From Marinicella sediminis (GTDB taxonomy: Bacteria; Pseudomonadota; Gammaproteobacteria; Xanthomonadales; Marinicellaceae), in NCBI RefSeq assembly GCF_002000055.1, contig NZ_MVBD01000007.1, forward strand, positions 186,001 to 250,000: a stretch of 64,000 nt of DNA, given 5' to 3'. The notes beneath the pieces are model-generated. The model was not told where the DNA came from and searched no databases. It saw only the letters and a list, made by a program, of their open reading frames with translations. How positions within the stretch are numbered: the stretch's first letter is position 1; every line of letters begins with the position of its first letter. Positions 1 to 64,000 of the stretch are shown piece after piece. Made by a program: the position numbers and the translations under genes.

Positions 1-1159
<1,159 letters not shown>

Positions 1160-1180
1160 TTCCACCGGAACTTGCCATTA

Positions 1181-1207
1181 AAAAAAGCCCGTTACGGGCT
1201 TTTTTTA
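1181..1207. terminator. Bidirectional hairpin terminator between purA and def
   Basis: A run of A, the stem AGCCCG, the loop TTA, the stem CGGGCT and a run of seven T. The flanking A and T runs make it work on either strand. It sits 22 bases after the purA stop and 26 bases before the def stop, so it probably ends both convergent transcripts. Confidence 0.9.
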
Positions 1208-1232
1208 TGTCAAAGGGATTTAAACGTCGCGT

Positions 1233-1727
1233 TCACACTTTGATTTTTTCCAGTTTTTTCATGGCCAGTTTGCGCTTTAAAACCGACAAATGGTCCAGGA
1301 ACACAATGCCTTTCAGGTGGTCCAGCTCATGCTGAATACACACTGCCAACAATCCTTCTGCACTGAGCTCCTGGGATGTGCCATTGAGGTCCTGGTAACG
1401 AACCTTGATCTGGTCGGCCCGTTTCACTTTGGCATAGATGCCTGGCACCGATAGACACCCTTCTTCATGGGTTTGCATACCATCCTTTTCAGTGATCACT
1501 GGATTAACCATCACCAGAGGTTCGGTGTTGTCCTCAGAAACATCAATCACCACCAAACGAATGTGCCGGTCAACCTGTGTAGCGGCCAGTCCGATCCCTG
1601 GAGCCGCGTACATGGTCTCCAGCATATCACTGGACAGTTGAGACAAAGCGTCATCAAACACCGTTACTTCTGCTGCTACTTTTTTCAGTCTGGGGTCCGG
1701 TAAAGTCAGGATTTCTAGGGTACTCAT
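1233..1727 (-). CDS. def: Peptide deformylase
   Basis: Removes the N-formyl group from new proteins; Fe2+/Zn2+ metallohydrolase in the cytoplasm. All three family motifs are present: GIGLAATQV (motif 1), EGCLSVP with the metal-binding Cys (motif 2) and HELDH with two metal-binding His and the catalytic Glu (motif 3). I chose the ATG at 1727, which gives 164 residues and begins [12 protein letters not shown], the usual family N-terminus. The frame continues upstream to a TTG at 1802 and another ATG at 1766, but those extensions look non-family. No clear ribosome-binding site decides between them. In many relatives def is followed by fmt and rsmB; here it runs straight into the purA terminator, so fmt must be elsewhere. 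Confidence 0.95.
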
Positions 1728-1934
1728 CTGTTGTTGCGGATCTTCATCATTTCCAAAGGCTGACATCTTATAGTTTTGCGGGTGAATTGAAAATAAAATC
1801 AAGTAAATATATCAACAACAGCCCCCTGAGATAGGTGGTTTTTGTGTTTTTCAGTTGAAATATCTCCCTTTTCCGTTAATTCCTGACGTCAATTGTTTCA
1901 TTTTTTCGTCCATTTTGCAGTTTGATTCACATTT

Positions 1935-1962
1935 TTGTTTAATTTTAACTTTAAAATAGATA
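1935..1962 (+). promoter_or_regulatory. Possible promoter for the LysM-dprA-topA run
   Basis: In the AT-rich divergent gap between def and the LysM gene, a TTGTTT (1935-1940) lies 16 bases before TAGATA (1957-1962), 33 bases ahead of the LysM start. Both hexamers are imperfect, so this is a weak prediction. The whole gap from 1728 to 1995 shows nothing else that I can support. Confidence 0.35.
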
Positions 1963-1995
1963 AACTAAAGTTTTAGGAAAATCAAGAGTTTGCCG

Positions 1996-3207
1996 ATGAT
2001 GTTTAAAAAACAACATTTAATACCAGCGTTATTGTTTGGATTCATAACGACTGTCTTTGCTCAGGATGTTGAACTGAATCCCGCTCACCCGGACACCTAT
2101 GTTGTGCAAAAAGGCGACACCTTGTGGGATATTTCAGCGGTGTTTTTACAGTCTCCGTGGTTGTGGCCGGAAATCTGGCACGCCAACCCGCAAATTGAAA
2201 ACCCTCATTTGATTTATCCTGGCGATCAACTGAACCTGGTTTACATTGACGGAAAACCGGCCATCACCGTGAATCGCAGTCATCCAACTGTCAAACTCAG
2301 TCCGTCGGTCCGGCCCATTGACCACAACCAGGCCATTGAAACCATTCCGCTGTCAGACATTGAGCCTTTCCTGAGAAAACTACGCATCCTCAGCCAGGCA
2401 GACATTGACCTGGCTCCTTATGTGATTACCAGTGAAGAAGATCGGTCTGTTGCTGTGACCGGACACAACATTTACGTCAGGGGTCTGAAAAACCACAGAC
2501 AGGGTGATCGCCTGGCCATTGTCAGACCGACCGTAGTCTACCGTGAAGTGCCCACCGATTATCCATGGGAGACCTCAAAAACTCATGAAATTGAATCTGT
2601 GGCCTGGAAAAAATCATCACCACACACCACCGATGCAGTGATGAGTCGATTCTGGAAAAAATACATTGACCGGACCTACTGGGAAAACGTCAGAATTCTG
2701 GGCTATGAAGTGGCGGACACAGGTGTTGCTGAAGTACTGCGGGTTAATCCGGACAGTGATGTAACCACCCTGAAAATTGTGGATGTCAACACAGAAGTCA
2801 AGCAAGGCGACCTTATTCTGCCATTGGATGATTTCAATTTTGACCCTTATTTTCTACCCAGGGCTGGTACCCTTGAAGATGACAACATCCGCATTGTAGC
2901 CCTGAACAATGCCCTGTTTGGCAGTGGTCGCAGACAAATTGTAGCGATCAGTAAAGGCGCAGAAAATGGTGTAGATGTGGGTGATGTATTTGCAGTGTAC
3001 AGCCCGGAAAAAGTCATTCGTGATGAGGTCATGCACCCCAAAAATGATCTGAAAACGCTGTTCAAACCCTCTAAAGCACATGTGACTTTACCGATGGAAT
3101 ACTCTGGACACATCATGGTTTTTAAAACCTTTGATTACATCAGTTACGCCATCATTACTGCTGGTAACCGACCCGTCAAAATGTTTGATCATGTGCGCTT
3201 GCCCTGA
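1996..3207 (+). CDS. Secreted LysM-domain protein upstream of dprA
   Basis: A predicted envelope protein that would bind peptidoglycan through one LysM module. The first ~23 residues form a signal peptide ending in VFAQ. A LysM follows at about residues 35-85 (YVVQKGDTLWDIS ... HLIYPGDQLNLVY), and the remaining ~300 residues have no domain I recognise. Two ATG codons in a row (1996, 1999) are the likely start; a TTG at 1990 in the same frame is less likely. An AAGAG sequence about eight bases upstream can serve as ribosome-binding site. A LysM protein directly before dprA is a recurrent arrangement in Gammaproteobacteria, and the 19-bp gap to dprA suggests one transcript. Its cellular role is not established from sequence. 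Confidence 0.88.
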   Translation: MMFKKQHLIPALLFGFITTVFAQDVELNPAHPDTYVVQKGDTLWDISAVFLQSPWLWPEIWHANPQIENPHLIYPGDQLNLVYIDGKPAITVNRSHPTVKLSPSVRPIDHNQAIETIPLSDIEPFLRKLRILSQADIDLAPYVITSEEDRSVAVTGHNIYVRGLKNHRQGDRLAIVRPTVVYREVPTDYPWETSKTHEIESVAWKKSSPHTTDAVMSRFWKKYIDRTYWENVRILGYEVADTGVAEVLRVNPDSDVTTLKIVDVNTEVKQGDLILPLDDFNFDPYFLPRAGTLEDDNIRIVALNNALFGSGRRQIVAISKGAENGVDVGDVFAVYSPEKVIRDEVMHPKNDLKTLFKPSKAHVTLPMEYSGHIMVFKTFDYISYAIITAGNRPVKMFDHVRLP

Positions 3208-3226
3208 TTGATGGATGGCATGATTC

Positions 3227-4357
3227 ATGGATGAATCGACCGCAGCCCAATGGTTGCACTTACTGAACACCCCGGGGCTCGGTCCGGTCAGGACCCGGGC
3301 CCTGCTTGATCATTACTCAGACATCAATGAAGTTTTTCAGGAACAACGTTTTCCTGAACAACTGAACATCCCGACAGCAGCCGCACATAACCTCAGACAA
3401 GCCACCAACGACCAGATTAAGCAAGAGTTGGACTGGCTGCAAAAACCCAGCAACCACTTACTCACCTGGCATGATCCGTTGTATCCACCTCAGCTCAGAT
3501 TAATCGCTGACCCGCCAATGGTGCTGTTTGTAAAAGGCGACCTCAACAGCCTTCTGTTGCCTCAACTGGCGGTGGTTGGCAGCCGCAATGCCACCCGCTC
3601 TGGCTTGAACAACGCCAAGGCTTTCAGTGCTGAACTGAGTCGCAAGGGTTTGGTCATCACCAGTGGTCTGGCCGCCGGTATCGATGCCGCTGCGCATCAG
3701 GGAGCACTGGATTCAGGTGGTTTGACAATCGCTGTGATGGGCACCGGGATCAACACCATCTACCCGAAAGGAAATCAGTCGTTGGCCAAAACCATCATCC
3801 AACAGGGAGCGGTCGTTTCCGAATTGCCTTTCAACATGCCGCCGCATGCCGGGAATTTCCCCCGCCGAAACCGCATCATTGCCGGATTATCACTGGGTAC
3901 TCTGGTGGTAGAAGCCGCCAGAAAAAGTGGTACAGCCATCACTGCCAGATTATCCATGGAATGCAATCGACCGGTCATGGCGATACCAGGCAGCATCCAC
4001 AACCCAATGGCCAGAGGCTGTCACCAACTGATCCGGCAGGGGGCCAGTCTGGTTGAATCGGCACAGGATATACTCGAAGAACTGCAGCCTCACATCCACA
4101 TGCTCAGCGACCAGCTCAGCAATCACTTGAAAGAAATTGACCAGCAAAGCATTGAAAAGCCAGCACCTGAACCTCATATGGAGCTGTCTGATACTCAGCA
4201 GCTGATTTTTCAGCAAATAGACTATCATCCGGTGTCTTTTGATGATATTGTGAAACATACTGAGTTAAGTAGTGCGGTGATTGCTTCGGATTTACTGATC
4301 ATGGAGTTATCCGGACTGATCGAAAAACTTCCTGGTGCCACTTATCAAAGAACATGA
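3227..4357 (+). CDS. dprA: DNA-processing protein A
   Basis: Binds incoming single-stranded DNA during natural transformation and loads RecA; cytoplasmic. The 376-residue protein has an N-terminal helix-hairpin-helix/SAM-like part, then the Rossmann-like core with AVVGSRNATRSG, TSGLAAGIDAAAHQGAL, AVMGTGINTIYPKGN and FPRRNRIIAGLS, and a C-terminal winged-helix part (about 310-376). The ATG at 3227 follows the LysM gene by 19 bases, and the stop overlaps the smg start by four bases (ATGA), implying translational coupling. Its presence beside a type IV pilus operon further along the window is compatible with competence, but that is inference. Confidence 0.95.
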   Translation: MDESTAAQWLHLLNTPGLGPVRTRALLDHYSDINEVFQEQRFPEQLNIPTAAAHNLRQATNDQIKQELDWLQKPSNHLLTWHDPLYPPQLRLIADPPMVLFVKGDLNSLLLPQLAVVGSRNATRSGLNNAKAFSAELSRKGLVITSGLAAGIDAAAHQGALDSGGLTIAVMGTGINTIYPKGNQSLAKTIIQQGAVVSELPFNMPPHAGNFPRRNRIIAGLSLGTLVVEAARKSGTAITARLSMECNRPVMAIPGSIHNPMARGCHQLIRQGASLVESAQDILEELQPHIHMLSDQLSNHLKEIDQQSIEKPAPEPHMELSDTQQLIFQQIDYHPVSFDDIVKHTELSSAVIASDLLIMELSGLIEKLPGATYQRT

Positions 4358-4830
4358 ATGAAAACATCATTGACGTCCTGGTTTATCTGTTTGAAAACTA
4401 TTTATCAGAACAAACCAACCTCCATGAACAATACACCAAAAACCACATCTACCTTGGCCTGGAGCAGGCTGGCTTTGAAAAAACCACCATTGATTCTGCT
4501 TTTAACTGGTTACTGAGCATCAATCAACCGGACCAACACACCATCAACCAATCAGCCGATGCCATTCGTGTGTATGCACCTGCGGAAATGGCTATGCTGG
4601 ATCGGGAGGGTATCGATTTTATTTGTTACCTGGAGTCATCCGAAATCCTTTCTCCAACCACCCGTGAGCTGTTGCTCAATGGTTTGCTGAATCTAAATGC
4701 TGACAACATCGACGTCGATGATTTACAATGGCTGGCTTTAATCATTTTATTTTCACAACCGGATGAGGAACAAGCCTTTGCTTCTATGGAGAGTTTGATG
4801 TTTGATCCACCGGTCGATCATGAACACTAG
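4354..4830 (+). CDS. smg: Smg family protein (DUF494)
   Basis: A 158-residue acidic cytoplasmic protein of the Smg/DUF494 family, almost always found between dprA and topA in Beta- and Gammaproteobacteria. Family members have no firmly established biochemical role. The N-terminus (NIIDVLVYLFENY) and the segment around FICYLESSEILSPTTRELLLNGL fit the family, and length is typical. It overlaps dprA by four bases and lies three bases before topA, so it is almost certainly co-transcribed with both. Confidence 0.9.
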   Translation: MNENIIDVLVYLFENYLSEQTNLHEQYTKNHIYLGLEQAGFEKTTIDSAFNWLLSINQPDQHTINQSADAIRVYAPAEMAMLDREGIDFICYLESSEILSPTTRELLLNGLLNLNADNIDVDDLQWLALIILFSQPDEEQAFASMESLMFDPPVDHEH

Positions 4831-4833
4831 CAC

Positions 4834-7281
4834 ATGGCTGAAAACTTACTGATTGTAGAATCACCCGCAAAAGCAAAAACCATTGAAAAATACCTGGGTA
4901 AGGGACATAAAGTCCTCGCCTCCTACGGTCACGTTCGTGATTTGCTGGCCAAGACCGGCGCCGTTATTCCGGAAAATGATTTTGAACTCAAATACGTTGA
5001 TGTGGAAAAAAACAAAAAACACATCGATGCCATCGTCAGAGAAGCCAAAAAAGCCAACACCATATATCTGGCAACGGATTTGGACCGTGAAGGAGAAGCC
5101 ATTTCCTGGCACGTGGTAGAAATTCTCAAAGACCGCAATCTGCTGAAAGGCAAGGACATCAAAAGGGTGGTGTTTTCTGAAATCACCAAATCAGCGATCC
5201 AGGAAGCCGTTGCCAATCCCCGCGAGATTTCCCATGAATTGGTCGATGCCCAGCAAGCCAGGCGGGCCCTGGATTACCTGGTGGGTTTTAATTTATCGCC
5301 CTTATTGTGGAAGAAAGTCCGCCGTGGACTCTCAGCCGGACGTGTTCAATCACCAGCCCTGCGACTGATTGTGCAGCGGGAAGATGAAATCAATGCTTTC
5401 ATCAAAGAGGAATACTGGACCATACACGGTAAATTGCAATTAGGCCAAGAACCATTTGAGTCTTCCCTGAACATTTATCAGGGTAAGAAACTGAAAAAGT
5501 TTGACATCAATAACCAACAACTGGCTGACCAGGCGCTCGAACAATTGCGCAGCCAGGCCGGCAAACAACTGACATTGACTGAACTGACGCAGAAAAAGCG
5601 TCAACGCAAACCAGCGGCTCCCTTCATCACTTCAACCCTGCAGCAGGAAGCCTCCAGAAAGCTGGGCTTCTCTGCGCGAAAAACCATGCAAATTGCCCAG
5701 CAATTGTATGAAGGCATGGAGGTCAATGGCCAGACCCAGGGTCTGATTACTTACATGAGAACCGACTCATTGCACCTGGCCAATGATGCCATCGCTGACA
5801 TTCGGGATGTCATTGGGAAAAAATATGGCCAGGAACTGCTGCCCAAAGAACCCAACACCTATAAAAGCAAGTCCAAGAATGCTCAGGAGGCGCATGAGGC
5901 CATCCGTGCGGTATCTGCACAGCTGCGGCCAAAATCCATTAAATCAGCGTTGAATAACGATCAATACCGTTTGTATGACCTGATCTGGAAACGCACCGTG
6001 GCCAGCCAAATGATCAATGCCACCATTGGCACCGTGTCCGCTGATTTCACTTTTGGTGACGACCATAACCTGCGGGCCAATGGTTCAACCATTCTCATCA
6101 AAGGCTTCTTGTCGGTGTATGAAGAAGGCATGGATGACGTCAAACAGGACAAAGGTGACAAGCACCTGCCCAACCTGAAAAAAGGTGATGTGGTTGATGT
6201 CAATGAAATTCTTGGCACCCAACATTTCACTGAACCACCGCCTCGCTATTCAGAGGCTACCCTGGTCAAAGCCCTGGAAGAGTTTGGCATCGGCAGACCA
6301 TCCACCTATGCCAGCATCATTTCAACTTTGCTGAACCGGGATTATGTGGAACTGGACAAAAAACGCTTCATCCCGACTGATGTCGGAAAAGTTGTCGCCC
6401 GCTTCCTGGAAACCCACTTCACCGATTATGTCGACTATGACTTCACCGCCCGGCTCGAAGATGCCCTGGATGCGGTGTCTCGGGGTGAAAAAGAATGGCG
6501 CCCATTGATGAAGAATTTCTGGGAACCATTCATCAAACTGGTGGAAGAAAAAGAAGAAAGCGTATCCCGTGATGAAGCTCAGGACAAACGGGAGCTTGGC
6601 ACCGACCCTGAAAGCGGCAAACCAGTGACTGTGAGGATTGGTAAATACGGCACTTTTGTGCAGATTGGCTCAAGGGAAGATGAAGAAAAACCCCGTTTCG
6701 CAGGGTTATTGCCAGGACAAAAACTGGACACCATTACATTTGATGAAGCCATGGCTTTGTTTGACCTGCCACGCGACCTGGGTGAAACTTCAGAAGGCGA
6801 AAAAGTCAGCGCCAACATTGGCCGTTTCGGCCCTTATGTCAGGTATGGAAACAAGTTTGTCAGCATCAAGGAAGGTGATCCATACAGCATCACTTTTGAA
6901 GAAGCCCTGGTGTTGATACAGGAAAAGAAAATTGCTGATGCCAATCGCATCATTCAAACCTTTGATGACGGTATTCAGGTACTGAATGGTCGCTGGGGGC
7001 CTTATGTCACCGATGGTAATAAAAATGGCAAAATTGCCAAAGACCAGGATCCCAAAGCGCTCACTCATGAACAATGCATTGAAATCCTGGCGCAAGCTCC
7101 CGACAAGAAAAGGCGCGGCAAAAAGAAAACCGCTAAAAAGAAAGTAGCCAAAAAAACCAGCAAAAAGAAAGTCACTAAAAAGAAAGTGACCAAAAAAACC
7201 AGTAAAAAGAAAACCACCAGGAAGAAGGCCAGCAAAAAGAAGGTCAGCAAAAAAACCAAAAAGAAAACCTCTGCCGGATAA
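4834..7281 (+). CDS. topA: DNA topoisomerase I, lysine-rich tail
   Basis: Type IA topoisomerase that relaxes negative supercoils. The toprim domain starts at residue 5 (LLIVESPAKAKTIEKYLG) and includes ATDLDREGEAISWH. The catalytic tyrosine is Tyr307 in LITYMRTDS, and the RPSTYASI segment is present. The C-terminal third has no Cys4 zinc ribbons of the E. coli type. Instead it shows repeated Toprim-C modules (RIGKYGTFVQIG, NIGRFGPYVRYG, LNGRWGPYVTDG). The last ~60 residues (from about 7107) are a low-complexity tail of KKK, KKT and KKV units, which should bind DNA or RNA electrostatically. Length is 815 residues. It lies three bases after smg and three before tsaC, inside one operon. Confidence 0.96.
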   Translation: MAENLLIVESPAKAKTIEKYLGKGHKVLASYGHVRDLLAKTGAVIPENDFELKYVDVEKNKKHIDAIVREAKKANTIYLATDLDREGEAISWHVVEILKDRNLLKGKDIKRVVFSEITKSAIQEAVANPREISHELVDAQQARRALDYLVGFNLSPLLWKKVRRGLSAGRVQSPALRLIVQREDEINAFIKEEYWTIHGKLQLGQEPFESSLNIYQGKKLKKFDINNQQLADQALEQLRSQAGKQLTLTELTQKKRQRKPAAPFITSTLQQEASRKLGFSARKTMQIAQQLYEGMEVNGQTQGLITYMRTDSLHLANDAIADIRDVIGKKYGQELLPKEPNTYKSKSKNAQEAHEAIRAVSAQLRPKSIKSALNNDQYRLYDLIWKRTVASQMINATIGTVSADFTFGDDHNLRANGSTILIKGFLSVYEEGMDDVKQDKGDKHLPNLKKGDVVDVNEILGTQHFTEPPPRYSEATLVKALEEFGIGRPSTYASIISTLLNRDYVELDKKRFIPTDVGKVVARFLETHFTDYVDYDFTARLEDALDAVSRGEKEWRPLMKNFWEPFIKLVEEKEESVSRDEAQDKRELGTDPESGKPVTVRIGKYGTFVQIGSREDEEKPRFAGLLPGQKLDTITFDEAMALFDLPRDLGETSEGEKVSANIGRFGPYVRYGNKFVSIKEGDPYSITFEEALVLIQEKKIADANRIIQTFDDGIQVLNGRWGPYVTDGNKNGKIAKDQDPKALTHEQCIEILAQAPDKKRRGKKKTAKKKVAKKTSKKKVTKKKVTKKTSKKKTTRKKASKKKVSKKTKKKTSAG

Positions 7282-7284
7282 GCC

Positions 7285-7842
7285 ATGACTGCTCGTGGTC
7301 AATCCATTGAACAAGCTGTCAAAGTGGTCCAACAGGGTGGCCTGCTGGTCTACCCCACTGAAGCGGTTTTCGGGCTGGGCTGTGACCACCGCAACGAACA
7401 GGCTGTACAGCACTTATTAAAACTCAAGCAACGCCCGGTCAGCAAAGGATTGATTCTGGTCGCATCTCACATCCAGCAAATCATGCCTCTGATCAGGCCA
7501 GCCAGACGCACCCATTTGGCCAGGGCCCTGAAAACCTGGCCGGGACATCATACCTGGGTGTTCCCAAAATCAGACGCAGTACCTGACTGGATTTCTGGTG
7601 ATCATGAAACCCTGGCCGTGCGAGTATCGGCACATCCGACAGTTAAACAACTGTGTGATCAACTGAATGCGCCACTGGTTTCAACCAGCGCCAATATTTC
7701 TGGACAAATGACGCCGGCTAATTGTCAGGAAATGATCCGCATCTGGGGAGATCAGGTGGCTTATTATCTGGACCAACCTTTGGGTGGACTTGACACCCCT
7801 TCACCAATCAGAATGGCCAGTGATGGCAGCAGCTTCCGATGA
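7285..7842 (+). CDS. tsaC: Threonylcarbamoyl-AMP synthase (TsaC/Sua5/YrdC)
   Basis: Makes threonylcarbamoyl-AMP from threonine, bicarbonate and ATP for the t6A37 modification of ANN-decoding tRNAs. The 185-residue protein is the short TsaC form without the extra Sua5 domain. Family signatures include GGLLVYPTEAVFGLGCD, LKQRPVSKGLILV (the K-x-R...S-K motif) and the nucleotide-binding STSANISGQ. It sits three bases after topA, as in many relatives, and its stop overlaps the waaA start (ATGA). Identification is secure. Confidence 0.94.
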   Translation: MTARGQSIEQAVKVVQQGGLLVYPTEAVFGLGCDHRNEQAVQHLLKLKQRPVSKGLILVASHIQQIMPLIRPARRTHLARALKTWPGHHTWVFPKSDAVPDWISGDHETLAVRVSAHPTVKQLCDQLNAPLVSTSANISGQMTPANCQEMIRIWGDQVAYYLDQPLGGLDTPSPIRMASDGSSFR

Positions 7843-9173
7843 AACTAGAACTCAGATCCCGCTTTTATTCTCTGGTCACCACTTTGCTGACCCCTTTGGT
7901 GTTAATCAGATTGGCAACCCGGGGTATCAAAACCAAAGCCTATTTGCAGCGCTGGCATGAACGCTTTGGCTGGTTCAAAGCCCCACAGTTCAATGACCAC
8001 ACCATTTGGGTCCATGCCGTTTCTGTGGGTGAAGTCAATGCCGCCATTCCACTGATCAAGGCGCTGATGGAAAAATACCAGGACCATTCCTTCGTATTAA
8101 CCACCATCACCCCGACGGGTTCAGACCGGGTACAACAAATTTTTGGAGATCAGGTTTTTCACGTTTATTTGCCATATGACTTACCTGGCGCCGTGAAACG
8201 ATTTTTGCGTAAAACCAAACCGCGTCTAGCGGTGATCATGGAAACCGAAATCTGGCCCAATCTGTTTCGCTTCTGTAAGAAAAAAAACATTCCCATTGTG
8301 GTGGCCAATGCGCGCCTTTCCGAAGTTTCAATGAAAGGCTACCGCTGGGTTGAATCATTGGCGGCCAAGGCATTCAACGACACGGCTTATGTCGCTGCAC
8401 AAACTGTCACCGATGCCAAAAGAATGATTCAGCTGGGTTGTTACCCGGAAAAAATATTCGTCGTGGGCAGCCTGAAATTTGACATCATCATTGAAGACCA
8501 CATCATTCGCAAAGGTGAGGAAATCCGTGAACACTATCAAAACAGTCGTCTGGTCTGGATTGCGGCAAGCACCCATCAGGATGATGAAATTGAAGTACTT
8601 GATGCCTATGCGGTGCTCAAACAAAGACACCCCAAGCTGATGCTGGTCATTGTCCCCCGTCATCCGGAACGATTCCAAAGCACCACCCAAGCCTGCCGCA
8701 ACAAAGGGTTCAATACCCAATTGCGCAGTGAAATTGGCTTGTGTGACATCGACGGCGATGTGTTTGTGGTGGATACCATGGGTGAAATGCTGGAATTTTA
8801 CGCCTCCTCTGACATCGCCTTTGTGGGTGGATCGATTGCCAACATTGGCGGCCATAATGTATTGGAAGCTGCGGTGTTTTCCCTTCCTGTACTGGTGGGT
8901 CCCAACACCCACAACTTCACTGAAATCACCCAATTACTTAATGACTGCGGAGGATCACAAACTGTCTATGATGCCAATGACATCATTCGCAGCATGGAAT
9001 ACCTCATTGAAGACGAAGCAGCCAGACTGGCCATGGGTAAAGCGGCCAAAGTATTGGTTGAAAAAAACCGCGGTGCGGTTAATCTGACCATGAATCTCAT
9101 CGAGTCAGCGATTGACCAAAAGCCATTGAATGAACACATTACCAACAAACACTTCCCAAAGATATCGCCATGA
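7839..9173 (+). CDS. waaA: Kdo (3-deoxy-D-manno-octulosonic acid) transferase
   Basis: GT-B glycosyltransferase of family GT30 that adds Kdo from CMP-Kdo to lipid IVA, starting the LPS inner core; anchored to the inner face of the cytoplasmic membrane by its N-terminal helix. The 444 residues are slightly longer than E. coli WaaA (425). Signatures are WVHAVSVGEVNAA with the catalytic Glu, METEIWPN, and the donor-binding FVGGSIANIGGHNVLEAA. It overlaps tsaC by four bases and the following lipoprotein gene by four bases. Mono- or bifunctional addition of Kdo cannot be decided from sequence. Confidence 0.94.
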   Translation: MKLELRSRFYSLVTTLLTPLVLIRLATRGIKTKAYLQRWHERFGWFKAPQFNDHTIWVHAVSVGEVNAAIPLIKALMEKYQDHSFVLTTITPTGSDRVQQIFGDQVFHVYLPYDLPGAVKRFLRKTKPRLAVIMETEIWPNLFRFCKKKNIPIVVANARLSEVSMKGYRWVESLAAKAFNDTAYVAAQTVTDAKRMIQLGCYPEKIFVVGSLKFDIIIEDHIIRKGEEIREHYQNSRLVWIAASTHQDDEIEVLDAYAVLKQRHPKLMLVIVPRHPERFQSTTQACRNKGFNTQLRSEIGLCDIDGDVFVVDTMGEMLEFYASSDIAFVGGSIANIGGHNVLEAAVFSLPVLVGPNTHNFTEITQLLNDCGGSQTVYDANDIIRSMEYLIEDEAARLAMGKAAKVLVEKNRGAVNLTMNLIESAIDQKPLNEHITNKHFPKISP

Positions 9174-11752
9174 AAAAATCCATTTTAATGATTCTGGTCA
9201 CCCTGTTGGCCGCCTGCTCACCGACTGATCAATCCACGCTCATGCCTGATCACCAAAAACCCGTCAGGGGTGATTACTGGGCGGTTCGATACAGTTACCC
9301 AACCGGACAGTTCAAACAACAATGGTTAACCGATGGCAAACAGGAACACCTGCAACAACCCGCACTGGCACCGCCTGTATCCAGCAGCGCCAGAAACTTC
9401 AATGGCCTGGATCCCGATGGCTTTGTGGCAATGGGGCCTGAGCCTCTGGGTAATCCAGCCGGCACCGCATATTCAGGACGGGTCAATGTGATTGTCACTC
9501 ATCCCTCAGACGCTTCAGTGGCCTATGCCGGGGTAGATGGCGGTGGGGTATGGAAAACCACCGACTGCTGTGATGACCAAACCACCTGGCAAGTGGTGAG
9601 TGATGTCTCATCAGTCAATGGTTCAGCGATTGGCGACTTACACATAGACCCGCTGAACCCCGACACCATCTATGCCGGTACGGGAGACCTGCGCTATGGA
9701 TCATACTCCTTTGGCAGCGCCGGCTTATTGCGCTCCAAAGATGCTGGTGCCAGTTGGGAAGTTTTGGGCGAAGCAGAGTTTGACCCATACCGCAATCAAC
9801 CAGCCGGAGAATTTCCCCAGTATCAGGCCATCGGCCGGGTCAGAACGCATCCCCAGGATGCTGACCGCATAGTGGTAGGCACCAAGACAGGTTTGTATTT
9901 TTCATACAATGACGGAGCGGACTGGACCGGCCCTTGCCTGACCAATCCTCACACCAGTCAGCGACAGGATACCACCGGCATGGAAGTAACGGCCAGTGGT
10001 GAAATTTTCGTGGCCATCGGCACCCGGGGTCACAACACAACAGTCCAACCCGATCTTGATCAGAACGGCGCCAATGGTATCTACCGAACCAGTTTTCCAC
10101 AGGCCGGTTGCCCTGCCTGGAACCTGGTGTCAACAGCAACCAACGGTTGGCCTGCCGGTACCGGCGAAGGCGTACCTTTCCCCAACAACTCACTGGGACG
10201 CATCGATCTGGCCATGGCACCATCTGACAATGACGTGCTGTACGCCCAGGTGGCCAACATCACAACCCGCGCAGTTCAAGGCGTCTGGAAAACCACCGAT
10301 GGGGGCATCAACTGGACCCAGGTGGCCACCACCAATGATTTCATTGGCTGTGATGACAGTGGCAGCCAGGCCTGGTACGACATGGGGATGAGTGTTTCAC
10401 CAGTCAATCCCGATGAGTTATTCCTGTCTGCGGTTGACTTGTTCAGGTCCAGCAACGGTGGTGATACATTTACCAACAGCACCTGTGGCTATGCCGGCGG
10501 CCCCAATTCGGGAGACTATGTACATGTAGACCACCATGCCAGGGCTTATGTTAACAACGATCCGAATCGTCTGCTGGTGGGGAACGATGGTGGTATTTAT
10601 TACACCGCCAATGCCGGCGCATCCAACCCCAGAAACATCGTTTACAGTCAACTGAACAACACCATCAACACCATCGAATTCTATTCCGGTGACATCAGTG
10701 CTGACTTCGTCAACAGCACCAACCGGGTCGCCGTTGGTGGCGCTCAGGACAATGGTTCATCTGTGGCCACCTGGGACCTGAGCAGCGAAAGCTTTGGTGC
10801 CAAACCCTGGACTCAGGTGAATGGGGGTGACGGCATTTATGCGACCATCGAACCGATCAATGGACAACGGGTTTATGTCGAATCTCAATTTGGCAATATG
10901 CGCATCAGCACCAATGGGCCACTGGGTAATTACGGCAACTTCGTCAGTCCCTGGTCAGGTGATAACCCGCTGCCGTTCATCTTTCCGTTTCATTTGAACA
11001 AACACGATTGCGGGGTGAATTCATGTGACCAGCTGATGGCTGGCACATACCGGATCTGGGAAACCAACAATGGTGGCCTGACCAATGGCAGTTGGTATGT
11101 CAACAGTCCGGACCTGACCAAGGGCGTACTGGACGGTCGCTCCATCATTAACCAAATGCACTATGGCATCAGCGACGGCAGCGTGGCCATTGTGGGCACC
11201 AATGACGGCAACGTTTATTATGGCTTCGGTATGGGTCAGGGGGTTGCTAACTCAGCCACCTGGGTGGATGTGACTGGTGGTAACAGCGTGTTACCCAACC
11301 GCCCTATTCTTGATGTTGTCACCGACGGTCAGACGGCCACCATTGGTTATGCGGCTGTGGGTGGTTTTAATCAGAATACGCCGTTGACTCCAGGACACCT
11401 TTTCCAGGTAACCTGTGACAGTGATTGCAGCAATTTTACCTGGCTCGACAAATCCGGCAACTTGCCGAACATCCCGGTGGACAGCGTGATGGTTAACCCC
11501 AACCTGCCACAAATGGTCTTCGCCGGTACCGACTGGGGCCTGTACTACACACTGGACATTGGCTCCGCTTCACCCAGTTGGTTTCGATTCACCGAAGGAC
11601 TGCCATCGGTGATGATCTGGGATATGACCATAGACCGGGGTGCAACCACCCTGGCGGTATTCACCCGTTCCAGGGGCGCCTATGTCTGGCCGCTACCATT
11701 GGAGTTTACAGATCTGATCTTTTATGATGGATTCCAACCGGTTGCTCCATGA
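9170..11752 (+). CDS. Lipoprotein with BNR/sortilin-type beta-propeller
   Basis: An 860-residue predicted lipoprotein. The signal peptide ends in a lipobox (LLAAC, Cys16). The body has repeated beta-propeller blades with Asp-box/BNR-like motifs such as VWKTTDCCDDQTTWQ, LLRSKDAGASWE, YFSYNDGADW, VWKTTDGGINWTQ and LFRSSNGGDTF, the pattern of the VPS10/sortilin and exo-alpha-sialidase superfamily. No sialidase catalytic set is evident, so a glycosidase activity should not be assumed. The extreme C-terminus reads FTDLIFYDGFQP, a short tail discussed in the findings. It overlaps waaA and the acetyltransferase gene by four bases each, so it is translated as part of the topA-waaA operon. Function unknown. 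Confidence 0.85.
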   Translation: MKKSILMILVTLLAACSPTDQSTLMPDHQKPVRGDYWAVRYSYPTGQFKQQWLTDGKQEHLQQPALAPPVSSSARNFNGLDPDGFVAMGPEPLGNPAGTAYSGRVNVIVTHPSDASVAYAGVDGGGVWKTTDCCDDQTTWQVVSDVSSVNGSAIGDLHIDPLNPDTIYAGTGDLRYGSYSFGSAGLLRSKDAGASWEVLGEAEFDPYRNQPAGEFPQYQAIGRVRTHPQDADRIVVGTKTGLYFSYNDGADWTGPCLTNPHTSQRQDTTGMEVTASGEIFVAIGTRGHNTTVQPDLDQNGANGIYRTSFPQAGCPAWNLVSTATNGWPAGTGEGVPFPNNSLGRIDLAMAPSDNDVLYAQVANITTRAVQGVWKTTDGGINWTQVATTNDFIGCDDSGSQAWYDMGMSVSPVNPDELFLSAVDLFRSSNGGDTFTNSTCGYAGGPNSGDYVHVDHHARAYVNNDPNRLLVGNDGGIYYTANAGASNPRNIVYSQLNNTINTIEFYSGDISADFVNSTNRVAVGGAQDNGSSVATWDLSSESFGAKPWTQVNGGDGIYATIEPINGQRVYVESQFGNMRISTNGPLGNYGNFVSPWSGDNPLPFIFPFHLNKHDCGVNSCDQLMAGTYRIWETNNGGLTNGSWYVNSPDLTKGVLDGRSIINQMHYGISDGSVAIVGTNDGNVYYGFGMGQGVANSATWVDVTGGNSVLPNRPILDVVTDGQTATIGYAAVGGFNQNTPLTPGHLFQVTCDSDCSNFTWLDKSGNLPNIPVDSVMVNPNLPQMVFAGTDWGLYYTLDIGSASPSWFRFTEGLPSVMIWDMTIDRGATTLAVFTRSRGAYVWPLPLEFTDLIFYDGFQPVAP

Positions 11753-12216
11753 CCGAATTCATCCGTAAAAGCTGGCAGGCCTTAACCACGGATGAAGTGT
11801 ATCAACTGCTGCGCTTGCGCAGTGCTGTGTTCGTGGTGGAACAAAACTGTGCTTACCAGGATATGGATGGACTGGATCAACTGGCTGAACATTTATTCTG
11901 CACCGATGACCAGCAGCACCTCACCGGTTATGCCCGCTTGTTACCGCCGGGTTCTGAAGGTGGTTCACATTGCAGCATCGGCCGGGTTGTGGTGGACCCG
12001 TCAAAACGACAACAACAGCTTGGGCGGCAATTGATGCAAACCGCCCTGGCACACTGCGATCAACTGTGGCCCCATGTCCCGGTACTGATCTCAGCCCAAA
12101 CCTACCTGACTCGCTTTTATCAGGCATTGGGGTTTGTCAACACCGGTGACTATTACCTGGAAGACATGATCCCTCATCAAAAAATGATTCATCAAAAAAA
12201 TCAACCTGCTGAGTAA
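11749..12216 (+). CDS. GNAT acetyltransferase, ElaA type
   Basis: A 155-residue N-acetyltransferase of the ElaA subfamily. The N-terminal half shows the ElaA pattern (LTTDEVYQLLRLRSAVFVVEQ) and the acetyl-CoA binding strand-loop reads IGRVVVDPSKRQQQLGRQLM. The substrate is not known for the family. The ATG overlaps the stop of the BNR lipoprotein gene by four bases. It is the last gene of the rightward run; after it comes an ~80-bp gap with a small inverted repeat (ACCGTT at 12217, AACGGT at 12233) that lacks a T run. Confidence 0.88.
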   Translation: MTEFIRKSWQALTTDEVYQLLRLRSAVFVVEQNCAYQDMDGLDQLAEHLFCTDDQQHLTGYARLLPPGSEGGSHCSIGRVVVDPSKRQQQLGRQLMQTALAHCDQLWPHVPVLISAQTYLTRFYQALGFVNTGDYYLEDMIPHQKMIHQKNQPAE

Positions 12217-12227
12217 ACCGTTAACAA

Positions 12228-12268
12228 TTGACAACGGTCTCGATATTCCCCCCCCCCTTGGGTATAAT
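12228..12268 (+). promoter_or_regulatory. Promoter-like elements around a C10 tract
   Basis: Upstream of the M17 aminopeptidase gene, a consensus TTGACA (12228-12233) and a consensus TATAAT (12263-12268) lie 29 bases apart, too far for an ordinary promoter. Between them is an uninterrupted run of ten C (12248-12257). TATAAT may work with a different, poor -35 sequence. The -10 call is reasonable; the pairing is uncertain. Confidence 0.4.
12248..12257 (+). repeat. Homopolymer tract of ten C
   Basis: Ten consecutive C, the longest C or G run I noticed in the window, placed five bases before the TATAAT upstream of the aminopeptidase gene. Such tracts can change length by slipped-strand mispairing and are also a common site of sequencing-length error. 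Confidence 0.9.
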
Positions 12269-12296
12269 TATTTTTAAATGTCTGAACGGTTAACCA

Positions 12297-13670
12297 ATGA
12301 TTCCATATATATCCACTGCTTACAATGAACAAACCACGCCCATCATACCCATCACAAAGGGCACTATTGACACCTGGATGGCTGCACAAAGCACGTATCT
12401 GCAGGCGGTGGCAAAACAACAAAAATTCGGCGCCAAAGCCGGTCAATCTTTATTTGATTACAAAGCCGACGGCAGCCTGGCCAAAGTTTTTTTGCTGGTC
12501 ACTGACGAACTCAATCCTTACGACATCTGTCACGCTTTCAAGGGTTGGCCGGAAACGCATTATCACATCGCCTGCGAAACAGCAGAAATCACTGCCCACG
12601 TGATCCTGGCCTGGGGTTATGGGAATTATGTCTTTGATCGTTACCTGAAAAACAAGCCTCATCCGACCCTGGTAGTCAAAGATCATCATGAATACCGCAC
12701 TGAAATCGCTTTGGTCAAAGCCACCAAACTGGTCCGCGACCTGATCAATACCCCGGCCGATGACATGGGTCCAACCGAGCTGTCGGCCTTTGCTGAACAT
12801 TTTGCTGAAGTCAACCATGCAACATTCACCGAAATCGTTGGCGATGCCTTACTCACTGAAAATTTCCCATCAGTTCATATTGTTGGGCGGGCCAGTCACA
12901 AAGCCCCCCGGTTGATTGAGTTAAACTGGGGGAATGACAGCCACCCCAAAGTATCCCTGGTTGGCAAGGGCGTGTGTTTTGACACTGGCGGAAACAACAT
13001 GAAAGCGGCTCAGTTTATGCGCTGGATGAAAAAAGACATGGGTGGTGGTGCACACGTGCTGGGTTTAGCCCAGCTGATCATAGACCATCAGTTACCGGTG
13101 TGCTTACAGGTTTTGATTCCCGCTGTTGAGAATGCGGTTGCAGGCAATGCATTTCGCCAGGGGGATGTGGCACAAACCCGCTCAGGCAAGACCATTGAAA
13201 TCGGACACACCGACGCCGAAGGACGGGTAATCCTGGCTGACGCACTGACATATGCCAGTGAATCCAAACCAGATCTGATCATCGATTTTGCCACCCTCAC
13301 CGGTGCTGCCAGGGTGGCCATGGGACCCACGGTAACCCCTTATTTCAGCAACCGTAAAGACATCGCCGATGCCATTTTTGACAGTGGTCAACTGACCCAT
13401 GATGACACCTGGCCACTGCCCTTACAGCAAAGCTACCAAAAACACATCAAGTCAACCATTGCTGATCTGACCAACTCTTCCAACCTGCCCCAGGCAGGTT
13501 GTATTCTGGCGGCCTTGTTTCTGGAACATTTTGTTGACCCTGAGATAGCCTGGGTCCATGTAGATACCTATGGCTGGAATTTTGGTGACCGCACCGGTGG
13601 CACCGAAGGTGGCGAATCACTTGGAATGAAAGCCATCTTCCACTGGTTAAAAGAGACTTACAAGCAATGA
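12297..13670 (+). CDS. Leucyl aminopeptidase family M17
   Basis: Cytosolic di-zinc aminopeptidase. The catalytic domain is intact: LVGKGVCFDTGGNNMK (metal-binding Lys and Asp), KKDMGGGAHVLG, and IGHTDAEGRVILADAL, which supplies the remaining Asp and Glu metal ligands and the catalytic Arg. The usual NTDAEGR reads HTDAEGR, a variation found in part of the family. Length is 457 residues, shorter than E. coli PepA (503) because the N-terminal domain is small and divergent. No strong ribosome-binding site precedes the ATG. The stop overlaps the next gene by four bases. Confidence 0.92.
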   Translation: MIPYISTAYNEQTTPIIPITKGTIDTWMAAQSTYLQAVAKQQKFGAKAGQSLFDYKADGSLAKVFLLVTDELNPYDICHAFKGWPETHYHIACETAEITAHVILAWGYGNYVFDRYLKNKPHPTLVVKDHHEYRTEIALVKATKLVRDLINTPADDMGPTELSAFAEHFAEVNHATFTEIVGDALLTENFPSVHIVGRASHKAPRLIELNWGNDSHPKVSLVGKGVCFDTGGNNMKAAQFMRWMKKDMGGGAHVLGLAQLIIDHQLPVCLQVLIPAVENAVAGNAFRQGDVAQTRSGKTIEIGHTDAEGRVILADALTYASESKPDLIIDFATLTGAARVAMGPTVTPYFSNRKDIADAIFDSGQLTHDDTWPLPLQQSYQKHIKSTIADLTNSSNLPQAGCILAALFLEHFVDPEIAWVHVDTYGWNFGDRTGGTEGGESLGMKAIFHWLKETYKQ

Positions 13671-15142
13671 AAACCACGACCCAACATCTGCACTTTGGCC
13701 AGGGTGAACATCCTGCTGTTATTCTGGGGCATTTTGCCAACCGTCATGGACTGATCACTGGCGCCACCGGCACCGGCAAAACCGTTACTTTGCAAGTGCT
13801 GGCCGAAAATTTTGCCGAACTGGGCGTACCGGTTTTTATCACCGACATCAAAGGTGATGTATCCGGTCTCTCACAGGCGGGCAAACAAAAAGAATTCCTT
13901 GATAACCGGGCCAAAGAACTGAATATTCAGAACTACCGGTATGAAGGCTCACCCACCATTTTCTGGGACATCTTCAAACAACACGGCCACCCGGTGCGTA
14001 CCACCATTCAGGAAATTGGTCCAATGTACTTAAGCCGCCTTCTGGAATTGTCTGATGTTCAGGAAGGTGTGATTGCCGTGGCATTTAAATACGCGGAACA
14101 AAATAACATGGCCTTGCTTGATCTCAAGGACCTGAAATCTTTGCTGCAGTTCATGGGTGAACATTACCAAGAAATTTCTGCTCAGTACGGCCGCATTACC
14201 AACGCGTCAATTGGCGCCATTCAGCGCCGCTTGCTTAACTTGGAATCGCAGAGTGCTGACGAGTTATTCGGTGAACCGGCGTTGGCTTTGACTGACCTGA
14301 TGCGCCAGACCATGACTGGCCAGGGTATCATCAGCATCATGGAATCACGTGAACTGATGATGAAACCACAGTTATATGCGGCTTTTCTGCTGTGGCTGAT
14401 GACTGAATTATTTGAAACCCTGCCAGAAGTCGGCGATCAACCATTACCCAAACTGATCCTGTTTTTTGATGAAGCACACCTCATCTTTGAAGATGCACCT
14501 AAAGAGGTCCTCAGGCGCATTGAACAGGTGGCCAGACTGATCCGGTCAAAGGGTGTTGGGGTCTATTTTTGCACGCAGTCTCCAGGAGATATACCGGAAG
14601 ATGTGCTGGGCCAGCTCGGCAATAAAATCCAACACGCTTTGCGGGCCTATACCCCCAAAGACAAAAAAGTCATCCGTGCAGTGGCTGATTCATTCCGAGC
14701 CAACCCCAATTTCAATACAGCTGATGTGATCACTGAACTGGGCGTCGGTGAGGCCCTGGTGTCTACACTTGAAGAAAAAGGTGCACCTTCAGTGGTAGAC
14801 CGGGTCAAAATTGCACCACCACGGTGCCGTATGGGACCTGCCACAGACCAGGAGCGATCATTGGTTATGCAGCGTTCACCAGTTGGTGGAAAGTACGATG
14901 AGGACCTGGATCGGGAATCTGCTCATGAAAAGCTGAACAAACGTAAAATTGAGCTGGCCGAACAAAAAGCCAAAGAACAAGCCAAATTGGATGCGGAAGA
15001 ACAAGCCAATGGCCGATACCGAAGAAAACCAGGCCGACCGGCTGATTCATTCATGACCAAACTGGGCAAATCCATCCAGCGCCGGCTCACCACCAAAGCG
15101 GTCAACGCCATTTGGAAATCAGTGTTTGGCCGCAGGCGCTGA
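13667..15142 (+). CDS. HerA/YjgR-like ATPase (DUF853)
   Basis: A 491-residue P-loop ATPase of the YjgR/DUF853 family, related to HerA and FtsK motor ATPases. Walker A is GATGTGKT near residue 31 and Walker B is ILFFDEAHLIF near residue 265. Family segments FITDIKGDVSGLSQAGK and VYFCTQSPGDIPEDVLGQLG are clear. The C-terminal ~90 residues are charged (LNKRKIELAEQKAKEQAKL) and likely helical. Family members are conserved but their role is poorly defined; a DNA-related motor is inferred. ATGA overlap with the aminopeptidase gene and a 6-bp gap to the permease gene suggest a three-gene operon. Confidence 0.9.
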   Translation: MKTTTQHLHFGQGEHPAVILGHFANRHGLITGATGTGKTVTLQVLAENFAELGVPVFITDIKGDVSGLSQAGKQKEFLDNRAKELNIQNYRYEGSPTIFWDIFKQHGHPVRTTIQEIGPMYLSRLLELSDVQEGVIAVAFKYAEQNNMALLDLKDLKSLLQFMGEHYQEISAQYGRITNASIGAIQRRLLNLESQSADELFGEPALALTDLMRQTMTGQGIISIMESRELMMKPQLYAAFLLWLMTELFETLPEVGDQPLPKLILFFDEAHLIFEDAPKEVLRRIEQVARLIRSKGVGVYFCTQSPGDIPEDVLGQLGNKIQHALRAYTPKDKKVIRAVADSFRANPNFNTADVITELGVGEALVSTLEEKGAPSVVDRVKIAPPRCRMGPATDQERSLVMQRSPVGGKYDEDLDRESAHEKLNKRKIELAEQKAKEQAKLDAEEQANGRYRRKPGRPADSFMTKLGKSIQRRLTTKAVNAIWKSVFGRRR

Positions 15143-15148
15143 ATCCAG

Positions 15149-15961
15149 ATGCTCAGTGCCTGGCTGCTGCTGATCCTGTTGGGCATGGTGGCCGGCTTTT
15201 TGGCCGGCTTATTTGGCATCGGTGGTGGTGCCTTGTTAGTCCCTGCCCTCAGCGCTTTCTTTCTCTGGCAACAAGTGGATCCGCTGGTGGCCGCCCACAT
15301 GGCATTGGCCACTTCGATGTCCTGTATTATTTTCAATGCCCTGCTCAGTACCCATTCTCATCATCAACATCAGGCCATTCTGTGGCCAGTGGTGCGTCTG
15401 ATGACACCTGCCGTGATGGCTGGCAGTTTATTGGCCACCTTCGGGGTATTGCACATCAAAGCACAGCAGGTGGCACTGATCTTTTTCTTGCTGATGCTGC
15501 TGATTGCATTACGGATGTTGTTTGATCAACGTCAGGAAAAGCTGCAGGAATCCCGCACCATCCCAGGTGTCAATGGCATTGTAGCCGGCACCTTCATCGG
15601 CGGCCTTTCCGCCATGATGGCCATTGGTGGCGGTTCATTGACTGTTCCTTATCTGACCTGGTATGGCATCAGAATACAACGCGCTATTGGCACTGCGGCC
15701 GCTCTTGGCTTACCCATTGCATTGACCTCAACACTGGTTTTTTCCTGGCAGAATATGAATACCGAATACCCGGGCAGTCAACCGGATCATGTGTTGGGGT
15801 ATGTTTATTGGCCAGCCACACTGGCCCTCACGGCAGGCAGTCTGCTGACCACCCGTATGGGTGCCAGACTGACCCATCAATTACCCGTCAATTGGCTGAA
15901 AAAAATATTTGCCCTGATGCTGATTTTTCTGGCCTGGAACATGTACCGCGCGTTTAATTAA
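15149..15961 (+). CDS. TauE/SafE family membrane permease
   Basis: A 270-residue polytopic membrane protein with about eight hydrophobic segments. Two family repeats are visible: GMVAGFLAGLFGIGGGALLVPAL near the N-terminus and FIGGLSAMMAIGGGSLTVPYL at about residues 149-169. The family exports or imports sulfite, sulfoacetate and other organosulfur anions, but the substrate cannot be read from sequence. It follows the YjgR-like gene by six bases. A sulfotransferase gene at 23.5 kb is the only other sulfur-related gene here and is not linked to it. Confidence 0.9.
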   Translation: MLSAWLLLILLGMVAGFLAGLFGIGGGALLVPALSAFFLWQQVDPLVAAHMALATSMSCIIFNALLSTHSHHQHQAILWPVVRLMTPAVMAGSLLATFGVLHIKAQQVALIFFLLMLLIALRMLFDQRQEKLQESRTIPGVNGIVAGTFIGGLSAMMAIGGGSLTVPYLTWYGIRIQRAIGTAAALGLPIALTSTLVFSWQNMNTEYPGSQPDHVLGYVYWPATLALTAGSLLTTRMGARLTHQLPVNWLKKIFALMLIFLAWNMYRAFN

Positions 15962-16051
15962 CCACGAACAATTGGCAGGCTGGCTGTACCACCAACGCAG
16001 TCCTCAGCTGTTTTGTGAACCAGCTCACACCATGCACCCAGTCACCCCGGG

Positions 16052-16088
16052 AGTTATCCACACATTCTGTGGATAACTTTGTTCATAA
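16052..16088. promoter_or_regulatory. Inverted pair of consensus DnaA boxes plus a third near-box
   Basis: TTATCCACA (16054-16062) and its reverse complement TGTGGATAA (16068-16076) form a perfect palindrome with 11-base arms (AGTTATCCACA and TGTGGATAACT) around the five bases CATTC. A third sequence, TGTTCATAA (16080-16088), differs from the inverted box consensus at one position. TTATCCACA is the high-affinity DnaA box of E. coli R1/R4. Regulatory or titration function is inferred; the palindrome could alternatively form an RNA stem. Confidence 0.6.
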
Positions 16089-16202
16089 CTTTGATTTAAG
16101 CAGGCCTCAAGCGCAGAGGCAGGACAACAGAGTCACATTGGTTAATCTTTAACCACTCTGCGAATACACTTATTTATCAATCACTTACGTGATTTATTGC
16201 AT

Positions 16203-16222
16203 GTGAAAGTAAAGTGAAAGTA
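16203..16222 (+). repeat. Direct repeat of GTGAAAGTA, 11-bp period
   Basis: GTGAAAGTA occurs at 16203-16211 and again at 16214-16222. The period of 11 bases puts both copies on the same face of the helix, as for paired protein-binding sites. Chance occurrence cannot be excluded. Confidence 0.5.
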
Positions 16223-16436
16223 GCTAAAGTCTTGTTTTGTGACATGGCTGTGAAGGGCTGTGTATAAAAGAATGCTGTCAACGGCGTTTCATTAACTTTT
16301 GCTTATGTATTAAGTCTTACCTGGCAGGTTACCTGATGCGGTGATCTGCGCTGCTGTCAGCCCACTGACTGAAGGCGATGACCACAGCGCTGATCCCACC
16401 AGCCAACCTGGCATCCTGAACCATGAGCATGGCTGT

Positions 16437-19106
16437 TCAATGGGCCTCATCCCAATTGTCTCCCACACCATAATCAACCACCAAAGGCACATCGAGTTGA
16501 ACCACCTGTTCCATCAGTGATTTGATCTTTTCTGACCAGTCTGCAGCCTGCTCACGGCGCACTTCAAAAACCAACTCATCATGTACCTGCATGATCATGC
16601 GTATGTCATCAGCTCCGGCAATCTGCTCGTGCACTGCCAGCATGGCTTGTTTGATGATGTCAGCCGCAGAACCTTGCATCGGCGCATTAATGGCCGCTCG
16701 TTCTGCACCGGAACGCACCCTTGCATTGCGGTTATTGATTTCAGGGAAAAACAGGCGTCGCCCAAACAACGTATCCAGATAACCCTGTTCTGCAGCCTGT
16801 TGCTTCACTGACTCGATGAATCCAGCCACCTTGGGATATTGAGCAAAATACTGTTTCATGTACTTTGAGGCCTCTTTGCGGCTGATGTGCAATTGTTTAC
16901 TTAAACCAAAAGCACTCATGCCATACATCAGGCCAAAATTAATCGCTTTGGCTGCCCGCCGCTGTTCTGAACTGACCTCTTCCAGCGGAGTCTCAAACAC
17001 CTGGGAGGCAGTCTGACTGTGTACATCTACATCATTGTTGAATGCAGCTAACAGGTTCTCGTCACCAGACAAATGAGCCATGATGCGCAGTTCAATCTGG
17101 GAATAATCTGCCGCCATCAAAACCCAGCCCTCAGGTGCTACAAAAGCTTTGCGGACCTGGCGACCTTCTTTGGTCCTGATGGGGATGTTTTGTAAATTGG
17201 GGTTCGCCGATGACAAACGACCAGTGATGGCCACCGCCTGATGATAGGAGGTGTGAACACGGCCGGTCTTTGCATTCACTTCCAGAGGCAATTTATCGGT
17301 ATAAGTGCTTTTCAGCTTACTCAATGAGCGGTACTCAAGAATCACTGCCGGCAACTCATATTCACCGGATAAGTCCTGCAACACATCTTCGGAAGTTGAG
17401 GCCTGACCGGTGGCGGTTTTTTTCAATACCGGCAAGCCCTGCTCCTCAAACAAAATGGTTTGCAATTGTTTCGGCGAACCAAGATTGAAAGACTTACCGG
17501 CCAGCTCGTGAGCCTGCTCTTCAAGGTCTGCCATGCGAATTGCCAGCTGTTCACTTTGTCTCGCCAGCTCTTCACTGTCGAGCAGCACACCCGTTTGCTC
17601 CATACCCGCCAACACCTGTACCAATGGCATTTCCAGGTCGGTGAAAACCTTTTTTTGTTCTGCTGTTGATAACCGGGACCACAATTCGTGATGCAACTGC
17701 AGGGTGATGTCAGCATCCTCTGCAGCGTAATGTGTGGCATCAGCCAGTGACACCTGTGCAAAAGGTATTTGTTTGGCACCTTTGCCACAAATGTCTTCAT
17801 ACTTGGTGGTCTTTTTATCGAGGTACAATGCAGCCAATGAATCCATATCATGTCGCGAAGCAGCGGCATTCAGAACATAGGATTCCAGCATGGTATCGAA
17901 TTTTTGTGATGTGATTTGCTGGCCATACCCTGACAGAACGTTCAGGTCGTATTTGAAATGCTGCCCCACCACATCGACGCTCTGCATCACCGGTATCACA
18001 GCCTGTAATACATCATCCAGTGGCAGCTGTGGCTCTTCGGTTTCATGAGCCAAAGGGACATAAGCGGCTGCTCCGGCGGAATGGCTGAAAGACATGCCAA
18101 CCAATCGGGCACCAATCGGATTCAACGAGTCGGTCTCCAGATCAAATGCCACCAAACCGGCATGTTTGATCGCTGAGAGCCATTGCTCAAGGGTTTCCAT
18201 GTCCTGAATACAGGTGTATTCGATCCTGGGTTCAGAAACTTGCTGTTTGACATCTTCGGCTTTTAATTCAGCAAATCTTTTCATGTCATATTGCTGACCG
18301 ATGTCATTGAGGCGCCCGATGTCTTTTTCCTGCAGGGCAAAATCTCCTGGTTGATAGTCAACATCGCAGTCCTTTTTAATCACCACCAGTTCCCGGGAAA
18401 GCTTCAGTTGCTCAATACCCTCTCGTAAATACTCACCCACTTTGCCTTTGAATTCTTCGGCATGGGCAATGATGTTGTCCACTGTGCCATATTCGTGCAA
18501 CCATTTGACTGCGGTTTTAGGACCAACTTTATTGACGCCAGGAATGTTGTCTGAAGAATCCCCAATCAATGCCAGATAGTCAATGATTTGTTCGGGTTCG
18601 ACCCCAAACTTTTCCTTGACCCCGGCCACATCCAACACCACGTCAGACATGGTATTAACCAGTGTCACATGGTCTGAGACCAATTGGGCCAGGTCTTTGT
18701 CACTGGTGGAAACCAGCGTTTCTATTCCCAGACTCTCGGCTTTTTTAACCAGGGTGCCAATCACATCATCGGCTTCGACATGCGGAATTTCCAGCATTGG
18801 GATACCCATGGCCTTGATCAGGTCCTTGGTCGGTTGCAGCTGCATCCGTAAATCATCAGGCATGGGCGGCCGGTTGGCTTTATATTCAGCGTACATATCA
18901 TGCCGGAATGTTTTCCCTTTGGCATCAAACACCACCACCATGTACTCCGGATCATATTCATCCAACATCCTCTTGAGCATGTTGGTCACCCCATACATCA
19001 CGCCGGTAGGGTGGCCATCCTGACTGGTTAATCTATTGAGTCCGGGTGAAAAAAATGCGCGAAACAAATAAGAGGATCCGTCGACCAGGTACAGGGTTTT
19101 GTTCAT
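16437..19106 (-). CDS. polA: DNA polymerase I with proofreading domain
   Basis: Family A polymerase for Okazaki-fragment processing and repair. The start at 19106 (MNKTLYLVDGSSYLFRAF) gives 889 residues; an in-frame codon at 19163 would add 19 non-family residues. The 5' nuclease occupies about 1-290. The 3'-5' exonuclease (about 310-490) keeps its acidic residues: DLETD near 320, QHFKYDLN and AAEDADITLQLHH, so proofreading should be active, unlike Taq-type enzymes. The polymerase has DYSQIELRIMAHLSGD near 665, the O-helix RRAAKAINFGLMYG and QVHDELVFEV near 842. It converges with the permease gene; no T-run terminator is obvious downstream. Confidence 0.97.
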   Translation of the reverse strand: MNKTLYLVDGSSYLFRAFFSPGLNRLTSQDGHPTGVMYGVTNMLKRMLDEYDPEYMVVVFDAKGKTFRHDMYAEYKANRPPMPDDLRMQLQPTKDLIKAMGIPMLEIPHVEADDVIGTLVKKAESLGIETLVSTSDKDLAQLVSDHVTLVNTMSDVVLDVAGVKEKFGVEPEQIIDYLALIGDSSDNIPGVNKVGPKTAVKWLHEYGTVDNIIAHAEEFKGKVGEYLREGIEQLKLSRELVVIKKDCDVDYQPGDFALQEKDIGRLNDIGQQYDMKRFAELKAEDVKQQVSEPRIEYTCIQDMETLEQWLSAIKHAGLVAFDLETDSLNPIGARLVGMSFSHSAGAAAYVPLAHETEEPQLPLDDVLQAVIPVMQSVDVVGQHFKYDLNVLSGYGQQITSQKFDTMLESYVLNAAASRHDMDSLAALYLDKKTTKYEDICGKGAKQIPFAQVSLADATHYAAEDADITLQLHHELWSRLSTAEQKKVFTDLEMPLVQVLAGMEQTGVLLDSEELARQSEQLAIRMADLEEQAHELAGKSFNLGSPKQLQTILFEEQGLPVLKKTATGQASTSEDVLQDLSGEYELPAVILEYRSLSKLKSTYTDKLPLEVNAKTGRVHTSYHQAVAITGRLSSANPNLQNIPIRTKEGRQVRKAFVAPEGWVLMAADYSQIELRIMAHLSGDENLLAAFNNDVDVHSQTASQVFETPLEEVSSEQRRAAKAINFGLMYGMSAFGLSKQLHISRKEASKYMKQYFAQYPKVAGFIESVKQQAAEQGYLDTLFGRRLFFPEINNRNARVRSGAERAAINAPMQGSAADIIKQAMLAVHEQIAGADDIRMIMQVHDELVFEVRREQAADWSEKIKSLMEQVVQLDVPLVVDYGVGDNWDEAH

Positions 19107-19405
19107 GTTTTTTGATTTACTGAATGGAGCAACTATTGTAGACCGAATGCCGGCGAAAATCATGTGTTGTTCGGTGTCAACTGATGAGCCCTCAACACCT
19201 AAAACCCGAACAGCAGGTCAAGTGGACCCGATGCCCCTGAGAGATAATCAGGGCCCTCTTGCCATCAACTGAAATTCCAATCTGTGAATCAGGTCTTAAA
19301 ATCAGACCCTTAGTTGTGCGAATTATGATATTTTGAATGACAAAAGGGAGGTGTTCAGTTAGTATTTCAAATGTGTAGTATTCATCAAATCACAGGGGAA
19401 ATCAT
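19107..19405. other. Divergent gap between polA and the S74 protein gene
   Basis: A 299-bp upstream region shared by polA and the gene at 19406. On the minus strand a TACAAT (19140-19135) about 29 bases before the polA ATG may be its -10 element, with no good -35. A short stem CCCTGA...TCAGGG lies at 19235-19253. For the rightward gene there is a good ribosome-binding site (AGGGGAAA, about 19393-19400) but no promoter I can call with confidence. Nothing else is seen. Confidence 0.45.
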
Positions 19406-20941
19406 ATGAAATTCAACATTAAATCTTTGACATTGGCCGTGGCCATGGGACTGAGTGGAATGGCCCAGGCAGACACCGAGGCCTTGTTATACAACAATCA
19501 ACTTGAAATCAATGGGCTGGACAGCCAGGGTGGCTATGAGTTACGCCTCAGGTTACCCGAAGGTACGCTCAAAACTGTTTATCTGGCGCCAACAGAATCC
19601 ATCACTTTTGAGGCTGCTGACTTTGCTTTGTCTCAATTTGCTGATGGCATTTACAAATATGAGTTATCACCATTGACTCAGAAACTCAACAAAAGCCGGG
19701 ACCAGGCCAATTCAGCCCAGGCAGCTGGCGACAGCATTTCGGGAACCTTCACCGTAGTCAACGGCAGTACCATCGTTGATCTCGATGAGCAAAACACCCG
19801 TGATCAGGTGATCGCTGATGACCTGATTGTCGACGGTTCAATATGTGTTGGTCTTGATTGCGTCAACGGCGAGTCATTTGGTTTTGATACCCTCAGGCTG
19901 AAAGAAAACAACCTCAGAATCCGGTTTTTCGATACCAGTAATTCTGCCAGCTTCCCATCCAGAGACTGGGAAATTACGGTCAATGACTCATCCAATGGCG
20001 GCGCCAATAAATTTTCCATCACAGACATTGATGGCAGCCGGGTACCATTTACCATTGAAGCCAATGCCAGAAGCAATGCATTGTATGTGGATGACGGAGG
20101 CCGGATTGGTGTAGGCACCAGCACGCCTACGGTGGAGATGCACATCGTTGATGGCGACTCACCAACGATGCGATTGGAACAGAACGGCTCAAGCGGCTGG
20201 ACACCACAAACCTGGGATGTGGCTGGTAATGAGACCAACTTCTTCATACGGGATGCCACCAATGGCAGTAATCTCCCATTCAGAATCAGACCTTCAGCAC
20301 CTTCCAACTCCGTATACATCAACACCGATGGCCGCATCGGTTTTGGTACGCCTTCACCAAGTCATGCCCTTCATGTGAGTGCCAGTTCCAACATCACCCT
20401 GAAGCTGGAAGACAGCACCACGGGTGAATCCTGGAAAATTGCCAACAAGGGAGCCAGTCTGCAGTATGGTAAAACCGGTTCTTTGACCGGTCGTTTTGAG
20501 TTTTTTGATACAGGAGAATTTGAGATCGGTGATCCTGCTGCGCGGATTTTTGATCTGGAAAGCACCGGCAACCTGACCATTCTCGGCACACTGTCACAAA
20601 ACTCTGATGTTAATTCAAAGGAAAACATCGCACAGGTGAACACCGCTGAAGTGCTGCAAAAAGTGATGGATTTACCCATCTCTGTTTGGAATTACAAGTT
20701 TGATGAAGACAATGTCAAACACCTTGGCCCCATGGCCCAGGATTTTTATAAACTATTTGGATTGGGAAGTCGCGAAGATAAAATAGCCACCCTGGACACC
20801 ACTGGTGTCGCGCTGGCTTCCATCAAAGCCCTGGCTGATAAGCTGGCTGACAAAGAGTCCAAAATCAACGATCTGGCGACTGAAAATGAACTGTTGAAGA
20901 CCCGCCTTGAAGCTTTGGAAAAAGCCATATTGAAAAAATAA
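19406..20941 (+). CDS. Secreted protein with C-terminal S74 chaperone domain
   Basis: A 511-residue protein with a signal peptide (MKFNIKSLTLAVAMGLSGMA, cleavage near QA-D). The middle (about 165-330) contains two similar units, each with a DWEI/TWDV strand, an N-rich turn, IPF/LPFRI and ending in GRIGVGTSTP or GRIGFGTPSP, like trimeric fibre or tailspike stalks. The C-terminal ~110 residues match the Peptidase_S74 intramolecular chaperone: SDVNSKENIAQVN, LPISVWNYKFD, HLGPMAQDF and a terminal coiled coil. In S74 proteins a Ser and a Lys five residues later perform self-cleavage; both are present (S of SDV, K of NSK). No phage genes surround it, so it is probably a cell-surface or secreted trimer. 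Its partner is unknown. Confidence 0.82.
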   Translation: MKFNIKSLTLAVAMGLSGMAQADTEALLYNNQLEINGLDSQGGYELRLRLPEGTLKTVYLAPTESITFEAADFALSQFADGIYKYELSPLTQKLNKSRDQANSAQAAGDSISGTFTVVNGSTIVDLDEQNTRDQVIADDLIVDGSICVGLDCVNGESFGFDTLRLKENNLRIRFFDTSNSASFPSRDWEITVNDSSNGGANKFSITDIDGSRVPFTIEANARSNALYVDDGGRIGVGTSTPTVEMHIVDGDSPTMRLEQNGSSGWTPQTWDVAGNETNFFIRDATNGSNLPFRIRPSAPSNSVYINTDGRIGFGTPSPSHALHVSASSNITLKLEDSTTGESWKIANKGASLQYGKTGSLTGRFEFFDTGEFEIGDPAARIFDLESTGNLTILGTLSQNSDVNSKENIAQVNTAEVLQKVMDLPISVWNYKFDEDNVKHLGPMAQDFYKLFGLGSREDKIATLDTTGVALASIKALADKLADKESKINDLATENELLKTRLEALEKAILKK

Positions 20942-20964
20942 GGACCACGGCTCATTGCACCGAT

Positions 20965-21000
20965 AAAGCACGATCAGAACATTCTGGTCGTGCTTTTTTT
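20965..21000 (+). terminator. Hairpin terminator after the S74 protein gene
   Basis: A 12-bp stem (AAGCACGATCAG paired with CTGGTCGTGCTT, one G-T wobble) with the loop AACATT and seven T. It lies 23 bases past the stop of the rightward gene. It also abuts the stop of the leftward glycan operon; in that direction only three T follow the stem, so termination would be weaker. Confidence 0.9.
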
Positions 21001-21922
21001 AACACTTTTGTGGTCCGCTGATCGTCGGATAAAAAGGCAGTTCTGAGGCCAGCCAGCTGATGGAAGGCAATTTCTGTTCCTCCTGATCAAACACATGTCC
21101 GATGAAATCAGGGTGCTGAAACCAACGGTGATAATGTACATGTATCAGGTCACTGGCCGCCGGATCACTTGCTCCTTGCTTTTTAAACCTCGGCCTGAAT
21201 GGCAGTGGGTAGTTAATCGTGATCGGGGGAATCAACGGTTCCGTTTTGAGTTGCTGCAGCACAATAGAAATTGACATTTGCTCATTGAAACCGTAATTGA
21301 CCTGATGCCGGGAAGAGCCCGAATCAGTTCTGACCTCACTGTCCATCAGTCGTTCAAACGTTTTTTTCCATTGTGTAAAGAATCCGAGTTCATGCCGGGC
21401 GAACACAAAACCTGAGTTGTAATACGGCCTGATCAGCTGTTGATCAACGGTGGTGGTCATATTTGCTACAGGCGCCGGCAAACCAAACAAGCCAAAACTT
21501 TGTTGCCAATATCCATCTGCCGGATCTTCATCACCAGCAGAACCAATCCCCTTGTTGTCTACCGGCCTGACAACCACCGGGTACTTATGCAGCCAACGGG
21601 CATCGAGCGGGTTAACAAACACGGTGTCTGTATCCACCAACAAGATGTCTTCAGAAGTCTGTGTTTCGATTTCACTGGCGGCATAGATGCCGTTACACAA
21701 TGGAAAATAGTCGTGACGGGTGTTCAGGTTTTGATACACATACTTGCCACCCAGGTTTTCAATGCTTTTGATGGTGCTTACTGACGGTTGATATGCTTCC
21801 CTGACACAACACGCCACAGCGGTGACATCACTTGCAGAGCGGTGAAATCGGTTGATTGATTTCTGCAGTAACACTGCCTGTTGTTCCAACAGGCCCTTTT
21901 CAACAATATATACAATAATCAC
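20999..21922 (-). CDS. GT-A type glycosyltransferase-like protein
   Basis: A 307-residue protein that looks like a nucleotide-sugar-dependent transferase. The key feature is DILLVDTDTVFVNPL near residue 95, a DxD motif in the usual GT-A position after a hydrophobic strand, and a later YYNSGFVFARHEL segment as in family GT8-like acceptor lobes. I cannot name a specific family. The GTG start overlaps the stop of the aminotransferase gene (GTGA). It is the last gene of the ten-gene leftward operon, and probably adds a sugar made or altered by its neighbours. Confidence 0.72.
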   Translation of the reverse strand: MIIVYIVEKGLLEQQAVLLQKSINRFHRSASDVTAVACCVREAYQPSVSTIKSIENLGGKYVYQNLNTRHDYFPLCNGIYAASEIETQTSEDILLVDTDTVFVNPLDARWLHKYPVVVRPVDNKGIGSAGDEDPADGYWQQSFGLFGLPAPVANMTTTVDQQLIRPYYNSGFVFARHELGFFTQWKKTFERLMDSEVRTDSGSSRHQVNYGFNEQMSISIVLQQLKTEPLIPPITINYPLPFRPRFKKQGASDPAASDLIHVHYHRWFQHPDFIGHVFDQEEQKLPSISWLASELPFYPTISGPQKC

Positions 21923-23016
21923 AATGGTTCTTGAAAACTGTTACAAGCCGCAATGACTTGCTGGATTTCCTGTTCAGACAACCCAGGATAAATAGGCAGG
22001 CTGACCACTTGCTGACAGATCTGTTCAGTCAATGGCAGATGACTGTCCCCGTATTCTTTCTGGTATGCACCGGATAAGTGAGGTGGAACCGGGTAATGAA
22101 TCATGCTTTCCACACCTTGGTTTTGCAGGTGATTCATGAAGGCCTGACGGTCTGTTACCCGCACCACAAACTGATGCCAGACATGACCTGATACCTGTTG
22201 AGGTAAGCGAAGCAAGGGGTTTTTGATGTTTTGCAGGAATTGGCCGGCGATCTGATTTCTTTGTTGGTTTTTCGATTCAAGGTATGTCAGCTTTTCCAAC
22301 AACACTGCAGCCTGTATCTCATCAAGCCTGCAGTTGAGTCCCGGCATGTCATGCTGATATTTTACCACTGAACCATAATTACGCAGCTTCAGCAGCCTGG
22401 AATACAAGGCCTGATCATTGGTGGTGATGGCACCGGCATCTCCGAGGGCACCCAGGTTTTTGGTTGGATAAAAACTAAAAGCCCCTGCCAGCCCCATGGA
22501 TCCGGCCATTGCGCCTTCACATTTTGCACCCTGAGCCTGAGCGGCATCTTCAATGACCGGCAGCTGGTGTCGATCAGCCACGGCCCTGATGGCTGACATG
22601 TTGGCCGGAGCACCGTACAAATGAACCACCATAATTGCTTTTGTGCGTTCAGTGATGGCCTGTTCAAGCGCTGCCGGGTTGATGTTGTAATCCTGATCGT
22701 CCGGTTCCACAGGTATGATTTTCGCGCCCAAATCGCTCACCGGTAACCATGACGCAATGAAGGTGTGTGCCGGCACAATGACTTCAGCATGCTCATCGAT
22801 TTGCAGGGCTTTTAAAATCAACCGAATGGCATCCAGACCGTTACTCACACCAAGACAGTGATTGACCCCGATGTATTCAGCAAATGCCGTTTCAAATGCC
22901 TGCAGTTTTGGTCCCAGTATAAATTGGCCTGATGAAATGGTGTCATCAATGGCTTGCCGCACCGCTGCCATGTAATCCTGGCTTTCTGCCGCAAAATTAA
23001 AAAACCGAACAGTCAT
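21919..23016 (-). CDS. Sugar aminotransferase, DegT/DnrJ/EryC1/StrS (FdtB/QdtB-like)
   Basis: PLP-dependent aminotransferase of nucleotide sugars, 365 residues. The PLP lysine is Lys186 in FYPTKNLGALGDAGA; other family signatures are CLGVSNGLDAIRL, VIEDAAQAQGA and LNCRLDEIQAAVLLEKL. Directly downstream of an FdtA/QdtA-type ketoisomerase, it most likely aminates C3 of a dTDP-3-keto-6-deoxyhexose to give dTDP-Fuc3N or dTDP-Qui3N. Which isomer is formed cannot be told from sequence. It overlaps both neighbours by four bases. Confidence 0.9.
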   Translation of the reverse strand: MTVRFFNFAAESQDYMAAVRQAIDDTISSGQFILGPKLQAFETAFAEYIGVNHCLGVSNGLDAIRLILKALQIDEHAEVIVPAHTFIASWLPVSDLGAKIIPVEPDDQDYNINPAALEQAITERTKAIMVVHLYGAPANMSAIRAVADRHQLPVIEDAAQAQGAKCEGAMAGSMGLAGAFSFYPTKNLGALGDAGAITTNDQALYSRLLKLRNYGSVVKYQHDMPGLNCRLDEIQAAVLLEKLTYLESKNQQRNQIAGQFLQNIKNPLLRLPQQVSGHVWHQFVVRVTDRQAFMNHLQNQGVESMIHYPVPPHLSGAYQKEYGDSHLPLTEQICQQVVSLPIYPGLSEQEIQQVIAACNSFQEPL

Positions 23017-23426
23017 TGCCGCTGATTAACAATGTCCACAAATTCATCATAATCATGGTAATAGTCATCTGGATCATACTTATTTGACGCCAATACCATC
23101 AACACAGATCCTGAAGAAAAATTACTGATTTCACGCCAGATCATGGGACATAAATACAAGCCATAATAAGACCTGTTCATGTGAATCACTTTGCTGCTGT
23201 GGCCATCGTCTATTTTGATGTCAAAACTACCTGAGAGGGCAATGATGAGCTGATGAAGGCCTTTGTGAGCATGTCCACCCCGTTCCGCGCCACCTGGCAC
23301 ATCATACAAGTAATAGACCCGTTCAATGTCAAACGGGACATGCCTGGAGCCCTCGATAAAAGTTAAATTACCTTTGGGATTGTTCACCACTGGCAAATCA
23401 ATGATCTTGCATTTGTCAATCAACAT
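23013..23426 (-). CDS. dTDP-sugar 3,4-ketoisomerase (FdtA/QdtA-like cupin)
   Basis: A 137-residue cupin of the FdtA/QdtA/WxcM family, which converts dTDP-4-keto-6-deoxyglucose to the 3-keto isomer. Visible signatures are the N-terminal PKGNLTFIEG, the active-site HAH in ERGGHAHK, YYGLYLCPMIWREISNF and the C-terminal SNKYDPDDYYHDYDEF. A good ribosome-binding site (GTGAGAGA) precedes the ATG. The stop overlaps the aminotransferase start (ATGA). The dTDP-glucose genes rmlA and rmlB that supply its substrate are not in the window. Confidence 0.9.
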   Translation of the reverse strand: MLIDKCKIIDLPVVNNPKGNLTFIEGSRHVPFDIERVYYLYDVPGGAERGGHAHKGLHQLIIALSGSFDIKIDDGHSSKVIHMNRSYYGLYLCPMIWREISNFSSGSVLMVLASNKYDPDDYYHDYDEFVDIVNQRQ

Positions 23427-23459
23427 ATGTGTCTCTCACCGGAGCTGTGGGCCGCCGTT

Positions 23460-24281
23460 TCATATAACCGCCGGTTCCGGGTAAAAATATTTGTAATACT
23501 GCCCATACTTTTCTAAACAGCCGATGATCGCTTCGGTTTCAGAATGATCGTAATGATCACTGTTGTTTTGTGAGCTGAATTTCAATTCTGCTGGAATGTG
23601 ACAACCTTCAATCATGCTGTTCAGTATATTGGGTTGTTCAACGAATGATTCATATTTAACCACGTCAACACCTGACTTGTTGAGGTATTTTTTATACATC
23701 CAGTCCAACAACAAGACCTGTCGATGTAAACGGTCACTGACGCCACCAAGATGCGCCAGTTGTGGATCAAATTTCTCAGCCATCAAAGAACGGCCTTTGC
23801 TGACCGAGACATCCAGTGACCTCCACGATTTGAGCACAGCGACCGGATTCCTGACTGTTGCAATGATCTGAAAATAACCAGATTCAAGCAGCTGATCCAA
23901 CACCGCCGTGAAATAAATATTGGATTTGATGAACCAGTGTATTTCACTCCAGTGAGGCTCTGGTGTGATCAGCTCCGCTGTTTTGGTTCTTTGGATTCCC
24001 TCAGCGGTGCGTTTGAAGTGGTTGTCAGCGATTTCTTGTCCATCCAGACCATAAGTCAATTCGATCGGTTTTTGTCTGCTGACTTGGTTTCTCAGCACGG
24101 CCAGGTGATCATTCAAGGCATCTGCCGTGGCATGAGGCTCACTGGTTTGTCTGATTTTTTTTAACCAACCTGGCTCATCCAGCACCAGTGTGTCAACACT
24201 GTTTTCGGCAATGGTTTTGATCAACAAGGTACTGCCACTGCGTGGGACGCCGGTGACCAGGGTGGTTTGCCGGTCAGCCAT
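23460..24281 (-). CDS. Sulfotransferase-family protein
   Basis: A 273-residue cytoplasmic protein resembling PAPS-dependent sulfotransferases. The 5'-phosphosulfate loop reads TGVPRSGSTLLIKT at the N-terminus, and the 3'-phosphate segment TVRNPVAVLKSWRSL carries the conserved Arg and Ser. A GTG at 24287 in the same frame is an alternative start with a closer AAGAG; the ATG at 24281 was chosen. It overlaps the methyltransferase gene's end. In this operon it probably sulfates a glycan or lipid-linked sugar; the acceptor is unknown. No PAPS-synthesis genes are nearby. Confidence 0.78.
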   Translation of the reverse strand: MADRQTTLVTGVPRSGSTLLIKTIAENSVDTLVLDEPGWLKKIRQTSEPHATADALNDHLAVLRNQVSRQKPIELTYGLDGQEIADNHFKRTAEGIQRTKTAELITPEPHWSEIHWFIKSNIYFTAVLDQLLESGYFQIIATVRNPVAVLKSWRSLDVSVSKGRSLMAEKFDPQLAHLGGVSDRLHRQVLLLDWMYKKYLNKSGVDVVKYESFVEQPNILNSMIEGCHIPAELKFSSQNNSDHYDHSETEAIIGCLEKYGQYYKYFYPEPAVI

Positions 24282-25362
24282 GACCACTGTACTCTTGTTG
24301 AATCCTGCCTGACATCGGTTTAGAAACAGCCACCACAGTCAGCCAGTCTAGCCCAGGGCCAACGCCTCCCAGTCTGGTCTCTGTGACCAACAAGACATCC
24401 ATTGGGGTGGTTTCGATGATGGCCTCCATGGCCCCTCTGGCAAAGCCCCATAAATGTACGGGATCAGGTTCTTTGTTCATCGGGTAATTCACTTTTTGTT
24501 CCAGAGGTGTACCAAGCACCACCACATCCACCGGCAATTCACAGGTCTGGCGAATGAGCTTTGCCGGATCTGAAAAGTGTTCACAAAACTCAAACATCGA
24601 TACCACGTTGGTTTTTTTGCCTTCCTCAGCCAGTCTGGCAATCAGACTGAAAGCGTCTTCACAACTGTATTGTTTGCCAGCAGACGCATTTTTGCTGGCG
24701 TATGCCACCCTGCTCGGCTGCAGGTCACAGCCCTTGATTTGCCATTGATCCGTGCCATACAGATAAGGGTTAACCGCATTGGTTATGTAACCCACACCAC
24801 AGCCCACATCAAGCCACCGGCCCTCATTGACACCCAATTGTCTGAATATCCCGATCAATGTTTCGATGATGTTCACCGCATAGGTTTTGCGAAACACGTG
24901 GTTGATGTTTTTGGTCAGCTCAATGGGCACAAAATCCTGGTTCGAATGATCCTTGAATTGTTTGGTTTTCAGTTCTGCAGACAGGCTTTTGTTTTGTTCT
25001 TGGTAGTATTGGTCGTAAGCCGCCTGATCAAACCTGACAAATGGTTTGATCGAGCAGGGGTTGATTTGCCCACTGTTGATCAAACCAATGGTTTCATTGC
25101 CTTCCTGGCACCAGTGATCAAAAGCACTCAGTCTTGCCAACAACACCGTAGCCAGCTTTTTCAATCTGACCCGTTGGTTGTTTTTCAGACTGTTGATCAT
25201 GGCTTTTAGGGTGTCACCCAGGTATGCCAGCATGAAACGATCATTGTGCTGCAGTTGCGCCATCACCGATTGCATTTCTGACAAGGTGCGATCGTTGATG
25301 TTTTTGGTCTGTATTAATTGAACACACTGGTGCAGTTGTTCGGTCAGGGTTGGGTTGTTCAT
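24274..25362 (-). CDS. SAM-dependent methyltransferase, class I fold
   Basis: A 362-residue protein. The first ~180 residues are helical and unrecognised. The rest is a Rossmann methyltransferase with motif I WLDVGCGVGYIT at about residues 198-209, an acidic residue at the end of strand 2 (IKGCDLQPSRV) and the post-strand-4 segment NVVSMFEFCEHFSDP. A UbiE/Methyltransf_11-like fold is the best description. The substrate is probably an intermediate in the same surface-glycan pathway, by context only. It overlaps the acyltransferase gene by four bases (ATGA). Confidence 0.85.
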   Translation of the reverse strand: MNNPTLTEQLHQCVQLIQTKNINDRTLSEMQSVMAQLQHNDRFMLAYLGDTLKAMINSLKNNQRVRLKKLATVLLARLSAFDHWCQEGNETIGLINSGQINPCSIKPFVRFDQAAYDQYYQEQNKSLSAELKTKQFKDHSNQDFVPIELTKNINHVFRKTYAVNIIETLIGIFRQLGVNEGRWLDVGCGVGYITNAVNPYLYGTDQWQIKGCDLQPSRVAYASKNASAGKQYSCEDAFSLIARLAEEGKKTNVVSMFEFCEHFSDPAKLIRQTCELPVDVVVLGTPLEQKVNYPMNKEPDPVHLWGFARGAMEAIIETTPMDVLLVTETRLGGVGPGLDWLTVVAVSKPMSGRIQQEYSGHG

Positions 25363-27221
25363 TGAACTTCTCTTGGCGAATCAAATTGTACCAGGTATTT
25401 TGCATAATCCATACTGGCCCCCAATGATAAATGATTTCGGTCATAGGTGACCATTTCTTTCTGATCTTCAGTAAAAACCCGGCATTGCTGCTGAGGACAG
25501 AAATAACTGAGCTTATCAATGTATCGCGCTCCGGCCTGCTCAACTTGCTCTTTGGCTTGTTCATTGAGAACGTACAACCTGTTTTGCTGGTGTTGATTGA
25601 CCCGTTTACTTGCTTCCGCGAAATCGGTTGCACCATGCGCTAAAATACGGGCCTGTTCCTGGTATTGCGGACCCACGCCCAGCACAGTGACCCGCACAGG
25701 GTGTTGAATCAGAGTTTGTATACTTTTCCGCAATGCGGGTAACCGGGCAAAATCAATCCTGATGCTGTACACGACTTCATCAACACCTGGGTTGTCAGTC
25801 AAGTAATGTAGCAGCCTGTCAAATACCGCATCACACGATTTGTTCAGCACCTGCGAGGTGTTGATGATCGGCGGACAGCCTTTCTCACTCATCAATATGT
25901 AGTGATTGTCGGGTTGCCAGGCTGACATGATGTTGAACCCATCTATGCCAAACGAGTCTCCCACAATCAAAACGTTTTGACTGATTTTATGGGGTTCAAG
26001 ACACTGCTCGCTGATTCCCCTGCTGTGGGTATCACATTGTGAAAACCACAGTTGGTAACGCTGCAGATTAACTGCTTTGTCTGACAACGAAGTGACTTCA
26101 CTGACCGGTAATACGGTGCTTTTCAGCTGCCCATCCCGACTGATCAGCCAAAAGCAAAGCCAAATCAACAGCAGCACAAAAAACCACAACAACCAACTGT
26201 TTCGTCGGTGGTACCTGAAGGGTTGTTCGACAAAACGGTGGAGCAGAACAGCCAATAGCAACGAGCCTGAAAACATGATGACCTGATCAACGCCTTCAGG
26301 CTTATGCGGTAAGACAAACAGGTAAAACACCACCACCGGCCAATGAACCAGATACCAGGAATAAGAAAAATTGCCGATGGCGACCATCACCGGATGTTCA
26401 AGAATGATGCGGTTGAAGCCCACCGGTCTGATTAACAACAAGACCGCACAGGCCAAACAAGGAATCAGGGGCCACCATGATGGAAACCGTTCAATGAATT
26501 CGAATGCATACACACAAGCCACCAACACGGCCAAAGCCAACACGCCGATCAGGGCTGAAAGCCTTTCGGATAACCGCTGTTGTGGCCATAAACAGACCAG
26601 TCCGCCCAGGCAAAACTCAAAGACCCTGAATGGCAACAGATAAAAACCAGCATCAGGGTTGCTGGCGGTCACCACCACTGACAGCAACAGGCTGAGGACC
26701 GCCATTGCCAACAGGATTAACCGCAGGTTCCATTTTCTGAGGTGTGCCCAAATCAGCATCGCCGGATACAGCACATAAAACTGTTCTTCGACACCCAAAG
26801 ACCAGGTGTGCAACAGCGGCTTGTATTTAGCGGTGTAGTCCCAATAACCGGCTTCGGTAAAAAAATACAGGTTTGAAACCGAAAACAAGGCCGCCAGCGA
26901 GGCCTCTGCTGTGTCTGAAATCAGCACGGCAGGGAATAACAGAACAGCTACCAGCAAAGTCACCGCCAGGGTAACCAGCAATGCCGGAAACAAGCGCCAA
27001 AAACGGTTTTTATAAAAACCAAAGAGCTTAAACCCATCCCCCTGCAGGCGTTCAACAATCAGCCGGGTGATTAAAAATCCTGACAAGGTAAAAAACACAT
27101 CCACACCAATGAAGCCACCATTGCTGAAAGGCACCTCCAGGTGGTCCAGAATCACAGCCAGCACGGCCAATGCCCGCAGACCCTGGATGTCCTTTCTGAA
27201 CGTCTTCTGCACGGCGGTCAT
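25359..27221 (-). CDS. OafA-type acyltransferase 3 fused to SGNH domain
   Basis: A 620-residue membrane protein that O-acetylates surface glycans. The N-terminal ~370 residues form an acyltransferase-3 domain with about ten membrane segments: DIQGLRALAVLAVILDHL (R-x-x-R region and His), FIGVDVFFTLSGFLIT and WSLGVEEQFYVLYP. A periplasmic SGNH domain follows with LIVGDSFGIDGF (catalytic Ser) and YDRNHLSLGA (Asp-His). This is the OafA/OatA architecture, in which the membrane part exports the acyl group and the SGNH part transfers it. The ATG at 27221 overlaps the preceding stop by four bases; a TTG at 27230 is less likely. Confidence 0.92.
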   Translation of the reverse strand: MTAVQKTFRKDIQGLRALAVLAVILDHLEVPFSNGGFIGVDVFFTLSGFLITRLIVERLQGDGFKLFGFYKNRFWRLFPALLVTLAVTLLVAVLLFPAVLISDTAEASLAALFSVSNLYFFTEAGYWDYTAKYKPLLHTWSLGVEEQFYVLYPAMLIWAHLRKWNLRLILLAMAVLSLLLSVVVTASNPDAGFYLLPFRVFEFCLGGLVCLWPQQRLSERLSALIGVLALAVLVACVYAFEFIERFPSWWPLIPCLACAVLLLIRPVGFNRIILEHPVMVAIGNFSYSWYLVHWPVVVFYLFVLPHKPEGVDQVIMFSGSLLLAVLLHRFVEQPFRYHRRNSWLLWFFVLLLIWLCFWLISRDGQLKSTVLPVSEVTSLSDKAVNLQRYQLWFSQCDTHSRGISEQCLEPHKISQNVLIVGDSFGIDGFNIMSAWQPDNHYILMSEKGCPPIINTSQVLNKSCDAVFDRLLHYLTDNPGVDEVVYSIRIDFARLPALRKSIQTLIQHPVRVTVLGVGPQYQEQARILAHGATDFAEASKRVNQHQQNRLYVLNEQAKEQVEQAGARYIDKLSYFCPQQQCRVFTEDQKEMVTYDRNHLSLGASMDYAKYLVQFDSPREVQ

Positions 27222-28138
27222 TGATAGCAAGCCTGATCTGCCAATTCAACAAATTGACGGCTTTGATCAGGCATCAAATGATCCTGGTTTATGAAGGCCG
27301 CAAACTCAAAAGACATGTCCAATTCCCTGAAATCAACATATTTGAGGCCCAATGATTTAGCGATGTCCTTGAATCGGGAGATGGTTTTCTGATAGGGATC
27401 ACGGCTGGCTATCATGGCTAAATAGTTCGGATCCACCGGGGTTCTGAGCACACATATACGGGCCCCTTTTGCCTGCAAAAATTCCAGCATCTCCTGATAA
27501 ATTCTGAAGTAATTTTCAGCCGCCGGTGAACCGTATAACGGTTGCTGGAAATCCACCCTTGAACGGGTTTTATCCAGGCGTTCCTGCGGATCAATTGTGG
27601 TCGACCAGTATCTGCTTTTCTTCATTTCATCCGGCCACCTGCGAAAAATCACATCTGTGGCATGTTCAGGGTCAGCCAATCTGATGATTTCCTGAGCAAT
27701 GCCTTTTTCAAAGACGTATAACTTTGGAATCAACCAATGATTGATGTTGAAAAACTGATGGTGATTTTTGTCATGCCATTGCAGGTGGATTTCACTGATG
27801 AATTGCGGTGATGCTTCAACGATTACCTTGCCAGGCATGCGGTATTTGAAATAATTTCTGATGAATAAATCAATCACCGGGATGGTTGAACCACCCCGGC
27901 CAAGATTCAAGTACAGATCCTGGTCAATGAAAGAACGGTAAATGTGTGAATCACCTACAGCCACATCAGGGCTGTCCGAACTGTAAACCATGTGGATCCT
28001 TTGAGGAACCGATTTGGGAATGGTCACAATGTAAGACCGCAGAAACCACTCCGTGGTAACCAGAAAGGTCAGCACCATCAACAACACCATATACAGGTGC
28101 CGTTTAGAAAAACCGGTAGATAAATTCTGAGTAGCCAT
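27218..28138 (-). CDS. SGNH acyltransferase partner of MBOAT, copy 1
   Basis: A 306-residue protein with one N-terminal membrane anchor (HLYMVLLMVLTFLVTTEWFL) and a periplasmic AlgJ/AlgX/DltD-like SGNH-type domain. The nucleophile block reads VAVGDSHIYRSF and the C-terminal Asp-His block INQDHLMPDQS. Such proteins take the acyl group exported by their MBOAT partner and place it on a polysaccharide. The ATG at 28138 lies inside the end of the adjacent MBOAT gene (about 35-base overlap), so the two are translationally coupled. It is clearly homologous to the protein at 29602-30543. Confidence 0.85.
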   Translation of the reverse strand: MATQNLSTGFSKRHLYMVLLMVLTFLVTTEWFLRSYIVTIPKSVPQRIHMVYSSDSPDVAVGDSHIYRSFIDQDLYLNLGRGGSTIPVIDLFIRNYFKYRMPGKVIVEASPQFISEIHLQWHDKNHHQFFNINHWLIPKLYVFEKGIAQEIIRLADPEHATDVIFRRWPDEMKKSRYWSTTIDPQERLDKTRSRVDFQQPLYGSPAAENYFRIYQEMLEFLQAKGARICVLRTPVDPNYLAMIASRDPYQKTISRFKDIAKSLGLKYVDFRELDMSFEFAAFINQDHLMPDQSRQFVELADQACYQ

Positions 28139-29579
28139 TGCCAATGATTTTAAATAACGAAATAAATACCATCAAGGTGATGATTGCGGTAAACCAAATA
28201 CCAGGGTTCCAGCTCGATGTACTGGCGTAGTTGTGATTTTGCTGATAGTCCATGACCTCCTGCGTATTGGGAAATGTTTTGACCACCACACACAATAACA
28301 ACACCAGCAACAATGTCAGCCAACCAGGTCCCGGAATGACAAATACCGCCTGCTCAAGGATGTTGCCCGGCAAATCCATACCGAAGTTTAACAAGCTGCT
28401 GGCCAAGGTAAGGATGCTTCCCACTGATTCAGACTTAAAGACAATGAAGGTGAGGTTGACAAACAGAAAGGTCATTATCCAGCTGCCCAGATCGTACATT
28501 TTCGAATCCGCTGCCACGCGGGCAAATCCAGGCGACATTTGTTGTCTGTATAAATGATTGACCACCAGAGCAAGGCCATGCAAACCGCCCCAAATGATGT
28601 AAATCCAACCGGCTCCATGCCACATACCACCCAACAACATGGTGATCATCAAAAATACGTATCGGTTCACCACGCCTTTGCGGTTTCCACCCATTTGGAT
28701 GTATAAATAGTCCCTTAAAAATGCCGATAAGGTGATGTGCCAACGACGCCAGAAAGCAATGATGCTGCGCGACTTATACGGCGAATTGAAGTTGATTGGT
28801 AACTGTATACCAAACAGCAAGGCACTGCCAATGGCAATGTCCGAATACCCTGAAAAATCAAAGTAAATCTGTAATGTGTATGCCAGTGAACCACTCCAGG
28901 CAAGCCAGGCTGAAAGCGCCTGCCCCTGATGGCTGAGTTCGAACACCCAATTGGCGTGGGGGGCCAGTCCATCTGCCAGTACCACTTTTTTAAACAGGCC
29001 AATGATGATGATGGTGATCCCGGCCGCAATGATCTTGTGGGTCAGTTTGATTTCATGACGACTGGAAAACTGCGACATCACGTCTTTGTGGTGCACAATG
29101 GGTCCTGAGATCAATTGTGGAAAGAAAGCCACGAATAAGACATAGCTTCGGAAGGTATTGTCTTCTATTTTGCCTTGTTTGGCATCGACCAGATAGGCAA
29201 TTTGCTGGAAGGTAAAAAATGAAATGGCCAATGGCAAAATCACTTGTTCAAGCAATCCTTCCAAGCCAAAAATGCCAAGGAAAAACTGACTGTACTTGTA
29301 GTAACCCAGGATGACCAGGTTAACAACAATACCTAAAATCATCACCCAACGGGCATACCAACGCTGTTTCATGATCACCTGGCCAGCGAGGTAATTGAAG
29401 CAGATTGATCCCAGCAACAGCAACAAATATTCGACTTTCCACCAGGTGTAGAACAGGAAAGATCCGGCAATCAGCCAATAGATGCCAGCCACCTTGTGGC
29501 CCATTCTGATGAACAGGGCATAGACCAGTGTCATCAGTGGCAAAAAAATCAACAGGTATTCAAGTGAATTGAACAACAC
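28104..29579 (-). CDS. MBOAT-family O-acyltransferase, copy 1
   Basis: A 491-residue polytopic membrane protein of the AlgI/DltB/PatA type. It moves acyl groups across the inner membrane for glycan O-acylation. The family core PINFNSPYKSRSIIAFWRRW and the catalytic-His helix MLLGGMWHGAGWIYIIWGGL followed by HG are intact. The start is GTG with a CAGGAG about 14 bases upstream. It begins 22 bases after the stop of the previous SGNH gene and overlaps its own SGNH partner. Homologous throughout to the MBOAT at 30509-31969. Confidence 0.93.
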   Translation of the reverse strand: MLFNSLEYLLIFLPLMTLVYALFIRMGHKVAGIYWLIAGSFLFYTWWKVEYLLLLLGSICFNYLAGQVIMKQRWYARWVMILGIVVNLVILGYYKYSQFFLGIFGLEGLLEQVILPLAISFFTFQQIAYLVDAKQGKIEDNTFRSYVLFVAFFPQLISGPIVHHKDVMSQFSSRHEIKLTHKIIAAGITIIIIGLFKKVVLADGLAPHANWVFELSHQGQALSAWLAWSGSLAYTLQIYFDFSGYSDIAIGSALLFGIQLPINFNSPYKSRSIIAFWRRWHITLSAFLRDYLYIQMGGNRKGVVNRYVFLMITMLLGGMWHGAGWIYIIWGGLHGLALVVNHLYRQQMSPGFARVAADSKMYDLGSWIMTFLFVNLTFIVFKSESVGSILTLASSLLNFGMDLPGNILEQAVFVIPGPGWLTLLLVLLLCVVVKTFPNTQEVMDYQQNHNYASTSSWNPGIWFTAIITLMVFISLFKIIGNGYSEFIYRFF

Positions 29580-29601
29580 GGCTTACATGCTCCTGAGGTG
29601 G

Positions 29602-30543
29602 TCAGCGGTTGCCTGAACTGCTGTGTGGGTCAAAACAACGGCTGAAAACCAATGCAGAAAACGTTTTACTGGCTGCCGGAGTGATGTGGTCCTGATTGAT
29701 GAATGCTGATTCCTCGAAGTCAATCGGTAATTCCTGAAAGTCTACGTAGCGGACATTATAGTCTCTGGCCAGTTCCAGGAAAAATAATTCTGCTTGCAAA
29801 TACGCCTCACTTTGAGCGGTGACTGCCAGATATTCTGCGTTGACCGGCGGCCTGACCAGGCACACACTGGCTTGTTTTGACAAGAGCCCGCTGATCAGCT
29901 CCCGGTATATCCGTTGATAGTCTGCCGTTCTGTTGTCCTGCCATTGTGGCATGTGATGCTCAACCCTGGCCCGGACCCTGTTGCTGCGTTGTTGGTCAGT
30001 CATTGCCAACCATGCCTGACTGCTGGCCTCAAATTCAGGCGGCTGAGATTGCATCAGCAACTGATAAGCCTGACTGACTGATTTTATTTCGTTGATGAAT
30101 TCGGTGATGCCTTTTTCAAACAGGTATGGTTTGTAAAAGGCCATATTCAGATTGAAATACGCATCGTAACGCTGGGTGTTCCGCTCCAACTGAGGTTTGC
30201 TGAACAATTGTGGCGAAGCCTGTAAAACAACCCTGGATGGTATTTTATTGCTGAAATATTTCTCCAGAGTCAGTTTTACCGCAGGTATGGGATTACCCCG
30301 TCGGGCCAGATTCACGAAATCCTGCTGTTCAAGAAATGCCCGATACATTTGTGAATCTCCAGCCACCACCTGATCACCGGTGGCCTGGTAAACCCGGTTA
30401 ATCAATGCCGGTGTCGACCTTGGCAGTTTCACCACAATCAGTCGCACAAACAATTCTGCCGTGATTAACAACAGCAAGAGCAACATCACCAGTAGCCGCC
30501 AGTAACGTTTAAAAGAACCGGTAGATGAATTCTGTGTATCCAT
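29602..30543 (-). CDS. SGNH acyltransferase partner of MBOAT, copy 2
   Basis: A 313-residue homologue of the protein at 27218-28138. It has the same short cytoplasmic start (TQNSSTGSFKRYWRLLV against TQNLSTGFSKRHLYMV), one membrane helix and a periplasmic SGNH-type domain. The nucleophile block is VVAGDSQMYRAF, with Gln where copy 1 has His, and the C-terminal block is INQDHITPAAS. Both copies keep Ser, Asp and His. The ATG lies 35 bases inside the end of the upstream MBOAT gene. A difference in acceptor or acyl group between the two copies is possible but not shown. Confidence 0.85.
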   Translation of the reverse strand: MDTQNSSTGSFKRYWRLLVMLLLLLLITAELFVRLIVVKLPRSTPALINRVYQATGDQVVAGDSQMYRAFLEQQDFVNLARRGNPIPAVKLTLEKYFSNKIPSRVVLQASPQLFSKPQLERNTQRYDAYFNLNMAFYKPYLFEKGITEFINEIKSVSQAYQLLMQSQPPEFEASSQAWLAMTDQQRSNRVRARVEHHMPQWQDNRTADYQRIYRELISGLLSKQASVCLVRPPVNAEYLAVTAQSEAYLQAELFFLELARDYNVRYVDFQELPIDFEESAFINQDHITPAASKTFSALVFSRCFDPHSSSGNR

Positions 30544-31969
30544 TGGTCATGATTTTAAAAAATGAAATTGCCGACAACAAAAATATGACAAACACCCATA
30601 AACCATTGGGCTTCCAGAGGGCTTGGGTGAGAACCTTGTTCTCTACATCATACCCCATGATTTGTTGGGTATTGGGCAAAGCAGTCACCACCACCACGAG
30701 CGATAACAACCAACCCAATAAGAAAACCACTTGTGTGGTAGCAAACACACCAGTACCTGACTCAACACCCGGCTCAATAAAAAACATCAACGACATGATG
30801 TCACCGAGTAAGTGCAGATCGTTCACCCTGAAAACCACAAAAGCCAGTACCACAGCCAAAAAAGTCATCAACCAGGAGCTTGCATGCCATACAGATTGTG
30901 AAAAACGGGCGTTCACTGACCTGCCCGGCAACCACTTTCGGAACACATGATTGATGATCAGAAAAACACCGTGCATACCCCCCCAAAGCAGAAAAGTATA
31001 AGCCGCACCATGCCACAACCCGCCCAACAACATGGTCACCATCAGAAACACCATTTGCCAGAAATAACCTTTGCGGTTTCCTCCAAGCGGAATATATAAG
31101 TAGTCTTTGAGGAACCTGGACAACGTCATGTGCCAGGTCCGCCAAAACATGATGATACTGGTCGACTTAAGGGGAGAATTAAAATTAATGGGCAAGAATA
31201 CACCAAACATCAAGCCCAATCCTATGGCCATATCTGAGTATCCGGAAAAATCAAAATAAATCTGAAAAGTATATGCCACAGAGGCCATCCAGACCTCGCG
31301 GGCATTGGAAGACTGCAACAAGTTTTCCTGCTCGAACACCTGTTTCACATACCAGGCCAATTCATCGGCCACACCCACTTTTTTAAACAGCCCGATGATA
31401 AAAAAAGTCATGCCTGCTGCCATCAACTTGTGCTGGAAAGTTCGTGCCTGATGAAATTGTGGCATCATTTCTGAGTGATGTACGATCGGCCCCGAAATCA
31501 GTTGCGGAAAAAAAGTCACAAACAAGGCATATGATGCCAGAGACTGATCTTTGACTTTACCCTGATGGCTGTCAACCAAATAGGCAATTTGCTGAAAAGT
31601 AAAAAATGAAATGGCCAGTGGCAGCACAATGTTCATGGTGGCTGACTCATGCCAGCCTAAACCAGCCAGGGTTTCAAGGATCAGGTTGGTGTATTTGAAA
31701 TAAATCAATACAGCCAAATTGGCAACCACACCTGTTGCCAACCAGCCCATTGATTTATTTTTCTGTAACCTGATCCCAATGAAGTAATTGAACATCATTG
31801 AAATCAGCAACAGATACAAATAGCTCCATTTCCACCACCCATAAAAAAACAATGAACACAAAATCAGGGCAACAGCAGCCAGACCCGGTGAGTATCGGTT
31901 CAACGACCAAAACAACAGCAGGCAGCCTGGCAGAAACACCAGCAGAAACAATAACGAATTAAAAAGCAT
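30509..31969 (-). CDS. MBOAT-family O-acyltransferase, copy 2
   Basis: A 486-residue polytopic MBOAT, first gene of the leftward glycan operon. Core motifs are PINFNSPLKSTSIIMFWRTW and LLGGLWHGAAYTFLLWGGMH followed by G, with the catalytic His. It is similar along its length to the MBOAT at 28104-29579, so the MBOAT-SGNH pair has been duplicated in tandem. Its ATG at 31969 directly follows the T run of a terminator hairpin, and the only ribosome-binding-site-like sequence (AAGGCAGG, 31978-31985 read on the minus strand) is the hairpin's right arm. Confidence 0.93.
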   Translation of the reverse strand: MLFNSLLFLLVFLPGCLLLFWSLNRYSPGLAAVALILCSLFFYGWWKWSYLYLLLISMMFNYFIGIRLQKNKSMGWLATGVVANLAVLIYFKYTNLILETLAGLGWHESATMNIVLPLAISFFTFQQIAYLVDSHQGKVKDQSLASYALFVTFFPQLISGPIVHHSEMMPQFHQARTFQHKLMAAGMTFFIIGLFKKVGVADELAWYVKQVFEQENLLQSSNAREVWMASVAYTFQIYFDFSGYSDMAIGLGLMFGVFLPINFNSPLKSTSIIMFWRTWHMTLSRFLKDYLYIPLGGNRKGYFWQMVFLMVTMLLGGLWHGAAYTFLLWGGMHGVFLIINHVFRKWLPGRSVNARFSQSVWHASSWLMTFLAVVLAFVVFRVNDLHLLGDIMSLMFFIEPGVESGTGVFATTQVVFLLGWLLSLVVVVTALPNTQQIMGYDVENKVLTQALWKPNGLWVFVIFLLSAISFFKIMTNGYTEFIYRFF

Positions 31970-32000
31970 AAAAAAAACCTGCCTTTTACAAGGCAGGTTT
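31970..32000 (-). terminator. Terminator or attenuator hairpin ahead of the glycan operon
   Basis: Read on the minus strand: AAACCTGCCTT, a four-base loop GTAA, AAGGCAGGTTT, then eight T, ending one base before the MBOAT ATG at 31969. The stop of the secreted-protein gene at 32027 lies 27 bases upstream. It should end that gene's transcript. Because it fills the gap to the operon's first start codon, and its arm contains the only Shine-Dalgarno-like sequence, it may also control the operon. A weak promoter overlapping it (TTGATC, 17 bases, TAAAAG) is an alternative source of operon mRNA. Confidence 0.85.
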
Positions 32001-32026
32001 TAGTTGATCAATTGATGTTAATTGAA

Positions 32027-32830
32027 TCAGGGAGCTGGAGGAGTGTGCGGACATGCTCCACCACCGATGAAGGTTTGTCTTCTTGATTCAAACTCATCAA
32101 AGTAGTATTCCTGACCAGCTGCAATACTTTCATGAACACCCATTTGACCGATACGGGTCAGGAAGATGCCTTTGAAGATCGCTGGATCAAGGTCCAGACC
32201 AGTCAACTCAAGTATACGAGGATCTGTTTCATTTTCAGCATCAATCCACATTTTCAGGTGACCTGTGTCATTGGCGCCAAACAACAAATCATATTCCAGT
32301 CTGAATGGTGCGTCAGGAACCGGGAAGTTAAAAACGTTACGCTTGGCAGCACCTGCTATGTTGTTGTCACGCACATAACCAATGATTCGGTAATCTGGAG
32401 TGGCCGCATTTGCATTGGTGTTGTCAAATTTCAACATCAGGTTATCAAAACCAAAGCAGCTGTTTGGGCCAGCAGGTGATCCACAAGATGCAATGTGTAC
32501 CTTCAAACGTCTTTCCGGACCGGTTGAAGGCAGTTCAATGTTGTTGGGGTTGAAGCAGAAAGAAACACGGTAGCGAAGTTCGCCATTTGGGCTGTCGTCC
32601 TGTACCCAGTGACGTGCAGCGCCGCCTTGTTGCTCAGCAACTTCCAGTTGCAAACCACAAGATGTGTTGTCATGAGCAGCCTGATCAGATACTGACAACA
32701 GATTGGCTGGGTTTTGGTTAGCAGACCAAGCCGCAATGTTGGTCAGGTCACAGGTTCCGCCAGCAAAACTGCTCACACTGAACAGCAAAGAAGCGGCCAC
32801 AACGCCTGCTTTTAATATGGTTTTTTTCAT
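32027..32830 (-). CDS. Secreted Cys-containing beta-sandwich-like protein, unknown
   Basis: A 267-residue exported protein of unknown function. The ATG at 32830 follows a strong AGAGGA ribosome-binding site and begins a classic signal peptide (MKKTILKAGVVAASLLFSVS, cleavage near FAGG). The mature part has several Cys (CDLT, TSCGLQ, SFCFNP, ASCGSP, NSCFGF, GACP), which suggests disulfides outside the cytoplasm. It ends with YYFDEFESRRQTFIG, the kind of final strand seen in LamG/concanavalin-like sandwiches. That fold is a guess. It has its own -10 element upstream and a terminator downstream, so it is probably a well-expressed single gene. Confidence 0.8.
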   Translation of the reverse strand: MKKTILKAGVVAASLLFSVSSFAGGTCDLTNIAAWSANQNPANLLSVSDQAAHDNTSCGLQLEVAEQQGGAARHWVQDDSPNGELRYRVSFCFNPNNIELPSTGPERRLKVHIASCGSPAGPNSCFGFDNLMLKFDNTNANAATPDYRIIGYVRDNNIAGAAKRNVFNFPVPDAPFRLEYDLLFGANDTGHLKMWIDAENETDPRILELTGLDLDPAIFKGIFLTRIGQMGVHESIAAGQEYYFDEFESRRQTFIGGGACPHTPPAP

Positions 32831-32861
32831 AATATCCTCTAAATAAATCGTGATGGTATCT

Positions 32862-32867
32862 ATTATA
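32862..32867 (-). promoter_or_regulatory. Consensus -10 element (TATAAT on the minus strand)
   Basis: TATAAT read leftward lies 32 bases before the ATG at 32830 of the secreted-protein gene. No good -35 hexamer is found at 16-18 bases; ACCGAT is at the right distance but poor. The element falls just before the end (32901) of the neighbouring FG-GAP gene. Confidence 0.55.
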
Positions 32868-32900
32868 ACGAAGTTCTTTTTATTATCGGTCACATTTTTT

Positions 32901-35021
32901 TTATTTTTCTGCGCCGTTGTAGAAAACCACATCGTTGTGCCTTATTTTGATCACTGCATTTTCATCAAACGCGGTGATGACTGAAACGCTTTGCCGGTTG
33001 GTTCCGTTCACTGCTGTGTTGAAAACTGATACATCACTGATCCCCAGGACACTTAATTCATCTGGATCCAGAGAAGGCATTCTAAATGGGTCGTTGATTT
33101 GGTAGAGCAGATCAACAAATGGAGCACCTACCCGCAATACATCAGCCACTGAATCATATGACAATGCCCTGGGTCTGGTCACCGTACTGATGATTTCCGT
33201 CAACACAAGTCCACCGGCTGTGAGCACCCCCTGATAGACAGAATTGCCGCCTGATTCAGAAATAAACACCCCCTTCTGCTGGAGTCCTGCCAGTTCTGCC
33301 ACCTCAATGTCATAAGGCCGCGCAAGATTTTCGGCAACAATGAACCGACTGAATGAACCTGACCCGTTGTTTTCAAAAACATCCACCCTGCCAGTGAAAA
33401 AGTTCAACACCAGCAGATCAGGCAGCTGATCTCCGGTAAAATCGCTGGCTGCCACAGCCACCGGTGCATCTGTCTGATCAGAGACCAGGTGTCTGATAAA
33501 GTGATCAGCGGCTTGTTCATACCAATACACCTCATTGGTGGCACTGGAAATGGCCACGACATCGATTTGTCCATCCTGGTTGAGGTCAGCCAGGGCGATG
33601 TCATTCACAGCGGTCAGCTGATCATCTATCAGGTGCCTGGTGAATTGAAACTCACCGTGATTCTGGTACCAGTAAATACTGTTGTCATTGGTGGCTGCCG
33701 CAACCACATCCGGTAACCGGTCATCATTCAGGTCAGCCAGTAACACCTTCGCAGCGCCCCTGGCATTGGTGTCTATGTAATGTTTGGCATGATCAAGCCC
33801 ATCATAGACAATCACCTGATGGCTCCTGAAACTGGCAGCCACCGAGTCTATGGCCCCATCCTTGTTAAGATCCCCGTTCACAACTGCATTGGCTCCCTCT
33901 GGATAATCTTCCCAGACCACCACCTCTTGGTTCAATTGGCCGGGGTCATACAACAGCACCCGTTGACTGAAAAAAGATTGGGTAATGATCCAGGGTTCAG
34001 CTGATTCACTGAGTGCTGCCACATGGACACTCACATAACCATCCCTTAGATTGGCATGCAACGTCGACTGGGCGTTGGATATGGGCTCATAGGAAATCAC
34101 TTGACCAAGTCCACCCACAGTGATCAGCACTTCTTCAGCCGGATCATCATTGATATTGGCACAGTGTATGCCATTGACCGCAATTAATGATCCGATTTCA
34201 ATCTTCTGAAACTGGCCACCTCCCAGGTTGACCATTCCCAGCAGCTGTTCATTGGCCGAGGTGTAGACCACGAAATCTTGTTTTTCATCCTGATTGATGT
34301 CACACAAAGCCAGTTCATTGGCACCGGGGAAGTGTTGGTCTATGGGGACAGCTTGAAAGTTCAATGCACCCTGGTTCTCCAGCAACCACACGTCATTGGT
34401 ACCTGAAGCTGATACCAGCACATCCGGCAACTCATCCTGATTAAAATCCGCAACCAGCAGCATCCTCGGCTGACTGATGTTGTTGACAATTTGCCGGGTC
34501 TGATACTGGCTGCCGGCCTGGTCTTTCTGGCTCAGATAAACCGCGTCATTTTGAAATGACAAACTCATTACCTCAAAATCACCATCACCGTCAAAATCAT
34601 GAGCCTGAGCATCAATCGGCAAAAACACCTGGTCAGTAACTAAGGTTTTCCGGTAGCCGTCGTCAAACGGTTCAATCAAGTGAATCTGGTCGGTCTGGAC
34701 CGATGGTATGATGAAGTGCCACCCTTGATCATGGTATGCTGAAAAACGCAGTGCTCCCGGCGTGTCTTCACTGATCATCAATTGGCTGAAATTCATCTGT
34801 CCATCATTCAGATAGCCCCTCAGGCTGCCATCTTCAAATGACAAGGAAACCAGATCCATGTCACCATCCTGATCGATATCAATGGGTCTGGTATCGACGA
34901 TACCAAGTTGTGAAGGGCCGTGAACATAAGTCAGCACATCATGGCCTGAACGCTGATACTGAATGCTCAGTACAGGCTCGGCAAACAACAACATGCAACC
35001 CCAATAAAGCAATTTTTTCAT
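32901..35021 (-). CDS. Secreted FG-GAP/VCBS-repeat protein
   Basis: A 706-residue exported protein built of FG-GAP/VCBS-like blades, each with a calcium-loop-type sequence. At least nine are visible: DIDQDGDMD, DFDGDGDFE, DFNQDELPD, DINQDEKQD, NINDDPAEE, DLNKDGAID, DLNDDRLPD, DLNQDGQID and DFTGDQLPD. This gives a predicted seven- or eight-blade integrin-like propeller. The start at 35021 (MKKLLYWGCMLLFAEPVLS) is a signal peptide; an in-frame codon at 35042 is less likely. It follows yoaA on the same strand by ~116 bases. Function unknown; such proteins usually bind Ca2+ and act at the surface. Confidence 0.87.
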   Translation of the reverse strand: MKKLLYWGCMLLFAEPVLSIQYQRSGHDVLTYVHGPSQLGIVDTRPIDIDQDGDMDLVSLSFEDGSLRGYLNDGQMNFSQLMISEDTPGALRFSAYHDQGWHFIIPSVQTDQIHLIEPFDDGYRKTLVTDQVFLPIDAQAHDFDGDGDFEVMSLSFQNDAVYLSQKDQAGSQYQTRQIVNNISQPRMLLVADFNQDELPDVLVSASGTNDVWLLENQGALNFQAVPIDQHFPGANELALCDINQDEKQDFVVYTSANEQLLGMVNLGGGQFQKIEIGSLIAVNGIHCANINDDPAEEVLITVGGLGQVISYEPISNAQSTLHANLRDGYVSVHVAALSESAEPWIITQSFFSQRVLLYDPGQLNQEVVVWEDYPEGANAVVNGDLNKDGAIDSVAASFRSHQVIVYDGLDHAKHYIDTNARGAAKVLLADLNDDRLPDVVAAATNDNSIYWYQNHGEFQFTRHLIDDQLTAVNDIALADLNQDGQIDVVAISSATNEVYWYEQAADHFIRHLVSDQTDAPVAVAASDFTGDQLPDLLVLNFFTGRVDVFENNGSGSFSRFIVAENLARPYDIEVAELAGLQQKGVFISESGGNSVYQGVLTAGGLVLTEIISTVTRPRALSYDSVADVLRVGAPFVDLLYQINDPFRMPSLDPDELSVLGISDVSVFNTAVNGTNRQSVSVITAFDENAVIKIRHNDVVFYNGAEK

Positions 35022-35137
35022 CGCCACATTATGACACAGCACATGTCATGGTGATGTTAAACGATGTCTGGGGTTATGGTCTTGTGGTGTTTGAAAATGG
35101 GTCACAAGCTGTCAATGCAAACTGGCTGATACCAACA

Positions 35138-37063
35138 TCAATGACCATTGGAGGCAGTGGACTGGGTCATGAAACGAATGGCTGAATCCAGTTCATGGGT
35201 CACTGGCATATCCGGTAAAGAATTTAAAAAACGGTTGCCGTATGACTTGCTGATGATGCGACGATCACAAATCACCAACACCCCACGGTCATCAACGCCG
35301 CGGATTAATCTGCCGGCCCCCTGCTTCAGGCTGATGATGGCTTTCGGTATTTGTAAATCATAGAATGCTTTACCACCATGCTTATTGATGTGTTCAATCC
35401 GGGCTTTCAGGACCGGCTCTCCCGGATGGGCAAAAGGCAGTTTATCAATGATCACACAGCTCAGGCTGGTGCCAGAAACATCAACCCCTTCCCAGAAACT
35501 GGCGGCCCCCAGTAACAAGCCATTACCCGCGGCCCTGAAGTCTTCCAGCATCTGATTGCGGTCTGCCTGACCCTGCACAAATAACGGCCTGTCACTGACC
35601 TGACGAAAATGACTGGCAGCCATCTGGAGCGAGCGGTGAGAAGTGAACAACATAAAGACCCCACCGGTGGCCTGCTCAATCAAAGGCTGCAGGTATTCAA
35701 ACATGCGCTGATTGAAGTGGAAATCATTGGGCTCAGGGAGGTTTTTGGGCAACAACATCAGCGCCTGAGACTGGTAATCAAAAGGACTGTCCAGCAACAG
35801 GGTCTGAGCCGGCTCAAACCCGGTCTGGGACTGAAAATGAGCAAAGGATTGATCCACTGCCAGGGTGGCTGAGGTTAACACCCAGGCCGCATCCATGGTG
35901 GCCCTGAATTCGGACAGCGGATCAGCGACATCCAGTGGTGATTTGTGCAAAGCGAAGTATTTTTCGCGGGCTTCAAACCAATAGACGTAAGCAGGATCAC
36001 TCTGTTGACGCATGTCCTCCAGCAAGTCAATCATGGCAGCCAGTCTGACATAACCATTTTGCAACCCGGTGGATTGCACCACCAGAGGTTCAAGCGCACT
36101 GAGTAAAGTGTTGGCTTGGTGCATCAACAAATCGAAAGCCTCAATCACGACAGGGGTTTGAAACAAGCGCCGGGTACTCTCCCGTTCAGGCATCTGACTC
36201 ATGACCAGCAAGGCATCACGCAAAGCGCGTTTGAAATGCTCATGTGGTTCACTGATGGCCGCAAATGCCGCATCCACCTCACCGGCTTCGGTCAACAAAT
36301 CATTGAGCAGCTCTTTGCATTGTCTGGAGCTGAACAGATGGGTGAAAAAACGGCCGGCTATCTCCGGCACCTGATGAGACTCATCCAGCACGATCAGGTC
36401 CGCATTGGGTAGCAATTCGCCAAAACCACCCTGTTTGATGGCCATGTCAGCAAACAGCAGGTGATGATTGATCACCAGCAAATCAGCATCCAGCGCTTTG
36501 CGCCGCGCTTTGTAAACAAAACAGTCCTGATAGTGATCACACTCTGAACCCAGGCAGTTTTCCGGGGTTGAGGTCAGGTTGGCCAGCAACAAGCGGTTTT
36601 CAACCTGATCTACGAACTCAGACACTTCACCCAATGAGGTGTCATAAATCCACTGCCGGAGGTGCTTAAACAACGCTTTGTTTTCCGGAAACCGACTGAT
36701 CGGCATCAACGCCGCCTTGTGGTAGCGGTGCAGACACAGGTAGTTATTACGGCCCTTCAGTAAACGGGCTTTGATCTTCAGCGACATGGCTGTCAACAGC
36801 CGGGGTATGTCTTTGGTAAACAATTGATCCTGCAGGGTTTTGGTGCCTGTAGAGACAATCACTTTTTTACCGGAAATCAGGGCCGGCACCAAGTAGGCAA
36901 AGGTTTTTCCGGTTCCGGTACCAGCTTCAGCAATCAGCACATCCTGCTGATCAATCACCTCAACAATTTTTTCTGCCATGATGATCTGTTGCTCACGAGG
37001 TACAAAGCCGCTGATGTTTTGTGCCAGCAGGCCATCGTCTCCCAGAACGTCGATTACATTCAT
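35138..37063 (-). CDS. yoaA: ATP-dependent DNA helicase, YoaA/DinG (XPD) family
   Basis: A 641-residue superfamily 2 Fe-S helicase acting 5'-3' on damaged or stalled DNA. Walker A is AEAGTGTGKTFAY near residue 43, and the DEAH box reads LIVLDESHQVPE. Four cysteines for a 4Fe-4S cluster are seen between motifs Ia and II: YLCLHRY, then NCLGSECDHYQDCFVY. The C-terminal motif VI is QGAGRLIRG. Length and motif order fit YoaA rather than the longer DinG. It starts three bases after the TPR lipoprotein stop, so it shares the mrcB transcript. Confidence 0.93.
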   Translation of the reverse strand: MNVIDVLGDDGLLAQNISGFVPREQQIIMAEKIVEVIDQQDVLIAEAGTGTGKTFAYLVPALISGKKVIVSTGTKTLQDQLFTKDIPRLLTAMSLKIKARLLKGRNNYLCLHRYHKAALMPISRFPENKALFKHLRQWIYDTSLGEVSEFVDQVENRLLLANLTSTPENCLGSECDHYQDCFVYKARRKALDADLLVINHHLLFADMAIKQGGFGELLPNADLIVLDESHQVPEIAGRFFTHLFSSRQCKELLNDLLTEAGEVDAAFAAISEPHEHFKRALRDALLVMSQMPERESTRRLFQTPVVIEAFDLLMHQANTLLSALEPLVVQSTGLQNGYVRLAAMIDLLEDMRQQSDPAYVYWFEAREKYFALHKSPLDVADPLSEFRATMDAAWVLTSATLAVDQSFAHFQSQTGFEPAQTLLLDSPFDYQSQALMLLPKNLPEPNDFHFNQRMFEYLQPLIEQATGGVFMLFTSHRSLQMAASHFRQVSDRPLFVQGQADRNQMLEDFRAAGNGLLLGAASFWEGVDVSGTSLSCVIIDKLPFAHPGEPVLKARIEHINKHGGKAFYDLQIPKAIISLKQGAGRLIRGVDDRGVLVICDRRIISKSYGNRFLNSLPDMPVTHELDSAIRFMTQSTASNGH

Positions 37064-37066
37064 GGT

Positions 37067-37555
37067 TCAGAATCTGGGTGCTTGTTTTTGACTGCAACCT
37101 GCAACGGACTCCAGGGCACGGGACTGGGTTTCTACATCTGCCAGCATTTCAGCCGCCAATGCGAGGGTGCGTCTTGAACGTTCACACAAAGGACCAAAAG
37201 CAGGCCCCTGATTCACCACCATCGATGACCAGTCAAAAGCCAACTGATACTGACCATCGGACAAATAAACCTCTGCCATGTGCTGTTGCACCAGTGCTGA
37301 TTGTGGACTGATGTCCAAAGCCCTTTTCAAAGTCATCAGGGCCTGGTTATGCATCCCCTCCTTTAAGTGCTCATCGGCCTGACTGACTAAAATCTGCACC
37401 GCTTCTGGTGCCATGGGTGCAATTTGTATCACCGACTCAGACTGTTCTGCTGGTTGACGGACTTCATCATCAACATCTACCCGACGCAAGCTACAATGGG
37501 TCAGTGACATGGCCAACAGGATCAATACAGGTATTTTGAAGAGGGTCGTTTTCAT
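37067..37555 (-). CDS. Small TPR lipoprotein
   Basis: A 162-residue predicted lipoprotein. The signal peptide ends in LTHC (Cys21); His at -1 is unusual for a lipobox, so lipidation is likely but not certain. The mature part holds about two TPR units (DEHLKEGMHNQALMTLKRAL, then PQSALVQQHMAEVYLSDGQY). It lies between mrcB (45-bp gap) and yoaA (3-bp gap) on one strand. A role assisting PBP1b in the envelope is possible by position, but nothing in the sequence proves it. Confidence 0.82.
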   Translation of the reverse strand: MKTTLFKIPVLILLAMSLTHCSLRRVDVDDEVRQPAEQSESVIQIAPMAPEAVQILVSQADEHLKEGMHNQALMTLKRALDISPQSALVQQHMAEVYLSDGQYQLAFDWSSMVVNQGPAFGPLCERSRRTLALAAEMLADVETQSRALESVAGCSQKQAPRF

Positions 37556-37600
37556 AGCCGCTCATGATATCGGTATTCACCTGTACCCACAAGGGTCAGA

Positions 37601-39655
37601 TCATAAATTAAGGAATAAATGAGCCCATAAAATCAGTGCTCCGCTGCTGCCTGTGTAGCGGGTGGCTCCATTGTCATCCCGACCCACCCAAACCGTGGCC
37701 TGCAGGTGCTGATCAAACCCGGCAAACCAGCTGTCACGGCCGGCATTGGTGGTTCCGGTTTTACCAAATAAAATACCAGGAATGCGGAATTGTTGTGTCA
37801 ATTTTCTGGCCGTACCGCTGGTGGTGGTTTCATGCAAGGCCTGATTGATGACATCAATGTTTTGCCGATCGGCAATGACGTTCTGTTTGATGCGGCTTTC
37901 ACTGAGCACCCGTCCATCACTGCCAGTCACATAATTAACCGCCAATACCTGGGCATTGACACCTCGCGAGGCGAACACACCGAACAGGTGGTGCACTTCA
38001 AATGGAGTCAGTTCTGTGGCACCCAGGAACAGGGAGTAATGATTGCTGCGCTTGATGGTTAAACCCAATTTGGAAAGAAAGCGAATAAATGGGGTCAGAC
38101 CGATGCGCTGAGCCAGGTGAACCGTGGCCTGATTTCGGGATTGCACCAGAGCCTGTCTGGCACTGATTTCACCGAGGCTTTGCTGATCCCAGTTTTTTGG
38201 TTGCCAAACCGTGCCATCATCAGTGGTCATCCTGATCGGAGTGTCAGACAACGGCGCCTCCAGATCGAAGTCCGGCAACAGCTCCAGAGCTGCCAGGTAT
38301 ACCAGTGGTTTAATCAATGATCCAATCTGCCGCTTGGCCAACAAGGCCCGGTTATAATGAGAGCGGGTGTTTTTGGAACCTGATACTGCCATGAGTTGAG
38401 CATTCTGCGCACCTGAAACAATGATGGCACTTTCCACGTCTTCAGACAACCACTGGCTGGTTTGCCTGGCGGTCTGGTTGGTTCTGAATTGCACATAAGG
38501 GTCCAGGAAAGTAAATATTTTCAAGCCTTTCTGACTGAGGTCGGCACGACTGAACTGGCTGCGAAGCTGCCTTTTGACCACATCTATGTAGTCCTCATAA
38601 TCGGTTTTCAGCCGCCGGTGTTGAGAAACCCCAAGGGGTTGCCTGTTGGCTGATTGCCATAATGACTGGCTAATGATGCCCGTGTCATACCAGATTTTGA
38701 GTACCAGATTGCGGCGCTCTGTGGCACGCTGAGGTTGCTTATATGGGTTGTACCAGGATGGACCCTTGATGATTCCCACCAGCAAAGCCTGTTCAGCGAT
38801 TGACAGACGTTCCACCGGTTTGGCGAAATAGTACTGCGCCGCTTCCACCACCCCATGAATGGCCACAGGACCGTCCTGACCCCAATAAATTTCGTTGAAG
38901 TAAAGCTGTAATATGTCTTGTTTGCTTAACTTGTGCTCTACCAGGGTGGCGGCCAGCGCTTCATGCAGTTTTCTGAACAGGTTGTTGTCATGGTACGCCA
39001 GTTTGTTTTTCACCAGTTGCTGGGTCAACGTGCTGCCGCCCTGCACCACCCTGCCAGCCATCAGGTTTTTAATGGCGGCCCGCAGAATACCCACCCAGGA
39101 TACCCCGTGGTGGTGTTTGAATTGACGGTCCTCAACTGCCTGTAGTCCTTGAACCATTGAATCCGGTATGCTGGTGATGGCAACGGGCTGCCGGCTTTCC
39201 AGTCCACTGGAAAAAAACTGACCTATGACCTTCGGTTCAAGGCGGTAAATCTCAGGTGAAAGGTAACTGATGCGGCCCCGATCAATGGTGACTTTGACAC
39301 GCCTGGAATGGGTGGCACCATCGGCAAACTGAAAGCCTTTGCTGTAAATATCAAACTGATCCTTGTATCGCTGATATTGCCCGGGTTTGGGGGTCCCGGA
39401 AACCGCCTGGTAACCCAACAGATCAAGCTCATACTGTAAGGCGCTGGTGGTGAGCCTTTTTTCCAGGTAGAGCTCCAGAGGCCTGGCATAAATCACCGAC
39501 GGAATGTCCCATTGTTCATCCAGCATGGATTCAGTAACATGATCAATGTACAGATACCAGGGCACACACAAACCCAGCAACAGTCCGGGGATAAACCACA
39601 GCAGACGGCGCAGCCAGTGTTTCAGGCGATTGGGTTGAGGGCGTTTTTTAGCCAA
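37601..39655 (-). CDS. mrcB: Penicillin-binding protein 1B
   Basis: Bifunctional class A PBP that polymerises and crosslinks peptidoglycan. After a short basic cytoplasmic tail and one membrane helix (about 18-38) come a UB2H-like region, the GT51 glycosyltransferase (AVEDRQFKHHHG with catalytic Glu near 174; QGGSTLTQQLVKN) and the transpeptidase with SxxK (GSLIKP near 445), SxN (QSRNQA) and KTG (FGKTGTTN near 630). All catalytic motifs are intact. At 684 residues it is much shorter than E. coli PBP1b (844) and stops soon after the transpeptidase core, without the C-terminal extension. It heads an mrcB-TPR lipoprotein-yoaA operon. Confidence 0.95.
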   Translation of the reverse strand: MAKKRPQPNRLKHWLRRLLWFIPGLLLGLCVPWYLYIDHVTESMLDEQWDIPSVIYARPLELYLEKRLTTSALQYELDLLGYQAVSGTPKPGQYQRYKDQFDIYSKGFQFADGATHSRRVKVTIDRGRISYLSPEIYRLEPKVIGQFFSSGLESRQPVAITSIPDSMVQGLQAVEDRQFKHHHGVSWVGILRAAIKNLMAGRVVQGGSTLTQQLVKNKLAYHDNNLFRKLHEALAATLVEHKLSKQDILQLYFNEIYWGQDGPVAIHGVVEAAQYYFAKPVERLSIAEQALLVGIIKGPSWYNPYKQPQRATERRNLVLKIWYDTGIISQSLWQSANRQPLGVSQHRRLKTDYEDYIDVVKRQLRSQFSRADLSQKGLKIFTFLDPYVQFRTNQTARQTSQWLSEDVESAIIVSGAQNAQLMAVSGSKNTRSHYNRALLAKRQIGSLIKPLVYLAALELLPDFDLEAPLSDTPIRMTTDDGTVWQPKNWDQQSLGEISARQALVQSRNQATVHLAQRIGLTPFIRFLSKLGLTIKRSNHYSLFLGATELTPFEVHHLFGVFASRGVNAQVLAVNYVTGSDGRVLSESRIKQNVIADRQNIDVINQALHETTTSGTARKLTQQFRIPGILFGKTGTTNAGRDSWFAGFDQHLQATVWVGRDDNGATRYTGSSGALILWAHLFLNL

Positions 39656-39761
39656 TTAAAAACCGACACAGTTCACAAAAAAAGTGGGCTCATATTAACA
39701 CGAGATTAAATATCAGTGAGTACAATGAGCACTTTGAAATCAATTGAGAAGAGGATCAACC

Positions 39762-40514
39762 ATGCACATAAAATACCTTTGGATCACAGCCTGCCTGGGT
39801 ACCGGAATGGCCACAGCGGATACCACCCTGACTTACAACAGCCAGAGTGGCGCTGGCAATTCACAAATGTTTCTGACCGACGGACTGGTCAAAATGACAC
39901 ATCAGTCAGAAACAGATACCGCTGTTCTGTTCGATGCCCGAAACACCTCCTTCACCATCATTAACCATGGCCAACAATCCTACATGGTGTTTGGTAAGAA
40001 AGAACTGGAAGCCCTTGGGGATGTGTCCAAAATGATCGACAAAATGCTCGAAGAACAATTGGCTCAGCTGCCAGCTTCTCAGCGGGAACAAATGCGCGGC
40101 ATGATGAAACAAATGGTCCAGAAACAAATGCCCAAGCAAGTACCGGCACCTGAGTATGTGAAAAGCGGAGCCACAGACAGCCACAATGGATACAACTGCG
40201 ATGTGGTGATCAAACAAGTCAAAGGCGCCAAAGATGCTGCTTTTTGTGTGATTGATTATGATGAGCTGGGAATCAGCAGCAGTGAATACGCGGCCATCAA
40301 TCAATTCATGCAAACGGCTGAAAAACTGGCCGCTCAGTTTGGTCAGGACCAAAGCATGAATTTTGATTCCATCGGCCAGGTTGTGCCGGTTTTCTATGAA
40401 ATGGATGGCGAGAAAGCCTACCTCTCAGATGTCAGTAATGAACAGCTGCCGGCCAGTACATTCAAGGTACCTGAAGGCTATAAGAAAGAATCCCTGCCTG
40501 AACAGATGTTCTGA
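39762..40514 (+). CDS. Secreted DUF4412-like protein
   Basis: A 250-residue exported protein. The ATG at 39762 has a good ribosome-binding site (AGAAGAGG); a codon at 39744 in frame is not needed. A signal peptide of ~21 residues (HIKYLWITACLGTGMATA) is followed by a strand-rich part and a long helix with many Met, Gln and Lys (LPASQREQMRGMMKQMVQKQ). The pattern, a repeated short hydrophobic strand with VFGKKELEAL and a C-terminal VPEGYKKESL, resembles DUF4412 proteins, whose function is unknown. A TACAAT at 39721 with TTAACA 20 bases earlier is a poor promoter candidate. Confidence 0.8.
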   Translation: MHIKYLWITACLGTGMATADTTLTYNSQSGAGNSQMFLTDGLVKMTHQSETDTAVLFDARNTSFTIINHGQQSYMVFGKKELEALGDVSKMIDKMLEEQLAQLPASQREQMRGMMKQMVQKQMPKQVPAPEYVKSGATDSHNGYNCDVVIKQVKGAKDAAFCVIDYDELGISSSEYAAINQFMQTAEKLAAQFGQDQSMNFDSIGQVVPVFYEMDGEKAYLSDVSNEQLPASTFKVPEGYKKESLPEQMF

Positions 40515-40532
40515 CCCCTCACCAAGTTGATC

Positions 40533-40578
40533 ACCTGAGTGCAGACACGTACCGTACCATGCGCACTCAGGTTTTTTT
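40533..40578 (+). terminator. Hairpin terminator after the DUF4412-like gene
   Basis: A ten-base stem (ACCTGAGTGC paired with GCACTCAGGT) around a 20-base loop, followed by a run of T to 40578. It begins 18 bases after the stop codon. Confidence 0.85.
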
Positions 40579-40735
40579 GGCTACTCAGGTCTGGTACGAA
40601 ATAACAAAAACACAGTCAGATCATGACCCGGTTGAGAACCACAGGGATGAAGGAAATACTGGCCGGCACACAGCACAATTCCCGCAAAGCCCCAAGATCA
40701 TTCCTTTTGAAGTCCCCAGACCTTGCTTCTTTTGG

Positions 40736-40741
40736 TAGAAT
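40736..40741 (+). promoter_or_regulatory. Extended -10 promoter, predicted leaderless start
   Basis: TAGAAT (40736-40741) preceded by TGG forms an extended -10 element. The usual initiation distance of about seven bases places transcription start at the A of the ATG at 40748. No Shine-Dalgarno sequence precedes that ATG. The mRNA of the large glycosyltransferase may therefore be leaderless. Confidence 0.5.
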
Positions 40742-40747
40742 GCGCGG

Positions 40748-43700
40748 ATGATTGAAAATGCTCATCTGGTTTACTACAACAGTCCCGAATCGGTGTCTGC
40801 CAAAGACTGCTGGCACACCGATCACCCGGTTTGTGATGACGTGTTGTTTGATCTCATCCGACAACACGTCAGTGGTGAATCAATCATTGTGGTCATCAAT
40901 GCCGCTGCTGATTTGCCTGCCTACTGGTTACAACGATTGTTGCAACCGCTGCATAATCACCCTGAAGCCTGTTGGTCCAGTTGCCTGACAACCGGGGTAT
41001 ACCAGTTGTCACCTTTGAATTGTGACACCTCTTTTCAGGGCAGCACCACTGAATTGGATCATGTGGTTTTTCTCAGACAAGGAAGCGGCGCTTTCCTCAG
41101 CGACCATTACAACCCTCATGCCTTTGCCGTCAGAAATAAAAGTCATTTGCAATCGCCTGAACAGGTGTATGTGGCCAGCAACCTGTTCATTGAGCCAATG
41201 GGTGAGTCAGCCCTCAGCGGTGCTGCCGCTCCTGATACAGGCGACCAGAATCCACTCCCCGCACATCCTCTGGCTACACTGCAATGGTATTTACAAAGCC
41301 AACAGTCATCCGGTCAAACACTGAGTTATCCAGGTCTGAACAAGCAGCCCAGTGTGCTTCATGTGGTCATGGATTGGGGTGGCGGAGTGCATCACTGGCT
41401 GAAAAGCTTCATCAGACAACTACCCCAACTCAATCATTATGTATTGGTCAGTCATGGCGAATTTTACCGTCAGCAACATGGCGAGAAGTTCACTCTTTGC
41501 TGGGCCGGTACTCAGGACGTGATCCAGGAATTTCATTTCAGCCAACCCATCGATGCCACCTGTGTTCACCATCCTGAATACCAACAAATGCTAAAAACCA
41601 TCCAGCACAATTACGACATCAAGGCAATGGTGGTATCAACCATGATCGGGCATGCCATGGACTGTTTGAACACCGGATTGCCGACCATGCGGGTGCTGCA
41701 TGATTACTTTCCACAGTGGCCCAGCCTCAATGCCCGCCTGGATAGAGAACTGGATGAGGCAGCCATTGAGCAGGCGTTACAAGACACGGTAGATGAACCT
41801 TTCGGATCCATCAGCCGTGAACAATGGCAACATTGGCAGGCAGCACATGAACAGCTGTTGGATCAACCGAACATAAAGGTGGTGGCTCCTGATCATTCGG
41901 TGATTGACCACACGAGTCGGCTGAACCATCCAAACAGCATGCGTCACGCGCAAGTCATTCCTCATGGTGCAGACTTGTTAAAACCGATCAACTACCAAGC
42001 TGAATCAACACCATTCAGAATCCTTGTTCTGGGTCGCCTGAGCCGTTCCAAAGGCACTGACTTGTTGCACCCGCTGATCCAACAGTTGAATGCGGATACC
42101 GATATTGAATTCATCCTGTTGGGCAGTGGTCGTGAAGGGGCTGCCTTTGATTGTTATGAGCAAGTTCACGTCATCAAGGACTACCAGACCGATGAGCTGG
42201 TCCAGCAAGTCTCCGGGCTGTCACCTCAGCTGGCCCTGATCCCGGCTGAAACTGCGGAAACGTTCAGCTACACCTTGTCTGAATTGCTGATGTTGGGTTT
42301 GCCAATTCTGGCTACTGCCGTTGGCGCTTTGAAAAACCGCATCGAACCCGGAAAGAATGGCCTGTTGGTGAAGCCACAGGTGGCTGTAATCAAGTCGCAG
42401 ATTGAAGAACTCAGGAAAGATCACAACCGGCTTGAACAACTTGCCAGTGGTGCCAGATCAGCGGTTCATCATTCATTGCCAGACATGGCAGCAGCGTATG
42501 AAAAACTGTTTGATGAAATGTCACTGACTGCCTCAGCAACTCCAAACAGTGGCTTGTTGATCAATGACCGGCTGGCCGATCAGGTGATGGCGAACCAGTC
42601 TCATCGACTCAGGCTGAAAGCCCGAATTGATGAACTGCAATCTGAACTGGAAGACCGCACTGCCTGGGCCCAACAACAAAGCGAACAGGTTGAACACCTG
42701 GAGCTGAACATTGAGCTGGAGCGCAAAGAACAGAAAAAGCTCCATCAAACCATCGTCAAACAACAACAGGATTACCGCCAAAAGGAACAGCAATTGCACG
42801 ACAGCATTGAACAACAGAACCAAACCAGACTACAACTTGAAGCGCAGCAATCAAACAACCTGCAATTACAGGAGCAACTGGAAAACCTGCACGAATCGCT
42901 GCAACAGCAACAGCAGCAACACAATGAATTAAGCCGCAAGCTGGACGAACTGAATCAGCAGTACAATGCCATCGTTCAAAGCTCATCCTGGCGCATCACC
43001 AGGCCAATTCGGGTGATTGTGCGGTTTTTAAGACACCGCAAAAACGCCCTCGCTTTTCGCTTCAGACAATTGACCGGACTGCCCAAAAGGGTCAACAACA
43101 GCCTGAAAACCAGGGGCCTGAAGCAAACCACTCAGTTGGCCGTCAACAAGCTCAAAAAACAACCACCACCAGATTCTGTCAAACCGGCCGGGCCGATCAG
43201 CGAAACCTTTGGCCCGCTGTCACTGAACACTTCGGATGCGCCGCTGGTGAGTGTCATCATACCGGTCTACAACCATTATCAGCATACCCATCATTGCCTT
43301 CAATCTTTAGCGGTGCTGCCTGACAGCACAGCTTTTGAAGTGATTGTGATTGACGACTGTTCGACCGATGACACCGCGATCAATCTGCAGCAAATCAGCG
43401 GCATCACCGCTCATACCCAGGCTCAAAATGGTGGTTTCATTGAATCGTGCAACACCGGGGCCAGTCTGGCCAAAGGTGAATATGTGCTGTTTTTGAACAA
43501 CGACACGGAAGTTCGCCCTGGCTGGCTGGATACCCTGGTAAACACGTTCAGCCAGTTTCCTGATGCGGGCCTGGTCGGCTCCCAGTTGATTTATCCTGAT
43601 GGTCGTTTGCAGGAGGCCGGGGGCATCGTATTTGCTGATGCCTCAGGCTGGAACTATGGCCGGCTTGATAAACCAGATCTGCCCGCCTACCAACACCTCA

Positions 43701-45130
43701 GGGAAGTGACGTATTGCAGCGGTGCCAGCATCCTCATCAAACGCGCACTCTTCAATCAACTTGGCCAGTTTGACCGACGCTACAAACCAGCCTACTATGA
43801 AGATACCGACCTGGCCTTTGCAGTCAGGAAAGCCGGTCTGAAAGTGTATTACCAGCCATTGAGCCAGGTGATCCATTTTGAAGGTATTTCTTCCGGTACT
43901 GACCTGACTTCAGGTACCAAAAAATACCAGGTGATCAATCAACAAAAATTCCTTGATAAATGGCAGGCAGAACTGCAACAACAACCTCAGCCCGGTACAG
44001 ACATTGAAATCTGTCGGTTTCAGAATCAGCCACCCAGGGTGTTGATCTTTGATGCCTGCACCCCAACACCGGATCAGGACTCGGGTTCACTGCGGATGTA
44101 TAACTTGATGCAAATCCTTACAGAGTTGGGTTACCAGGTAAGCTTTATCCCGGAAAACATGGCTCACTTTGCTCAATACACCCGTGATTTACAGGCCCTG
44201 GGGGTTGAGTGTATTTACGCGCCTCAATACAGCACACCGATGGAATACCTGAAAGACAAAGGCCAGTACTTTCAGGTTGTGGTGCTCAGCCGATACTATG
44301 TAGCCGCCCCTTTGATGGCTTCGATCCGGTCTTATTGTCCCTCTGCCAGGTTGTGGTTTGATACCGTTGATCTGCATTACCTGAGGGAATTGCGCATGGC
44401 TGAAGTGGCTGAAGACGAAAGCCTGATTAAGGCTGCCAGAAAAACCAAACAGCAGGAATTGGGCGTTGCCCGGGGTTGTGACACCACCCTGGTGGTCAGC
44501 CCTTATGAGCAACAGGTACTCGCTGAAGAAGTGCCGGAATTACAGGTAGAGGTGATTTCCAACATTCACGAGGTATATGGTTCTCGCTATGGCTTCAGTG
44601 AACGGCGCGACATCCTCTTCATCGGAGGCTATCAACACACCCCCAATGTCGACGGCATTTTATGGTTTGCTGATGACATACTGCCACTGATCACCAAGCA
44701 GATACCAGAATTGACCTTGCACATCGTTGGTTCCAAAGCCCCTCCGGAAGTGGAACAACTGGGCCAACGCCCTAACATTCAATTTCATGGTTTTGTTGAA
44801 GACATTGATCCTCTGATGCAAAAAACACGCATTGCTGTGGCCCCATTGCGATTTGGTGCAGGGGTGAAAGGTAAGGTCAACATGAGCATGAGCCATGGCC
44901 AGCCCGTGGTGGGCACCCGGGTGGCTGTCGAGGGGATGCACACCACCCACAGAAAGGATGTGATGATGGCTGATGAGGCGTCCGCATTTGCCCAACATGT
45001 CGTGGAATTGTATCAGGATCCCGACCTGTGGGCCCAGGTCTCTCAGGGTGGCCTGGAAAATGTGCAACGATGGTTTTCATTTGAGGCCGCCAAAGCGCAG
45101 ATTGAAAAGCTGTTAACAGGTTCACATTAA
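40748..45130 (+). CDS. Multi-module glycosyltransferase, GT4-like/GT2/GT4-like
   Basis: A 1460-residue cytoplasmic protein with at least three sugar-transfer modules. Residues 1-200 are unrecognised. About 205-590 form a GT-B module with the donor lobe [38 protein letters not shown]. Residues ~618-748 are a Gln- and Glu-rich coiled coil, ending in a [11 protein letters not shown] segment typical of surface-glycan transferases. A GT2 module begins at 831 ([36 protein letters not shown] with the DxD-like NND, and [15 protein letters not shown]). A second GT-B module spans ~1096-1460 ([27 protein letters not shown]). Such proteins build O-antigen or capsule chains. It stands alone between two terminator-like regions. 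Confidence 0.88.
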
Positions 45131-45297
45131 TCCGGCAAAAACAAATTAAAATCAACAAATTACAAACCGTACTTATTGAAATTGTTAAAAATATCTTTCG
45201 ACCCGATTGATATTTAGCTACAATCTTATGTTCAGCCACATAATTAAAGGTGGTGGTTGGCCACTATAAGCTCGTGGTTGTTATCAAGAGGGTAATC

Positions 45298-47967
45298 ATG
45301 ATTCATCTGAAAAATAAAAAGCTGTTACTGTTCATTTTGTCGGTCCTGATGATGTTTTTGGGCATCGCCGAAACTCAACAGTTCACGGTTTCTCTGCTGT
45401 GCTTTTCACTGATTATGTCGGCAGGTTGGTTGTATACCTTACCACCCATTCACAGCCGGTTTGATGAAGTGGTTGAAGCACAGGTTTCCAGGTATGTTCC
45501 CATATTAGCCAGTCTGGTTCTGGCCGTGTTTTTCTGGCTCACCGAAGACAGCCTGACCGCCTTGTTCCTGACATTGTTGCTGTCCTGGGTAGCAGGGATT
45601 TTGTTGCTCGCTGATCTGGATCTGGAAGCCAGTGCAGCAGCCACCGGTGCTCCGGTCATCAGCCTGATTGCGCTGATTATCCTGCAACCGGTGGAACAGT
45701 TAAACCTCTCCAGCCCAATCTTGTTTGCTTTGCTGGTGGTGGTGATCATTGCTTTTTTGCTGACGGCCATTAAGTTTTTTACCAGACAGCAGGAAGCCCT
45801 TAAAAAGACCACCGATCCACTGCCCTCTTCGCTGGCCAAACAGGTGAAAAAAACCGAAGATGCCAAAGCCGAAGTCAGGGACCTGAAAGAAGACATCAAA
45901 AACCTACAGGTTGATTTATCAGCGGCCGAGATGGCCAAAATGGAATTCCTGGCCACCATGAGTCATGAAATCAGAACGCCACTGAATGGAATTGTGCCGT
46001 TGATAGACATCGTCATGGATACCGAACTCAATGATTTTCAACGAGACTACCTGACCACTGCACACACTTCAGCCACTCAAATGCAAAAGCTGATTGATGA
46101 TCTGCTGGACTATTCCAAAGTGGAGGCCGGTAAACTGACCATCGAAATGACCGGCATCAAGTTGAAAAAAGTGGTTGATGAAGTGATCGACAACCTGAAA
46201 CCTTCTGCTGAGCGTAAAGGGCTGGCATTCAAAATCAAATTTGATGATCAAATCAATCCCTTGCTGCGGGGCGACCCGATCCGCATCAGACAGGTGCTGA
46301 CCAACATCATCTCCAATGCCATCAAATTTTCAGATCACGGGCGCATTGAAGTGGTCATCAAAAAAGTTAAAAACTTCTCCACCAGCGAGTTGATTCGCTT
46401 TTCTGTGAAGGATCAAGGCATTGGAATTTCTGAAAATCAAACAGAAAAACTCTTCAATGCTTTCACTCAGGCGGATAATTCCTCCACCCGCAAATTTGGT
46501 GGGACCGGACTGGGGCTGGCCATCAGTAAGAAAATTGTTGAATTGCTGAAAGGTCAGATTGGCGTCGAATCAAAACAGAATGTAGGGAGTAATTTCTGGT
46601 TTGAAATACCTTTCAGTAAATCAGCCGGTAGTGGTTTGAACAGTGAAGGAACCGAAGTACATCAACACCAGGCCATTTTGTTGAATACCAATCCAGCATT
46701 GTTCAAACAAATCCAAAACAACCTTGAGCAGGCACAATTACCCGTACAAACCTCATTGAATTACCAACATGCATTGTCCAGGGTACAGGCGGCAAGGGGC
46801 ATTCAGGATGGAAAAACAACCTTGCTGTTCATAGACTTTGACACCAATGCAAAAACCCTCAGACAGCTGATGTTACTGGTTGAAAAGGGGGAACTGGATG
46901 ATGTATGGATCTGCGCCGTTTCCAAGAACGAACACATTGCCGGTGTTAAACAATACAAGAACATCCAAATCATACCTGCTGACAAAGACATCGAATTGAT
47001 TCTGGGTGAATTTGAAAGACGCCTTTATCCTGAAAAAGTAATGGAACTGGATGAGTCACAGGATGATGAGGTGGCCAATGATTCAGAGCCCACAACAGAG
47101 TCAGACCAAGAGCAGCCGGAGGAATCTGAAACAACCGGCAAAACAAGCTCCGAAGCGGTCAATCTCAAAGACATTTCAGAGACCATTCTGCTGGTAGAAG
47201 ACAACGAGGTTAACCTCAAAGTGGCGCAAAAACTGATCGACTACATCGGATTCCCATTCGATGTGGCAGAAAATGGCATGGTGGCCCTGAATAAAGCCAA
47301 GAAAACCCGCTACCGCCTGATCTTGATGGATTGTCAAATGCCGGTGATGGATGGCTACTTCTGCACCAAAAGAATTCGCAAATACGAAGCCAATCACAAC
47401 CTCAATCACACGCCCATCATTGCCATGACGGCCAATGCCATGCTGGGTGATAAAGAAAAATGTCTGGATGCCGGTATGGATGATTACATGTCCAAACCAT
47501 TGAACCGGTACGTACTGGAAAAAACCCTGAAAAAATGGGACCCGTTCGAATCTAAAAAGGCCACTCAAAAAACAGCAGCAGAGACCAAGCCAACCGTTGA
47601 CCTGAAACATGTGGCTGCCATCAACCCTAAATGGCTCAACGTCAAAGCGCTGGCTGAAATCAAAACATTCATGGGTGAAGAAACCCATTCACTGTTGGAT
47701 CTGTTTCAGCAAGAATCACCGGAAATGCTGGAAAAATTACGCAGCTTCGGTGAAACCAAGGATTTTTCTGAGGCCCAGCAAGTGGCCCATACACTGAAAT
47801 CAACCGGGGCAAACATCGGCGCCATTGGCTTCAGCCATTTTTGCAAAAAAATTGAACAGGCGGCCATGGAGGAGAATCTTTCTGAGGTCACCGTCAACAT
47901 CGAGAAAGCCAGAAAAGCCTATATTCTGACCGTCAACGAAATCAAAAAATACATCAGTGAATCATGA
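45298..47967 (+). CDS. Hybrid sensor histidine kinase with receiver and HPt domains
   Basis: An 889-residue inner-membrane kinase. The ATG at 45298 has a strong AAGAGGG site; the frame continues to 45250. Six hydrophobic segments fill the first ~155 residues with no periplasmic sensor domain, so the signal is probably sensed in the membrane. A short coiled coil leads to HisKA (MSHEIRTPLNG, phosphorylated His223) and a HATPase with N, G1 and G2 boxes (ISNAIKFSD, DQGIGIS, GGTGLGLAIS). A degenerate receiver (~455-580) lacks the acidic pocket. A true receiver follows (VEDNEVNL, MDCQMPVMDG with Asp678) and an HPt domain (VAHTLKSTGANIGA, His831). This is BarA/TorS-like phosphorelay architecture. 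No response regulator gene is adjacent. Confidence 0.93.
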   Translation: MIHLKNKKLLLFILSVLMMFLGIAETQQFTVSLLCFSLIMSAGWLYTLPPIHSRFDEVVEAQVSRYVPILASLVLAVFFWLTEDSLTALFLTLLLSWVAGILLLADLDLEASAAATGAPVISLIALIILQPVEQLNLSSPILFALLVVVIIAFLLTAIKFFTRQQEALKKTTDPLPSSLAKQVKKTEDAKAEVRDLKEDIKNLQVDLSAAEMAKMEFLATMSHEIRTPLNGIVPLIDIVMDTELNDFQRDYLTTAHTSATQMQKLIDDLLDYSKVEAGKLTIEMTGIKLKKVVDEVIDNLKPSAERKGLAFKIKFDDQINPLLRGDPIRIRQVLTNIISNAIKFSDHGRIEVVIKKVKNFSTSELIRFSVKDQGIGISENQTEKLFNAFTQADNSSTRKFGGTGLGLAISKKIVELLKGQIGVESKQNVGSNFWFEIPFSKSAGSGLNSEGTEVHQHQAILLNTNPALFKQIQNNLEQAQLPVQTSLNYQHALSRVQAARGIQDGKTTLLFIDFDTNAKTLRQLMLLVEKGELDDVWICAVSKNEHIAGVKQYKNIQIIPADKDIELILGEFERRLYPEKVMELDESQDDEVANDSEPTTESDQEQPEESETTGKTSSEAVNLKDISETILLVEDNEVNLKVAQKLIDYIGFPFDVAENGMVALNKAKKTRYRLILMDCQMPVMDGYFCTKRIRKYEANHNLNHTPIIAMTANAMLGDKEKCLDAGMDDYMSKPLNRYVLEKTLKKWDPFESKKATQKTAAETKPTVDLKHVAAINPKWLNVKALAEIKTFMGEETHSLLDLFQQESPEMLEKLRSFGETKDFSEAQQVAHTLKSTGANIGAIGFSHFCKKIEQAAMEENLSEVTVNIEKARKAYILTVNEIKKYISES

Positions 47968-47972
47968 CCAAA

Positions 47973-48032
47973 CCGGCATAACGACAGATGGATCATCGCG
48001 TCGATGAAACGTCAATCATGCCGGTTTCATTC
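47973..48032. repeat. Nested inverted repeat downstream of the histidine kinase gene
   Basis: Outer arms AAACCGGCAT and ATGCCGGTTT (ten bases, perfect) enclose a smaller hairpin with arms CATCG and CGATG around CGT. It starts six bases after the kinase stop and is followed by TCATTC, not a T run. It could be a weak terminator or an mRNA-stabilising end. Confidence 0.6.
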
Positions 48033-48097
48033 AGCTCTCGTTCAGTTTCACAACCGGACTTGAGCAGAACTCATCAAAGTCCGCCTAAATGGTTGAA

Positions 48098-48126
48098 TTG
48101 ACAGGGTTTGCGTAGTAAATTATCGC
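48098..48126 (+). promoter_or_regulatory. Probable promoter of the TonB-dependent receptor gene
   Basis: A consensus TTGACA (48098-48103) stands 17 bases before TATCGC (48121-48126), a weak -10. Transcription would begin near 48133, leaving a leader of about 17 bases before the ATG at 48150. This supports that ATG over the upstream in-frame TTG at 48108, which would lie inside the promoter. Confidence 0.45.
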
Positions 48127-48149
48127 GCTTTGCCAAGACCATACCCGCC

Positions 48150-50219
48150 ATGAAAAAACTGTTTTTACTGCTGCTGTCCATACAGGCTGTTCAGGCACAG
48201 GAATTAACCGATGATCAAAACCGTGCTGAAAACCCTGATCAGGACATCGAGTCGCTTGCCCCGTTGCAAGTCACAGCCAGTAAAACAGCCACTGCCACCA
48301 ATGACAGTGCCACCGCAGTATCTGTGGTGACACGTGATGAAATCAAAAACAAGCCCAATACCCTGTTGCCAGATTTACTCCGCCAGGAATCGGGGGTTTA
48401 TATTCAGCAAACCACTCCTGGTCAGGCCATTCCCATTATCCGGGGTCTGAAGGGTTCACAAAATGTGCATTTGGTTGATGGCATGCGTCTGAACACCGCC
48501 TTTTTCCGCAACGCACCTAATCAATACCTGGCCCTGGTCGATTCGTTCATGACCGCACAGATTGAAGTGGTGCGCGGTCCATCTTCTGTGTTGTATGGCG
48601 GGGACGCCTTGGGAGGGGTGGTCAATGTCCTGACTCACACCCCTGAGTTTTACAGCCGGGAGTGGGAACTCAAAGGGCAGGTTTATTCATCCTGGGACAG
48701 TGCCGATGAAAAATGGATCAGTCATGCTGGTGCTGATTTTGGGAACAACAAGATTGCTTCAACCATTGGTCTGAGTTACCAGGACATCGGTCAACGCACC
48801 ACCGGTTCGGGTGAATCCATTCCTTTCACCGCATACACGTCCAGGTCATTGAATAACAAATGGGTATTCAACACATCTGACATGACCAACTGGACATTCG
48901 ATCTGCAATATACCCATCAACCTGCCACACCAAGGGTTGATAATCTGGTGGCCGGATTCGGAGAGACCGAAGCAGAATCCAGGGTCTATCTGTTCCGGCC
49001 CAATGAACGCCAATTTGCGCATCTTAAATACACCTCAGCCAACCCTACAAGCTGGTTTGACATGGCCAATGTACACCTGGCATACCAGAAAATCAGTGAC
49101 AACCGGTTCTCCCAACCGCTCTCTGGCAGCCGTACCGATACGGAACAAAACCAAAGCGAACTGTTGACCCTGCAAGCTGACTGGAACAAAGCAATGGATG
49201 ATGACAGCATGCTGGTTTATGGTTTCGAATCTTATCTGGACACCATTTCAAGTGCCCGCCAGCGGTCTTTGACCAGCGGAGAGGCGGTGCCACGTGATGC
49301 AAGATATCCGGATGGCTCCTCCATGCAATTATTGGCTGTGTATGCTGACTGGCATCAGTATGCCGGCAATCATGAGTTCACCACAGGGGTCCGTCTCAGC
49401 GACTACGACATCGACCTGAACAGCCCCGACATTGAACAAGACCGGCTGAACCTCACTGACCTTACATGGCACGCCAGCTGGCTGTACAAAATCAACGATC
49501 AAGACCGGATATTTGCCAACATCGGTCGTGGCTTCAGACCGCCAAACATTTTTGATCTCGGACAAGTTGGGGAACGGTCAGGTAATCGCTTCAACATCAT
49601 AAACCCCAACCTGGAACCTGAATCAGTCATTTCAGTGGATCTGGGCTATAAGCATGCCGGCAATGGTTGGCAAGCCGAAATTGTTGGTTTTGTGTCGCGT
49701 TATCAGGATGTGATAGCCTCTGTCGAGACCGGAGAAGTCACGGACGATGGAATGACAATCGTGCAATCACAAAACATCAATGAAGTTGATATCGTGGGCC
49801 TGGAAGCAGAACTGAATTATTACTTTTCCAACGGTGGGCATTTATTTGCCAACCTGACTTACACCCACGGAGATGAAGAAACCGAAGATGGTGCAGGTGC
49901 TGCAGATCGCATTCCACCAACTTTTGGGGTGATCGGTTATCAGCAAGACCTGAGTGATCGTTGGAAAATGCGTTCTCAGGTTCGCTTTGCAGAAACCCAG
50001 GACCGGTTGAGTGCCCGAGATTTAAGCGATCCCCGCATCAATCCGTTTGGCACCGGTGGTTTTGTGGTATATGATACGCATTTCACTTGGCAACAGGGCA
50101 TCGATCGTCAGGTACGATTGGGTGTGGAAAATTTGTTTGACAAGAAATACCGTGAACACGCTTCTGGCCTGGATGCTCCGGGCAGAAACTACCATGTTTC
50201 CTTCTACTATGATTTTTAA
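48150..50219 (+). CDS. TonB-dependent outer-membrane receptor
   Basis: A 689-residue outer-membrane beta-barrel that imports a ligand with TonB energy. The signal peptide (MKKLFLLLLSIQAVQAQ) is followed by a TonB-box-like APLQVTASKTAT, the plug domain (IPIIRGLKGSQNVHLVDGMR, IEVVRGPSSVLYGGDALGGV) and the barrel, ending in the usual aromatic YHVSFYYDF. Plug and C-terminus look like the heme/siderophore and vitamin B12 group, but I cannot name the ligand, and no FRAP/NPDL heme motif is obvious apart from NPNLEPE. No transport partner genes are beside it; gcvPB follows only ten bases later. Confidence 0.92.
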   Translation: MKKLFLLLLSIQAVQAQELTDDQNRAENPDQDIESLAPLQVTASKTATATNDSATAVSVVTRDEIKNKPNTLLPDLLRQESGVYIQQTTPGQAIPIIRGLKGSQNVHLVDGMRLNTAFFRNAPNQYLALVDSFMTAQIEVVRGPSSVLYGGDALGGVVNVLTHTPEFYSREWELKGQVYSSWDSADEKWISHAGADFGNNKIASTIGLSYQDIGQRTTGSGESIPFTAYTSRSLNNKWVFNTSDMTNWTFDLQYTHQPATPRVDNLVAGFGETEAESRVYLFRPNERQFAHLKYTSANPTSWFDMANVHLAYQKISDNRFSQPLSGSRTDTEQNQSELLTLQADWNKAMDDDSMLVYGFESYLDTISSARQRSLTSGEAVPRDARYPDGSSMQLLAVYADWHQYAGNHEFTTGVRLSDYDIDLNSPDIEQDRLNLTDLTWHASWLYKINDQDRIFANIGRGFRPPNIFDLGQVGERSGNRFNIINPNLEPESVISVDLGYKHAGNGWQAEIVGFVSRYQDVIASVETGEVTDDGMTIVQSQNINEVDIVGLEAELNYYFSNGGHLFANLTYTHGDEETEDGAGAADRIPPTFGVIGYQQDLSDRWKMRSQVRFAETQDRLSARDLSDPRINPFGTGGFVVYDTHFTWQQGIDRQVRLGVENLFDKKYREHASGLDAPGRNYHVSFYYDF

Positions 50220-50229
50220 AGGCTGAATC

Positions 50230-51681
50230 ATGCTCATTTTTGAAAAGTCCAAAGCCGGCCGCACGGCGACCGCACAATCTCCTGATGAAGTGGATGTAAA
50301 CCACCTGATTCCAGAGTCTTATCAACGTGGCAGCCGCCTGGGCATGCCTCAGGCCAGTGAACTGGACGTGGTGCGTCATTACACCCAACTGAGTCAAAAG
50401 AATTTCGCCATTGATACCCATTTCTACCCACTGGGATCATGTACCATGAAATACAATCCCAGGGCTTGTAACGCTCTGGCCATGAAGGACGAATTCCTGG
50501 CCCGTCACCCACTGGCCCACGAAAGCCTTTCTCAAGGCTACCTGGCCTGTATGTATCACCTGCAACAAATCCTGCAGGCGGTAACCAACATGAAAGGCGT
50601 GTCACTGACTCCCATGGCTGGAGCTCAGGGCGAATTCTCCGGGGTGGCAATGATCAAAGCCTATCATGATGACCGCCAGGATTTTGAGCGTCGGGAAATC
50701 ATTGTGCCGGATGCGGCCCATGGCACCAACCCCGCCACTGCCATCATGTGTGGTTATAAGGTCAAAGAAATCCGCACCGATGAAGATGGCAACGTGGATA
50801 TGGACGCCCTGGAAGCTGCCCTGGGCCCACAAACAGCAGGCATCATGCTGACCAACCCTTCCACGTTGGGGGTGTTTGAAAGCCGCATCAAAGAAATCGC
50901 TGAAAAAGTTCACGCCGCAGGTGGCCTGTTGTATTACGATGGCGCCAACCTGAATGCCATTCTTGGTAAAACCAATCCGGGCATCATGGGTTTCGATGTG
51001 ATACATATGAACCTGCATAAAACTTTTTCCACACCACATGGTGGTGGTGGGCCAGGTTCAGGAGCGATTGGTGTCAGCGAAAGACTGTTGCCATTTATGC
51101 CTGTCCCTTATGTGGGTAAAGATGAATCAGGATACCATTATGTCACCGCCAAAGAAGCGCCCAAATCCATTGGTCAGCTGTCCACTTTCGCTGGCAATGC
51201 CGGGGTAAACCTCAGGGCGTATATCTATGCCTTGCTGAATGGCAGAGAAGGCATGCAGCGAATATCAGAATTCGCCACCCTGAATGCCAATTACCTGATG
51301 AAACGGCTGGAGGCCATTGGTTTTGATCTGGCCTTCAAAAAACGCCGTGCCAGCCATGAATTCATTGTCACCCTCAAGAAACAGGCCAAAGACCTGGGAT
51401 TGACTGCCACTGACCTGGCCAAAGCCTTACTGGATGAATCCATGCATGCACCAACCATCTATTTCCCATTGCTGGTCGCAGAATGTTTGTTGATCGAACC
51501 GACTGAAACCGAGTCAAAACAAACCCTTGATGGATTTGTAGAGGCCATGGGTAGAATTCTGGAACAAGCCAAAGTGGACATCGAGCACCTCAAACAGGCA
51601 CCGTACTCCACGCCGGTCAGACGAATGGATGAAGTCAAAGCAGTCAAAGAACCCAACGTGGTACATAAAATCAGTGTCTGA
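50230..51681 (+). CDS. gcvPB: Glycine dehydrogenase (decarboxylating), subunit 2
   Basis: The PLP-binding half of a split P-protein of the glycine cleavage system. It decarboxylates glycine and passes the aminomethyl group to the H protein. PLP lysine is Lys264 in [20 protein letters not shown]; other signatures are [13 protein letters not shown] and [13 protein letters not shown]. At 483 residues it is a normal subunit 2. The partner gcvPA and the gcvT and gcvH genes are not in the window. The ATG follows the receptor stop by ten bases, with AAAGG overlapping that stop as ribosome-binding site, so it seems to share the receptor's transcript, an unusual pairing. The end overlaps dgkA. Confidence 0.94.
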
Positions 51682-52048
51682 TTCCGGATTCCGGGGCCCC
51701 AGACAAATAGTCAGGGCCTTCAAGTGGTCCATGCAGGGGCTGAAAGCAACCTATGTTGCTGAAGCCTCTTTCCGCATGGAAATCTACCTGTTGGTTCTGT
51801 TGACACCGTTGGGCATTTGGTTGTCATCCTCTCATCTTGACCTGATTCTGCTGTTTGGTTCTGCCTTGTTGGTCCTGCTCACAGAGATCCTCAATTCAGC
51901 CACCGAGGCTGTGGTTGATCTGGTTTGTGGTGAAGAACGTCATGAGTTGGCAGGCAGAGCCAAAGACATGGGCTCTGCCGCGGTGTTTGTCTCACAGCTG
52001 ATCGTGGTATTGACCTGGGGACTGATTGCCTGGCACAACCTCAGTTAG
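51677..52048 (+). CDS. dgkA: Diacylglycerol kinase, small membrane type
   Basis: Phosphorylates diacylglycerol to phosphatidic acid, recycling diacylglycerol from envelope glycan transfer. The family core is complete: [27 protein letters not shown] (catalytic Glu and Asn) and [15 protein letters not shown], with three membrane helices. The GTG at 51677, overlapping the gcvPB stop, gives 123 residues beginning [17 protein letters not shown] and matches E. coli DgkA (122) in length and alignment. An ATG at 51629 in the same frame would add 16 residues inside gcvPB. No strong ribosome-binding site is seen; coupling to gcvPB translation is likely. Confidence 0.92.
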
Positions 52049-52049
52049 G

Positions 52050-52469
52050 TCACCAGGGCCCACTGTTTGCCATTGATGCCCATGGTTCCTGAACCGGCAG
52101 TGCATCCCCTTTCTGTAGCAATTCAATCGAAATGTTGTCCGGAGAACGGACAAAAGCCATGCGCCCATCGCGGGGTGGCCGGCTGATCACCACACCCTGA
52201 TCCATCAGTGACTGGCACAAGGCGTAAATGTCATCTACCTGATATGCCAGGTGACCAAAGTTCCGTCCCTCAGCATAACCGGCCTCATCCCAGTTGTGGG
52301 TTAGTTCAACCATCGCCGCCTCATCACCCGGGGCATGTAAAAACACGAGGGTGAATCGTCCGGCCTCAACATCCCGTCGACTGTGTTCCACCAACCCAAG
52401 TTTTTCGACATAAAATTGCAACGACTCATCCAGATCACTGACGCGAACCATGGTATGCAGGTATTTCAT
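52050..52469 (-). CDS. gloA: Lactoylglutathione lyase (glyoxalase I)
   Basis: Isomerises the methylglyoxal-glutathione hemithioacetal to S-lactoylglutathione; cytoplasmic metalloenzyme. The 139-residue VOC protein shows all four metal ligands: His in YLHTMVRV, Glu in AMVELTHNW, His in FGHLAYQVDD and Glu in ISIELLQ. A strong ribosome-binding site (AGGGGATA) precedes the ATG. It converges with dgkA, whose stop is two bases away, and there is no room for a terminator between them. The usual length and motif set make this a Ni2+-type GloA rather than a generic VOC protein. Confidence 0.93.
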   Translation of the reverse strand: MKYLHTMVRVSDLDESLQFYVEKLGLVEHSRRDVEAGRFTLVFLHAPGDEAAMVELTHNWDEAGYAEGRNFGHLAYQVDDIYALCQSLMDQGVVISRPPRDGRMAFVRSPDNISIELLQKGDALPVQEPWASMANSGPW

Positions 52470-52590
52470 AGTTTATCCCCTGAATTAAAAAAATTATTTT
52501 AGTCACCAGACCGTAGAAGGTGAGTGTTTATCTCATCCGATGAAACGTCATGAACGTTTGGCTTCTGCGACCAGCTAAACCCTGATGGGA

Positions 52591-54072
52591 TCATTCTTTG
52601 ACCAGATAATTCACCGGGTTTTGCTGACGCGCTGCTTTCACCATATCCCGCACAGCTTTGAGCATGGTGGGGGCATGGTAGGGTATGCCATCCTTGATGG
52701 TCCAGCTGATACCTCCGGTTGACTCATCGCCTGTCAAGGGCGGTATGTTGCGAGGTAACAGCACCGATAAATCAGCCAGTGGGTTACCATTGACCACCAC
52801 CAGGTCAGCGGTGTATCCAATGCGTACCTGACCCAGGTGGTCTCCCTGGCCCAACACCCTGGCTGAATTGACAGTGGCGTGTTTGATCACTTCCAGGGGG
52901 TGAAATCCGGCCTCCTGATGCAGTTGTAATTCACGCAGATAACCAAAGCCAAACAGCTGATAAATATAACCACCATCCTCACCGGTGGTGATCACTCCAC
53001 CCATTCGGGCAAAATCCTGTAAGGCCTGAAACCAGATTTGGTAGTTGTTTTTCCAGAACACTTCATCGGTGCTGGTCCAACCCCAAAAAAATGACCCGTG
53101 TGAATCAGCATTTGGCTGAAAAAAACGTTCCAACCCGGGGTGCAGGTAATCTTTGAACCAGGGTGAGCTGATGGCCCGCTGTAAGTCTCTTGAAGCCTCA
53201 TAAATGACCAGGGTAGGATCCCAGGCCACCCCGGCTTCTGCCATACCTTTGAGCACTTCTTGCAAACGTGACTGATCAGCTTCACGCCACAAGCGACCGG
53301 CATAGCGAAAACGATGTAACTCATTGGAGTAGTTCATATCAGCAGGAAAATTCTGCACCCCATGCAAGGCTGCATCTGGTACTCCATACCAATGTTCAAT
53401 GGTGGAGGTGCCGGCTTTGATGTTGTCCCAGGCCGTCATGTCTTCTACGCCTACATGATTGGCCACTTTCAGTTGATATTGACCCGCCAGTCTTGAGGCT
53501 TCGGTGAATGTTTGTTGATCCATCATGCCAAACTTCAGACCATCTGCACCTTGCTTATGAAAACCACTGATGCGTTTTTTCAGTTCAGCTGCCTGGTGAT
53601 TACCCCATATCCCCGGATAGACGAATATCCTGGGGGCAATGATCTCATGCTCAGCACTCAGTTTTTTCTGTTTCAGGGTTTCTTTAAGGTCACTGCCCAA
53701 ATCACGAATGGTGGTGATGCCACTGGCCAGCCACAAATGATGCTGATACGGTTGCGGCATATCAAGACCGCCCCTTGAATACATGCTGTGGGCGTGCATG
53801 TTGATAAACCCGGGCAACACATAAGAACCAGTCACATCCAACATGGGCAAAGCCAATTCGCTGAGTTTTGATTCATCTCCACTGGCCGATATCTGCTCAA
53901 TGCGTCCGGCTTTGATGTGAATGTCATAAGGCCCCTCAGCCGGGGTGCCAACGCCAACCACCACCATGGCGTTGGTGAGCAACCATTCTTCGTGTTGCTG
54001 GTTGTGCCATGTTTCATCTGCCAGGGCCAGTGAACTGATCACACAAAACATAAAAGCCAATTTTTGATTCAT
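52591..54072 (-). CDS. Secreted amidohydrolase
   Basis: A 493-residue exported metal-dependent hydrolase of the amidohydrolase superfamily, imidazolonepropionase-like. The ATG at 54072 starts a signal peptide (MNQKLAFMFCVISSLALA); the frame extends to a TTG at 54111 without need. Metal-ligand motifs are visible: GFINMHAHSMYS (HxH), ANHVGVED, a later IEHWYG and the final Asp in TTGEDGGYIYQ. The C-terminal strand IGYTADLVVVNGNPLADLS is typical. Known relatives cleave dipeptides, N-acyl amino acids or organophosphates; the substrate here is unknown. It is divergent from the His-rich protein gene. Confidence 0.88.
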   Translation of the reverse strand: MNQKLAFMFCVISSLALADETWHNQQHEEWLLTNAMVVVGVGTPAEGPYDIHIKAGRIEQISASGDESKLSELALPMLDVTGSYVLPGFINMHAHSMYSRGGLDMPQPYQHHLWLASGITTIRDLGSDLKETLKQKKLSAEHEIIAPRIFVYPGIWGNHQAAELKKRISGFHKQGADGLKFGMMDQQTFTEASRLAGQYQLKVANHVGVEDMTAWDNIKAGTSTIEHWYGVPDAALHGVQNFPADMNYSNELHRFRYAGRLWREADQSRLQEVLKGMAEAGVAWDPTLVIYEASRDLQRAISSPWFKDYLHPGLERFFQPNADSHGSFFWGWTSTDEVFWKNNYQIWFQALQDFARMGGVITTGEDGGYIYQLFGFGYLRELQLHQEAGFHPLEVIKHATVNSARVLGQGDHLGQVRIGYTADLVVVNGNPLADLSVLLPRNIPPLTGDESTGGISWTIKDGIPYHAPTMLKAVRDMVKAARQQNPVNYLVKE

Positions 54073-54154
54073 CTTCAGACCCATTGAGGTAAGGAGTGAT
54101 GATTGTATCAACTGCCCGAAAAGATAACCAGTACCCGGTATGCTGAAGCTTAAC

Positions 54155-54167
54155 CCATTCTGAATGG
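54155..54167. promoter_or_regulatory. 13-bp palindrome in the divergent gap
   Basis: CCATTC T GAATGG is a perfect inverted repeat in the 169-bp gap between the amidohydrolase and the His-rich protein genes. It is a possible operator for either gene; no regulator gene is nearby. Confidence 0.3.
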
Positions 54168-54241
54168 TCTTTTCATATTCAGTTTTGATTCAGTCGCTGC
54201 CCGTAAATTCAAGGTTAACGTAACAACCGGAGAATCTTGAA

Positions 54242-54868
54242 ATGAGATCAATCAAAGTTTATATGACCCTGCTGGCGCTGCTGACCAGCCTCAGCGCATT
54301 CGGTGACCGTGGACGTGACCGCGGCCACCATGACTCACACAAACCGCTGACCCAGTCCTCACGACACCAGCATTCGTCACGCAAAAATGGTTATGGCCAA
54401 GCACACCATTCCTACAAAAAACACCACAAAAAGAAGGGCCATCAACCACGTCATGGACAAGGGTTTTCCGGAGACTACCGGCACAACCCAAACTTTGACA
54501 ACCGTCGCTATGATCACGGATACAGCAAGTATCCTCAAGGTTATCGTGATTACCCTGGTTACAAAGCCAAAAAGCACTACAAGAAATGGCGAAAAAATGC
54601 CTGGAAGCACCATAAAAAATGGTACAAAAAACAACATCATTTTTACCATTACCAACCCTATGCTGATGACTGGTACCGTTATCAACCATTGCGGGGGCTT
54701 GGCCACTATTTCCACCGCAGCGGATATGGCTATGGACATTGGCACGAAGGCATGTGGTGTCCTGATTACCACAGTGAAGCTTGGTTCAGAAACTACTACA
54801 GTCACTATCCATACCGTGATGGCTGGCGATTTGGTGACGGGGACTTTGGCATTTGGTTCAGTTTCTGA
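54242..54868 (+). CDS. Secreted His/Tyr/Lys-rich basic protein
   Basis: A 208-residue protein of no family I recognise. A signal peptide (MRSIKVYMTLLALLTSLSAFG) is followed by a strongly basic, low-complexity mature part rich in His (about 25), Tyr, Lys, Arg and Gly, with stretches such as HHSYKKHHKKKGH and WKHHKKWYKKQHHFYHY. The last ~60 residues are less biased, rich in Trp and Tyr, and end in GDFGIWFSF. Metal binding (His) or cross-linking and adhesion (Tyr/Lys) are guesses. A GGAG site lies ten bases before the ATG. A terminator follows directly. Confidence 0.75.
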   Translation: MRSIKVYMTLLALLTSLSAFGDRGRDRGHHDSHKPLTQSSRHQHSSRKNGYGQAHHSYKKHHKKKGHQPRHGQGFSGDYRHNPNFDNRRYDHGYSKYPQGYRDYPGYKAKKHYKKWRKNAWKHHKKWYKKQHHFYHYQPYADDWYRYQPLRGLGHYFHRSGYGYGHWHEGMWCPDYHSEAWFRNYYSHYPYRDGWRFGDGDFGIWFSF

Positions 54869-54893
54869 CTGGATCTGCATCGCTTTTGTTAAC

Positions 54894-54917
54894 AGGCCCT
54901 GTATACCAGGGCTTTTT
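54894..54917 (+). terminator. Hairpin terminator after the His-rich protein gene
   Basis: Stem GCCCTG paired with CAGGGC, loop TATAC and five T. It starts 26 bases after the stop codon. Confidence 0.85.
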
Positions 54918-54920
54918 ATA

Positions 54921-54964
54921 TTGTGTATTTAATGTACACAAAGGCACAGTGACAATAATTGTCA
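54921..54964. promoter_or_regulatory. Two adjacent inverted repeats upstream of the pilin operon
   Basis: TTGTGTA (54921-54927) and TACACAA (54935-54941) are perfect arms with a seven-base spacer. Nine bases later comes the perfect 15-bp palindrome TGACAATAATTGTCA (54950-54964). Both lie between the terminator and fimT and resemble dimer-binding operators. A weak promoter (TTGCTG, 17 bases, TATTTT) lies further downstream at about 55041-55069. I see no clear sigma-54 (GG-N10-GC) element. Confidence 0.45.
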
Positions 54965-55125
54965 TCGATGAGACCGTATTTGCATTTTCTCAGTTATTTA
55001 TATCTTTTTGTAATTTTTATACCATTAATCATAATTTTCGTTGCTGATGTGAAATTACTCTGATATTTTATTAGTTGATAATATAAATTAAACAGTGGGA
55101 AACTTCTGCTATGGGTGTGTTAACA

Positions 55126-55617
55126 ATGAACAACAAAGGATATACAACCATCGAATTGGTCATCACCTTGGTCATCGCCATGATCATGATGTCATTTGCC
55201 CTGGGGCCCATCAGAGACCTCATGCTGCGCATGCAGATGTCAGACCAGGCCACCTTGTTTCAACTGGACCTGAATTACGCCAGACAAGAGGCGGTGAACC
55301 GTTCTTATCCGATCACTCTGAGCCCAAATGAATCCTGGAAAAGCGGCTGGGTTATCTTCGAAGATCGCAATGGCGATGGCATCTTGAATAACAACGATGA
55401 ACAATTGCGTGAATCAGCGTATCAAGATGACACCTTCAAATTACAAGACAGCGGTCAGGATGTACCGATCACATTCACCCGATTTGGTAGCCTTCAAACT
55501 CCTGTTGAACGGGTCTTGAACCTGTCGCATGAAGACACTGAACTGGTAAAAATGGTGATCATGGCCGCAGCCGGTAGCGTCAGCATCCGAACCGATGAGG
55601 ATGGCAACAATGGCTAA
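55126..55617 (+). CDS. fimT: Minor pseudopilin FimT/GspH type
   Basis: First minor pilin of a type IV pilus priming complex, inserted in the inner membrane before assembly. The class III leader MNNKG is cut before YTTIELVITLVIAMIMM, with Glu at position 5 of the mature protein. A conserved N-RSYPITL segment and a GspH-like beta domain follow. The ATG at 55126 gives the normal short leader and 163 residues; the ATG at 55111 would lengthen the leader by five residues. It heads the operon fimT-pilV-pilW-pilX-pilY1-pilE, the same order as fimU-pilV-pilW-pilX-pilY1-pilE in Pseudomonas. The end overlaps pilV. Confidence 0.88.
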   Translation: MNNKGYTTIELVITLVIAMIMMSFALGPIRDLMLRMQMSDQATLFQLDLNYARQEAVNRSYPITLSPNESWKSGWVIFEDRNGDGILNNNDEQLRESAYQDDTFKLQDSGQDVPITFTRFGSLQTPVERVLNLSHEDTELVKMVIMAAAGSVSIRTDEDGNNG

Positions 55618-56128
55618 CATGAGTTCTTTGCGCCAGCAGGGCTTTTCGTTGATTGAAGTGTTGATTGCGCTGGTGATATTTTCTTTTTCCTTGGTGGGTG
55701 TGGCTGGCCTGATGTCGATTTCAATGAAAGGTAACCACAATGGGTACCTTCGATCTCAGGCCGTTTTACTTAGCCAGGACATCAACAGCAGAATGCGCGC
55801 TAATCTGTCAGGTTTGTGGGAAGGCAGTTACAACGGGTTGTCCAGCACTGTGGGGGAAGCAGATTGTAGCCTGGACAGCCCTTGTACCCCTCAGGAACTG
55901 GCTGAATACGACAAAATCAACTGGAGCAAGCAACTGGCTGCTTTGTTGCCTGGTGGAGAAGGCTTCATTGATTGTGAAACACCGGATTTACCACCCGGCA
56001 TATTGTCATCCGGATTGTGGGTGGCCTATCCTCCATTTCCCGGAATTTGTTCAATCTCCATCAATTGGTATGAACTGAATGAATCCGGCAAACAAGCACA
56101 AAGCGTCAGACTGGTGGTGCAGCCATGA
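55610..56128 (+). CDS. pilV: Type IV pilus minor pilin PilV
   Basis: Minor pilin with the leader ending QQG before FSLIEVLIALVIFSFSLVGVA, Glu5 present, then a conserved RSQAVLLSQDINSRMRANL region typical of PilV. Several Cys in the mature domain (DCSLDSPCTP, FIDCETP, GICSIS) may form disulfides. The ATG at 55610 overlaps the fimT stop by eight bases; codons at 55595 and 55619 are alternatives. About 172 residues. The stop overlaps pilW by four bases. Confidence 0.88.
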   Translation: MANMSSLRQQGFSLIEVLIALVIFSFSLVGVAGLMSISMKGNHNGYLRSQAVLLSQDINSRMRANLSGLWEGSYNGLSSTVGEADCSLDSPCTPQELAEYDKINWSKQLAALLPGGEGFIDCETPDLPPGILSSGLWVAYPPFPGICSISINWYELNESGKQAQSVRLVVQP

Positions 56129-57375
56129 AAAAGCCCCTTTTCAAAAATCGTCACACGGGTTTTACCCTGATTGAATTGATGGTGGCTTTGGTCATTGGCC
56201 TCATTGTGATGTTGGGATTGGTGCAGATATTTTCAAACGTCACTTCAATGAATGTGGCACAAAACGGGCTGGCCCGGCTGCAGGAAAATGGCCGGTTCAT
56301 GATGATGCGCATGAAAAATGACATTGAAGCCATTAGTCATCAACCCTGCGCTTCCATCTCAATGGACAGTCCACAGGTCATCAACGAAGGGTTTGCCGTC
56401 AGACCCCTGTACAGTGCCATCGAACTTGACAATGGCCTGCCATCTCCCGGTTTGATTGATCCACAGTATCTGATTCAGGGCCATGAGTGTGGTGTAGACG
56501 GATCATGTTCACCAGAACTCAACATTCAACCTGGTGGCCACCAAAACGCGAGCATCCCCAACTCCGGCACCAGTGCTGGTAGCCGGGCACGGTTCACCGA
56601 CGTTTTGACTATGCGGGTCCTGACCGGCGGTGGTGTACTGGTTGATGACACAGTGACCCCCAGCACCGATACCTCAGTGACTTTATCAGAATCACCCACC
56701 GGTCCCACATTGAACCTTGAAGATGGTGATGATGTATTGATTGCCAATTGTTATAAGGCCCTAATTTCGACGGCACAACCTGTCGGCAACAACCGGATCG
56801 CCATCAGTCAAGGCCTGATTGACTCCAATGCATCGGTATCATGGGCATCAAAAAACTCAATGACTCAGGTCTACAACTTCAGCAAAGATTTCGACACCAT
56901 TTCATACTACGTCGGGTTAAAAAACGACCCCTCGACTGAGAACCGGTTGATCAGCTCACTGTATCGGGTCGAAAACGGTGAAGCTCCTGTTGAAGTGATT
57001 GAGGGCGTTGAGCGATTCGATGTTTCTTATGGCGTGAGATTCAATGATGGAACCATGGGCTATCTGACTGCTGACGACATTCAATCCGCGTTTATTCCCA
57101 GATGCGTAACTCCGCCTCTGGTGCCCGCTGATATGGGCCTGGATCCCATGGAAAATACCGCTGGTTGTCTGTGGCGATCGGTGTTTGCTGTACGTCTACA
57201 CGTGTTGTTGAACACCGTGTATAACAGTTCACCCAGTGACAGCGAAAGTTACGTTTATTCAGTGGACGGTTTTGAAGAACAATTGCCCAATCAAATCCCT
57301 TCCGGCCTTGACCCTGGCAAAATGTACCGTCGGGAGTTCACCGAAACCATTGCGCTGAATTCAAACAATTTATAG
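56125..57375 (+). CDS. pilW: Type IV pilus minor pilin PilW
   Basis: A 416-residue minor pilin, long as usual for PilW. The leader ends RHTG before FTLIELMVALVIGLIVMLGL, with Glu5. The adjacent segment NGRFMMMRMKNDIEAISHQPC matches the family. The large C-terminal domain (ITDVL..., SLYRVENGEAPVEVIEGVE and a final YRREFTETIALNSNNL) fits PilW in Pseudomonas. It overlaps pilV by four bases and lies eight bases before pilX. Confidence 0.88.
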   Translation: MKKPLFKNRHTGFTLIELMVALVIGLIVMLGLVQIFSNVTSMNVAQNGLARLQENGRFMMMRMKNDIEAISHQPCASISMDSPQVINEGFAVRPLYSAIELDNGLPSPGLIDPQYLIQGHECGVDGSCSPELNIQPGGHQNASIPNSGTSAGSRARFTDVLTMRVLTGGGVLVDDTVTPSTDTSVTLSESPTGPTLNLEDGDDVLIANCYKALISTAQPVGNNRIAISQGLIDSNASVSWASKNSMTQVYNFSKDFDTISYYVGLKNDPSTENRLISSLYRVENGEAPVEVIEGVERFDVSYGVRFNDGTMGYLTADDIQSAFIPRCVTPPLVPADMGLDPMENTAGCLWRSVFAVRLHVLLNTVYNSSPSDSESYVYSVDGFEEQLPNQIPSGLDPGKMYRREFTETIALNSNNL

Positions 57376-57383
57376 AGGTAATT

Positions 57384-57944
57384 ATGACAACAATAAAACA
57401 GCAACAAGGCGCTACATTGGTTGTCGGAATGATTCTGATGTTGATCATGACATTCATTGGTCTGACATCAATGAAAAACACCGCGCTGGAAGAAAAAATG
57501 GCAGCCAGCCTCAGAAATAAAAGCTTATCCGAAGGCGGTGCTGAAAGCGCACTGCGTGCTGCCGAAGATTTTCTGTGGAATTACTATGCCACCAGCAACG
57601 GTCTTGCGCTGGTGGCCGATGAAACTGGCACTTTTGGGGTTTACACCCTGGGTGCACCGGATGCCCAGGCTTTCAGATCTGGCAGAGAATGGTCAACCCT
57701 GGGCACCGAACATGATTACGACTTCACCAGTGCAGAGGATGCATTTTTACAAAAAAACCCCCGATACATCATCGAAGAAATATCCGGTGGCGCGGGGTTT
57801 GTTGGACTGGCAGAATTTGGTGATGACGGTTATGGCGGTTCTGCAGGTCTGCTGCGAAACTATCGAATCACGGCCAAATCGGTCAGTGGTGACGGCAAAA
57901 TCATTGAAGTGGTTGAATCAGTTTTTTCAACCCGAACCAATTAA
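57384..57944 (+). CDS. pilX: Type IV pilus minor pilin PilX
   Basis: A 186-residue PilX. The N-terminus QQQGATLVVGMILMLIMTFIG has the processing Gly but Val, not Glu, at mature position 5, as is common in PilX. The following SMKNTALEEKMAASLRNKSL and EGGAESALRAAEDFL segments are conserved in the family. A GAGGT ribosome-binding site precedes the ATG. Lies 18 bases before pilY1. Confidence 0.85.
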   Translation: MTTIKQQQGATLVVGMILMLIMTFIGLTSMKNTALEEKMAASLRNKSLSEGGAESALRAAEDFLWNYYATSNGLALVADETGTFGVYTLGAPDAQAFRSGREWSTLGTEHDYDFTSAEDAFLQKNPRYIIEEISGGAGFVGLAEFGDDGYGGSAGLLRNYRITAKSVSGDGKIIEVVESVFSTRTN

Positions 57945-57962
57945 TCAGGTGGATTCAACATC

Positions 57963-60900
57963 ATGAAAACGACACAAAGAATTTCAAAAATGCTCATCAC
58001 TGCCGGGGCGGTTACCCTGGCAGGCATGACTAACAGTTCAGCCGAGCCGTTGAACCTGACAGATGTGCCGCTTTATCTTCAGGACTCGGTACCGCCGGCG
58101 ATCGCTTTGTCCTTTGACAACTCACCAAAAACCCAGAAAACCTACCTGTTCTATGTGGAAGGCTATGATGGCAGATTACCCAATGGCAAAGACGCCATTG
58201 CTTCTCCAGCGGTTAACATCAACTATTACAACCCTGAAGTGATTTATTATCCGCCTTTGTTTTCAGATGGAACGCCCTACCCTGATTCCAATTTCAATGC
58301 AGCCTGGGTTGATGGGTTTGAACTGCGTGGCGGGACCAACGTCAGCGCCCGGGTTGACTTGTCCCGGGATTTCAAAGTAGTGACCAATTACAATGCCCAG
58401 AACGGCCAGCAAACCACTTATGGTGGCAACAACGTGACTGGTGTCAGGGCCTTTTATAACAAATACATTGGTACAGATTTTCCCAATGACGTCAATGACA
58501 ACCGTAATTTTGTCAAAGTAGAGATCCCTCCCAATCAGGAAACCAACTTTGCCAACTGGTATTCTTACTACCACACCCGCAACATGCTAATCAAATCTTC
58601 GGCTTCACGCGCTTTTGGAGTGTTGGATGAGGATTTTAAAATTGCCTGGCAAAGTTTCAAGAACAATGACGGGTTTGAAATACCCATGATGCCCATGAGG
58701 GGAGCCCACCGGGAAGCCTTCTGGGACTGGTTGCTAAATCTCAAAGCCGGTGGTGGCGACTCATTGGTGCCGGCCATGTACCGGGCAGGTGAACTGTTCA
58801 AAACAGACCAGCCTTACCGCGAAGACGGGGTTGGAGAATTGCTGGAGTGTCAACAAAACTTTCATGTGTTACTGACCAACAGCTATCAAAACGGTCAGGG
58901 TAACAGCAGTGCACTGGTATTGAGCGATGAAAGGGGCACCACTTTACCAGATGGCACGACTTATAACCCGGCAGGTGAGGCAGTCATTTACAAAGAAGCA
59001 TCAAGCTCCGAAAGTTTTGCGGATGTGGCTTTCAACTATTGGGCACAGGACCTGAAAAGCAACATTGCCAATGGTGTTCCCCGCTACCTGGGCGATCTGA
59101 CCAATGCCGCCGGAGATGAAATTCCTCTGGGTGTTGGGCAAGACCCCTGGGACAATGAAGCACTCTACTGGAACCCCGGAAATGACCCGGCCGACTGGCA
59201 ACACATGGTTAATTTTGTGATTGGCCTCGGTGTTCAGGGCACCCTGGATTTTCCAGAAGACTACCGGGACCTGAGAACCAATGGAGACTGGCCAAACTTG
59301 GGCGGCAATGATTCTGATGAAGAAATTGATGATATGTGGCACGGCGCATTGAACAGCCGTGGTGAGTTTTTCAGTGTCAAAAACCCCAATGAACTGACTG
59401 AGGCTTTTCTGGCTTTGATCGAAAAACTTAAAACCAGGCGCAGTGGTTCCAGCAGTGTGTCCAGTATCTCTTCCAACATCATCACCGAGAACACCACTTT
59501 ATACCGCACCAGCTTTGATGCCACTGACTGGAGCGGTTCTGTGGTGGCTCAGTCACTGAACAGCGATGGTTCAATCGGTGATGTTCTGTGGGACGCTGCG
59601 TGTTTATTGACGGGCGGCCCATGTGGCACATTTGGTGGCGCCGTGGTTCAGCAAACCCAGACCTTTGACCAAAGAAAAATCTTTGCCTATGATCAAACCA
59701 ATGGTCAGGCCAATCCCTTCAATGCGGCATCTTTGTCACCTAATCAATTGCTTCAGCTGTCTCAATCTCCACTGATTCAAAACGGTGAAGCCACCTTGAT
59801 TCAACTGGTTAATTACCTGCGTGGCGATCAATCTCAGGAAGAAAAAAATGGTGGCGTATTTCGTAATCGTCGGGTGATTCTGGGTGATGTGATACACTCG
59901 TCAGCCAAGGTGGTGCGGGGACCCAGTGAAAGTTATTCAGATGATGCCTTTCCACGTGATTCAAACATCGTAGCCAGCGACAAGCCATATAAGGACTTCA
60001 AGGTACAATATGCTGAGCGTCGCAACCTGTTACTGGTTGGAGCCAACGACGGCATGCTGCATGCTTTTGATGCCAACACCGGAAAAGAAATGTGGGCATA
60101 CATCCCCAGCTTGGCATTCAAAAACCTCCATAAACTGGCCAGTCCAGACTACGAACATCAAAACTTTGTTGACTTAACCCCGGTGGTCAGGGATGTGTTC
60201 ATCAATGGCAACTGGAAAACTGTTGCCATTGGCGGCCTCAGACTGGGTGGCCAGGGATACTATGCCCTTGATATCACCAACCCCACCGCTCCCCGGGTGT
60301 TGTGGGAGTTCACTGAATTCAATGATGGTGACATGGGATACAGCTATTCCGAGCCGTTCATCACTCGACTGAATAATGATAAATGGGTGGCCTTGCTACC
60401 CAATGGATACAACAGTGTGGTCAGAGATGGGCGGGCAGGTTCAGGTGACTCTGTGCTGTTTATGGTGGATATGGAAACCGGCGGTGTTTTGAAAAAATTC
60501 CGTACTGGAGAAGGCAACTTTGACCGCTCCAATGGCATGGCCGGCGCAGTAGTATCAGACGTACCCTATGACATCACTGGCGATGCAGTGTTCGTGGGAG
60601 ATTTACGCGGTGATGTATATCGCATTGATCTGACTGATCCAGGCTTTCCTTTTGAAAAAATGATTGACACGGTGAATCCATATGAAACACCCATCACCAC
60701 ACCTTTGCGGTTGACCCAATATCAAAACTTCTCCAACTCACCAACCGACATCATGGTTCATCTGGGTACCGGAAAATTCATAGAAGTTAACGACCGCACC
60801 GAACAGCTGGAACAAAAACAGTTTGTTGCCGGCATATTTGATCAGGGTGCCGCTTCATCTACATACCCGATCAGCCTGATGAATGAACGCGTGATAGAAC

Positions 60901-61370
60901 AGGTCATCACCTCTGAAGATAACATCAGAACCCTGACCAACACACCGGTCAGTAAAAGTAACCACCTGGGGTGGCGGGTAGAACTGCCTGGTGATGGGGA
61001 GCGGGTGGTGTCTAAAATGGCCACCAGGGCCAGTGCCCACATTCTGGTTTACTCAACCTACTTACCCAGAGCTGGTAGCGGTTGCGCCACCGGTGGTGCC
61101 AGTTGGGTCATGGCGGCTGACAACCGAACAGGTGGGCAACCTTATGCCGGTTCGCTGCTCAATGATGGCAATGCAGATGGCGTTTACATTGAAGACCAGG
61201 TCTTTGGTATCACGCCAATCGGTTATGCCGGTGGTGGCGGTGAGATTCTGATCATCAGTACCGATGATCCAGGTGGTGACTGTTCAGGTGAAGAAGATTG
61301 CTCCAGCATCTCAGTGACCATTCCGGACTTTACATGGCGCAGAAGAAGTTGGAATCGTGTTGAGTACTAA
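57963..61370 (+). CDS. pilY1: PilY1, tip adhesin and pilus regulator
   Basis: A 1135-residue exported tip protein of the minor-pilin priming complex, needed for pilus assembly and adhesion. A signal peptide ends near NSSA. The N-terminal half has a degenerate von Willebrand A-like region without a visible DxSxS metal site. The C-terminal PilY1 propeller is clear: RRNLLLVGANDGMLHAFDA near 690, FVDLTPVVRDVFI, VAIGGLRLGGQGYYALDITN and VFVGDLRGDVYRIDL near 876. The calcium loop before this last strand reads DVPYDITGD (866-874), with Asp at positions 1, 5 and 9 but Pro at position 3. An AGGTGG site precedes the ATG. Confidence 0.92.
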   Translation: MKTTQRISKMLITAGAVTLAGMTNSSAEPLNLTDVPLYLQDSVPPAIALSFDNSPKTQKTYLFYVEGYDGRLPNGKDAIASPAVNINYYNPEVIYYPPLFSDGTPYPDSNFNAAWVDGFELRGGTNVSARVDLSRDFKVVTNYNAQNGQQTTYGGNNVTGVRAFYNKYIGTDFPNDVNDNRNFVKVEIPPNQETNFANWYSYYHTRNMLIKSSASRAFGVLDEDFKIAWQSFKNNDGFEIPMMPMRGAHREAFWDWLLNLKAGGGDSLVPAMYRAGELFKTDQPYREDGVGELLECQQNFHVLLTNSYQNGQGNSSALVLSDERGTTLPDGTTYNPAGEAVIYKEASSSESFADVAFNYWAQDLKSNIANGVPRYLGDLTNAAGDEIPLGVGQDPWDNEALYWNPGNDPADWQHMVNFVIGLGVQGTLDFPEDYRDLRTNGDWPNLGGNDSDEEIDDMWHGALNSRGEFFSVKNPNELTEAFLALIEKLKTRRSGSSSVSSISSNIITENTTLYRTSFDATDWSGSVVAQSLNSDGSIGDVLWDAACLLTGGPCGTFGGAVVQQTQTFDQRKIFAYDQTNGQANPFNAASLSPNQLLQLSQSPLIQNGEATLIQLVNYLRGDQSQEEKNGGVFRNRRVILGDVIHSSAKVVRGPSESYSDDAFPRDSNIVASDKPYKDFKVQYAERRNLLLVGANDGMLHAFDANTGKEMWAYIPSLAFKNLHKLASPDYEHQNFVDLTPVVRDVFINGNWKTVAIGGLRLGGQGYYALDITNPTAPRVLWEFTEFNDGDMGYSYSEPFITRLNNDKWVALLPNGYNSVVRDGRAGSGDSVLFMVDMETGGVLKKFRTGEGNFDRSNGMAGAVVSDVPYDITGDAVFVGDLRGDVYRIDLTDPGFPFEKMIDTVNPYETPITTPLRLTQYQNFSNSPTDIMVHLGTGKFIEVNDRTEQLEQKQFVAGIFDQGAASSTYPISLMNERVIEQVITSEDNIRTLTNTPVSKSNHLGWRVELPGDGERVVSKMATRASAHILVYSTYLPRAGSGCATGGASWVMAADNRTGGQPYAGSLLNDGNADGVYIEDQVFGITPIGYAGGGGEILIISTDDPGGDCSGEEDCSSISVTIPDFTWRRRSWNRVEY

Positions 61371-61385
61371 TCAAGGTCAAATAAA

Positions 61386-61793
61386 ATGAATAAACACATG
61401 AATAACTCTGGCTTTACCCTGATCGAATTATTGGTCGCCATTGGAATAGTGGCTTTACTGGCTGCTTATGCGATCCCTAATTACCGCGACTATGTGATGA
61501 AGTCGAAACGCACTGAAGCAATGAACAACTTGTTGCAGGTTTCTCACCTGCAGGAACGTTATTATGCGAACAAAAATCGTTATGCCACCGCAGATGAGTT
61601 ACAGCTGGATGAAATATTTCCCACGCCTGATGATACCAATGAACGGGCATACAGCATATCCATGGAGTCAACCAACACCTCTTACACTGTGCAGGCAAAA
61701 CCCCACGGAACACAAACCAAGGACACCGACTGTCCGCTTTTTTCACTTGATTCAATGGGTAAAAGAAAACCAGACAATGATTGTTGGGACTGA
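61386..61793 (+). CDS. pilE: Type IV pilin-like protein PilE
   Basis: A 135-residue minor pilin of the PilE/PilA class. The leader ends NNSG before FTLIELLVAIGIVALLAAYA, Glu5 present, followed by the conserved IPNYRDYVMKSKRTEAMNNL. Two Cys near the C-terminus (DTDCPLF and DNDCWD) form the usual D-region disulfide loop. Located 15 bases after pilY1 with an AAGG site, it ends the operon. Position favours a minor pilin; a major subunit cannot be excluded. Confidence 0.9.
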   Translation: MNKHMNNSGFTLIELLVAIGIVALLAAYAIPNYRDYVMKSKRTEAMNNLLQVSHLQERYYANKNRYATADELQLDEIFPTPDDTNERAYSISMESTNTSYTVQAKPHGTQTKDTDCPLFSLDSMGKRKPDNDCWD

Positions 61794-61870
61794 GTCCTGA
61801 CCAAACCAAACAGACGCCGTTAATCGATTGGACAATTAATCATTCATCCAAACACAATTAATTGAGGCAT

Positions 61871-64000
61871 TTAGCCATCGATCCAATCGGTTAACTGGTG
61901 TCTTTTAACGGTGTCTTTGATGGTGGAATCAATCATCCCGGCATCCTGCAGTTGAACCAGCAGGGGTCTGGCCTCATCCGGTTTACTGTTTTCCAGCAAA
62001 GCAACCACCAGGGTGTGCAGGTAATACTTGTTGTTGGGTTCCTGCTCATGAATTGGTCTTATCAACTGTTCTGCCCGGAAAAACAATTCATTCGCCTGTT
62101 CAATTTGCCCAAGCTCGAGGTGTAATCCACCCACCAACAAATAATCGATCGCCAGGTCATTGGCTGCAGAAAAATTATGGGGGTCGTTGTTCAGGTTAGT
62201 GGCTGACATGTTCATTGAACGGGTCAACAACTCCAGCGCTTGTACAGGTTGATTGAGTTGTTGGTAGATTTCGCCTGCGGTACTGTATGAATATGCCTGT
62301 TCTCTGCTGTATTCCTGGTTGAAAGGGGCCTTCAATTGAAGCTCTTCTCCCAGTTCAATGGCCTGCTTAATCACTTGTTCAGCGGCTTTCAACTGTTCAT
62401 CTTCCAGGTAAAAGAACGCCAGTTGATTAAATAAAATCCGCAGGTTGTTTTGTTTTTTCAAATCAGTGCGGTCCTGATCGATGCTTTGTTTGGCCAATGC
62501 ACTGGCCAGTTCAAGATCGGAGATACCGGTTTGCAACACCCCATAATCCATTTCATACCAGGATCTGGCTTGCAATGAGTGTGAATAACGGTATTGCCAG
62601 TCAGCCTGTTCGAGACCTTCAGCCAATTGTTTCCGGCTGATGCCAATCGCATCATCAATGTGTTTCCGGGCTGCATCGGCATTCCCATATTCCATCATCA
62701 GGTAGCCATACTCCAGGTGGGCTTCCCACAGGTAACGCTGATCTGCGGCCGGGTCAATCTGCAGCAATTCACCGGCCGCTCTGATGGCCCGGTCAAGCAC
62801 CGTTTGGGTTTCCTCTTGTTGTCCGGCTGCCGCCAAAACCTGACTGTGCTGAACCCCCAATTGGCTGGCAAGCTGCCAATACTGATGACGGACTGATTGA
62901 TCATCAGCAATCAGTTGCAGGCGCTCGGCAGCCTGCTGATACATGTGTTGAGCCCGTTCGGATTTGTCCAGCTGATCATATACCCTGCCCGCATTGATGT
63001 AGGCTTTCACCGATTGAATGATGCCCTGGGCATCAAGGGCCTGTATGTCCTGAGAAGACAGGTGTGACACACTCTTGTCAGCCACTGCCTGCAACACATC
63101 AATCCGCCCGATGCGAGCCAGATTATCAAACAGGTCATCAAGCATGAAATTCATCAACTCGTCGGTGGCATTTTTTTCTGCCACGGTCAGCTGTTGTAGT
63201 TCGCTGATATCACGCGTGTACTTGATGGTGAAACCCAAACCAAACAGCACAGAAAAAGCCACCAGCAAAGCCGCCAAACGATGTCTTTTAATGGCTTTCC
63301 ATAACACGAAAAACACCCGGCTTTGATCGGTGCTCAAGGGCAACCCGCGCAACCAGTGGTGCAAATCATTGCGTACTGCCTCCGCCTGGTCATAGCGTTG
63401 TTGAGGGTCAGCAGCCGTCATGTTTTTAACGACCTGAATCAGGTCACGGGGCACAGTGGACTGTCTCAATTGACCAAGCAGTTGACCACGGCCCGAAGGA
63501 TTTTCCAACTGTTGGCCGAGCAACAATTGACCCAGCATAATACCCAGTGAGTAAAGATCAGCCCGCTGATCCAGCACACCACCAGCCAGTTGCTCCGGTG
63601 CACTGTAGCCCTGGGTGCCAAAACTCAAACCCGACCGGACAGCACGTTGTTCTCTGGCGATACCAAAGTCAATCAGTACCGGGTAAGGCACCTGGTTGTG
63701 CACATTAATCAGCACATTTCCTGGCTTGATGTCTTTATGAAGCACGCCGCGCTGATGAATGAACTGCAGAACATCACACAGGTTGATGAACAAATCCACC
63801 ACATCCCGGTGACTCAACTGATGCTGTTTGACGTACTGATCAATGTGCAAGCCTTCAATGTAATCAAGCACCAGCCAGGGCTGCCCACTGGCAGTGATGT
63901 CACCGTCCAGAATTGACACCACACCCGGGTGCTTGAGGTCTGCCAACAATTGCATTTCCTGAAGAAACTGCTGTTTAAGTTCGCTGAAATCATACCTGGC
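61871..64000 (-). CDS. Ser/Thr protein kinase with TPR region, N-terminus outside window
   Basis: Eukaryotic-type protein kinase, membrane-bound, cut by the right edge. The frame is open to base 64000 (reading ARYDFSELKQQFLQ before the first Met), so the glycine loop and VAIK Lys lie outside. About 709 residues are visible. The catalytic loop HKDIKPGNVL near residue 85, DFG (LIDFGIARE) and APEQL are present, so it should be active. A membrane helix (LAALLVAFSVLFGLGF) follows near 235-260. The rest, probably periplasmic, is a long series of TPR-like helical repeats. Kinase-TPR fusions like this are frequent in some Gammaproteobacteria; their substrates are unknown. It converges with pilE with a 77-bp gap. 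Confidence 0.88.
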   Translation of the reverse strand, partial: ARYDFSELKQQFLQEMQLLADLKHPGVVSILDGDITASGQPWLVLDYIEGLHIDQYVKQHQLSHRDVVDLFINLCDVLQFIHQRGVLHKDIKPGNVLINVHNQVPYPVLIDFGIAREQRAVRSGLSFGTQGYSAPEQLAGGVLDQRADLYSLGIMLGQLLLGQQLENPSGRGQLLGQLRQSTVPRDLIQVVKNMTAADPQQRYDQAEAVRNDLHHWLRGLPLSTDQSRVFFVLWKAIKRHRLAALLVAFSVLFGLGFTIKYTRDISELQQLTVAEKNATDELMNFMLDDLFDNLARIGRIDVLQAVADKSVSHLSSQDIQALDAQGIIQSVKAYINAGRVYDQLDKSERAQHMYQQAAERLQLIADDQSVRHQYWQLASQLGVQHSQVLAAAGQQEETQTVLDRAIRAAGELLQIDPAADQRYLWEAHLEYGYLMMEYGNADAARKHIDDAIGISRKQLAEGLEQADWQYRYSHSLQARSWYEMDYGVLQTGISDLELASALAKQSIDQDRTDLKKQNNLRILFNQLAFFYLEDEQLKAAEQVIKQAIELGEELQLKAPFNQEYSREQAYSYSTAGEIYQQLNQPVQALELLTRSMNMSATNLNNDPHNFSAANDLAIDYLLVGGLHLELGQIEQANELFFRAEQLIRPIHEQEPNNKYYLHTLVVALLENSKPDEARPLLVQLQDAGMIDSTIKDTVKRHQLTDWIDG

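Follow-up and report, generated by a model that had tools for sequence, protein, structure and literature searches.

A predicted ten-gene glycan operon of Marinicella sediminis as one cassette of a swappable locus flanked by polA and a dinG-like helicase gene

Organization of the locus

The window, a 64,000-nucleotide stretch of a Marinicella sediminis contig, contains ten co-oriented open reading frames on the minus strand (20999–31969) and, next to them, the gene of a secreted protein with its putative regulatory signals. The features are as follows.

16437–19163, minus strand: polA, flank of the locus outside the glycan system; shares a contig with the glycosyltransferase gene in 14 of 15 genomes
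20999–21922, minus strand: GT-A-like glycosyltransferase, conserved anchor of the locus; DxD and HxHYH; in 14 of 14 loci
21919–23016, minus strand: DegT PLP aminotransferase, QdtB-like; PF01041, E 7.9e-113; Lys motif FYPTKNLGALGD
23013–23426, minus strand: sugar 3,4-ketoisomerase of the C4-retaining (QdtA) type; PF05523, E 1.6e-55; His52, His54, Arg98
23460–24287, minus strand: PAPS sulfotransferase; PF13469, 30.5 bits (cut-off 27); GVPRSGST and RNPVAVLKSWRS
24274–25362, minus strand: class I methyltransferase with an N-terminal extension; PF13489 and PF08242
25359–27230, minus strand: AT3 (OafA-type) acyltransferase fused to SGNH; PF01757 and PF19040; GDSF, DRNH
27218–28144, minus strand: SGNH acyltransferase partner 2; GDSH and QDH; weak sub-cut-off GDSL match
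28104–29579, minus strand: MBOAT O-acyltransferase 2; PF03062, E 4.2e-30; C-terminal EFIYRFF
29602–30543, minus strand: SGNH acyltransferase partner 1; GDSQ and QDH; clusters with partner 2
30509–31969, minus strand: MBOAT O-acyltransferase 1; PF03062, E 1.1e-29; C-terminal EFIYRFF
31974–32001, minus strand: intrinsic terminator after the secreted-protein gene; 12-pair stem and T-run, the T-run abutting the ATG of MBOAT 1
32027–32830, minus strand: secreted beta-sandwich protein (by its model), putative glycan partner; in 14 of 14 loci
32867–32892, minus strand: promoter-like element TGACCG-N16-CGTT upstream of the secreted-protein gene; recurs at 14 of 14 loci
35138–37063, minus strand: dinG/yoaA-like helicase, opposite flank; PF13307

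The initial annotation described ten leftward, mostly overlapping genes, and all ten were recovered at the same positions. Seven of the nine junctions are overlaps (4, 4, 14, 4, 13, 41, and 35 nt), and the other two are gaps of 33 and 22 nt. The earlier domain assignments hold as well. Seven of the ten products pass a Pfam curated cut-off (DegT, FdtA, Sulfotransfer_3, methyltransferase, Acyl_transf_3 with SGNH, and MBOAT twice); one SGNH partner has a subthreshold match, and the other SGNH partner and the glycosyltransferase have no Pfam match, with SGNH motifs present in both partners and a GT-A-like model for the glycosyltransferase. As for the extent of the operon, the ten genes stand, but their coordinates end before the secreted-protein gene, the promoter-like element, and the terminator, which belong with the locus. 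The start of the secreted-protein gene was placed by alignment at the ATG at 32830 (32932 in the ORF list).

Among the 14 loci compared, the same ten genes are found, besides the window, only in M. litoralis (genome G013, locus L034), where all ten are present in identical order. At 4-fold sites, identity between the two species is 28–42% across the ten genes, which is near saturation, and chance is therefore excluded as the reason for the conserved order. As previously noted, Pfam reveals no flippase, polymerase, or N-acyltransferase among the ten genes, and no priming enzyme either; the ten window genes thus do not have the flippase and polymerase of a Wzx/Wzy-dependent locus. Screened by hydropathy, the 13 other loci yielded a single ORF with about 11 transmembrane segments, L041_10, which has no Pfam match. 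Rfam gave no match within 19000–36000, and a sigma-70 promoter scan was uninformative (22 found, 22.3 expected).

Acyl-, sulfo-, methyl-, and glycosyltransferases

Both MBOAT proteins contain the MBOAT domain, the His of WHG, and a Tyr-bearing C-terminal tail, and the EFIYRFF tail is present in all four MBOATs of the window and M. litoralis. Both SGNH partners are encoded adjacent to an MBOAT gene and have the GDS Ser and DH as predicted catalytic residues; partner 1 has no PDB match by phmmer. The Tyr-bearing tails fit the acyl-Tyr shuttle described in PMC12148441. Similar to the PatAB, AlgIJX, and WssHI pairs covered there, the MBOAT and SGNH genes are adjacent and the C-terminal tail contains Tyr. 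In contrast to those pairs, the window operon combines two pairs with an AT3-SGNH fusion.

The PAPS sulfotransferase scores above its family HMM cut-off and carries the 5'-PSB and 3'-PB motifs; a phmmer search of the PDB with this protein gave no match. APS kinase, for PAPS, is encoded elsewhere in the genome. Matches to the methyltransferase at E 1e-20 occur in 5 of 61 genomes, and four of these five are all four genomes having a ketoisomerase of at least 64% identity. The methyltransferase is absent from G043, whose ketoisomerase is 59% identical, and G004 has it without a ketoisomerase. This enzyme could be an N-methylase for Qui3N, but G043 and G004 depart from the pattern; its PDB matches are weak and uninformative.

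The DxD and HxHYH motifs of the glycosyltransferase are invariant across 15 sequences. Its model (pLDDT 84.7) aligns with WbbM (VIA-align Z 16.6) and LgtC (Z 16.4). With a similar fold and these motifs, but no Pfam family, the enzyme is a candidate for the GT8/GT6-like retaining glycosyltransferases, which combine a GT-A fold with DxD and a C-terminal His ligand. Based on the model, its mechanism is predicted to be retaining.

Predicted aminosugar pathway

The ketoisomerase aligns without gaps to the FdtA and QdtA chains, with HAH at 52–54 and WRE at 97–99. The two conserved His are present, and Arg98 aligns with the position of FdtA His95, where the inverting FdtA type has His. According to PMC2943079, Arg in place of this His marks the C4-retaining QdtA type. 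On the basis of this residue, dTDP-Qui3N, rather than Fuc3N, is the predicted product; Fuc3N was rejected under the Arg/His rule, although QdtB can aminate either epimer according to the same paper. The adjacent aminotransferase has 5u1z, 5u21, 7n63, and QdtB (3frk) as its best PDB sequences. Thus, the pair resembles the dTDP-Qui3NAc pathway of QdtA and QdtB (PMC2943079) in the Arg at the His95 site and the adjacent QdtB-like aminotransferase. It differs in that no QdtC-like N-acetyltransferase, which would complete a Qui3NAc pathway, is found among the ten genes.

The supply of dTDP-4-keto-6-deoxyglucose is accounted for by RmlB encoded elsewhere in the genome (G000:C12:274572-275567; 502 bits, cut-off 365), which RmlA/C/D-like genes adjoin, as judged by eye. 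The operon ketoisomerase is the sole FdtA-family match in the genome, and a ketoisomerase is present in 2 of 18 Marinicella genomes. In the sister-genus genome G022, a hexapeptide-type acyltransferase adjoins the ketoisomerase/aminotransferase pair.

A variable locus across Marinicella

In Marinicella genomes bearing the glycosyltransferase, its distance from polA is at most 3.1 kb in 13 and 12.7 kb in G017; the exception among the 15 genomes is G010, whose contig stops inside the glycosyltransferase gene. In the six stretches that show both flanks, the helicase gene lies across the locus from polA. Common to 14 of 14 loci are the GT-A-like transferase, at least one sulfotransferase, and the small secreted beta-sandwich protein. 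The other glycan genes are swapped between loci, and the MBOAT, SGNH, DegT, and ketoisomerase clusters, as assigned by the Pfam matches of cluster representatives, are found in 2 of 14. These counts refer to loci annotated by a simple longest-ORF caller, several of which are incomplete at contig ends or at the 20-kb limit of an extracted sequence, with G008, G009, and other short contigs outside the clustering. The operon is therefore one of the exchangeable versions that this locus, between polA and the dinG-like helicase gene, takes across the genus. The literature searched on Marinicella sulfotransferases, polysaccharides, and glycosyltransferases contained no description of this locus; we read it as a variant of the known polymorphic surface-glycan loci.

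Across 13 loci, the identity of the secreted protein correlates with the Jaccard similarity of gene content (rho 0.77, Mantel p 0.0002), whereas polA similarity does not (rho 0.00). The gene-content sets exclude the flank families, the glycosyltransferase, and the secreted protein, further testing also drops singletons, and rho is 0.77–0.80 in the four variants, with polA again near 0. G015 (L035), with no more than a fragment of polA recovered, was omitted. Linked transfer during cassette exchange alone may explain this covariation.

The secreted protein and its putative regulatory signals

Wherever it is found, the secreted protein has a single strong copy per genome, and the position and orientation of its gene vary among the 14 loci. 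Its model (pLDDT only 71.7) is similar to lyases of glucuronan and alginate (against 2zzj, VIA-align Z is 14.3 and rmsd 3.4 over 202 residues), and lectins and glucanases of the same fold are also among the structure matches. None of the 14 members has a Pfam family above cut-off, one has a K1-lyase_C match at E 0.013, and searching the PDB with a profile of the family gave no match. The family alignment contains no invariant His or Tyr. The His of a Lys-x-His stretch, which might correspond to the PL7 catalytic His, is kept in 7 of the 14 members, as read by eye. Membership in PL7/PL20, in which a catalytic His and Tyr lie on the concave sheet, is a possibility suggested by the fold.

Outside Marinicella, homologues were examined in 24 of 25 genomes, all but G349. 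In two other families, all 21 loci with clear homologues have none of the glycan families of the locus nearby, as is also the case for the weak matches L078 and L079, which are not counted among the 21. These glycan-free homologues share their conserved core and C-terminal tail with the Marinicella proteins, so the basic job of the secreted protein need not involve this glycan. In G041, of another family, the stretch L075 contains neither polA nor the helicase, and a distant homologue there is surrounded by sulfotransferase, GT2-like, FkbM, and phosphoesterase genes. The C-terminal tail ESRRQTFIG was considered as a system-specific glycan attachment site and dropped, because its Ser and Thr are kept in 21 of 21 glycan-free homologues; in the glycan-associated homologue of G041, the tail is changed. 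Mean identity is 36% for 15 glycan-associated and 42% for 21 glycan-free proteins; as this comparison does not control for species distance, it was not taken as a sign of faster divergence inside Marinicella. We read the secreted protein as the protein partner of the glycan, a carrier or a lectin.

The secreted-protein gene apparently has its own promoter and terminator. The upstream motif, derived by eye from 14 loci, is present in all 14 Marinicella genes examined (13 loci and G008) and in G020; G022, which is placed with G020 in one sister genus, and G041 lack it. Independent cases among glycan-associated genes are limited to G008, which has the motif, and G022 and G041, which do not. Since a match in the window alone is at chance level (35 of 100 shuffles), the case for the element rests on its recurrence. 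The spacing suggests an ECF-like promoter, and the TGACCG-N-CGTT string was not found in the literature consulted. A broad regulon was rejected, as the genome contains 35 matches compared with 132 for the reversed control. Besides that of the window, 29 of these were examined (five were left out): 28 lie inside ORFs, and the remaining one, outside ORFs, is more than 250 nt from any ORF start. Furthermore, a terminator-like hairpin follows the secreted-protein gene in 17 of 17 cases, including G008, G020, G022, and G041.

Discussion

The best explanation of the whole, which we favor with somewhat better than even confidence, is an interchangeable cassette of a variable surface-glycan locus, with the chemistry proposed here and the secreted protein as its constant partner. 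From the dTDP-4-keto-6-deoxyglucose produced by RmlA and RmlB, dTDP-Qui3N would be formed by the QdtA-type ketoisomerase together with the DegT aminotransferase, and the GT-A enzyme would add a sugar. In the cytoplasm, the glycan might be modified by the sulfotransferase, using PAPS, and by the methyltransferase; it would then be exported by machinery encoded elsewhere, presumably reaching the cell surface. Periplasmic O-acylation would be carried out by the two MBOAT-SGNH pairs, with an acyl-Tyr shuttle via EFIYRFF, and by the AT3-SGNH fusion. The secreted beta-sandwich protein would always accompany the glycan, as its carrier or as a lectin bound to it. The sugar built by the locus is probably sulfated. 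The chemistry first proposed still fits best: a glycan that is sulfated, carries several O-acyl groups, and contains a 3-amino-3,6-dideoxyhexose, with Arg98 pointing to Qui3N and not Fuc3N; the context of a swappable locus was not visible from the window sequence. A bolder form of this explanation, which we consider possible but doubtful, is an antigenically variable sulfoglycoprotein system: each genome would have a single secreted carrier, expressed from its own ECF-like promoter, and a species-specific sulfated glycan, and the enzyme cassette would be exchanged together with a remodelled, matching carrier.

It is possible that the operon acts on a glycan made elsewhere. If the ten genes formed a stand-alone operon decorating a conventional O-antigen or LPS core glycan, the secreted protein would be unrelated. 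This would agree with the lack of wzx, wzy, and a priming enzyme among the ten and with the single Wzy_C-family match of the genome, a WaaL-like ORF on another contig in what by eye is an LPS-core-like cluster; moreover, periplasmic acyltransferases require just an exported acceptor. However, the secreted-protein gene is present in 14 of 14 loci, shifts in position and orientation, and tracks their content, which makes such an operon unlikely. We give still less credence to the secreted protein trimming its cognate glycan as a polysaccharide lyase or hydrolase, in the way AlgL acts on alginate. The similarity to 2zzj and the one K1-lyase_C match suggest such a role, but lectins and glucanases share the fold, half of the members lack the candidate His, and the model is of low pLDDT. 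Finally, if the locus were a mobile genomic island of genes that travel together yet contribute to no shared product, this would explain why gene content is independent of polA similarity. Such an island is very improbable: the ten-gene order is kept between two species whose synonymous sites are close to saturation, the versions seen are functionally coherent, the regulatory signals recur, and no tRNA was found in the window.

With the interchangeable cassette, what appeared as a single decorated-glycan operon becomes a comparative system with many natural locus versions and a constant secreted protein. If this protein carries or binds the glycan, the loci would supply naturally matched pairs of protein and glycan from marine bacteria, in which a sulfotransferase is always present, and a test of the joint evolution of variable surface glycans and their partner proteins.

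In S-layer and flagellin glycosylation islands, the gene of a surface glycoprotein is linked to those for its glycan. Similarly, the Marinicella secreted-protein gene, apparently with its own promoter and terminator, lies beside glycan genes; in contrast, its product is only a putative acceptor, modeled as a soluble beta-sandwich and matching no Pfam family above cut-off. The Acinetobacter K locus is an example of a polymorphic O-antigen or capsule locus. Both loci have fixed housekeeping flanks, swapped glycan genes, and variation that does not follow core-gene similarity. Unlike the K locus, the ten genes of the window include no Wzx, Wzy, or export genes, and what stays constant in Marinicella is the trio of secreted protein, GT-A-like enzyme, and sulfotransferase.

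Gene content of the operon

The initial annotation had described a leftward operon of ten largely overlapping genes at 20999–31969. All ten ORFs were found on the minus strand at the positions assigned to them, and the overlaps were borne out: seven of the nine junctions overlap by 4–41 nt, and the other two leave 33 and 22 nt between the genes. Seven of the ten genes gave a Pfam family above the cut-off (DegT, FdtA, Sulfotransfer_3, class I methyltransferase, AT3 plus SGNH, and two MBOATs), while the GT-A-like glycosyltransferase (GT) and the two SGNH partners gave none. Both partners and the AT3-SGNH fusion carry GDS and DH motifs; additionally, the sulfotransferase contains PRSGST and RNP...S, and the aminotransferase contains the PLP-lysine motif. 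The source genome comprises 3.99 Mb in 44 contigs, and the window occupies 186001–250000 of its contig C42.

A swappable locus across Marinicella

Beyond that annotation, the main finding is a swappable locus with a constant, covarying and apparently separately regulated secreted protein. Sixteen named loci encode the GT family: ten labelled Marinicella, including M. litoralis, M. pacifica, M. marina, M. gelatinilytica and M. meishanensis, and six metagenome bins labelled Lysobacterales, Gammaproteobacteria or Proteobacteria. Besides the window, the comparison took in 13 loci: 12 belong to the same genus, and the remaining one (G020) to a sister genus within the family. All 14 encode the GT, a secreted protein approximately 250 residues long, and one or more sulfotransferases (counted as clusters 3, 7 or 13, with one representative per cluster confirmed by Pfam). 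An AT3 cluster is present in eight loci and a sulfatase-fold membrane-protein cluster (representative PF00884) in seven, and extra sulfotransferases, GT2/GT4-like enzymes, a nucleotide-sugar epimerase, FkbM and other methyltransferases, and a phosphoesterase also vary. The MBOATs, SGNH partners, ketoisomerase and aminotransferase occur in only two of the 14, the window and M. litoralis, and a genome-wide search of 18 Marinicella genomes found the ketoisomerase in these two genomes only.

Of the 15 GT-bearing Marinicella genomes, 14 have polA and the GT on one contig; the two are at most 3.1 kb apart in 13 of these, and 12.7 kb apart in G017. The exception is G010, whose contig breaks off within the GT. 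Six stretches (the window, L034 from M. litoralis, L037, L038, L039 and L045) have polA on one side and the helicase on the other, and the contig coordinates of G017 agree with this arrangement. The GT was absent from three of the 18 genomes searched; two of these also lack a polA match, and in the third polA adjoins a truncated S74 gene, so these absences likely reflect assembly gaps. Genes bordering the operon in the window are as follows.

19406–20941, plus strand: secreted protein ending in a Peptidase_S74 intramolecular chaperone domain, its gene convergent with the operon; the GT has such a neighbour in the window and in L034, L042 and L043
32027–32830, minus strand: secreted-protein gene just upstream of MBOAT1, ATG at 32830 (start picked from the family alignment)
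32901–35042, minus strand: FG-GAP repeat protein on the helicase side, 31–37% identical to counterparts in five other loci

In M. litoralis, all ten genes are present in the same order, together with the secreted protein at 74% identity. The ten proteins are 46% to 88% identical, with the ketoisomerase highest (88%; 90% in another alignment). Identity at four-fold sites is only 28–42% for the ten genes, 44% for the secreted-protein gene and 31% for the helicase gene, which argues that the high identity of the ketoisomerase reflects constraint rather than recent exchange.

Covariation and distribution of the secreted protein

In a family profile search, 14 of 18 Marinicella genomes, as well as G020 and G022, both of the sister genus, each gave a single strong secreted-protein copy. 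Across 13 loci, similarity of the secreted protein correlates with glycan-gene content (Spearman 0.77, Mantel p 0.0002), whereas that of polA does not (0.00, p 0.47) and that of the GT is intermediate (0.59). Four test variants gave 0.77–0.80, approximately 0 and 0.58–0.65, respectively. For example, the polA proteins of G001 and G002 are 90% alike and their secreted proteins only 34%, while the secreted proteins of G003, G012 and G020 are 60–68% alike despite polA similarities of 58–75%. Linked exchange is the simplest cause of this covariation; co-adaptation of the secreted protein and the glycan genes is possible. The AlphaFold model (pLDDT 71.7) is an all-beta sandwich resembling lyases, glucanases and galectins; such a shared fold does not establish function. 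From its sequence, the protein may be a glycan carrier, binder or trimmer.

Across the order, 39 of 398 genomes contain the secreted family at E 1e-10; 14 of them are Marinicella and 25 are not. Gene surroundings were compared for 24 of these 25. In 21, from two other families, none of the glycan families known from the Marinicella locus appeared in the stretch surveyed, and these homologues have the same core residues as the glycan-associated proteins; thus, the secreted family is wider than its link to sulfoglycan genes. The remaining three are G020, G022, where the gene lies beside the methyltransferase gene, and G041 (another family), where it lies among sulfotransferase, GT2-like, FkbM and phosphoesterase genes.

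Promoter-like element and terminator

A motif defined by eye from the loci themselves, TGACCG-N16/17-CGTT, lies upstream of the secreted-protein gene in all 14 Marinicella genes tested (13 loci and G008) and, with N19 spacing, in G020; it is absent upstream in G022, G041 and four glycan-free homologues. The whole genome contains 35 matches, so approximately one per thousand 250-nt regions is expected, and finding one in the window taken by itself is not unusual. Its spacing resembles that of ECF-sigma promoters. A terminator-like hairpin and T-run directly follow the gene in 17 of 17 glycan-associated cases (14 Marinicella, G020, G022 and G041) and in none of four glycan-free homologues examined. 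In five loci (G000, the window's genome; G013, M. litoralis; G012; G007; G004, M. meishanensis), the T-run extends into the start codon of the glycan gene that follows.

31974–32001, minus strand: terminator hairpin whose 3' arm also contains a possible MBOAT1 ribosome-binding site, AGGCAGG

From its sequence, this hairpin could couple termination with translation of the first operon gene.

Predicted chemistry

The alignment of the ketoisomerase with FdtA and QdtA is ungapped. At the position of FdtA His95, retaining isomerases have Arg and inverting ones His, according to a review (PMC2943079). The window enzyme has Arg98 here, and QdtA (4o9e), 5tpu and 7n67 likewise have Arg; His occupies the site in FdtA and in 4zu7, another QdtA entry, which we take to be an engineered variant. 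The best PDB sequence matches of the aminotransferase are 5u1z/5u21, 7n63 and QdtB.

EFIYRFF is the C-terminal sequence of each MBOAT in the window, and likewise in M. litoralis. In PatAB, a conserved hexapeptide at the C-terminus carries an acyl-Tyr intermediate, a scheme extended to other MBOAT-SGNH systems (PMC12148441); as a Tyr-bearing C-terminal end, EFIYRFF is a putative counterpart of this hexapeptide. Based on these tails and this precedent, the operon likely encodes two MBOAT-SGNH O-acylation pairs and one AT3-SGNH fusion; the acyl group is assumed to be acetyl. The sulfated, multiply O-acylated glycan with a 3-aminosugar proposed initially is plausible, and the QdtA-type Arg98 and the MBOAT tails now narrow it further.

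RmlB and APS kinase are encoded elsewhere in the window's genome, and RmlA-, RmlC-, RmlD- and CysQ-like ORFs, recognised by eye without a family search, adjoin RmlB. On contig C12 (L086:14199–19899), the Rml-like cluster is accompanied by a mannose-1-phosphate guanylyltransferase-like ORF and two CysQ/inositol-phosphatase-like ORFs (by eye, from N-termini). In G022 (contig C42, L047:2868–7626), a ketoisomerase-aminotransferase pair occurs with a GT4, a hexapeptide acyltransferase and a Polysacc_synt_3 (Wzx-like) protein; this more conventional setting could be the kind from which the pair was recruited. The window's genome also holds a second methyltransferase-family copy (L089:9327–10382; contig C44, 166359–167312). 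No further ORF of the L089 stretch matches proteins of the locus, and this copy shares 52% identity with the family member of the M. meishanensis locus.
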